Of a stretch of 33,545 bases of DNA, positions 1-33,545 are shown one piece after another. Source of the stretch: Caldithrix sp. (GTDB taxonomy: Bacteria; Zhuqueibacterota; Zhuqueibacteria; Oceanimicrobiales; Oceanimicrobiaceae). The first letter of the stretch is position 1. Each line of letters begins with the position of its first letter. The notes under the pieces were generated by a model. It ran no database searches, was not told the origin of the DNA, and saw only the letters and a program-made list of their open reading frames with translations. The stretch is from contig SMXC01000196.1 of the NCBI GenBank assembly GCA_004356825.1, positions 1-33,545 on the forward strand. The letters run 5' to 3'. A program made the position numbers and the translations under genes.

Positions 1-460
1 ATAAATTAAAAGATAAAAAACAACCTTTGATGTTTGGTGTGTCCATTAAATCCGGTACAATTCAGATTCGTGGCCGCTATCCGGTTCGTATCTCATGTCA
101 ACTGATAGCTCATTGACATGCCTGGGCTTGGTTTCCCGGTGGGCCCTGCCGGGCTTAACACGAAATTCAACATCGCATGATTAAGCAGATCTCCCCGGAT
201 AAGAACATGAACTTTCACAGCACAACCGCATCATTTACCGTATCCATTGAACTCAGGGCTTTGTTATCAATGGCTAACTTCCCCATGGACTCGGCCTTCT
301 ATGATGTTTCTGTTCGTCGGCTTACTGTTTTGCTACAGGCTTCCTTCCCACAGAACCTCGCGGCACCGCAGTTGCCTTTTGCTAATAGTTTCTGTACTTT
401 AAAACATACAGGAGTTCACCTATAGGGGACTTACACCCCATTAGTTCATGCCCATGCCGG
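1..460. other. Non-coding leader of the cassette array, function unknown
   Basis: No convincing gene is present. The 82-residue ORF in the track has no ribosome binding site and no family-like pattern. The stretch is rich in short self-complementary segments, for example GGGG-acttaca-CCCC near 425-439 and GCCC-atgcc-GGGC near 450-462, which run directly into the attC-like site. It may be an old gene remnant, a structured RNA or the body of an upstream ORF-less cassette. I cannot assign it. Confidence 0.3.
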
Positions 461-519
461 GCGTACACAAAAAAATCAAGCCGACGCAAAAAACGCGCGG
501 CTTATTTTTGCGTTAGCGC
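461..519 (+). other. attC recombination site (integron cassette)
   Basis: This reads as a short attC of the roughly 60-bp class. It has an outer R''-like box (GCGTACA), an inner L'' box CAAGCCGACGC, a short A-rich loop, an L' box GCGCGGCTTA, and an outer R' box GTTAGCG. The L''/L' boxes pair except for one unpaired A, the extrahelical base that is a hallmark of attC folding. The inner boxes match, from memory, those of the aadA-type attC. Integrase cleavage is expected between G512 and T513. The imperfect R'' box is the weak point. Confidence 0.75.
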
Positions 520-558
520 ACATTGTGAATAACTTTATTTCAGGAAAAGAATCAAAAA

Positions 559-1086
559 GTGGTTTTTGAACTCCAACCAACCTTGAAAGGCGATCTCCTT
601 GAACTCAGACCGCTTCAAGCTACGGATTTAGGTGATCTTTTCGCCGTAGCTGCAGATCCGCTCATCTGGGAGCAACATCCAGTCAAAGATCGCTACCAGA
701 AGAAGGTCTTTGAAGATTTCTTTCGTGAGTCATTAGAATCGGGTGGGGCGCTGATTGCTATTGACAATAAGGATAGTAAAGCTATTGGGTCGTCCAGATT
801 TCATGGATATGATCGCAATCAGAACGAAGTCGAAATTGGTTGGACCTTCTTGGCTCGGTCGCATTGGGGCGGCGTCTATAACAGAGAAATGAAACAACTC
901 ATGCTACAGCACGCCTTTAGATTTGTAGGCAGCGTGGTCTTCCTGGTTGGCACCCAGAATTTACGCTCTCAGCAGGCTGTCGAAAAAATCGGCGGTGTTT
1001 GTGTTGGGACAAGACCTGACGCAGGTGGTCATGATAGTCTCGTCTATCAAATCACCGATTCAGGTTTTCTGGGATGGCGCACCTGA
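559..1086 (+). CDS. GNAT family N-acetyltransferase (cassette gene)
   Basis: A 175-residue protein of the RimJ/RimL-like GNAT branch (Acetyltransf_3 type), expected to transfer an acetyl group from acetyl-CoA to an amine; the substrate cannot be read from sequence. The N-terminus has the usual LRPLQATDLGDLF strand-helix, the middle has EIGWTFLARSHWGG, and the acetyl-CoA region NLRSQQAVEKIGG lies near residues 134-146. Its length is normal for a single GNAT domain. The start is GTG; an AGGA lies about 13 bases upstream, so initiation is weakly supported, but no better start exists after the attC site. Its position directly behind an attC fits the frequent presence of small acetyltransferases in integron cassettes. 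It appears intact. Confidence 0.85.
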   Translation: MVFELQPTLKGDLLELRPLQATDLGDLFAVAADPLIWEQHPVKDRYQKKVFEDFFRESLESGGALIAIDNKDSKAIGSSRFHGYDRNQNEVEIGWTFLARSHWGGVYNREMKQLMLQHAFRFVGSVVFLVGTQNLRSQQAVEKIGGVCVGTRPDAGGHDSLVYQITDSGFLGWRT

Positions 1087-1113
1087 AGGTGTTATTTCAT
1101 CTATGAGAGTCAG

Positions 1114-1217
1114 CCGGGCGCGGGTGCCCCTGACATCAAAGAGACTTTTGTGGCACGTGCCACAAAAAAAAGGCTGTGTAAGTTGTGTCAACGTGATGAC
1201 AAGGGCACCCGCCGCGG
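1114..1217. repeat. Long GC-rich inverted repeat with central palindrome
   Basis: The arms CCGGGCGCGGGTGCCC..TGACATCA (1114-1138) and TGATGACAAGGGCACCC.. (1194-1217) are largely complementary. A perfect palindrome sits near the centre, with GTGGCACGTGCCAC as its core and T and A runs outside (1146-1167). It could fold into a large branched stem and may end transcription of the acetyltransferase gene. A relative lies at 2184-2270. Confidence 0.6.
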
Positions 1218-1325
1218 TATCAATATAACATGCTTTGAGCTGCATATTTCAAAATTACACTTAAAAAAATACTTTAAAAAAGCTCGGGGATTAATACCCA
1301 TAGCTTGGGATGAGGTCGCGGCTTG
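1218..1325. other. Short AT-rich spacer, nothing recognised
   Basis: Part of the 486-base stretch between the acetyltransferase and the cupin gene. The 77-residue ORF covering it runs through both flanking inverted repeats, lacks a ribosome binding site and has no family-like features, so I do not call it. Confidence 0.4.
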
Positions 1326-1456
1326 GTCCAACAAGATTTTATGCGTAATTGAGCAGTCGCGCCTAAACGTTTGTGATAAATGAAAGTATGGAGATTAAAC
1401 GCAACGAAGGTGGTATGCGTTTGGCTCAACTACGCATAAAATCCTTAATGTTGGCC
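1326..1456 (+). other. Possible long attC site
   Basis: A 131-base inverted repeat. The left arm GATTTTATGCGTAATTGAGC (1335-1354) is nearly perfectly matched by GCTCAACTACGCATAAAATC (1424-1443). The outer ends GTCCAAC (1326-1332) and GTTGGCC (1450-1456) resemble the RYYYAAC / GTTRRRY boxes, with one consensus violation in the right box. Length and orientation fit an attC closing the acetyltransferase cassette. The stem is longer and more regular than usual, so an unrelated palindromic element is the alternative. Confidence 0.4.
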
Positions 1457-1516
1457 GCCACATCGCTTATCAGGCCAAAGGGAGGTAGATACTGTACTGC
1501 TGGATTTGCTGAAACG

Positions 1517-1533
1517 GCCAGCTTTCAAAGCTG
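1517..1533. repeat. Short perfect hairpin before the cupin gene
   Basis: CCAGCTTT-c-AAAGCTGG can form an 8-bp stem with a single central base, about 40 bases upstream of the cupin lipoprotein start. Its role is unknown; it could be part of a 5' leader or a leftover terminator. Confidence 0.4.
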
Positions 1534-1572
1534 GTGCATGCTTTTGCTTGTCTCAAAAAATGGAGGTACACT

Positions 1573-2169
1573 ATGAGTAGTCGAATAGTTTTGCTGTTGT
1601 TTCTTGGCCTTGTAGCAGCCTTAACATTACTTAGTTGTAACAAGGCAGCGGAGAAGCAGTCTGAGGCAAAGTCTGTAGAATCATCAGGGCATCTGTCAAA
1701 ATCATTACCCGTTTACAAAAGAAACTTTTCGGTCGAAGATGCCCGCGCAATGCCTGGTGCTATTCTTAAATTTTTAGCCAGAGGTGAAGATACAGGAGGT
1801 TTGTATGCGTTATTTGAGGCTAAAGCGCTTCCTGGCTTTGAACCGCCACCGCATATCCATACTTATGAAGACGAAACCTATTATATTTTGGCAGGAGAAG
1901 TATGGTTCAAAGTTGGTGAGGAGGAGTTTACTGCGAAAAAAGGGGAGTTCATTTTTTTACCACGTAATGTTAAACACGAGTTTAAAATCATGAGTGAAAT
2001 GCTGCATGTTCATGTAGGACTTTATCCCGCTGGTTTAGACCAATATTTTATTGATTTGACGGTTCCGGTTACTTCCTTTGAAATTCCTCCTCTTGCAACA
2101 GAGCCTCCGCCTCCCGAAGTGATGGAAAGAATGATGAAATTAAATGAACAATATGGCATAATGCATTAA
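1573..2169 (+). CDS. Cupin-domain lipoprotein (cassette gene)
   Basis: I start this at 1573 rather than the ORF-track start at 1534, because GGAGG sits six bases before ATG 1573 and the next residues form a lipoprotein signal peptide ending in LLSC. The mature protein carries one cupin beta-barrel. Metal-binding motif 1 reads PPHIHTYEDETYYILAGEVWF (two His and a Glu), and motif 2 reads GEFIFLPRNVKHEFK, both close to the classic cupin spacing. The C-terminal 50 residues are proline-rich and end in a charged helix. Small single-domain cupins of this kind bind a metal, but many have no defined reaction, so I give no substrate. The attC-like site that follows and the position in the array point to a mobile cassette. 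Confidence 0.85.
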   Translation: MSSRIVLLLFLGLVAALTLLSCNKAAEKQSEAKSVESSGHLSKSLPVYKRNFSVEDARAMPGAILKFLARGEDTGGLYALFEAKALPGFEPPPHIHTYEDETYYILAGEVWFKVGEEEFTAKKGEFIFLPRNVKHEFKIMSEMLHVHVGLYPAGLDQYFIDLTVPVTSFEIPPLATEPPPPEVMERMMKLNEQYGIMH

Positions 2170-2183
2170 GCAATTGAAACTTC

Positions 2184-2270
2184 GCGCGGGTGCCCATGCC
2201 GCAAAATAAGTTGGGTGGCACGCGCCTTTAGTGCCGTGCTTTTGGGGCGCTTGCCACTTGTTTTGGGTGC
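2184..2270. repeat. GC-rich inverted repeat, relative of 1114-1217
   Basis: It opens with GCGCGGGTGCCC (2184-2195), identical to 1118-1129, followed about 31 bases later by GTGGCACGCGCC, which differs at one base from 1150-1161. The arms CCGCAAAATAAGT.. and ..CTTGTTTTGGGTGCGG are imperfectly complementary. It lies directly downstream of the cupin gene, as the first copy lies downstream of the acetyltransferase. Confidence 0.55.
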
Positions 2271-2275
2271 GGACT

Positions 2276-2406
2276 TTCCTAACTTTTCAGTGCCGCCGAC
2301 GCCTTACCGGTAGCGCGATTTCAGAGTTTTGAGGAACGGAAAGTTTAAGTTCATTTTCATAGATCAGTGCTCATGCGTCGGCGCGACTGACCGGGTTGTT
2401 ATATGC
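2276..2406 (+). other. attC recombination site closing the cupin cassette
   Basis: The R''-like box is TTCCTAAC (2276-2283), the L'' box CAGTGCCGCCGACGC starts at 2288, the L' box GCGTCGGCGCGACTG spans 2375-2389, and the R' box GTTATAT spans 2398-2404. The L boxes are complementary over about 14 bases with a small internal mismatch. The last bases (TTATATGC) belong to the next cassette, as expected after integrase cleavage at G/TT. The length of 131 bases is within the attC range. Confidence 0.65.
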
Positions 2407-2467
2407 ATCACAAACGATAGATAATAGCACTATACTATAAAAAAGTGTCTATGACGGAGAATACCTG

Positions 2468-2671
2468 ATGAATAATAAACATCCTTTCGTAAAAATGGGC
2501 TTAATAGGGCTCTCCATATCTCTTGTTCTCAACGTATTTAATCTATACGTGCTAGGGGTTGGTGGTGAAGCTTGGTGGTCACTGTGGTTTCCGAGCTATC
2601 TGGTTTGGCTCGTATTCTTGGTTATTGGTATAGGACTTTCCAAAAAGAACAAAAGTAAGCCGGGTGCATAG
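2468..2671 (+). CDS. Small two-helix membrane protein (cassette gene)
   Basis: A 67-residue hydrophobic protein with two predicted membrane helices, about residues 10-30 (GLIGLSISLVLNVFNLYVLG) and 40-58, and a short basic tail (KKNKSKPGA). A GGAG lies about nine bases before the ATG. I recognise no family. Its reality is supported by context: it fills a cassette whose first bases (TTATATGC) and whose attC start (GCATATAAC) are exact complements, and the stop codon lies two bases before that attC, the tight packing usual in cassettes. Small membrane ORFs of unknown role are common cassette cargo. Confidence 0.65.
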   Translation: MNNKHPFVKMGLIGLSISLVLNVFNLYVLGVGGEAWWSLWFPSYLVWLVFLVIGIGLSKKNKSKPGA

Positions 2672-2673
2672 TA

Positions 2674-2755
2674 GCATATAACATGCGGTTCAACTCAGGA
2701 CAAGACGTATCCAGTTTTTACTATTTCGAAAGTTCGCGTTTTTGTGGGGTTAACC
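2674..2755 (+). other. attC recombination site closing the small membrane-protein cassette
   Basis: The R'' box is GCATATAAC (2674-2682), the L'' region CAACTCAGGACAAGACG, the L' region CGTTTTTGTGGGGTT, and the R' box GTTAACC (2749-2755). A short CGAA-ag-TTCG hairpin forms the tip. The R'' box is the exact complement of the start of its own cassette at 2398-2406. L pairing is only partial, so this site is supported mainly by R'' and by cassette logic. Confidence 0.6.
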
Positions 2756-2798
2756 GCCAGCCGTCAGGTCTTTCCAGGCCACCCAGATCGGATTCAAA

Positions 2799-3516
2799 AT
2801 GGCAAAACACGCTATGCTAGTCCAATCCAACGCCAGAGAGCTGGGGGAGTTGAGCCTTGCAACCGCATTTCATTGGGCGGTCTCGCGCTACCCGTCTCAG
2901 GCTCCGCGGATGCTGTTGCTCTTGCTAGGATGGGCAAGCGTTTGGCTGATCGTTGAGTTTTTGGTCGTGAACATCAGCAGTAGACCGGGTCGTCCGATCT
3001 GGTCAGTGCTCCATCTATCTTACTTTTGGGGAACAGCTTACTGGGAGGCGGCGATCCTTCGAAGTGCACTCGGTGCTTTCGAGAAGGCACCTCAATCCTG
3101 GCGCAGCAAGTTACTCGATCACCGTTTGGCATTAAGGTTTCTAGTCCTCAAGATGTTACTGCTACCGGCAATACTGATTGGAACGGCGCTCCTAGTAGCT
3201 CCGGGGCTTTACTGTATGGCTCGCTTCGGTCCGGCATTATTCTTACGTCGCCCAGGGACAAACCGGGCCCAAGACAGCGCTGAGGCTCAGTAATCAAGTG
3301 ACCCAGGGGAGACGCGGGCATCTGATGCTCATATCCCTCTTCCTCCTGCTTTTCAACATGCTCGGCGCAGCACTATTGGGTCTCGGACTCATCGTCACAG
3401 TTCCAATGAGTATCCTGATATGCGCGCACGTCTGTCGTGATAAGCAATTGATCAACAGGCAAGGCACCAACTACCCGCTCCAGCCGAGATCTGGTAAAGA
3501 TGGCGCAAGAACTTAG
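2799..3516 (+). pseudogene. Frameshifted multi-helix membrane protein (cassette gene)
   Basis: Two ORFs (2799-3293 and 3298-3516) are one gene broken by a frameshift. The first frame gives hydrophobic helices (MLLLLLGWASVWLIVEFLVV and LLPAILIGTALLVAPGLY) and reaches ARFGPALF. Moving to the next frame near 3240 continues as QGQTGPKTALRLSNQVTQG, followed by the helix MLISLFLLLFNMLGAALLG, with no stop until 3516. The joined protein resembles DUF975/GPDP-like integral membrane proteins, where a conserved amphipathic linker (ALRxSxxxTxG) precedes the last two helices. The role in this family is poorly defined. A single indel explains the break; a sequencing or assembly error would look the same. 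No clear attC follows, so the end of the cassette array is undefined. Confidence 0.65.
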
Positions 3517-3521
3517 TAAAG

Positions 3522-3707
3522 ATGATAAATTACAATTCTCTCGGACGAATATTTCATCTATACGCGCAATTTGAGTCGGATCACGACAATCTTGCCAAAG
3601 CCCTGGAATTTTGCCAACAATCATTAGTAACTGGCAAGTTATTTTCTGCCATACTCGATAAAAGCATTCGAGCACAAGCTTTTTGGCAGGAAATTGCAAA
3701 TAACAAG
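3522..3707 (+). pseudogene. Possible TPR gene fragment
   Basis: An 82-residue ORF begins here with NSLGRIFHLYAQFESDHDNLAKALEFCQQSL, which has the spacing of a tetratricopeptide helix pair (G, Y, A and L at the usual positions), then loses resemblance and runs into AT-rich repeat DNA at about 3708. No ribosome binding site is visible. I read it as possible debris of a TPR gene, perhaps the same one whose tail lies at 3946-4185. Low confidence. Confidence 0.25.
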
Positions 3708-3865
3708 ACTCAAAAAACAAATAATAATCAAATTCAAAATATCAATGACCAAAAAATTGCCTATCTATAGGTCGCTTTATAATGGGTTTGTGTTTTAAAA
3801 TTATTGAGATTTGGAATTTATTTGATATTTGGGATTTTGTTTATTGGAATTTCTGGTTTATCCAG
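3708..3865. repeat. AT-rich imperfect inverted repeat
   Basis: The left half (caaataataatcaaattc) and the right half (gaatttatttgatatttggg) are loosely complementary, repeating a degenerate TTTGGAATTT/TTTGGGATTT theme around a short centre near 3765-3790. Elements of this look are common as intergenic stem-loops in several bacterial phyla. The 69-residue ORF at 3782 is only the translation of this repeat. Confidence 0.45.
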
Positions 3866-3945
3866 GTTAGGGTTTTACAAAAAAATCCAACAATTCAGAC
3901 AGGATTGCACACTCAACAAGACATATCGCGGATTTACAACGCGCA

Positions 3946-4185
3946 CCTAGTAAATGTGCTGATTCAGAAAGTAACTACAGAAAGGCAATAGGCATTTACA
4001 AAGCTGACTCTCAAACAAAAACAGGTGACTTGGCAAACGCTCTTCGCGGCTACGCTTTGGTTCTTGAGAAGCGCAGCAAAATTTCGAAGGCCAAAACTGC
4101 CTGGGAGGAGACGAAAGAATTATATCAGGTGTGCAATCTTCAAGCTGGTGTTGATGAGGCGAATCGGAAACTAGATTCGTTGTAA
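3946..4185 (+). pseudogene. 3' remnant of a TPR protein gene
   Basis: Read in the frame ending at TAA 4183-4185, this gives about 80 residues: ..YRKAIGIYKADSQTKTGDL, then ANALRGYALVLEKRSKISKAK, then TAWEETKELYQVCNLQAG and a charged end. This is a clear pair of tetratricopeptide-type helices with the terminal pattern (LANALR..LA..LE..G...A...WEE...LY....) seen at the C-terminus of many TPR proteins. No start codon with a ribosome binding site and no 5' part is present, and upstream DNA is repeat-like, so it is a truncated relic. The ORF track misses it because it has no start codon in this frame. Confidence 0.6.
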
Positions 4186-4251
4186 CGATGAGAATAGTAA
4201 TTCTCATTGACTCAAATCTCGAACGGAAATTGATAAAAGAACAGGCGACAA

Positions 4252-5286
4252 CTACTGAGCAAGAGCTTTCAATTTCTTCAACCGTCGATTCGTCTTTGCC
4301 AATTGCACAAGCAGAGTTTCTAACTGGCTGGTATAAGCCTGGGAGGAGAGTTGCTCTTTCTTCGCTTTTAAATCGTCAACCTGCTGTTCCAAAGCCAATT
4401 TTTCCAATCTCAGACTGTCGGCCGGCGCTTGAGCGCCGGATTTTGCGCGTTGCAAACTCGTTTGCAGTTCAGACGAGAGCCCGGCCAAGTAAACCCGGCT
4501 TGCCCATTTGCCGTCGTCGGCTTCTGCCAAATCCTGGCTACCTTTGCCGTCGCCGTTGTCATCGAGAAGGGGATGCTCGGCGCGCAGCCGGCGCTGATCT
4601 TCGTACCATTTGTCCTGGCTGGTTTTAGCGAATTCAAAGGCCTCCAACATACTCACGCGATTGTCTTTGTTTAAATCTGCTTGATTCGCTGTGAAGGCGT
4701 CTAAAAAAAAATTGGCGAAATTAGTTTCGAAATATTCTCTGCCGCTTTTGGTCGCTGTTATGATCACCCTTTCTTTGCCGCTCAATTTTTTGATAAAGGG
4801 GCCGCTGGCGCTGCTGGTATTCACCAGAATAACCTTCTTAGTTGGGAGTTTAGCCAATAATTGCGCGTAATCGATGGCTTTTAAATCCGGGCCGACCAGA
4901 TTGAATTTGCTCCAGGTGCCGTCAAAGGTGCCGTGGCCGACCATGAAGATAAAAAGTTGATCTTCCGGTTTCATCTTGCCTGCCAGCCGGTTCATGACAT
5001 CACGAACGTTGGCAGCCGTGCACGTCGCCTTGATTTTCAAAGAATCGTAAGCAAGGTCTTCAAACAAATAAAAAACGTTAGCAGATTTATAGTTCAACTC
5101 GTTCACCAACAAGTCATACATACGATTGGTCTGGTCGAAGTATTCTTCGGTGAACTCTTTCTGCCCGCCGATACCGCCGATGATAACTGCGTATCTAGCG
5201 CCGAAATTGATAGCGGATTGAGAATAGAGGATTGAGGATGGAGTCAGTAGAAGTAAAGTAACAAAGTAAAATTTTCGAATATTCAT
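4252..5286 (-). CDS. Secreted caspase-like (clan CD) protein with Ser in place of the catalytic Cys, EF-hand loop and coiled-coil tail
   Basis: A 344-residue exported protein with a signal peptide (residues 1-22, ending ILYSQ). Residues about 30-200 match the C13/caspase-like fold: strand RYAVIIGGIGG, then FIFMVGHGT with the expected catalytic His118, then VILVNTSSASGPF where clan CD peptidases carry the nucleophilic cysteine. Here that position is serine (S158/S159), so the protein may be a pseudo-peptidase or use serine. Residues 204-215 (DLNKDNRVSMLE) form a canonical 12-residue EF-hand/dockerin loop, and DDNGDGKGS at 242-250 is a second partial one. Residues about 270-344 are a strong coiled coil. 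It is the last gene of the MoxR-VWA cluster, 101 bases after the second VWA gene, and is probably periplasmic. The fold is fairly secure; activity is not. Confidence 0.8.
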   Translation of the reverse strand: MNIRKFYFVTLLLLTPSSILYSQSAINFGARYAVIIGGIGGQKEFTEEYFDQTNRMYDLLVNELNYKSANVFYLFEDLAYDSLKIKATCTAANVRDVMNRLAGKMKPEDQLFIFMVGHGTFDGTWSKFNLVGPDLKAIDYAQLLAKLPTKKVILVNTSSASGPFIKKLSGKERVIITATKSGREYFETNFANFFLDAFTANQADLNKDNRVSMLEAFEFAKTSQDKWYEDQRRLRAEHPLLDDNGDGKGSQDLAEADDGKWASRVYLAGLSSELQTSLQRAKSGAQAPADSLRLEKLALEQQVDDLKAKKEQLSSQAYTSQLETLLVQLAKTNRRLKKLKALAQ

Positions 5287-5329
5287 TTCTTAAAGTTCAT
5301 TTTCCAATCAATGATATTTTATATTTGGC

Positions 5330-5378
5330 GTTCAAGTTTTAGCTTGCTGTCTATCAATTTTCAAGCTGAAGCTTGAAC
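5330..5378. repeat. Hairpin repeat of the GAACTACAAAC family
   Basis: GTTCAAG-tttta-GCTTG and CAAGC-tgaag-CTTGAAC form opposing arms in the gap between the caspase-like and VWA genes, followed by ACTACAAAC. The same tail follows hairpins at 19944 (ACTACAAAC) and about 24986 (ACTCCAAAC), so it is one copy of a dispersed repeat. Confidence 0.5.
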
Positions 5379-5387
5379 TACAAACAA

Positions 5388-7670
5388 TTAAGAAAGTCCT
5401 TTGCTGCGGCGCAAATACCACTCGACTGACAAAATAAGAATCAGCAGCAGGAACAAAATCGGCATATCCCACAAATCATATTCGACCAATTTGGAATAGC
5501 TGCTTTGCATCACTGAAATCTCATCCGGCAGGCTTTCGGCCTCATTCTGATAATAATATTTGCCGCCGCTGATTTCAGCAATTCTTTTCAGAAGCGGGGC
5601 TTGCAGCTGCGCGTTTGAAAACTCCACCGTCGATTCTTCAACAAAAAATGCAGCTTCTGTATTACCCAAAAATGACCCATTTGATGAACGCGCCTCAATT
5701 TCTACTAAATACAAGCCCTGTTCATCGGGCTGATAAGCGCCGACATACTCGACCTTGCCGTTGGAGGACCAGTTAAACAAAACGTCAACTCTCTTCCCGG
5801 ACGGCGTGGTGATCCGGGCTTTAATTGTGGCGTCCTGGATTGTTGAGAAAGTGCTGTCTCGCAAATCAACTTTCAAAATTACTTCGTCACCCGGAACGTA
5901 AGTCTCCTTATCCAGATGGCATTCAATCGGTTCAGGAGATGCGAGCGCCAACCAGCGCAGAATCTGACGCCAAAAACGCTCGTGACTCATATCCTCGTGC
6001 GGCAACCCCATTTGCCATAGCCATGAGCTGGAGGTCGCAAACACCATGGATCGGCCCCGGCCAAAACGCTGTTGAGCGAGAATAATTTTAGGATCCCCTG
6101 CCTCACTCAGCGGGTGGACCGCGAGAATCGTCGCGCCCGGTTTCGCCCGCCCCAGCGGGTTGTAGCCTTCCAAATCCGGCAGGGCGCTCCACAAATTACG
6201 ACTTTCACTTTCTGTTGACGCAAGCTGTAAAATTGGATTTCGATATCCATCCGGGGTCAGCAGCAGCTTGAATTTATCCCGAAACGTGGCAGAAAATTGC
6301 TGCCCTTCGTTATTTCTGTAAGGTAATTCAACCGGCAGTATTTTTTCTATCGGAGTCCCGTAGTAGTTGCCCTGGCCAAAAGTCTCACTGCCGCCAAGCA
6401 TTAAAAATCCACCGCCGCGCTGGGAGACGAATTCTAATGTATTCTCCAATTCTTTTGAAGTAAAAAAATCGGCCTCAATGCTGCCAAAAATGATCGCATC
6501 GTATTCGAAAAGCTCCTTCTTGTTTTTCGGGTAGCCGTCTCTCAGCTCGCTTTGATTCTTAATCCCCTGGCGGTAAAACTTATCCTGGCTCGTTCGCAAC
6601 AGCGAAACCAGCTCCAAGCTTGGGTCGCCGTCAATTGCTCGACGAAGATACTTAAACTCGGCGCGCGGATGGCCATCAATGTAAAGCACACGGGCGCGTT
6701 TGCTGCGATTATCGATCAAAAAACTCTTGCTGTTGTTTTCTTTTATGGACTCATTTTCCTGCGCCACCACGTTCAAGCTATATCTGACAAACCCGCTTTT
6801 TTGAGGAGAAAATTTTAGCGAAGTTCGAGTCGCAGCACCCTCTAAATTTACTATTTTTCTTTTTACAATCCTGCCTTCTTCTCGTAATTCCAATTCGATT
6901 TTTTTCTTGTTAAAGCTTTTATTCTTAATGAGCGCCGAAAGTTCAATAACCGAATTTTCAATAACCGAGTGGTTGACTGCCACTTTTGATAACTCAATAT
7001 CTTCGGAACGTTCACTGCCCACACCAACGACGAAAACCGGTAAATTTTTGTCTTTCATCGCGGCAGCGAATTCCAGCGGATCGTCATCGCCATTATTGAC
7101 GCCGTCGGTGAAAAGTATAACACCGGAGACGGCACTCTGTTTTGCGACATCGACTGCAAAAGCCAAACTCCGTGCCAAGTTCGTTGCGGCGCCTTGGGCG
7201 GCTAATTGTTGAGTCCCTATCAAATGTCCGACTTCCGAAGAAAATTTATACATTTGAATCTTAAAATTCTTCTTCAGCCTGTCCGTTAACCCGGGGGCCT
7301 CTTCACTTCCCAATAATGTTTTGATAAAATCTAACCTGGATAAGTCATCTTCAGCATCCTGAATGGACATGCTTCTGGAATCGTCAACCAGCAGGATCAA
7401 GGAGCTTTTGCGCGGGACAACCATCGATACAGTAACCACCGGTTCCATTAAGAGGATCAAGAGCAGCGTAATTACCACGAACTTTAAACCGATCAAAACG
7501 CCTTTGAATTTTCGGTTTAACTGCAAAGTTGTTTTTCTGTAAATCAGCAAAAGAGCCACAGCAAATAAAGACACAATCCCCAAAAGGACTAGAATAGAGG
7601 GAAGTAATTTAAAAGTGATTTCGCCTTCTGAAAAAACTACCGGGCTGTATTTTAGTAGAAATTCGAGCAT
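5388..7670 (-). CDS. VWA-domain membrane protein with glutamine-amidotransferase-like domain
   Basis: A 760-residue protein anchored by two N-terminal helices (about 23-43 and 58-80) and one C-terminal helix (about 733-752), so most of it faces the periplasm. A von Willebrand factor A domain starts near residue 90, with an intact metal-ion-dependent adhesion site: D96-x-S98-x-S100 in LLVDDSRSM, and VILFTDGVNNGDD further on. A beta-rich stretch follows, then a region beginning RVLYIDGHPRAEFKYL and containing RGGGFLMLGGSETFG, which resembles class-I glutamine amidotransferase-like folds (DUF1355 type) without an obvious catalytic Cys. A further beta-sandwich precedes the last helix. VWA proteins beside MoxR ATPases are thought to be their partners or substrates. 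It lies 97 bases after the DUF4175-like gene. Confidence 0.85.
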   Translation of the reverse strand: MLEFLLKYSPVVFSEGEITFKLLPSILVLLGIVSLFAVALLLIYRKTTLQLNRKFKGVLIGLKFVVITLLLILLMEPVVTVSMVVPRKSSLILLVDDSRSMSIQDAEDDLSRLDFIKTLLGSEEAPGLTDRLKKNFKIQMYKFSSEVGHLIGTQQLAAQGAATNLARSLAFAVDVAKQSAVSGVILFTDGVNNGDDDPLEFAAAMKDKNLPVFVVGVGSERSEDIELSKVAVNHSVIENSVIELSALIKNKSFNKKKIELELREEGRIVKRKIVNLEGAATRTSLKFSPQKSGFVRYSLNVVAQENESIKENNSKSFLIDNRSKRARVLYIDGHPRAEFKYLRRAIDGDPSLELVSLLRTSQDKFYRQGIKNQSELRDGYPKNKKELFEYDAIIFGSIEADFFTSKELENTLEFVSQRGGGFLMLGGSETFGQGNYYGTPIEKILPVELPYRNNEGQQFSATFRDKFKLLLTPDGYRNPILQLASTESESRNLWSALPDLEGYNPLGRAKPGATILAVHPLSEAGDPKIILAQQRFGRGRSMVFATSSSWLWQMGLPHEDMSHERFWRQILRWLALASPEPIECHLDKETYVPGDEVILKVDLRDSTFSTIQDATIKARITTPSGKRVDVLFNWSSNGKVEYVGAYQPDEQGLYLVEIEARSSNGSFLGNTEAAFFVEESTVEFSNAQLQAPLLKRIAEISGGKYYYQNEAESLPDEISVMQSSYSKLVEYDLWDMPILFLLLILILSVEWYLRRSKGLS

Positions 7671-7697
7671 TCTAAAATTTTAATGTTATTTCTAAAT

Positions 7698-7767
7698 GCT
7701 GGGTGCTTGATGCTTGATGCTTGATCCAGAATCCAGAATCCAGCATCCAGCACCCAGCATCCAGAAA
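7698..7767. repeat. Ten-unit heptanucleotide array forming a hairpin
   Basis: The 70 bases divide exactly into ten 7-base units: GCTGGGT, three GCTTGAT, two CCAGAAT, then CCAGCAT, CCAGCAC, CCAGCAT and CCAGAAA. The two halves are near reverse complements, so the array can fold into a long stem. It ends at the base before the stop codon of the DUF4175-like gene (- strand) and fills most of the gap to the next gene. Confidence 0.85.
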
Positions 7768-10700
7768 CTATTGTTTTGTCTTCGAAAGCGCTTCATAATA
7801 TTTCTCAACCAAAGCCTCGTACTCGGGTGGAATTTTTTCTTCCCGGGCCAGAAACAGTTTTTCTTTATTTTTCATCATTTCTAACTTATGCGCCAGCTCA
7901 GCTTCAAAAGCTTTCAACGGGTCGAGCACCTGTTCTTCTATCAATTGAAATCTCTCCGGAAGTCCGCCGCTAAAACTGCGGATGATACCCGCCATATTTT
8001 GACTTAACTTTCGAAACTCCCGGCTGAGCGAACTGTCACCTTGAACCGCCCTTTGAATATGCTGCAGATTTCTTAAGTTTTCCGCCAACCGTTTATTCCA
8101 GTCCAAACTCCGCGCATCGACCGTCTGCTCAGGCCCTCCTCTCTCACCCTGACCGGCCTGGCGATTCTCTGAACTTTGTCCCGATTGGCCTGGCTTTTCT
8201 TCTTGACTATTCTTTGTTCTTGCAAGACCTTGAGTTTCTCTCTTCATGGATTCCAGTTTCTCGCGCAGGCGACGGGTTTGGTTAAGCGCTAAATCAAGTT
8301 TTTCCTCATCGGTTTCTGCAAATATGCCACGCAGATTGGTCAGTTTTTCGCGTAGTTGTTCAAGACTATTTAATATATCTTTTTCGGCCTGCAGCGCAGA
8401 ATTTAACCGATTCCGCTGTAGAAGATTTTCAGCGCTTTCCATTTTTTTGTCTAAACCGGCCCGTTTCATTTCCTGCGCTAATTTGTTTATTTCACGCGAG
8501 AATTCTTTTTTATTTTCGCGCGCTTGACGGGATAATGAGTTGACCTGACCCTTAGCGGTTTCAAAATTATCCTTTAAAGTTGCTTGTTTTTCTCGTGCTT
8601 CCCGAAGTTGGTTCTGGTTCGGTAGTTCCTGGTTTTTTAAATTCTCCACATCTTCAGTCAAATTTTTCTGCGCTTCAACCATTCGCTGGAACTGCTGCTC
8701 GAGACTCTCAATTTGCCGCCGCAACGACTCTTTTTGGTTTTGCTGCAGCTTTTCCTGAAGACGTTTCAACCGATTCAACGCCTGCGTTCCTTTCGCCGCC
8801 GCCCTGTTCATATTGTCCTGGCGGAGATTGTTCAAGGCCTTGTTCATTTCATTTGCTGCCCGCCTCAAATCATCCTGGACTTCCTGCGGTAGATTTGAAT
8901 TGCTCTGACCCTTCCGCTGCATCTGCCTGGTTAATTCCTGAGTTTTCCGGCGAATATCTTCCTGCTTGCGCCGCAATTCTTCAATCTGGCGTTTCTTCGC
9001 TTGAAGTGTAAGCTCTTTGCGCGCTAAGTCGCGAGTTTGCCGGTTCAGTTGCTGCTGTCGGCGAGCCAGGTCCTTGATTTTCTTGAGCGCATCATTCATC
9101 TGTTCATTTTTCTGCTGCTGTTGATTTTGGCGCAGAGTCTCATACTTATTCTTGAGCTTATCCATTTCATCATCAAAGAGTTGGGCCAACTCGTCCATTG
9201 TGGCCTGACTTCCTGCCCCCTGCCCTTGCGCGCGCTGCAACTGGATTTTCTTCAGTTGTACCTCGGCCCGCAACAAACTTTGATACGCCTCTCGTTCGGG
9301 AACCAAGGCGTCTTTTATCTGTTTTGAATCAAGCTCGACAAGCGCCCGTTCCATTGCTTCGATTGCCGTAGAATAAAACTTCGGAATTTCGCCGTCCGAT
9401 TCCCGTGAAAATAAAGATCTTTGCTGCATTTGCATCAGCGTGCTTTGGGTGACATCACGCAAGTTTTTTTGACTTTCAATGATAATGTCTATATTATTTG
9501 CCGCTTCATCCGCATCAATTTTTTGAATTTTCTGCTGCAATTTCCAGGTAGCGACAATAATTTCTTTCTGAGTTTCCGAGAGCCGGCCCCCCATCCCACT
9601 TGAGCCACCTTGCCCTCCTTGCGACATCGAACGATAAAATTCCTTATCAAACGAACGAACTGAAATAAAAAATATCTCTGAAGTTACTGATTCCGGATTT
9701 TTCGAGTCTCGGCTGTCATCGGCTTGAATATGGTAAGTCAAAAAATCGCCGGGCTGAACTTTCAGGTCTTCCAAATAAAATAAATATTCCGCTGTAAATT
9801 CCTGAATCTGCTCGAATTGTCCGGATGAATTCTCCCTTGAGGTTTTGCGTGTGCTCAATGTCAACTCTTTTGAATCCGATCCGTTTACAGTATAGATCAG
9901 TTTTAGCGAAGGCAGCCCGTAATCATCTCTCACTTCAATTTTAATCGGCACCTCTTCAAGCATGGAAGCTTTTATGTCGTAACCCGGTCTCTCGATCGTT
10001 AAAACCGGCGGTTGATTTGGCAACGCGTGGATATAGTATTCCGGGGGCGGATCATTGGTGAGTCCATCTGTGTCTGTAATACGGATTTTATAAAAGCTGT
10101 CGCTGGTTACTTTGAACGAGGCCGTCACTACTGAATCCGCTGAGATGGAGGTCTCGAGCTTTTTCTCGTTTTCCCCGAGCATGATTTCGGCTTTATAAAG
10201 ACGCTTATCCGCTACTGCGGTCATCTTTATAATTGTGCCTTCCGGGGCCCAGACATCACCGGTGTCGGTTTCTTTTTTCGATTTGAGGCCGGTATATTTC
10301 GGGTAAATGTAAGTTAAATCCACCCGAGTTACTTTTGGAGCATCATATACAGTAAACGTAAAAATATCGGAGAGTCTCTGGTCCGCTTTCACATAATATT
10401 TTGTTTCGTTTTGAATACTAAAAAAATTGTAGACAAAAACACCTTTATCGCCGGTGATGTCCATCTCTGATTTTTTCCAAGAAGAATCGCCTTCGGAATA
10501 ATACAAAACCATCTCTTCCGGCTCGAAGCCGGTTATGTCGGCCCTGATTTCCCGGGCCGAGCCTTTCGGGATGCGTATGTTGCCCGGTGACACTTCAAAA
10601 GTGGGAAAGAGTTTTGCATTCCGAAACTTCCACGGTGAAAAGATACGATTGGTTTTCAAAGCAAAAAAATCGAGATTCGCGGGGATCATCGCTCCCAAAA

Positions 10701-11178
10701 ACAACAGAAGCGCCATGGCAAAGCTGCTCCAAACAACTGCGCTTTTGCTGCGAATGGATTTTGATAAATTAAGAGGTTGTATATGAAAACGGGCGTCATC
10801 CAAAAGTTGCGCCAGCAGACGGGGTGACGCTCCGGGATTTTCAGCACCGCCCAATTCAACTGCAGTAACCAGACGGTCTTCCAATTGCGGGTGCTTTTCT
10901 TCTAAATAACGGGCGAGCTGAATTTCAGTGGGAACATTCAGAAACGGCCGCACGATCGTCCAAAATAAAGTTACGACAAAAGTGGTGACAATTCCTGTCA
11001 TCAAAAAGAACCGGGCTGCTCCCTCTAATTCCAAAAGGAAATCCAACAAAAAAACAAACAAGAGAGCCGCAATTGTACTAAGCAACGTGATCGAGCCGCC
11101 CTTCAGTAGAATCAACATTTTCCAGTGTTGACAGACTTTGTTGATGCGTCTTTTTAGAGTTTCATGTCGGGCGTTCAT
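7768..11178 (-). CDS. DUF4175-like giant membrane and coiled-coil protein
   Basis: An 1136-residue protein. The N-terminus has two adjacent membrane helices (about 20-46 and 52-77), then NVPTEIQLARYLEEKHPQL and EDRLVTAVEL, a signature I associate with DUF4175-type proteins, then a third helix near 148-168. Residues about 180-510 are beta-rich, probably several Ig-like periplasmic domains. From about 530 to 1040 it is a very long Gln/Arg/Glu-rich coiled coil (for example ARRQQQLNRQTRDLARKELT), broken by a Gly/Gln-rich linker. An AGGTGA sits a suitable distance before the ATG. Its position between the two VWA genes is typical of MoxR/VWA clusters in FCB and Acidobacteria genomes (recalled, not searched). 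It may scaffold the complex. The exact function is unknown. Confidence 0.75.
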   Translation of the reverse strand: MNARHETLKRRINKVCQHWKMLILLKGGSITLLSTIAALLFVFLLDFLLELEGAARFFLMTGIVTTFVVTLFWTIVRPFLNVPTEIQLARYLEEKHPQLEDRLVTAVELGGAENPGASPRLLAQLLDDARFHIQPLNLSKSIRSKSAVVWSSFAMALLLFLGAMIPANLDFFALKTNRIFSPWKFRNAKLFPTFEVSPGNIRIPKGSAREIRADITGFEPEEMVLYYSEGDSSWKKSEMDITGDKGVFVYNFFSIQNETKYYVKADQRLSDIFTFTVYDAPKVTRVDLTYIYPKYTGLKSKKETDTGDVWAPEGTIIKMTAVADKRLYKAEIMLGENEKKLETSISADSVVTASFKVTSDSFYKIRITDTDGLTNDPPPEYYIHALPNQPPVLTIERPGYDIKASMLEEVPIKIEVRDDYGLPSLKLIYTVNGSDSKELTLSTRKTSRENSSGQFEQIQEFTAEYLFYLEDLKVQPGDFLTYHIQADDSRDSKNPESVTSEIFFISVRSFDKEFYRSMSQGGQGGSSGMGGRLSETQKEIIVATWKLQQKIQKIDADEAANNIDIIIESQKNLRDVTQSTLMQMQQRSLFSRESDGEIPKFYSTAIEAMERALVELDSKQIKDALVPEREAYQSLLRAEVQLKKIQLQRAQGQGAGSQATMDELAQLFDDEMDKLKNKYETLRQNQQQQKNEQMNDALKKIKDLARRQQQLNRQTRDLARKELTLQAKKRQIEELRRKQEDIRRKTQELTRQMQRKGQSNSNLPQEVQDDLRRAANEMNKALNNLRQDNMNRAAAKGTQALNRLKRLQEKLQQNQKESLRRQIESLEQQFQRMVEAQKNLTEDVENLKNQELPNQNQLREAREKQATLKDNFETAKGQVNSLSRQARENKKEFSREINKLAQEMKRAGLDKKMESAENLLQRNRLNSALQAEKDILNSLEQLREKLTNLRGIFAETDEEKLDLALNQTRRLREKLESMKRETQGLARTKNSQEEKPGQSGQSSENRQAGQGERGGPEQTVDARSLDWNKRLAENLRNLQHIQRAVQGDSSLSREFRKLSQNMAGIIRSFSGGLPERFQLIEEQVLDPLKAFEAELAHKLEMMKNKEKLFLAREEKIPPEYEALVEKYYEALSKTKQ

Positions 11179-11362
11179 GTAGAAATCACCTGATTAAAAA
11201 ACCTTTCTTTTAGAACCCACCAAGCGCCAGTGTTATTATCTGGAGTCATTACGATACGCTGTCATTTAAGTAAGATATCTTTACAACTTTAAATAATGAC
11301 GCCAACAGTAAATGACTTAATGACCTTTGTTTTGTCATTTGTTTCACTGTCAGCCAATTTTT
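11179..11362. repeat. Intergenic cluster of GTCATT/AATGAC motifs
   Basis: The 184-base gap upstream of the DUF4175-like gene holds six GTCATT or AATGAC motifs in both orientations, including a hairpin GTCATTTAAG (11261-11270) against CTTTAAATAATGAC (11287-11300). It may be a degenerate repeat element or a binding region for a regulator. No promoter boxes are convincing. Confidence 0.4.
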
Positions 11363-13417
11363 CTACCGATATGTCCTATTTGCTAACCAGGTCTCCGCTA
11401 TCAAAAGTAGAATTACTCCCAAGATCACAAACCGCCAAATCTTTTGATTTTTTTCCTGCTGCTCGTCCAGCTTGACGCCGGAGAAGGAAACGGATTGGAT
11501 GTTAGTCTCCGAAACCCGGGCAACCAAGTCCTGAAGTTCATCCGGCGGAATTGGCGTCAAGTCGGATTCCCGCGGGTCAACATTGACAGCAACGTAACTC
11601 GTCTTGTTGTTTTTCCGAATTTCATAAATACCCGGTTCGGAAGTGTCATAGAAAACATCTCCCTCCGGCACGACTTTTTTACCCGAAGGGTATTTAACTG
11701 CACAATCCGAATTATTTAAAGGGGTTAACTGTGCATTTCGCAAAGGTACTGAATCTCCAACTAACAGTGACTTTTGACCTTTTCTCTCCGAAGCGACATA
11801 ATCTAAAGTTTGATAAATCAGTGGAAGAAATATTGCTTTGACCGGCAGGTTATTCCATTCGGCGTCGAGGCTCGAGGTAAAAAGAATGACTTTCCCAGCC
11901 CCGACTTTACGTTCCAAAATCGCCGGATTGCCATCATCAAAAAAAGCGAGGGTGGATTCGGGGGTTAATGGTTTTGTTTTAAAATATTGATAGAATTGTG
12001 CGGAGCTAGGGTCGCTCTGTCCGGGGTCTGCAAAAAGTCTAAAGATCGAATGTTGAAAATCAACCTCGGCCAGAATCACACTGGTTTCACGGTTCACAGA
12101 TTTAAAAGCTGGTTCCGTCAAAAAGGCCGGGGTAAGGTCAGCAAAGAACCGGTTAAACGTCTTGGGCTTCACATTATCACCAAGTGCGATAAGAAGCCCA
12201 CCGCCGGCCCGTACATAGTAAGTCAGTCGTTGTAGTGTTTCGCGGTCCAGGTTTTTAACGTTGGCCAGAATGACCGCCCGGTAGTTGCTGAAGTTATATG
12301 CTCTGGCTTTTTGGGGAATCGTCGTAATTAAGGAGTATTTAGCCAAATCCGGAAGATTGATCGCTCGTTCCAAAAAAAATAATTCGTCTAGAACAGTATC
12401 TTTATGCGGCTCTCCGTTAATCGCCAGCAACTGAGCTTTTGTTTTATCCTCCAGAACAAAAAAATAGCGATTATCGATTGTTATACTTTCATCTTCAAAA
12501 ACAACATCTATATTTCCGGAAGCGTTTCCTTGCGGAAAGCGGACACGTTTGAATTGTACAATTTGTTCCTCATCCGCAGAAACAGTCACGTTTCTTTGTG
12601 CGATTTTTTTATTATTGATATTTAAGACCACCTTAAGTCGTTTTTTATCATTGCCGTAGTTTTTGATGCGCGTTAACACATCGCCGGTTTGAGCAGAACG
12701 ATGCTCTCTTGAAATGTGCACATCTACAACAGCGATATTGGAAAATTCAGATACTTCAATCGGCACAAAATTCAAGTTAATTCCGGCTTGGACTGTCCAG
12801 TGCGGGTTCAAGCTCTCGCTGGCAGATTTCTGGAAGTCGGATATCAAGTGAATGGTCTTCGAAGCTAACTGAGATTCGAGCAGAACAGTCTCGGCGGTCT
12901 GGATGGCGTTTAGGTAATTCGTACTTTGTTTGGAAAGCGAAAAACGATGTTCAAAATTTAATAACCCGGAAAAATCATCTCCAGTTTCAGCAATTGCTTC
13001 AGTGGTCTCGGAAAACTGCATGATAGTGACCCGATCGCCCGGTCGCGCAGATCTCACAATTTCCTTTGCCTTGGCAATCGCCTTTTTGAAATTGTCTTCA
13101 TATCCCATGCTGAACGAATTATCTACCAAAACAACAAATGCTTTGGATTCATCGCCCCAAACAGAGCTCCCCTCAACATTATTAAAAAAGGGACGAGCAA
13201 ACGCAAAAGCAAGAAAGGCAAAAGCTGCTATCCGCATTAGTAAAAGCAGCAGTTGTTTTAGCTTTTGAGACTTGAACTTTTTTGCAGGATCGACTTTCAA
13301 GAAGCGCATCGCCGCAAAGGGAAGTTTAATCGCACGATTACGCTTAATAAAATGAATAAGGATCGGAACAGACACAGCTGCCATTCCCCAAAGAAATAAA
13401 GAATTTAAAAAAGTCAT
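11363..13417 (-). CDS. BatA-like VWA membrane protein
   Basis: A 684-residue protein with the BatA-type N-terminus: a first helix (LFLWGMAAVSVPILIHFI), the RNRAIKLPFAAMRFL segment, and a second helix ending in AFARPFF near residue 78, the pattern of TIGR02226-type proteins. The VWA domain follows with an intact metal site D99-x-S101-x-S103 (VVLVDNSFSM). A second half holds beta-rich DUF-like sequence and VRAGGGLLIALGDN, resembling the glutamine-amidotransferase-like region of the 5388-7670 protein. The last helix is near 660-678. It starts 12 bases after the DUF58 stop codon, so the two are almost certainly co-transcribed. BatA proteins in other bacteria were linked to aerotolerance and to MoxR partners; the molecular role is not established. 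Confidence 0.88.
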   Translation of the reverse strand: MTFLNSLFLWGMAAVSVPILIHFIKRNRAIKLPFAAMRFLKVDPAKKFKSQKLKQLLLLLMRIAAFAFLAFAFARPFFNNVEGSSVWGDESKAFVVLVDNSFSMGYEDNFKKAIAKAKEIVRSARPGDRVTIMQFSETTEAIAETGDDFSGLLNFEHRFSLSKQSTNYLNAIQTAETVLLESQLASKTIHLISDFQKSASESLNPHWTVQAGINLNFVPIEVSEFSNIAVVDVHISREHRSAQTGDVLTRIKNYGNDKKRLKVVLNINNKKIAQRNVTVSADEEQIVQFKRVRFPQGNASGNIDVVFEDESITIDNRYFFVLEDKTKAQLLAINGEPHKDTVLDELFFLERAINLPDLAKYSLITTIPQKARAYNFSNYRAVILANVKNLDRETLQRLTYYVRAGGGLLIALGDNVKPKTFNRFFADLTPAFLTEPAFKSVNRETSVILAEVDFQHSIFRLFADPGQSDPSSAQFYQYFKTKPLTPESTLAFFDDGNPAILERKVGAGKVILFTSSLDAEWNNLPVKAIFLPLIYQTLDYVASERKGQKSLLVGDSVPLRNAQLTPLNNSDCAVKYPSGKKVVPEGDVFYDTSEPGIYEIRKNNKTSYVAVNVDPRESDLTPIPPDELQDLVARVSETNIQSVSFSGVKLDEQQEKNQKIWRFVILGVILLLIAETWLANRTYR

Positions 13418-13429
13418 TGCAAAGATCGG

Positions 13430-14323
13430 TTAGTCTTTTCGACTGCGATGATTCAAGTAGCTGAAAAGTGCAAAATCCAGCGGCTTAGAAGTTTCTAACA
13501 AATGGTAATCAACGTGCATCCTGCCACAGCCTCTTTTTAGCCATGACATATGCGCCCGTAATTTTTTCATATAATTATCACGAACCAAAGAGGGTATAGC
13601 CATAAATTGTGAATCTCCTTCCATATCAACAAACTTCGTCGCGTTTTTAAAAGGAAAGGTCAATTCTGTTTCATCCATAATATGAAAGATGATGACGTCA
13701 TGACCTTTAAAACGGAAATGCTGCAGCCCGCGTAATATAGCAGCAGGGTCATCCAGCAAATCGGAAATTAAAATAATCAGACCCTTTTTATTGATGGTTT
13801 CGGCAATCTGGTGCAGCGGCATGGACATCTCGCTTTCATTGGCCGCCTCTATTTTTTCGAGGTAGCGCAAAATGGACAGCATGTGCCCTTTCTTATTTCT
13901 GGAATGAATAATCTGGTTAATCTGGTTATCATAAGTAATGAGCCCGACGCCGTCGCGCTGCTGAAAAATCATGTAACCCAGGGACGCCGTCAAGTAAGAA
14001 GCGTATTCCAACTTCGACAGGCCGTTGCCGCCGTAATTCATGGAGGCGCTGGTGTCCAGCAAAATGTGGCAGTTCAAGTTGGTTTCTTCTTCGAATTCTT
14101 TCACGTAGTACCGGTCGGAGCGGGCGTAAACTTTCCAATCGATATGGCGGATGTCGTCTCCCGGGGTGTACTCGCGGTATTCAGCGAACTCCACGCTGAA
14201 CCCCCGGTAAGGACTGCGGTGCAAGCCATAAATAAAGCCTTCAACCACGGTACGGGCGCGCAGCTCCATGCCGGAGATTTTGGAAAGAATCTTCGGGTCT
14301 AAAAATCTTATCTGGTTCGCCAT
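13430..14323 (-). CDS. DUF58 domain protein (MoxR partner)
   Basis: A 297-residue soluble protein of the DUF58 family. It shows the hallmark SPYRGFSVEFAEYREYTPG, then DDIRHIDWKVYARSDRYYVK (residues about 37-75), followed by ILLDTSASM with the DxSxS metal-site pattern of a VWA-like fold at D90-S92-S94. Its length is normal. DUF58 genes nearly always sit directly after a MoxR ATPase gene; here it does so with a 73-base gap that holds a short hairpin. The usual proposal is that DUF58 couples the ATPase to membrane VWA proteins. No strong ribosome binding site is visible before the ATG. Confidence 0.92.
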   Translation of the reverse strand: MANQIRFLDPKILSKISGMELRARTVVEGFIYGLHRSPYRGFSVEFAEYREYTPGDDIRHIDWKVYARSDRYYVKEFEEETNLNCHILLDTSASMNYGGNGLSKLEYASYLTASLGYMIFQQRDGVGLITYDNQINQIIHSRNKKGHMLSILRYLEKIEAANESEMSMPLHQIAETINKKGLIILISDLLDDPAAILRGLQHFRFKGHDVIIFHIMDETELTFPFKNATKFVDMEGDSQFMAIPSLVRDNYMKKLRAHMSWLKRGCGRMHVDYHLLETSKPLDFALFSYLNHRSRKD

Positions 14324-14336
14324 AATTCAAAAAACT

Positions 14337-14384
14337 AATTACAAATGTCAAATTACAAAACAAAGAAATTGAAAATTTGTAATT
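14337..14384. repeat. Short inverted repeat between MoxR and DUF58 genes
   Basis: AATTACAAAT (14337-14346) and ATTTGTAATT (14375-14384) are perfect reverse complements with an A-rich loop. It lies inside the operon and could be an mRNA hairpin that sets relative expression, or a relic of a small repeat. Confidence 0.5.
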
Positions 14385-14396
14385 CGAAATTGGGAT

Positions 14397-15425
14397 TTAT
14401 AGTCCTGACTTCGGTTCCGGAACCGTTTCCAAAAGCTTGCTGACAATATCCTCCGAAGTAATTTTCTCTGATTCGGCGTAAAAATTTGTTAGGATACGGT
14501 GGCGCAAAACCGGCAAAGCCAAAGCTTGGATGTCTTTAATAGAAACGTTATATCTGCCTTTCAGAATCGCTCTTGCTTTGCCGCCTAAAATGAGACATTG
14601 AGAAGCCCGCAGTCCTGCGCCCCAGCTTACCCACTTTTTAACGAAGTCAGGAGCTTTTTCACCTTTCGGTCTACTGGCAGCGACCAATCGAACCGCATAT
14701 TCAGCAACTTGCTGCGACAACGGCACTCTACGAACAATTTTTTGAAACTCCATCACTTCTTTGCCGGTAATGACGCGCTCAAGTTGCGGCACATAATCGG
14801 AAGTTGTGGAAGTTACAACCTGCACCTCCTGATCTTCAGGCAGGTAATCTACAACAACGTTGAACATAAAACGGTCTAATTGAGCTTCGGGAAGCGGATA
14901 GGTGCCTTCCAGTTCAATGGGATTCTGAGTTGCCAGAACAAAGAAAGGTTCCTCAAGGTCATAAGTGTTGCCGCCCGTTGTGACTTTGTGCTCCTGCATG
15001 GCTTCCAAAAGCGCGGCCTGTGTTTTCGGCGGCGTCCGGTTGATTTCGTCGGCCAAAATAATGTTCGCGAAAATTGGTCCTTTAACAAATTCCAAAGTGC
15101 GGCGGCCTGTTGAACGGTCTTCTTCAATGACGTCAGTGCCAATGATGTCTGACGGCATTAAATCCGGCGTAAACTGAATGCGCTTAAATTTGAGATCTAA
15201 AATCTGTGAGATGGTTTTAATCAGTAGAGTTTTTGCAAGACCCGGCACACCCGTGATTAGGCAATTACCGCCTGAGTATAAAGCCAGCATAACTTGATGA
15301 ATAACCTCATCCTGCCCAACGATAGTCTTTCTGAGTTCGCCGATGATTTTCTTATTACCATCCCGCAGTTTTTCGATAAAGACCAAGTCCTCGTTTTCAT
15401 CAACTTTTGTCACTGATTCTAACAT
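14397..15425 (-). CDS. MoxR-family AAA+ ATPase
   Basis: A 342-residue AAA+ ATPase of the MoxR branch (AAA_3 plus AAA_lid_2). The Walker A motif is GVPGLAKT (residues 59-66, with the MoxR-style Ala before Lys), Walker B is ILADEIN (123-129) followed by RTPPKTQAALLEAMQE, and sensor 1 lies in FVLATQNPIELEGTYPLPEAQLDRF. The C-terminal lid follows from about 230. GGAG precedes the ATG by seven bases. MoxR ATPases act as chaperone-like remodelers that mature or insert metal centres or assemble complexes, in concert with VWA proteins. It is the only ATPase in the nine-gene cluster and so is the likely energy source. Confidence 0.95.
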   Translation of the reverse strand: MLESVTKVDENEDLVFIEKLRDGNKKIIGELRKTIVGQDEVIHQVMLALYSGGNCLITGVPGLAKTLLIKTISQILDLKFKRIQFTPDLMPSDIIGTDVIEEDRSTGRRTLEFVKGPIFANIILADEINRTPPKTQAALLEAMQEHKVTTGGNTYDLEEPFFVLATQNPIELEGTYPLPEAQLDRFMFNVVVDYLPEDQEVQVVTSTTSDYVPQLERVITGKEVMEFQKIVRRVPLSQQVAEYAVRLVAASRPKGEKAPDFVKKWVSWGAGLRASQCLILGGKARAILKGRYNVSIKDIQALALPVLRHRILTNFYAESEKITSEDIVSKLLETVPEPKSGL

Positions 15426-15452
15426 ATTTTCTCCACTATAATATCATAAATT

Positions 15453-15577
15453 TCACCGCAGAGGCGCTAAGACGCTAAGAACATATAAGATATAAGACGA
15501 GTTTTAAAAAATAGCTAAAAGATAATGAATTTGATTTAATATTAATTTTGTCAATACTTTGCGTCTTTTGCGGTTCA
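15453..15577. repeat. Dispersed inverted repeat upstream of the MoxR gene
   Basis: The left end CACCGCAGAGGCGCTAAGA and the right end CTTTGCGTCTTTTGCGGTT are imperfect reverse complements enclosing about 85 AT-rich bases. Sequences of this type (accgcaaagacgcaaag) are familiar as dispersed intergenic elements in many bacteria. It separates the DUF4159 pair from the MoxR gene. Confidence 0.5.
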
Positions 15578-15590
15578 GGAATTATTCAGC

Positions 15591-16358
15591 TTAATGTGTT
15601 AGTCCATAAATGACGAAATTAATCCCTAACTTATAGGCCTCTGCTGAATATTCAGTTGGATACCGGGGATCATAAGTATGTTCCCAGGCGTCTCCCATGT
15701 CCATATTTCGAAGTACCAGGACCATGAGCCGATCCTGATCATCGAAGATACCCATACAGCGCGCTTCAATTCCGCCCTTTTCATAAGTTCGTCCGCCCAA
15801 CCATGCACCCAGCCCGGGAATTTGTTTGATCTTATCAAAATCATAAAAGCAGTGAAAAATCGGATGCGCCATTGGAATGTCGACAATCTCCCGGTTTTCA
15901 AAAACCATTTTCATCTGATTTACAAAGCTTTCCCATTCAAACGGGCCGTGAAAATCGTCCACCATGAGATAACCGCCTCGCAAAAGCCACTCACCTAAGT
16001 TGTCCGCTTCCGGCTGAGTTAACACCATAAAACCGACTTCAACAATATAAGCGAATGGGTAGCGAAAGAGGTCAGGATCGAGAAGCGACAAGGAAACGGG
16101 ATCATCGGCTACATTGAGAGATGTCCAGTTGCTGAGGCCTTTCATTAAATTCTGCTCCGCAAAAGGATAGTCCACAGTCCAACTCTGCCAGTGCGGGCCC
16201 ATGCGATTGCGAAGTGTGTAATTGGCGCCGCCGGAGGTGTATTGAATACGGACAAAGGTAAACTCGTCCCCGTTGCCTCCCTGGGCTTCTACTTTTTCAG
16301 AAAAACAAAAAGTCAGGGGTAGCAGAAATAGAGAAATTTTTGAAACCATCCTTGTCAT
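15591..16358 (-). CDS. DUF4159 secreted protein, copy 2
   Basis: A 255-residue exported protein with a signal peptide (residues 1-25, cut near VEAQ). DUF4159 signatures: FTFVRIQYTSGG, RYPFAYIVEVGFMVL, WLLRGGYLMVDDF, HPIFHCFYDF and YKLGINFVIYGLTH at the C-terminus. The family is seen beside MoxR/VWA clusters and has a glutamine-amidotransferase-like fold with no known activity. It lies 11 bases downstream of a paralogue sharing all these blocks, so the pair arose by tandem duplication. It has an insert around GAWLGGRTYEKGGIEARC that the other copy lacks. The ATG at 16349 is an alternative start. Confidence 0.88.
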   Translation of the reverse strand: MTRMVSKISLFLLPLTFCFSEKVEAQGGNGDEFTFVRIQYTSGGANYTLRNRMGPHWQSWTVDYPFAEQNLMKGLSNWTSLNVADDPVSLSLLDPDLFRYPFAYIVEVGFMVLTQPEADNLGEWLLRGGYLMVDDFHGPFEWESFVNQMKMVFENREIVDIPMAHPIFHCFYDFDKIKQIPGLGAWLGGRTYEKGGIEARCMGIFDDQDRLMVLVLRNMDMGDAWEHTYDPRYPTEYSAEAYKLGINFVIYGLTH

Positions 16359-16369
16359 TACCTAACTTC

Positions 16370-17170
16370 TCAGTGGGTCAGTGCATAGATAAGGTAATTA
16401 ATACCGAGTTTATACGAGCGGGTTGAAAAGGCCGGGGTCTCTTTGGGCAATTCCCAGCCGTCACCCACGTCGTTATTAAAATTGATCAGCACCATCAATC
16501 GGCCGGTATCATCAAATAATCCCCAATACTCCGGCAATTCATTTAAATAAGGAGTTGGCGCATTAATGTCATTTATGTCAAAAAAACAATGAAAGATTGG
16601 ATGACTCACGTCGAGTCGGCGGAGTTCCTGATCGGGCAGCACTTTACGGATTTCTCTCATCCAGTTATTCCATTCATGACGCCAGCGAAAGTCATCTACC
16701 ATCAAGAAACCGCCGCGGAGGAGGTATTCTCTGAGATTTTGGACCTCTAAATCTGAAAGAGTCAAATAACCGATTTCACAGGCATAAATAAAGGGATACC
16801 TGAAAATTTCATCGTCGTCAAAAGTCAAAACTTTGTTATCTTCCGAAACTTTAATATTTGTCAGTGCCTGAATCGTCAGGTTCAAATTTTTTTCAGCTTG
16901 GGGAAAATCGTGAGCCCAGGGCGGAGCGTTCGTTGAGAATCCGTAGCCGTATCGAATATTATTATCGGTCCAACGGATTCGAACAAAGGTGAAATCCTCG
17001 CCGCTGGGGAGTTGGGCTGATGCAGGCGTGAAGTTTGCTAAAATTAAGAAACAAACAAGAAACCCACCCCTGAATCTCCTCCAAGGAGGGGACTTTTCAT
17101 CTCGTGCCGACAGTCGCCGTCGGAACGTAAACCGGGGGCACAAAACATCTGTTCTACTCCATACTCGCAA
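16370..17170 (-). CDS. DUF4159 secreted protein, copy 1, with repeat-derived N-terminus
   Basis: A 266-residue ORF; the conserved part from about residue 55 (EDFTFVRIRWTDNN) matches the neighbouring DUF4159 protein: RYPFIYACEIGYL, YLLRGGFLMVDDF, HPIFHCFFDI and YKLGINYLIYALTH. A hydrophobic signal core (GGFLVCFLILANFTPASAQ) precedes it. The first 35 residues are unusual: they are encoded by palindromic repeat DNA at 17061-17141, and the listed start is a TTG inside the upstream TPR gene. No in-frame ATG or GTG lies between the repeat and the signal core, so either the TTG is used or the true start was replaced by the repeat insertion. The reading frame is kept open throughout, which argues for real expression. 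Confidence 0.78.
   Translation of the reverse strand: MRVWSRTDVLCPRFTFRRRLSARDEKSPPWRRFRGGFLVCFLILANFTPASAQLPSGEDFTFVRIRWTDNNIRYGYGFSTNAPPWAHDFPQAEKNLNLTIQALTNIKVSEDNKVLTFDDDEIFRYPFIYACEIGYLTLSDLEVQNLREYLLRGGFLMVDDFRWRHEWNNWMREIRKVLPDQELRRLDVSHPIFHCFFDINDINAPTPYLNELPEYWGLFDDTGRLMVLINFNNDVGDGWELPKETPAFSTRSYKLGINYLIYALTH
17061..17141. repeat. Two adjacent palindromic repeats inside the DUF4159 N-terminal coding region
   Basis: Part A (17061-17096) contains CCACCCCTGAATC and the hairpin CCTCC-aa-GGAGG, a type of dispersed repeat common in bacteria (often written CCCCTCC..GGGGTGGGT). Part B (17104-17141) nests CCGAC/GTCGG inside GTGCC/GGCAC. Both are read in frame, giving the Arg/Pro/Trp-rich stretch PPWRRFRGGF. 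Confidence 0.6.
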
Positions 17171-19862
17171 GTAAAATCTCCTGGGCTCGTTCGTAACTCG
17201 GGGCTATTTCCAAAGCGGCTAAAGCGGATTTCTTCGCTTCAGGTTTTCGGTCCGCTTTCAAAAACGCACTCGCTAAATCGCAGTGCGCGCCAGCCAAATC
17301 CTGAGGTTCGGTATGCAAGTTAATCTGCAACTCAGTGATAGCCTGCTCGAACTCTCCGAGAGCCAGGTAGGCGCTGGCCAATTTCTGGTGCACTTCCGGC
17401 TCAAACGGCGTAATATAAATGGCTTTCGTCAAGGCTTCAACTGCACACTCATTATTATTTGATTCCAGGCACAAATCAGCCAGCAAGTTAAGCACTCGTG
17501 CATCCTTCCCTTTTAAAGCGGTTAATGCGCTCAGCTCTTTAATTGCTTTTGACTTCTCCCCGGTTTCGATATAAATTTCGGCAAGCGCTTTGTAAGGATT
17601 TTCTTCCTCAATAAAGTTCGGAAACTGGGACTTTGCTTTTTGAAAATAGGGAATGGCGGTCTCAAAGTCGCCTTCTTTTTTATAGTACATACCAAACTGA
17701 AAATTTAGAAATGGATTGCTGGAATTTTCTTCCAATTTTTTCGACAAAAAAACCACTAAATCATTCGAATGAGCAGCAAACTCACGCGGGTCGTACGAAT
17801 AATCAATTTCGTCTAATTTATATTTCTGCACCACAAACAACTTAAATTCTTCATCAAAGGTGTTGACATTTTTGCCAAAAACTTCTTCGATAACTTGATT
17901 GGTTCCCAATCCGGCTTTGAACTTCGGAAACATCGCCAGCAATTTTTGCTGACCGTATTTTTCGACGATAAATTCTACAATCAGCGAGGCCTGAAAATAA
18001 GACAGCGTCACTTGTCCGGGGTTGGTGGGTCGATTGAAGCCCGAATCGAGATCTTTCAGCGGCAAGGTTCGGTTGCTTTTAAAAGCTGAAATAAACGGCA
18101 CATCCAACCCCATTTGCCAATGCGGTTTCAATTTAGCTGTTTCATAGACGGCAATCCCTTCGGCTAACCAGCGCGGGATACGGTTTGCCGTCATTTTTAA
18201 GTGGGTGACATGTACCAACTCGTGCCAAAGAGTCTGCCCCCAGACAAAGTCGCCTTTCGTGCGGGCGCGTGGGGAATCCATTGCGATCAAATTGCCAAAA
18301 CAAATCCCGAGGAAGGCCTGTGCCCCGGGCAGTCCAAAACACCGCACCGCGAAATCGTCGTGTTCCGGAAAAATTTCCAAAACCACGGATTCTTGAGTAT
18401 CAAAAGGGTACTTCTTATTCAATGCAGCAAAACTTTCCTCCACTAATTGTTTGGCATAAGTTGATAAAACTGCATCATCTTTCTCGTGGATGCGAATGGT
18501 AAAATGTTTTGTTTGGTGGGTTTTGTATTGAGGAAATTCATCAAAAAGGGTCAGCAAATTACCAACGTATTTATTGAATGGATCTTTTGCAAAGGCCTTC
18601 TCAAGCTCTTGTTTAGCGGCTTCCTCTTTTCCCAATCGGCTTAGGCTGGTGCCAAGTCCGGCCCGGGCAGCCCAGTTTTCGGGATCGAGCTCTAACGCCT
18701 TTTCATAGTACTCGACGGACTCTTTAAACAAATAACGTTTCGAAAGAACTTCGGCGGTTTGATAATATAAATAACTGTATTTCGGATTGATCGCCAGAAT
18801 TCGCTGCTCTTCCTCAGCAAACTTACTCATTTTTTTCATGAAGAAAAAGCAGATGGCTCGCAAAGTTCGCGAGGAAAGCGAATTTGGATTTGTCCGAAGC
18901 GGCTTATCTAAGATATCTAAAGCCCCGTCGTAATTTCCGAGAGTGATTTCCAGTTCGGCTAAAAAATCATGAACGGCCACCAAATTTGGATTAATGGCAA
19001 GGGCTTTCTCAGCCATAGTAATTGCGTTCTCAAAATTTGACTTGCTCAAACACTTGGCCAATCCCAAAAGTGCTTCAGCAGCATTTGGGTTGATTTGCAA
19101 AGCGTCGTCAAAAACGCCCTGGGCGTCCGGGATGTTGTATTTCGACAGAAAAAGCTCACCCCAGGGAATGTAGGCCTGCCACAAATTTTTATCCATCTCA
19201 GTCGCGTCGGTAAATAAATTGTTCGCATCACGGAAACGGTCGAGGTAGATACATGCCTGAGCAATAATTTGCAACTCACCGCCGGTCAAATTCGGCTGGC
19301 TTCGATAATAATCGACGAAATATTGCAGGGTCTGCCGGGCAACAGTTTTTTGCCCCCACTCCCATTGCATGACTCCCAAGTTTAAACGTGCTGAGAGTTC
19401 GTCGGGGTTTTGTTCCAACGCTTTACGAAAGTTTAACCGAGCATTTTTATAGTTACCGGTCAGATTAAAGACCTTCCCCTGAAGTGTTAAAGCAGCCGCA
19501 TTTTGGGGAAACATTTTGAGAGTTTTTTCACTTACTTTTTGTGCTTTCTCGTATTCACCCTTTTGGATGTAAACCCATGTCAATCCAACATTTGCATTGA
19601 GGATGCGGTGTTTATCATCGGTCTTGGCGAACTTCTCAAACATAGAAATTGCTTCTTCGTATTCACCTTTTTGGAACAGGTTTTTGGCTTTTTGTAAATC
19701 ATCGTTAACCGGCCCCGAAGATACAGCAACGTTTAGGAATTGAAAAAACATTAAAAGGGAGAGTAAAACCGGCAGTTTCAAATTTTTCACCAAATGATTA
19801 TTTTTCTTAAAAGAACGATGGCACAGCCCCTGAAAAATTCCGAAGGAAATAAGGCAGGACAT
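17154..19862 (-). CDS. TPR protein with gluzincin (peptidase MA-like) domain
   Basis: A 902-residue exported protein, first gene of the cluster. The signal core (LPVLLSLLMFFQFLNVAVSS) begins only at about residue 30, so GTG 19790 (VKNLKLP..) is a possible true start; neither start has a strong ribosome binding site. Residues about 50-440 hold roughly ten tetratricopeptide repeats. Residues about 450-650 form a peptidase MA-like domain with LWHELVHVTHL (HExxH) and RWLAEGIAVYE, giving the third zinc ligand Glu, so the zinc site is complete. More TPRs fill the C-terminus. Such proteins are thought to bind partners through TPRs and cleave a peptide bond with the metal site; the substrate is unknown. 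It overlaps the start of the DUF4159 gene, implying one transcript. A small mobile element abuts the listed start. Confidence 0.88.
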   Translation of the reverse strand: MSCLISFGIFQGLCHRSFKKNNHLVKNLKLPVLLSLLMFFQFLNVAVSSGPVNDDLQKAKNLFQKGEYEEAISMFEKFAKTDDKHRILNANVGLTWVYIQKGEYEKAQKVSEKTLKMFPQNAAALTLQGKVFNLTGNYKNARLNFRKALEQNPDELSARLNLGVMQWEWGQKTVARQTLQYFVDYYRSQPNLTGGELQIIAQACIYLDRFRDANNLFTDATEMDKNLWQAYIPWGELFLSKYNIPDAQGVFDDALQINPNAAEALLGLAKCLSKSNFENAITMAEKALAINPNLVAVHDFLAELEITLGNYDGALDILDKPLRTNPNSLSSRTLRAICFFFMKKMSKFAEEEQRILAINPKYSYLYYQTAEVLSKRYLFKESVEYYEKALELDPENWAARAGLGTSLSRLGKEEAAKQELEKAFAKDPFNKYVGNLLTLFDEFPQYKTHQTKHFTIRIHEKDDAVLSTYAKQLVEESFAALNKKYPFDTQESVVLEIFPEHDDFAVRCFGLPGAQAFLGICFGNLIAMDSPRARTKGDFVWGQTLWHELVHVTHLKMTANRIPRWLAEGIAVYETAKLKPHWQMGLDVPFISAFKSNRTLPLKDLDSGFNRPTNPGQVTLSYFQASLIVEFIVEKYGQQKLLAMFPKFKAGLGTNQVIEEVFGKNVNTFDEEFKLFVVQKYKLDEIDYSYDPREFAAHSNDLVVFLSKKLEENSSNPFLNFQFGMYYKKEGDFETAIPYFQKAKSQFPNFIEEENPYKALAEIYIETGEKSKAIKELSALTALKGKDARVLNLLADLCLESNNNECAVEALTKAIYITPFEPEVHQKLASAYLALGEFEQAITELQINLHTEPQDLAGAHCDLASAFLKADRKPEAKKSALAALEIAPSYERAQEILLASME

Positions 19863-20029
19863 TTAGCCTGCATTATTCATGAATTCTGATGAGGTATATT
19901 CGTAGTGCAGCCTTTAGGCTGCCATGAGCACGCTAAAGCGTGAACTACAAACTATGTTATCTCTACTTTTGACAGGTTGCTATTGTTGTTTTGTCCCTAA
20001 AACGTAGGTTTATGAATAATGCAGGTTAG
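19863..20029. mobile_element. 159-bp MITE-like element with TTAG target duplications
   Basis: The perfect 14-base terminal inverted repeats CCTGCATTATTCAT (19867-19880) and ATGAATAATGCAGG (20012-20025) are flanked on both sides by TTAG (19863-19866 and 20026-20029), a clean 4-base target duplication. It has no coding capacity. The short duplication and CC..GG ends are compatible with an IS1380-type transposase acting in trans, which is a guess. It begins four bases beyond the annotated start codon of the TPR-peptidase gene, so it may have replaced the native leader or promoter. Confidence 0.75.
19902..19948. repeat. Double-hairpin repeat nested in the MITE
   Basis: Two hairpins, GCAGCCT-tt-AGGCTGC and CACGCT-aa-AGCGTG, sit side by side and are bracketed by GTAGT and ACTAC, followed by AAAC. 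It shares the GAACTACAAAC tail with the repeat at 5330-5378. Confidence 0.6.
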
Positions 20030-20264
20030 GACTCTAATTTGAAGTCAAAGACTATAAAAGTGATACGAGACTGACCGTGGGCATGTTCCGCATTAAAATT
20101 CAAAATATTTGCAACCACAGGCGAGAAAAATCGTCAAATTAGAAAACTTCCCAACCCTTCTTTAAGTTATCGGTCGAGTTGATAGTAATTTAAGAGTCCA
20201 GTCAACTGAATACAAGCGTGTGGCGTAAATTTCATATTAACGATTGCAAAAAAAGGAGCAACTC
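20030..20264. other. Intergenic DNA upstream of the PDZ lipoprotein gene
   Basis: Nothing coding is seen. A spaced 10-base inverted repeat, TCTAATTTGA (20033-20042) and TCAAATTAGA (20134-20143), is present. The divergent arrangement means promoters for the - strand cluster and the + strand PDZ gene should lie in 19863-20264, but I cannot pick convincing -35/-10 boxes. AAGGAG stands before ATG 20265. Confidence 0.35.
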
Positions 20265-21335
20265 ATGAAAATCAGGAACCCTATTGCGCTAAAACTAACT
20301 CCCCTTTTTATCCTCATCTTCTCCATTCAATTTCTACTGTTAAGCTGCGGTCGTCAACATCCCCGTTCTGTGACCAGCGGCTCTGAAGACGAAGGCTGGA
20401 TTGGCGTTTACGTGCAAGATTTGGACGACGAACTCCGTCGTTATCTGGATATTAAGGAATTAACCGGTGTTCTGGTGAATGACGTCATCGATGACGGGCC
20501 TGCTGAAAAAGCGGGTTTGAAAGAGGAAGATGTGATCGTCAAGTTCGATGGCCGAAGAGTCAGGAATACCAGAGATTTAACCCGCGCCATCGGGCGCTCG
20601 GCCCCGAGTTCGAAAGTAAAAATGGAAATAATGAGAGCGGGTCGCAAAATGAAATTGACATTGCGAGTCGGAGAAAAACAGCAGTCTTCCTACAGCTTCC
20701 GGAATCGAAGTCGCAGGCGCGCGCCTCGTGTTTTTTCATTTCGAGGCAGTCGCCGGCCGTGGCTTGGGGTGCAAATGGCAAACCTCAACAAAGATTTAGC
20801 CAGGTATTTTGACGCCGATGAACAGGCAGGTGTTTTGATTCTGTCTGTTGCAAAAGATAGTCCCGCTGAAAAAGCCGAACTCAAAGCCGGTGACATCATC
20901 CTGAAAATTGATGGCGAAAATATAGCAGACACAGACGATCTTTCCGCGGTGATTTCGGATTATGGCTCCGGTGACGAGATTGAAATCGAGATTAAACGAA
21001 AAAACAAAATAAAAATCGTGAAAGTTGAATTGGAAAGATCCTCTCGCAGATCTTCTTTTGATTCCAACACAGAAGAATTAGAAGACTGGGATCGGGAAAT
21101 ACAGGAATGGAAATATAGTCTCAACGAATGGAAACACGATTTCAATAAGGACAGAATCTACGACTTAGAATCCAGAATCCGACGTGAAATTGAAAACAGC
21201 ATCGAGATTGAACTCCCGGAAATTGAAATTGAACTAAATCATATCGGGGAGGAAATCGAAAGAGAAATGCGAAGGTTAAGTGAGGAGCTAAAAGACCTGA
21301 GAATTGACGTAAGAATAAATGAGATTATTCTGTAG
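20265..21335 (+). CDS. Lipoprotein with two PDZ domains
   Basis: A protein of 356 residues from ATG 20265, chosen over the track start at 20244 because AAGGAG precedes it and the lipoprotein signal (ending LLLSC) then has normal length. PDZ domain 1 covers about residues 40-130 (GWIGVYVQDLDDELRRYLDI, DDGPAEKAGLKEEDVIVKFDG) and PDZ domain 2 about 165-260 (PWLGVQMANLNKDLARYFDA, DSPAEKAELKAGDIILKIDG); both keep the carboxylate-binding G[VL]G-like strand and the PAEKAxLKxxD turn. A linker rich in Arg/Ser joins them. The C-terminal 90 residues are a highly charged helix. There is no protease domain, unlike DegP. It probably binds C-termini of envelope proteins as an adaptor, perhaps for the neighbouring metallopeptidases; that link is inference. 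Confidence 0.88.
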   Translation: MKIRNPIALKLTPLFILIFSIQFLLLSCGRQHPRSVTSGSEDEGWIGVYVQDLDDELRRYLDIKELTGVLVNDVIDDGPAEKAGLKEEDVIVKFDGRRVRNTRDLTRAIGRSAPSSKVKMEIMRAGRKMKLTLRVGEKQQSSYSFRNRSRRRAPRVFSFRGSRRPWLGVQMANLNKDLARYFDADEQAGVLILSVAKDSPAEKAELKAGDIILKIDGENIADTDDLSAVISDYGSGDEIEIEIKRKNKIKIVKVELERSSRRSSFDSNTEELEDWDREIQEWKYSLNEWKHDFNKDRIYDLESRIRREIENSIEIELPEIEIELNHIGEEIEREMRRLSEELKDLRIDVRINEIIL

Positions 21336-21362
21336 CTTAATTGTCCTCAATTGAGCCACCTC

Positions 21363-21530
21363 CTAAATGAACCCCTAGGGGCTGTCCCAAAAGTGTGCAC
21401 AAGTACGTCTTTGCGAGCGTTTCCTTCGGCGTAGCTCAGGCCATGCCTTGCGAAGCAATCTCTTGCGCAAGCATGAAATTGCTTCATCCCGCAAAAAAAA
21501 CGCGGGATTCGCAACGACATTTCTGCATTT
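21363..21530. repeat. Dispersed nested inverted repeat (CGAAGCAATCTC type)
   Basis: Nested hairpins: GAAGCAAT (21452-21459) with ATTGCTTC (21478-21485), ATCCCGC (21486-21492) with GCGGGAT (21502-21508), and outer TTTGCGAGCG against TTCGCAACGAC. The element TTGCGAGCG..GAAGCAATCTC..GCAACGACA is a familiar dispersed repeat of several bacterial phyla. With its flanks it accounts for most of the 312-base gap before the M1 peptidase gene. Confidence 0.65.
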
Positions 21531-21647
21531 TTTGACCAGCCGGCTTTCTTTCTTGATCCCCAGTCCAAAGATTTGTAAGTTTACCATCCTGGAATTCCGT
21601 GAACATCGAATCTATTTACCCTTTAAGAAAGAGAGCGCTAAAATCGA

Positions 21648-24600
21648 ATGAAGACACGGTTTCTCATCCTTTCAATCCTGAGTTTACTTCTTTTTACAAA
21701 GCTCGCCGCCAATGAAAAATACTGGCAGCAGTTCGTTCACTACAAAATGGATGTGATGCTGCTTCCGGTTGAGCATGCTTTAACCGGCACCCAAATGATT
21801 GAGTACAAAAACAACTCGCCTGACACGCTGCGAAAAATCTTCCTACATCTTTATCCAAATGCTTACCGGAATAATAATACGATTTACGCCTCGGAAGCCC
21901 GAAAATATTATCGCAAAGTACTTCCGAGCATGAAAGATGCCGGGTATATCGAAATAGAATCCTTTCGAATCATAAACTCCGACAGTAGTGGGCAGGAAAA
22001 ATCTTTGAGCGCTTTCCATGTCAATGATACCATTTTAGAAGCTGAGTTGCCCAATCCTTTGCCGCCCGGCGGCGAACTGAAAGTTGAGCTTTCCTTCTAT
22101 TTGAAAATCAGGAAATTTAACCGCCGGGCCGGGTATCGCGAGTCCCAGTATGATTTCGCGCAGTGGTATCCCAAAGTTTGTGTCTACGACGAGACCGGCT
22201 GGAATGCCGAACCTTTCCACAACCTGGGCGAATTTTACGGCGAATTCGGGACTTTCGACGTTAATATCCAAGTGCCATTTGAGTATATTGTCGGCGCCAC
22301 CGGAGAAGTCGTCGAAGGCGATCCCGGCTGGGATTTAGTTAAAGTCGATACCTCTCTGACCAAAGCCCAATGGCGTGAGCAACTTAAAAAAACAAAAGCC
22401 GAAATTCGTAAGAAATCTGAAGAAGGCGATTTTAGAACGGTCAAATTTCACGCTGAAAATGTGCACGATTTTGCCTGGGTCACCTGCCCTGACTTTCTGT
22501 ATGAGTCGGGCGAATGGGACGGCATCCCCATCCATGTTCTTTATCGGTCGCGGGTAAAGAGCCGTTGGAGCAAAACAGCTCTGGAGCGATCTGCCCGGGC
22601 TTTGGAATGGCTGTCTGAAAAATTCGGCCGCTATCCGTATCCTCAGCTAACCGTCACTCATGGCCTCCTTCGCGGCGGCATGGAATACCCAATGCTGGTC
22701 ATGAACAGCTCGGAAAGTGAAAGTTTAATTTTGCACGAGGTCGGTCATATTTATTTTTATGGAATCCTCGGCAATAACGAGTGGAAAGAAGCCTGGCTCG
22801 ATGAAGGATTTACCTCGTTTCAAACCCGCTGGTATATGGAAACGCGTTACGGCTCACAGGGATTCGACCGCCGGGAAAGACTAAAACGCTCGACCTGGCT
22901 GCAAAAACGCCGCCCAGCCAGAACCAGCCGTGAGGCGAACCGGGCAAGGGCACTTTCTTATATGAACTCCGGACATAATGAACCGATTTCAAAACCTGCT
23001 TATACTTACAAGGAACCGGCCGGATACGGCATCAACGCCTACACCAAGGGTGCTTTCTTTTTTGACATGCTCAAATATGTGGTCGGGGATGATATTTTTG
23101 AGGAAATTTGTCACGAGTATTTTGCACGCTGGAAATTCAAACATGTCAACCGGGCAAGGTTTATGCAGGTGTGCAAGGATGTCAGTAGAATGAAGTTAGA
23201 TTGGTTTTTCGAGCAATGGCTGGATAAATCTCTCACGGTTGATTACAGCATCGGTAGCGTGGAAAAACAGAGGGTTGATTCTCTTTGGCAAACAAAAGTT
23301 TCAATCATAAAGGAAGAAAAAGGAACGATGCCGGTTGATGTGCAACTCACCACTCAATCCGGAGAAACCTTTATAAAACAGTGGGACGGTGTTGAAAAAA
23401 CAGGCGAGGTGATCTTTAAAACTTCTGATAAACCTGACAAAGTTATTCTCGATCCCACAGATGCCATTTTAGATAATTCACGTTTCAATAATTCACCTTT
23501 AAAAACAAAATTCATATTTGAATATCCAAATATGACCTTCCGACCCCGGAACGCGTTTTTAATTACCTGGCGGCCAAGCGGCTGGTATAACAAAGTTGAT
23601 AAGCTGCGTATCGGCGGCCGCATTAAAGGCTGGCAAGGCACACAAAAAAATGCGGAGATAGGTCTCTGGTTTGGTACAAATTCCCATGAATTAGATTACC
23701 GGTTCAGGCATTCCAGGCAAATTAAACCTCTGGGCGGCAGAACGCAAGGGTCGTTGATGCTCCAGAAAATGGAGGGCCGTTTCGAAATTGATGCACATCT
23801 CAGTTTCATAAAAAGTGATAATTTGACCCTTCCTCCCATGCACCGAATCTGGGTGGGATTTAATCATTCAAGACAATTAAGCGGCAAGCGGGAGCTCTAT
23901 TCGCTGCGCGAATTTAGTGGTACCGCGATCCCAACCTGGCAAACTGGCGTGGTCAATAAAGCCTACCTTCGCTATGGCGTTAACCCAAGAGGCTTAAACT
24001 GGTTTTCAAACTTAACGCTCGGCCTGGATACGGCACAAAAAGATTGGGGAAGTGATTTTACTTATACCGCAGTTTCAGCAGAATTGAAGTTCTGGTTTCC
24101 TAAAACGCAGGAAGGCCTTTCTTTGAGATTTTATACTAAAAAAATATTCGATTCAGCAGACACTCCCAGGCAGGATTTAATTTTCCTGGACGGTGCAAAC
24201 CCCCGGCAGCGTTTCAAACGTTTTTACTTGAGAAGCGATGGCGGGCTTCCGGATGGCCTGCATTATCACCTCCCGGGCGGCGGTAATCTGCGCGGTTTTT
24301 ACAACCAGCCCATTATTGGAGACGAAATATTTGCCATAAACGTTGAGGCCCGCAAACAGTTGAAACCCAAGCTTCCCTGGCAAGCTTTAAATTCCATTCT
24401 AGGCCGAATAAGTATCGCTGGATTTACAGATATCGCTGCATTCGGTTTAATAAATTTTACCAAAGATATTTTTGCAGATGCTGGTTTTGGTATTCGTCTT
24501 CAAACCCGGCTGCCGGACGATTGGTACACAATCTTTACCGCAGGCCGTAATTTAACCGTTCGTCTGGATTTTCCAATTTGGGTCAGCAAATCTTTACCGG

Positions 24601-24653
24601 GTGAAGATAACCTGCGATTTCGTTGGCTATTTGGCTTTGAGCAGGCGCTTTAA
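21648..24653 (+). CDS. M1 family zinc metallopeptidase fused to an Omp85-like outer-membrane barrel
   Basis: A 1001-residue protein with an N-terminal signal peptide (residues 1-22). Residues about 25-620 are an M1-type gluzincin: the substrate-binding GGMEYPMLVM (a variant of the GxMEN motif), zinc site HEVGH (363-367), and E386 in WLDEGF after exactly 18 residues, the M1 spacing. The catalytic tyrosine region lies in PAGYGINAYTKGAFFFDML. From about 640 the character changes to alternating beta-strands rich in Trp/Tyr, and residues about 860-1001 contain LPGGGNLRGFYNQP, GDEIFAINVEARKQL, GFTDIAAFG and FADAGFGIRLQTRLP, closely resembling the end of Omp85/D15-type barrels (GGxxxLRGY, D-x-G, G-x-G-x-R). 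This suggests a surface- or periplasm-facing peptidase held in the outer membrane. The barrel assignment is by eye. The ribosome binding site is weak. Confidence 0.85.
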   Translation: MKTRFLILSILSLLLFTKLAANEKYWQQFVHYKMDVMLLPVEHALTGTQMIEYKNNSPDTLRKIFLHLYPNAYRNNNTIYASEARKYYRKVLPSMKDAGYIEIESFRIINSDSSGQEKSLSAFHVNDTILEAELPNPLPPGGELKVELSFYLKIRKFNRRAGYRESQYDFAQWYPKVCVYDETGWNAEPFHNLGEFYGEFGTFDVNIQVPFEYIVGATGEVVEGDPGWDLVKVDTSLTKAQWREQLKKTKAEIRKKSEEGDFRTVKFHAENVHDFAWVTCPDFLYESGEWDGIPIHVLYRSRVKSRWSKTALERSARALEWLSEKFGRYPYPQLTVTHGLLRGGMEYPMLVMNSSESESLILHEVGHIYFYGILGNNEWKEAWLDEGFTSFQTRWYMETRYGSQGFDRRERLKRSTWLQKRRPARTSREANRARALSYMNSGHNEPISKPAYTYKEPAGYGINAYTKGAFFFDMLKYVVGDDIFEEICHEYFARWKFKHVNRARFMQVCKDVSRMKLDWFFEQWLDKSLTVDYSIGSVEKQRVDSLWQTKVSIIKEEKGTMPVDVQLTTQSGETFIKQWDGVEKTGEVIFKTSDKPDKVILDPTDAILDNSRFNNSPLKTKFIFEYPNMTFRPRNAFLITWRPSGWYNKVDKLRIGGRIKGWQGTQKNAEIGLWFGTNSHELDYRFRHSRQIKPLGGRTQGSLMLQKMEGRFEIDAHLSFIKSDNLTLPPMHRIWVGFNHSRQLSGKRELYSLREFSGTAIPTWQTGVVNKAYLRYGVNPRGLNWFSNLTLGLDTAQKDWGSDFTYTAVSAELKFWFPKTQEGLSLRFYTKKIFDSADTPRQDLIFLDGANPRQRFKRFYLRSDGGLPDGLHYHLPGGGNLRGFYNQPIIGDEIFAINVEARKQLKPKLPWQALNSILGRISIAGFTDIAAFGLINFTKDIFADAGFGIRLQTRLPDDWYTIFTAGRNLTVRLDFPIWVSKSLPGEDNLRFRWLFGFEQAL

Positions 24654-24794
24654 TCTTGCAATTTGACATTTGGGATTCTGCGAAAGAAGAACATGGAGAA
24701 ATCCCCAACGAGCTTTAAAATAACAAGCTAAAGAGCCTGGGTGAAAACTCGACTGTGCAACTCTCTCGTTCCGGTTTGTCCAAAAAGCGATAAT
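24654..24794. other. Spacer downstream of the M1-barrel gene
   Basis: No gene or strong hairpin is visible; this is the first part of a 684-base non-coding stretch. The remainder is listed as separate repeats. Confidence 0.4.
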
Positions 24795-24899
24795 GACGCT
24801 GACCTTTTTTTGTTAAAGGTTAGCGTCTTCCTGACCCGGACACCAACGCTGACCCTTCGATAAGTTCAGGGCAGGCTCTTCTTGGGGAGGGTCAGCGTT
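24795..24899. repeat. Twin hairpins built on ACGCTGACC
   Basis: Hairpin 1: GACGCTGACCTTT (24795-24807) with AAAGGTTAGCGTC (24815-24827). Hairpin 2: AACGCTGACCCT (24845-24856) with AGGGTCAGCGTT (24888-24899), with the familiar dispersed insert CCTTCGATAAGTTCAGGGC in its loop. The shared stem start shows the two are related. The first could act as a terminator for the M1-barrel gene, although no T-run follows. Confidence 0.6.
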
Positions 24900-24954
24900 T
24901 CCTAAGAGACCAGAAATGACAGGCACAAGGGATCTTTTTGGACCGCCCCAACGA

Positions 24955-25150
24955 GTTTGGTGAAAGCAAGCTTAAATCTTGAACTCCAAACAGGTTGCGG
25001 AGTGCGACCCCGCAGGTTAGCCGACGAAGGAGGCGACTATAAATAATGCGCGCAGCGCCACCAATTGAGGAGGCACACGAAGCCCGCGCAGGATCCCTCG
25101 TCCCGACATTCCTTATAAAAATATAATAATGAATTCGGAACGAGGAGCCG
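24955..25150. repeat. Repeat-filled intergenic DNA with an inverted repeat at 25091-25149
   Basis: The stretch includes CTTGAACTCCAAAC (third copy of the GAACTACAAAC family) followed by GC-rich DNA, then the imperfect inverted repeat GGATCCCTCGTCCCGACATTC (25091-25111) against GAATTCGGAACGAGGAGCC (25131-25149) around an AT-rich centre. No coding potential is seen. Confidence 0.45.
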
Positions 25151-25337
25151 GAGCGGCACTAAAAAAACTCCACCGTGATTGACCGAAAGTGGCAAACCTA
25201 AAGTTTTGCACTTCAAAATTCAACAGGTTGTACTAATAAACCATGACTTGTGTTTGTTGGAGTGCGAGGCTTCAGCATTGCAGAGCACTTTTCGGTCATT
25301 CACTACATCATCAACAATTCGTTAAACGGGGAGGACA

Positions 25338-27008
25338 ATGAAAAAACGAATCTGTTTTGCAATCATTTTTTTGATGAGCGGCAAATGTGCTCTAGCTCAA
25401 CCTTTTACAAAAGCGGACACCCTGCGCGGCATGCTGACCCCGCTCCGGACCTGTTATGACGTCACTTACTACAACCTGGATATCAAAGTTGATCCGGAAA
25501 CCAAAACCGTCTCCGGCAACAACACTATCCAATTTAAAGTCGTGACGGACTTTGATAAGATGCAAATCGATCTTGTAAAAAATATGAAAATCGCTAAAAT
25601 TATGTTCGGCGAAAAATTGCTACGGTTTGAACGTGAACATGACGCCGTCTTCGTTCAATTTCCAAAGAAACTTAAAACAGGAAGTATAGAGGCCATTCAG
25701 GTCTTTTATTCCGGTGAACCGCAAAGTGCGAAAAGACCTCCCTGGGACGGCGGCTTCGTTTGGTCAAAAGATGAGCATGGCAATCCCTGGGTGGCGGTGA
25801 CGGTTCAGGGAGACGGCGCCTATCTCTGGTGGCCTAACAAGGAACATCAATCGGATGAGCCGGACAGTATGCTGATCAGCGTAACCGTGCCGCAAGGCCT
25901 GATGAATATTTCTAACGGCCGTCTGCGGATGAAAGCAGAGTTATCAAATGGCTGGACACGCTGGGACTGGTTTATCAGCTACCCGATTAATAATTACAAT
26001 GTCACACTGAATATTGGGAAGTACGCACATTTTAATGACATTTACACAAATGATGAAGGAACCCCGCTCACCCTCGATTATTATGTCATGCCCTATAATC
26101 TTGACAAGGCAAAAAAGCAGTTTCAGGAAGTCAAACCGATGCTGGCTTGTTTTGAGAAGTTCTTCGGCAAATTTCCGTTTTACCGGGATGGCTACAAAAT
26201 GGTTGAATCACCGCATTTGGGCATGGAGCACCAGACTGCAATTGCCTATGGCAACAAGTATCGATTCGGTTATAAAGGCACGGGTTCATCCGAACTTGGC
26301 ATCACATTTGATTTTATCATCATCCATGAGAGTGCACATGAGTGGTGGGGCAACAGCGTGACCTCAAAAGACATTGCCGACATGTGGATTCACGAAAGCT
26401 TTGGCGCCTACGCCGAGGCACTTTATGTCGAATGCAGACACGGCTACGAAGCTGGGCTGAAGTATCAAAACGGCAAAAGACAGGATGTACGAAATAACAG
26501 TCCGATTATCGGACACTACGGTGTCAACCATTCGGGTTCGGGCGATATGTATGCCAAAGGGTCGCTTTTTCTAAATACTTTGCGCCATGTTATCGACGAC
26601 GACAGTTTGTGGTTTGCAATCGTTTTAGGAATTGCCGAGGAATTTAAATATCAAACCATCACCACGGACGACATTGTAAGTTTTGTAAATTCAAAAACCG
26701 GCGAAGATTTCACGGCAATGTTTGACCAGTATTTGAAAAACACCGCCATCCCGGAACTGGAAATTGACGTAACCAAAAAAGGTGACAAAGTCACGGCCCG
26801 ATATAGATGGAAAGCAGATGTTGCAGATTTCACAATGCCAATTAAAGTCACCACCTCGAAAAATAAGTTTGAATTCATTTATCCTACCACTGAGTGGCAG
26901 ACCACCGAGCTTGGCGGCATCCACCCGGACGATTTCAAAGTAGCCGAGGACCTGTTTTATGTGGATGTTAAATTGAAGCGGCTTTATTTACAGGAGGGAA
27001 TTGAGTAA
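25338..27008 (+). CDS. Secreted M1 family aminopeptidase
   Basis: A 556-residue protein with a signal peptide (residues 1-21, cut near ALAQ) and a strong GGGGAGG before the ATG. It contains the N-terminal beta-saddle of M1 enzymes (YDVTYYNLDIKVDPETKTVSG), the substrate motif GMEHQTAIAYGN (GxMEN family with His in place of Asn), the zinc site HESAHEWWGN (H330, E331, H334) and E353 in WIHESFGAY after 18 residues. The catalytic Tyr region is YAKGSLFLNTLRHV. Length fits M1 proteins lacking the large C-terminal ERAP-like domain. It should remove N-terminal residues from peptides outside the cytoplasm. It is only distantly related to the M1-barrel protein upstream, from which it is separated by 684 bases of repeats, so it probably has its own promoter. 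Confidence 0.93.
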   Translation: MKKRICFAIIFLMSGKCALAQPFTKADTLRGMLTPLRTCYDVTYYNLDIKVDPETKTVSGNNTIQFKVVTDFDKMQIDLVKNMKIAKIMFGEKLLRFEREHDAVFVQFPKKLKTGSIEAIQVFYSGEPQSAKRPPWDGGFVWSKDEHGNPWVAVTVQGDGAYLWWPNKEHQSDEPDSMLISVTVPQGLMNISNGRLRMKAELSNGWTRWDWFISYPINNYNVTLNIGKYAHFNDIYTNDEGTPLTLDYYVMPYNLDKAKKQFQEVKPMLACFEKFFGKFPFYRDGYKMVESPHLGMEHQTAIAYGNKYRFGYKGTGSSELGITFDFIIIHESAHEWWGNSVTSKDIADMWIHESFGAYAEALYVECRHGYEAGLKYQNGKRQDVRNNSPIIGHYGVNHSGSGDMYAKGSLFLNTLRHVIDDDSLWFAIVLGIAEEFKYQTITTDDIVSFVNSKTGEDFTAMFDQYLKNTAIPELEIDVTKKGDKVTARYRWKADVADFTMPIKVTTSKNKFEFIYPTTEWQTTELGGIHPDDFKVAEDLFYVDVKLKRLYLQEGIE

Positions 27009-27164
27009 CCTGGAGAGGAAGTTTTAGCGGTTTAGCTAAGCCACAAAAGCGATGCGACTTTACTCCAACTCATACCTGGACATCTACCTTATAACGAATG
27101 AGACCGGAGCGCGTTGTCGGCCTAAGTGACCGGCGGTCCCTCCGGCTCATACGCATCCGCAGGC

Positions 27165-27208
27165 CGGGTATGATGGGAAAGGGCGGGAGAAAAACCCGCC
27201 CATACCCG
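27165..27208. terminator. Probable bidirectional hairpin terminator
   Basis: A nested stem: CGGGTAT (27165-27171) with ATACCCG (27202-27208) around GGGCGGG (27181-27187) and CCCGCCC (27195-27201) with an A-rich loop. An eight-T run follows 10 bases later on the + strand. It lies between the convergent M1 aminopeptidase and metallo-hydrolase genes, as expected for a shared terminator; it also resembles a dispersed repeat. Confidence 0.55.
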
Positions 27209-27267
27209 ATTAGAAATTTTTTTTAGGTCAGGAACCCACTCGTTGTGACGAATCAAAGATCCTCACT

Positions 27268-28191
27268 TTATTTCTTCACCTGGTAGCCAGGATCAGGCCG
27301 CCAGGGAAATGGGCCCATCCAATCATCCAACAGCAGCCGCCAGGCGTTCATCGCCAGCCACTGATCATACATGGCCCAGTCCTTGTATTTCGGTATCTGC
27401 ACAATATCGGGCACCATCATTGGATTGGTACCTTTTTTGAATTCAGCATAAATGGCTGCGCGCAAATCCCGCAGGAATTGCAGATTATCTGCTGCATCCT
27501 GCTTCGTTCCCCCTTGTGACGCATCCGCCTTTTCATTGTGCGAGTAGACCGCCTTATCAAAATCCAGTTTCAAAATTTCTTCCAGAGACCGCTCCCATTC
27601 CCTGATGTTAAAGTCCGGCACGATGCTAAAAAGCACTCTTTCAGGAGTGACTATGTCAGCGATATAGACGACTTTTTGCTCAGGCAGACGAAATACTGTC
27701 ATGCCCAGGCCGTGATTCATGCCCAGATAATGCAATTCAATCGTGGTACCGCCCAGCGTAATATCCTTACGGGTTCCACTCCAGCTTTCATCCGGCACCG
27801 CCATATCTCGCCCTGTATTGGCCTTCATCCACTCAAAGGCCTCGATATGGGCCAGGGTTGTTGCGCCGGCATCCTTGAAGACCTGCCCGCCGCTGGCGTG
27901 ATCCCAGTGATTGTGGCTGTGCAGCATATATTTCACGGGTTGGTCTGTCACTTTTCTGATAGCCTGCAACAGTCCTGTTGCGTGTTCTGTATTAACGGAC
28001 TCGATGGCGATCACGCCCTCACTGGTGACCACAAACATCGAAAAATATTCATTACCAGGACCGTAGCTGTAGACATCCCCGGCAATCCTGGCAACATGAT
28101 CCGGCAGAGTCTGAGCGCTAACGGTTGTATTGAAATCCGCCCATACCAGCATCGCTAAAATTGCTACAAACAAACGTTTAACAGGTAACAT
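27268..28191 (-). CDS. Secreted metallo-beta-lactamase-fold hydrolase
   Basis: A protein of 307 residues from ATG 28191, chosen over the track start because AAGGAGG precedes it and a normal signal peptide follows (ending VSAQ). It has the metallo-beta-lactamase metal sites: HSHNHWDHASGG (HxHxDH), NHGLGMTVF (third His), VVYIADIVTP (bridging Asp) and AVYSHNE (final His). The spacing fits the broad MBL-fold hydrolase group (PF00753) that includes lactonases, periplasmic metallo-hydrolases of quinoprotein systems and some beta-lactamases; I cannot name the substrate. The C-terminal WRLLLDDWMGPFPWRPDPGY is distinctive. It is transcribed alone, convergent to the M1 aminopeptidase gene. Confidence 0.88.
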   Translation of the reverse strand: MLPVKRLFVAILAMLVWADFNTTVSAQTLPDHVARIAGDVYSYGPGNEYFSMFVVTSEGVIAIESVNTEHATGLLQAIRKVTDQPVKYMLHSHNHWDHASGGQVFKDAGATTLAHIEAFEWMKANTGRDMAVPDESWSGTRKDITLGGTTIELHYLGMNHGLGMTVFRLPEQKVVYIADIVTPERVLFSIVPDFNIREWERSLEEILKLDFDKAVYSHNEKADASQGGTKQDAADNLQFLRDLRAAIYAEFKKGTNPMMVPDIVQIPKYKDWAMYDQWLAMNAWRLLLDDWMGPFPWRPDPGYQVKK

Positions 28192-28788
28192 CTTGACCTC
28201 CTTTTTGATATGAAAAAATGACAAATGAAGTGAAACGTATAAAACCTTTGGACACTGAGAATCACAAAGAACTCAGAGATTTTAATCTATTTTTCTAATG
28301 ATACCCTCTTTCAAAAGTTTACCACTGAAATTTAGAAGTAACCCTAATTTTATATTCTTATGATATTACATGTGAAGGCTTTGCATTTTTTTTGCAAATT
28401 TTTTCTTTTAAGCCACCGATGCGCACGGATAAAGCACGGATTTAATGAATGGAGCTTTAAATTTTACTTTATTAACTTACAAATTTCTACACTTTCAAAA
28501 CGACGTGTCATGGTTTAGTTTTTTTCTAAATGCATTTATCCGTGTCGAATTCGTGTTCATCCGTGGCTGAATCAATTATTGGGTTGCGGCCCAACTCTTG
28601 CAGAAAGGACATTTAATTCTTCCCTGCAGGCCATTTCTGATCTTCAAGTTTTTTCTCAGTGAGTTCTGTGCCCCTCAGTCTTCTCTGTGTCCTGTCTTGC
28701 AGAAAAGTCTGATATAAAAAGACTGAAATTTATGCAAAGAAAGATAATGTTTTTTTTATCATATAGGAATGCAAAAACCCGCAAAAAT
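28192..28788. repeat. 597-base gap filled by two nested inverted repeats
   Basis: No gene. The outer arms GGACACTGAGAA.. (from 28250) and ..CTTCTCTGTGTCC (to 28692) enclose an inner pair AGCCACCGATGCGCACGGAT (28411-28430) and ATCCGTGGCT (ending 28568), a type of dispersed repeat (ATCCGTG..GTGGCT) widespread in bacteria. The inner element of 158 bases looks inserted into the outer one. Confidence 0.5.
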
Positions 28789-29345
28789 CATGTAAATTTC
28801 TGCGGTGTGACTCTAAAAGCTTTCGGAGCTTGACCGGTCACTTTCTTAAATACTTTACTGAAATAGAAGGGGTCTTCGAAACCCAATTCAAATGCGATTT
28901 CCTGAATGGATTGGCCGGAATACATAAGGGACCTTTTTGCTTCAGTTATGATTCTTTCTGTATCACTTCGAGGGTGGATTTTCCGACAAATAGTCTAGCT
29001 CATCGGACAGTTTTCTATAGGAAATATTGAGTCGTTCGGCATAACTTGATACATCATGATAAGTTTTGAAATATTTTTCTAACTCCAGGTTAAACCTTTG
29101 AAATATCAGGTAGGTCGAATTGTTCGTGTTGTATTGCCTGGTAAATTGCTTTTTTTCAATTGATCCAGTTTGATGAGCAAAGCTGCCAGTAAATGTTGTA
29201 TGATATCAAATTTACCAATTCATCTTCTTTTTCATATTCATTTAGCAGCTGAAAAACTAACGTTTTGAAAGCAGGCTTTTCCGTTTCCTTCACCTGCAGG
29301 ACCGAATTGACGGTCAGGTTATTGAAAAGTACGCTGGAATGCACA
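28789..29345 (-). pseudogene. AraC-family regulator, broken by frameshifts
   Basis: Read on the - strand, the end encodes ERIITEAKRSLMYSGQSIQE, then IAFELGFEDPFYFSKVFKKV and TGQAPKAFRV, the second helix-turn-helix of an AraC regulator, with stop at 28789-28791. Upstream, in other frames, come DVSSYAERLNISYRKLSDEL (first helix-turn-helix) and FKTLVFQLLNEYEKEDELVN (linker helices). At least two or three frame changes and a stop separate the pieces, so it is a dead gene. The sensory N-terminal domain is missing or unrecognisable. Its former target cannot be told; the nearest gene is the metallo-hydrolase. Confidence 0.75.
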
Positions 29346-29490
29346 TCACATCAAGCGAAAAATCTTCCATTGACTATTAACTTAAATTCGTTAATTTTAT
29401 GACAGCAGTTTTTTAGAAATATTTGTTTCTTGTCCAAACATAGACTAAGGAATGTTAAAAAAGCAAACCGATTAAAAGATTTTGATTTAC

Positions 29491-29550
29491 CCCGTGAGAT
29501 AGTTTACGTAGTTATTCAGATCGGTCTAGCCATACATTTTATCTTACGGG
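29491..29550. repeat. 60-bp inverted-repeat insertion in the transposase remnant
   Basis: Arms CCCGTGAGATA (29491-29501) and TATCTTACGGG (29540-29550) differ at one pair. The segment separates the RLKDFD and FVTIC motifs, which are normally joined by only a few residues in this family, so it looks like an inserted small palindromic element. Confidence 0.5.
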
Positions 29551-29753
29551 TGGAATTCTCAAAATGGATTTTGTTTTGTGACCATTTGTGCCAAAAACAG
29601 AAAAGAATATTCTTGAGAAATTAGTGATGGTGAAATAGCAAACAAATATGGCTTGAATCTCAACGCATTTCGAAGATTGTGGAATTAGATAAGAATATTA
29701 TTATGCCCAATCACGTTCACGGTATTATTACTATAGATAGTGAGGAAGAACCG

Positions 29754-29781
29754 GTAGGGAACAGGCATGCCTGTTCCCTAC
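29754..29781. repeat. Perfect 28-bp palindrome within the transposase frame
   Basis: GTAGGGAACAGGCA followed immediately by its exact reverse complement. It is read in frame with the surrounding transposase remnant (VGNRHACSLQD). It may be a REP-like palindrome recognised by this transposase family. Confidence 0.75.
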
Positions 29782-30063
29782 AAGACAGGCGCCAATACCA
29801 GAAATTACCGGGTGTTATTGATTCATATAAATCTGCAGTCACCCATAAAATTCAATAAAATCCATAATGAATTCAACTGGCAGAAATCATTCTATGATCA
29901 TAATTATCTGCCATGACAAAATCTTTGCATAAAATTCGAAAAATACATTCACTACAACGCTGTAAAATGGAAATATGATCAGGAAGACCAGGCTGAAATA
30001 TCTTTAATAGAAAAGAAGAAATGCTGGCAAGAATTTTTTAAGAATAATTGGTACTATTATCCA

Positions 30064-30735
30064 ATGATCAAAGCTGTCATCTTTGACATGGACGGCGTTC
30101 TCGTTGATTCCGAGCCACTCTGGCAGGAAGCTGAGAAACTCATTTTCTCCCAGGTCGGCATTCAGCTGACCACAAGCATGTGCACGGAAACCATGGGCAT
30201 GCGCGTCGACGAAGTAGTGAAATACCGTCATGAAAAGCAGCCGTGGCCGGGTAAATCACTCAAAGATATAGAATCGGAAATCCTCGACGAGATGGAAACC
30301 TTGATCACTCTCAAAGGGGAAGCCATGGAAGGTGTCGGCTACATTTTGAATTTTTTCCAGAGAAAGAATATCCGGCTCGCTCTGGCATCCTCTTCCTACA
30401 TGCGCCTCATAAATACAGTTATAAAAAAACTTAATCTGGAAAATTCCTTTGAGGTCACCCATTCCGGAGAATTTGAAGCAAAAGGTAAACCCGATCCGGC
30501 GATTTATATTTCGACATTAAACAGATTAAATTTAAATGCCAATCAAGTCTTTGCCATTGAGGACTCTTACAACGGTCTGCTCGCTGCTAAAGCTGCGAAC
30601 TTAAAAACTGTTGTGATGCCTGAGGAAAGTATTTGGCAGGAAAGAAAATACGATATGGCTGATTTGAAAATAAAATCGCTGCTGGAATTTAGTGAAGACC
30701 ATTTCAACCTTTTAAGCAAAAAAAAGATCGGTTGA
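30064..30735 (+). CDS. HAD-superfamily sugar-phosphate phosphatase (HxpB/YniC-like)
   Basis: A 223-residue haloacid dehalogenase-like hydrolase of the beta-phosphoglucomutase branch. Motif I is FDMDGVLVDSEPLW (nucleophile D8, acid D10), motif II LALASSSYM, motif III the Lys in KGKPDPAIY, and motif IV VFAIEDSYNGLLAA. The cap segment ETMGMRVDEVVKYRHEKQPW resembles E. coli HxpB (YniC), a hexitol/2-deoxyglucose phosphate phosphatase, more than it resembles beta-phosphoglucomutases. I expect a cytoplasmic phosphatase for small sugar phosphates. There is no ribosome binding site before the ATG, and the frame is open for about 48 codons upstream into the tail of the dead transposase, so the transposase end may supply the leader. 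The protein itself looks intact. Confidence 0.88.
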   Translation: MIKAVIFDMDGVLVDSEPLWQEAEKLIFSQVGIQLTTSMCTETMGMRVDEVVKYRHEKQPWPGKSLKDIESEILDEMETLITLKGEAMEGVGYILNFFQRKNIRLALASSSYMRLINTVIKKLNLENSFEVTHSGEFEAKGKPDPAIYISTLNRLNLNANQVFAIEDSYNGLLAAKAANLKTVVMPEESIWQERKYDMADLKIKSLLEFSEDHFNLLSKKKIG

Positions 30736-31252
30736 CACTCAAGACTAATCTGCATAATTTAAATTAACCATCTTAGTACTCAGTTTCATAAATATTCTGA
30801 CACAAAATTTAGACAAGATGAACAAGATAAAACAGGAATTAAAAAATCTCGTAAATCAATGGGTTATAATAATTCTGGATTTGAGAAACCAATTAACAAC
30901 ACACTATTTTATTTTAAGGACTCATAAACAGTTTTTTGATATAAAATTTTCAAAAAAAGTAAAAGTAATTTTAATCCCACTTTTATGTCAAAATATATCA
31001 GGTTTAGTTTAAAACAGAAAAAAAAAGCTTGAAAAAATAAAAAGTTAGTTTAACAGCTGACTTTGGATAATTAACAGGATAAAATTTTATCATGTCACCC
31101 CGTTGATAGATTTCCATCAGACCAATTCAACTTGTCAAATAAGTTATCCGACGGGGTCAATCTTGTTAATCCTGTCAAACTTGAATTTATACCTTGCGAA
31201 AAAAATACGTTACCATATTTATGAAATATTGTACTTGAAATAAAGGAAACCA
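30736..31252. repeat. AT-rich gap with nested inverted repeat at 31071-31180
   Basis: No gene is seen in the first part; a 64-residue ORF at 30818 is AT-rich and lacks a ribosome binding site. At 31071 an element opens with TTAACAGGATAAAA and closes near 31160-31180 with GTTAATCCTGTCAA. Inside, ACCCCGTTGATA (from 31097) faces TTATCCGACGGGGT. It is a dispersed-repeat type. AAAGGAA precedes the nucleotidase start. Confidence 0.5.
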
Positions 31253-33031
31253 ATGAAAAAATCCCCGAAACCAATTTTTCTTTTTCTGCTCGCACTATTA
31301 TTTTCATCCCCACTAACCTTCGCCCAAACCGTCACTCTGAAAATCATCCAGACCAGCGATATTCACGGCGCGATTTTTCCGTATGATTTTATCAACGACA
31401 AAAAAACAAGCACCTCTTTAGCACAACTGCAGACTTTTCTCAAACAGGAAAGACAGAAAGACCAGGAAGTCATTTTGCTGGATGCAGGCGATCTGCTGCA
31501 GGGGCAGCCGGTGGTTTATTATTATAATTTCGAAAAGCCAAACACGACTCACCTTCTCGCAGAAGTCATGAATTTCATGGGATATGACGCCGGGGCAGTC
31601 GGTAATCACGACATTGAGGCCGGGCACCCGGTTTATGATAAATTTATCAAAGAGCTCGATTTCCCCTGGCTTTCCGCTAATTCGATTCGCACAAAATCAG
31701 GCGAACCTTACTTTCCACCTTATGCCATTCTAAACAAAGGCGGCGTGAAAATCGCAGTGCTGGGCATGGTGACGCCGAATATTCCAAACTGGCTTCCTGA
31801 AAAAATCTGGCAGGGGATGGAGTTTGAGGACATGATCATAGCGGCCAGAAAGTGGGTCAAAATAATTCACGAAAAAGAAAACCCGGATCTGCTATTTGGG
31901 CTCTTCCACTCCGGTGTTGATTTCAGTTACGGCGGTGTCACGTTTGATACGCCTAAAAATGAAAACGCCTCGCGTCTGATCGCCGAACAGGTTGCCGGAT
32001 TCGATATTGTATTTGTCGGTCACGATCACCAGGGGTGGAATTTTTCGGTGAAAAATCCTGAGGATGAAGATGTTTACATCCTCGGCCCGAAAAGCGACGC
32101 CAGAAATGTAGCGGTTGCCACCGTTCAAATGGAGTTCGACAAAACAACAAACTCCTGGCAAAAAAAGATTCGCGGAGAGCTCATCGAAATAGAAAACTTC
32201 GAATCCGATGAAGAATTTATGCAAAAATTTGCTTCGGCTTTCGAAGAAGTTAAAAAATACGTTTCCCGGCCTATCGGTACATTCAGTAAAACCATTTCAA
32301 CCCGGGAAGCCATTTTTGGTAATTCCGCTTTTGTTGATTTGATTCACCAGATTCAACTCAATTTAACCAATGCGGATATCTCATTCGCAGCGCCGCTTTC
32401 TTTTAATGCCGCCATCAACAAAGGGGAAGTTTACGTGCGCGACATGTTTAACCTTTACAGATATGAAAACCTGCTCTACACCATGAAATTAACCGGACAG
32501 GAAGTAAAAGATTTTCTTGAGTACTCCTACAAGTTTTGGTTTAACCGGATGTCCGGCGCCGATGATCATCTTTTAAATTTTGTGAAAGATGAGCAAGGCA
32601 ACCTGGTAAAATCAAACCGGTCCAGTTCCTATTTGCTCACGGGGCGGTCTTACAACTTCGACTCCGCAGCCGGAATCAAATACACGGTCGACGTCTCGAA
32701 GCCGGCGGGAGAAAGAGTCACGATTCTTGCCATGAGCGACGGAACGGCTTTCGGCCTGAACCAGGAATATAAAGTGGCCATTAATTCCTATCGCGGCAAT
32801 GGCGGCGGCGGGCATCTTTTGACCGGCGCCAAAATTCCAAAAGCCGAGCTCGCAAAACGAGTCCTTTCATCAACTGAAAAAGATTTGCGCTATTTCCTCA
32901 TGAAATGGATTGAAAAAACCGGCAGGGTGAATCCGCAAGCGCTCGGCAATTGGCAGGTCATTCCCCAAGATTGGTGGCGGGCGGGCAAAAAAAGAGACGC
33001 TGAACTTTTATTCCCAGCCGGGACTAATTAA
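31253..33031 (+). CDS. Secreted UshA-type 5'-nucleotidase / metallophosphoesterase
   Basis: A 592-residue protein with a signal peptide (residues 1-24, ending TFAQ). The N-terminal calcineurin-like metallophosphoesterase domain shows TSDIHG, LLDAGDLLQGQP, VGNHDIEAGHP, LFHSGVD and FVGHDHQGW, which supply the two-metal centre. The C-terminal 5'-nucleotidase domain runs from about residue 335 (RPIGTFSKTISTREAIFGNS) through DMFNLYRYENLLYTMKLTG. It should hydrolyse nucleotides, or related phosphate esters such as cyclic or sugar nucleotides, in the periplasm to release nucleoside and phosphate. AAAGGAA lies before the ATG. The length is typical of bacterial members. The next gene starts 22 bases after its stop, so they may be co-transcribed. 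Confidence 0.95.
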   Translation: MKKSPKPIFLFLLALLFSSPLTFAQTVTLKIIQTSDIHGAIFPYDFINDKKTSTSLAQLQTFLKQERQKDQEVILLDAGDLLQGQPVVYYYNFEKPNTTHLLAEVMNFMGYDAGAVGNHDIEAGHPVYDKFIKELDFPWLSANSIRTKSGEPYFPPYAILNKGGVKIAVLGMVTPNIPNWLPEKIWQGMEFEDMIIAARKWVKIIHEKENPDLLFGLFHSGVDFSYGGVTFDTPKNENASRLIAEQVAGFDIVFVGHDHQGWNFSVKNPEDEDVYILGPKSDARNVAVATVQMEFDKTTNSWQKKIRGELIEIENFESDEEFMQKFASAFEEVKKYVSRPIGTFSKTISTREAIFGNSAFVDLIHQIQLNLTNADISFAAPLSFNAAINKGEVYVRDMFNLYRYENLLYTMKLTGQEVKDFLEYSYKFWFNRMSGADDHLLNFVKDEQGNLVKSNRSSSYLLTGRSYNFDSAAGIKYTVDVSKPAGERVTILAMSDGTAFGLNQEYKVAINSYRGNGGGGHLLTGAKIPKAELAKRVLSSTEKDLRYFLMKWIEKTGRVNPQALGNWQVIPQDWWRAGKKRDAELLFPAGTN

Positions 33032-33053
33032 GCTCGCTTTCAGGATTCACCAA

Positions 33054-33545
33054 GTGGCTTCTCTCTTCACACACGCCTTCTCAGCGCTTACTTTTTCAAG
33101 ATTTTTTGCATTTCAAAATCCACCGGTGCGAATCTGGGGCCTGGGGATTTTATGTTCAGTTCTCCCGGACCTGGATGTCATTACATTTGCTTTTGGAATT
33201 TCTTACGGTGACTTCTGGGGACACAGAGGCTTTTCCCACTCGATTTTTTTTGCTTTGATTCTGGCCTTCCTTGTAACGCTCATTTGTTTAAAGAACGTCG
33301 AACGGTTCGGCCCGAAATGGTTTGCGTTTTTGGGTTATTTTTTCACCTGCACTGTTTCGCACGGCTTTTTCGACGCCATGACCAACGGCGGTTTGGGCGT
33401 GGCGTTTTTTGCGCCGTTTAACAACACGAGGTATTTCCTGCCCTGGCAGCCCATTCAGGTTTCGCCGATCGGGGTAGCAAATTTTTTCAGTGACTGGGGA
33501 TTAAGAGTCATCATAAGTGAATTTCTCTGGATTTGGCTCCCGGCC
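33054..33545 (+). CDS. YdjM/DUF457-type membrane-bound metal-dependent hydrolase (partial, cut by window end)
   Basis: An open frame from GTG 33054 to the window end (164 codons, no stop), absent from the ORF track. It begins VASLFTHAFSALTFSRFF and continues VLPDLDVITFAFGI, then GHRGFSHSIFFALILAF, FTCTVSHGFFDAMTNGG, and VAFFAPFNNTRYFLPWQPI. The H-x-A start, PDLD, GHRG[FI][ST]HS and SH-x2-FDAxT blocks are the signature of the DUF457 (LexA-binding, inner-membrane metal-dependent hydrolase, YdjM) family. Several membrane helices are present. Function in the cell is poorly known. Only a weak AGGA precedes the GTG, but no ATG is available. It follows the nucleotidase gene by 22 bases. Confidence 0.85.
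   Translation, partial: MASLFTHAFSALTFSRFFAFQNPPVRIWGLGILCSVLPDLDVITFAFGISYGDFWGHRGFSHSIFFALILAFLVTLICLKNVERFGPKWFAFLGYFFTCTVSHGFFDAMTNGGLGVAFFAPFNNTRYFLPWQPIQVSPIGVANFFSDWGLRVIISEFLWIWLPA

Follow-up and report, generated by a model that had tools for sequence, protein, structure and literature searches.

The window, that is the whole stretch of 33,545 nucleotides analysed here (Caldithrix sp., contig SMXC01000196.1), contains an open reading frame of 1,001 residues with an ATG start and an in-frame stop directly 5' of it (Table 1). The encoded protein combines an M1 peptidase part with a C-terminal domain predicted to form an outer-membrane barrel. A preliminary description had placed an M1 peptidase fused to an Omp85-like barrel at positions 21,648–24,653 of the plus strand. 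This position and the length of 1,001 residues are right, and the fusion is borne out by profile comparisons, by the fold search and by where the motifs fall. The AlphaFold2 model of the full-length protein (mean pLDDT 92.1, pTM 0.90) shows M1 domains I–III, a linker (residues 602–635) and the barrel, in this order. The putative signal peptide is modelled as a low-confidence helix. Architecture and motifs are kept across phyla at 26–59% identity and are thus not due to chance.

Table 1. Features of the M1-Omp85 locus. Positions are those of the window; residue numbers refer to the fusion protein.
Feature	Residues	Position	Strand	Basis
Tandem-PDZ lipoprotein-like gene, DegP-type PDZs without protease domain, upstream		20244..21335	+	PDZ, DegP family matches
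M1-Omp85 fusion ORF, 1001 aa	1-1001	21648..24653	+	ORF list; Pfam M1; structure model
Putative Sec signal peptide, without lipobox	1-22	21648..21713	+	by eye from translation
M1 peptidase part	25-601	21720..23450	+	Pfam, profile and fold search, structure model
GGMEYP exopeptidase motif	343-348	22674..22691	+	alignment
Zinc site HEVGH-x18-E	363-386	22734..22805	+	alignment
Tyr465, catalytic-type	465	23040..23042	+	alignment
Predicted 16-strand Omp85-type barrel	636-1001	23553..24650	+	profiles, fold search, motifs, structure models
GGGNLRGF, L6 signature	877-884	24276..24299	+	alignment, model; PMC4490367
FTDIA, FxDxG-type	926-930	24423..24437	+	alignment, model; PMC4490367
Second M1 peptidase, 556 aa, HESAHEWWGNSVTSKDIADMWIHE, no barrel, downstream		25338..27008	+	ORF, Pfam

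The M1 part consists of an N-terminal β domain, the catalytic domain and the β-sandwich domain III (residues 533–601). It matches the Pfam model Peptidase_M1 with 69.8 bits (cut-off 27.7, E 3.2e-19). The complete HEVGH-x18-E site noticed earlier is exact, with His363, Glu364, His367 and Glu386. GGMEYP is a variant of the GAMEN motif in which Glu346 is retained and Tyr replaces Asn. Against the PDB, the family profile matches tricorn factor F3, ERAP, PepN and LTA4H, and M1 aminopeptidase structures dominate among the Foldseek matches listed for the full-length model. The fusion protein shares the zinc site, the exopeptidase Glu, the Tyr and domains I–III with these aminopeptidases. It differs from them in the GGMEY variant and in the barrel that follows in the absence of domain IV, as no helical domain is present between domain III and the barrel in the AlphaFold2 model. 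Domain IV is common in M1 peptidases and is not treated as defining; membership of the family follows from the peptidase domain in spite of this absence. Judged by its zinc site, exopeptidase Glu and Tyr, the protein is an intact-site candidate aminopeptidase of the M1 family. Most members of the M1-barrel family retain every catalytic residue in the alignment.

The C-terminal barrel and related Omp85 proteins

Sixteen strands starting at residue 636 are present in the full-length model as well as in a model of the barrel alone (mean pLDDT 92, pTM 0.88); the last strand is short. The preliminary description had set a closed barrel at residues 620–1001 against a soluble sandwich or fewer than about 12 strands. 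The barrel is what both models predict, but its start is shifted from residue 620 to about residue 636.

An Omp85 domain was not recognised when the window protein was scanned as a single sequence with Pfam and NCBIfam, and Pfam scans of its relatives gave weak Omp85 matches in 1 of 18 and 2 of 45 members. A search of curated families alone would miss the barrel. Four further lines of evidence were therefore taken. In profile-profile alignments of the hhalign type, the barrel matched TamA-like Omp85 proteins of related genomes with probabilities of 97.5–97.8 (P 7e-12 and 9e-13), and the alignment covers the C-terminal part of Omp85 up to its last residue. A profile of 45 barrels from many phyla was compared to all PDB sequences. 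The first match was BamA (4k3c, E 2e-6) and the best seven were all BamA, TamA-type or POTRA proteins; a profile of the KSB1-class barrels, unlike the cross-phylum one, found nothing real in the PDB. As M1 structures swamp the Foldseek listing of the full-length protein, the barrel-only model was made, and each of the 50 matches listed for it belongs to TamA or BamA, with E-values reaching 3e-9 and moderate TM-scores of 0.44–0.53 by query. In related genomes, strong matches of the barrel profile sit in M1 reading frames or in fragments truncated by a contig end or a frameshift. Among the weak matches that come next, several coincide with sites of the Pfam Omp85 profile. In many relatives the terminal strand is OMP-like and the last residue is aromatic.

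Omp85 proteins carry the signatures (V/I)RG(Y/F) at L6 and (F/G)xDxG on strand 13, and these two motifs make the lid lock in FhaC, TamA and BamA (PMC4490367). The GGGNLRGF, D-I-A and GFGIR motifs named in the preliminary description are all present, the latter two as FTDIA and as DAGFGIR (residues 944–950). In the model, LRGF lies in the long loop L6 between strands 11 and 12, and Phe926 and Asp928 are located on strand 13. The Gly of the second signature is Ala here, whereas many relatives have F.D.G. Arg882, Gly883, Phe926 and Asp928 are conserved to at least 90% in the alignment of relatives. On the basis of models, profiles and motifs, the C-terminal domain is a predicted 16-strand Omp85-type barrel.

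BamA and TamA have the same 16-strand fold, the RGF/RGY of L6 and the FxDxG of strand 13, and are homologous to the barrel at profile level. However, they possess POTRA domains where the fusion protein has an enzyme domain. No POTRA was found in Pfam scans of the window protein and its relatives, and residues 602–635 do not adopt the α/β fold of a POTRA in the model. Since the barrel comes after M1 domains I–III and the linker, the M1 domain takes the POTRA position. For lack of a POTRA the protein is not classed as BamA, TamA, PlpD or TpsB.

Closest among known architectures are fusions of an enzyme to Omp85 as in PlpD, the patatin-like Omp85 protein of P. aeruginosa, which also has an N-terminal enzyme and a 16-strand Omp85 barrel (PMC11116518). 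PlpD carries a patatin lipase, with a POTRA between it and the barrel, whereas the enzyme domain of the POTRA-less fusion protein is an M1 metallopeptidase according to Pfam and a patatin domain is not present. PlpD was formerly thought to export its enzyme domain (type Vd secretion) but retains it in the periplasm (PMC11116518). BepA is a zinc peptidase (M48) acting at BAM (PMC8423444), and likewise places a zinc peptidase beside an Omp85 barrel. BepA is a separate protein of another peptidase family, whereas the link in the fusion protein is covalent.

The available text of Heinz & Lithgow 2014 (PMC4104836) distinguishes ten Omp85/TpsB subfamilies; none of these is described there with M1 and the word 'peptidase' does not occur in the main text. 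Its 'Metallo' and 'WD40' groups resemble the fusion protein in having non-POTRA N-terminal domains on an Omp85 barrel. As described there, the former is defined by PF00149 (Metallophos in Pfam, a metallophosphoesterase model) and the latter carries a propeller, neither being M1. No published description of an M1-Omp85 fusion was found in the open-access papers searched, although such a search is not proof of absence.

A second peptidase-barrel design was observed in the same genomes, in a protein of 1,009 residues (L184:2890-5916, minus strand; G000:C21:7889-10915), in which Peptidase_MA_2 (HELVH...E) is followed by a PD40 propeller and, at the C-terminus, by a match to Omp85 of 24.7 bits (cut-off 24). 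Each of the 21 genomes searched has relatives of it, and several per genome are common. Possibly this is the 'WD40' group of PMC4104836, whose available text has the propeller and no peptidase. With two joined designs found, the idea of a functional link between zinc peptidases and Omp85 barrels is strengthened.

Distribution, genomic neighbours and a zinc-less clade

A scan of GTDB genomes returned at least 560 relatives. Full-length fusions among them come from KSB1, Marinimicrobia/Fidelibacterota, Gemmatimonadota, Krumholzibacteriota, Latescibacterota, Bacteroidota, Calditrichota and others. The barrel is present in 22 of the 53 genomes of the home phylum. In an unrooted tree of the M1 part, barrel-less relatives are scattered (11 changes, with some of the rows counted as barrel-less cut by contig ends, such as L082 and L174). 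This scatter would fit an old fusion followed by repeated loss. Plasmid records gave partial matches only, none over 80% of the query. One M1-barrel protein (G033:C326, L178) is almost identical to another (L136) from a record titled Bacteroidetes HyVt-473, which reflects either a transfer in the recent past, contamination of a bin or a renamed taxon.

The tandem-PDZ gene also lies directly upstream of the fusion gene in a congener (G001) and in G003, and the same two genomes have a barrel-less second M1 peptidase near downstream. Seven loci from the Marinimicrobia clade have DsbD and a thioredoxin-like gene ahead of the fusion gene. Most of these loci have cyclophilin and patatin genes upstream too, several have pyrimidine-synthesis genes and in five of the seven HtrA is encoded directly after the fusion gene or near it. 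Cyclophilin and patatin genes are also found near the fusion gene in two KSB1 loci. In most phyla the neighbours are not conserved. Elsewhere in the window (4252-19862, minus strand), a MoxR-type ATPase, DUF58, BatA/VWA proteins, two DUF4159 genes, DUF4175, a large TPR protein with a Peptidase_MA_2 match and a C13 peptidase match are encoded; by these matches the region is a MoxR/BatA-type cluster.

The same genome encodes a second full-length M1-barrel protein (G000:C159:6704-9613; L002, L059), which is 33% identical to the window protein. Its zinc ligands and GxME are replaced (YELSQ...R), and in other zinc-less members the catalytic Glu is gone too. All ten zinc-less proteins are from KSB1 or its relatives in the class of the window. 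They form a single branch with a support of 100, which requires one change and lies within the active proteins. Between two species of the genus, dN/dS is 0.125 for the zinc-less gene and 0.117 for the active gene. Over a comparable stretch, ω of the zinc-less gene is 0.146 in the M1 domain and 0.080 in the barrel; both domains are under purifying selection. Thus, the zinc-less copy is kept for some function that is independent of the zinc site. As this clade lost the zinc site and kept the fold, selection in the family acts on more than catalysis. The active and the dead paralogue do not form obligate pairs: one genome (G027) shows the dead copy only, and in two others (G012 and G024) the dead copy is accompanied by a member of a different active clade. 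In the sister species the zinc-less paralogue is split into two overlapping frames (G001:C287, 4212-4928 and 4921-5334) by a frameshift or an assembly error.

Possible functions of the fusion protein

In the favoured reading, which has about an even chance, the fusion protein would be an aminopeptidase that is anchored in the outer membrane, faces the periplasm and serves the quality control of envelope proteins or the trimming of peptides. We infer its location, orientation, activity and substrate as follows. The protein would be exported by Sec and inserted by BAM. Its barrel would reside in the outer membrane and hold the M1 domain on the periplasmic side; with an even number of strands, both barrel ends are probably periplasmic. 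The M1 domain would sit directly below the barrel mouth, where BamA and TamA have their POTRA domains. There it may trim or degrade peptides and unfolded or mis-assembled envelope proteins, acting together with HtrA/PDZ proteins. The fusion would be the covalent counterpart to the pairing of BepA with BAM.

Several observations are consistent with quality control. The M1 zinc ligands, the exopeptidase Glu and the Tyr are intact, and the high-confidence model predicts two domains with the barrel straight after domain III. The barrel is homologous to BamA and TamA, and the DsbD, HtrA, cyclophilin, PDZ and soluble M1 neighbours are recurrent. By analogy, PlpD (PMC11116518) and BepA (PMC8423444) may serve as precedents. 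On the other hand, the neighbourhood is unconserved in most phyla and one clade has lost the zinc site.

The strongest rival is an insertase or translocase of the Omp85 type, in which M1 replaces the POTRA as the receiver of substrates and catalysis is secondary; this is rather unlikely. M1 would grip N-termini or extended strands and pass them to the barrel. The lid-lock residues Arg882 and Phe926/Asp928, conserved to at least 90%, would suit such a role, as would the monophyletic zinc-less clade with its purifying selection (ω of 0.146 and 0.080 in M1 and barrel) and the joining of strong barrel-profile matches to M1. However, most family members retain every catalytic residue, the genomes have separate Omp85 proteins of the BamA/TamA type and PlpD exemplifies an Omp85 barrel put to a different use. 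With a similarly low probability, M1-Omp85 may be a further Omp85 subfamily with a peptidase fold as POTRA-like substrate receiver, in which the ancient dead KSB1 sister would be a pure chaperone or insertase beside the active one.

Lower probabilities are given to surface display and to coupled peptide uptake. In the former, the barrel would export its own M1 domain, which then digests external peptides. A single chain with signal peptide, barrel and enzyme does resemble the layout of autotransporters, and surface peptidases would be plausible in protein-degrading bacteria. Yet the closest precedent, PlpD, keeps its enzyme periplasmic (PMC11116518), the M1 part is large and folded, the L6 lid-lock motif is conserved and the recurrent neighbours are periplasmic folding factors, all of which makes self-display quite improbable. 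The preliminary description had suggested cleavage at the point of passage, with peptides crossing the barrel and M1 cutting them at its mouth during uptake or release. This is least probable of all. The covalent link and the predicted position of M1 at one barrel end would agree with it. In Omp85 barrels, however, L6 occupies the lumen and normally keeps the barrel shut, and the lid-lock residues are conserved here; furthermore, no gene for a transport partner was consistently found among the loci compared. Periplasmic quality control agrees with the neighbouring genes no less well than cleavage during passage through a pore does.

With the fusion, the superfamily responsible for building the outer membranes of bacteria, mitochondria and chloroplasts would gain a proteolytic architecture that lacks POTRA domains. 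This architecture is widespread among phyla of which few members have been cultured. It may provide a single-chain system for studying how proteolysis is coupled to outer-membrane assembly, and its zinc-less sister clade would be a natural experiment that parts binding from cutting.
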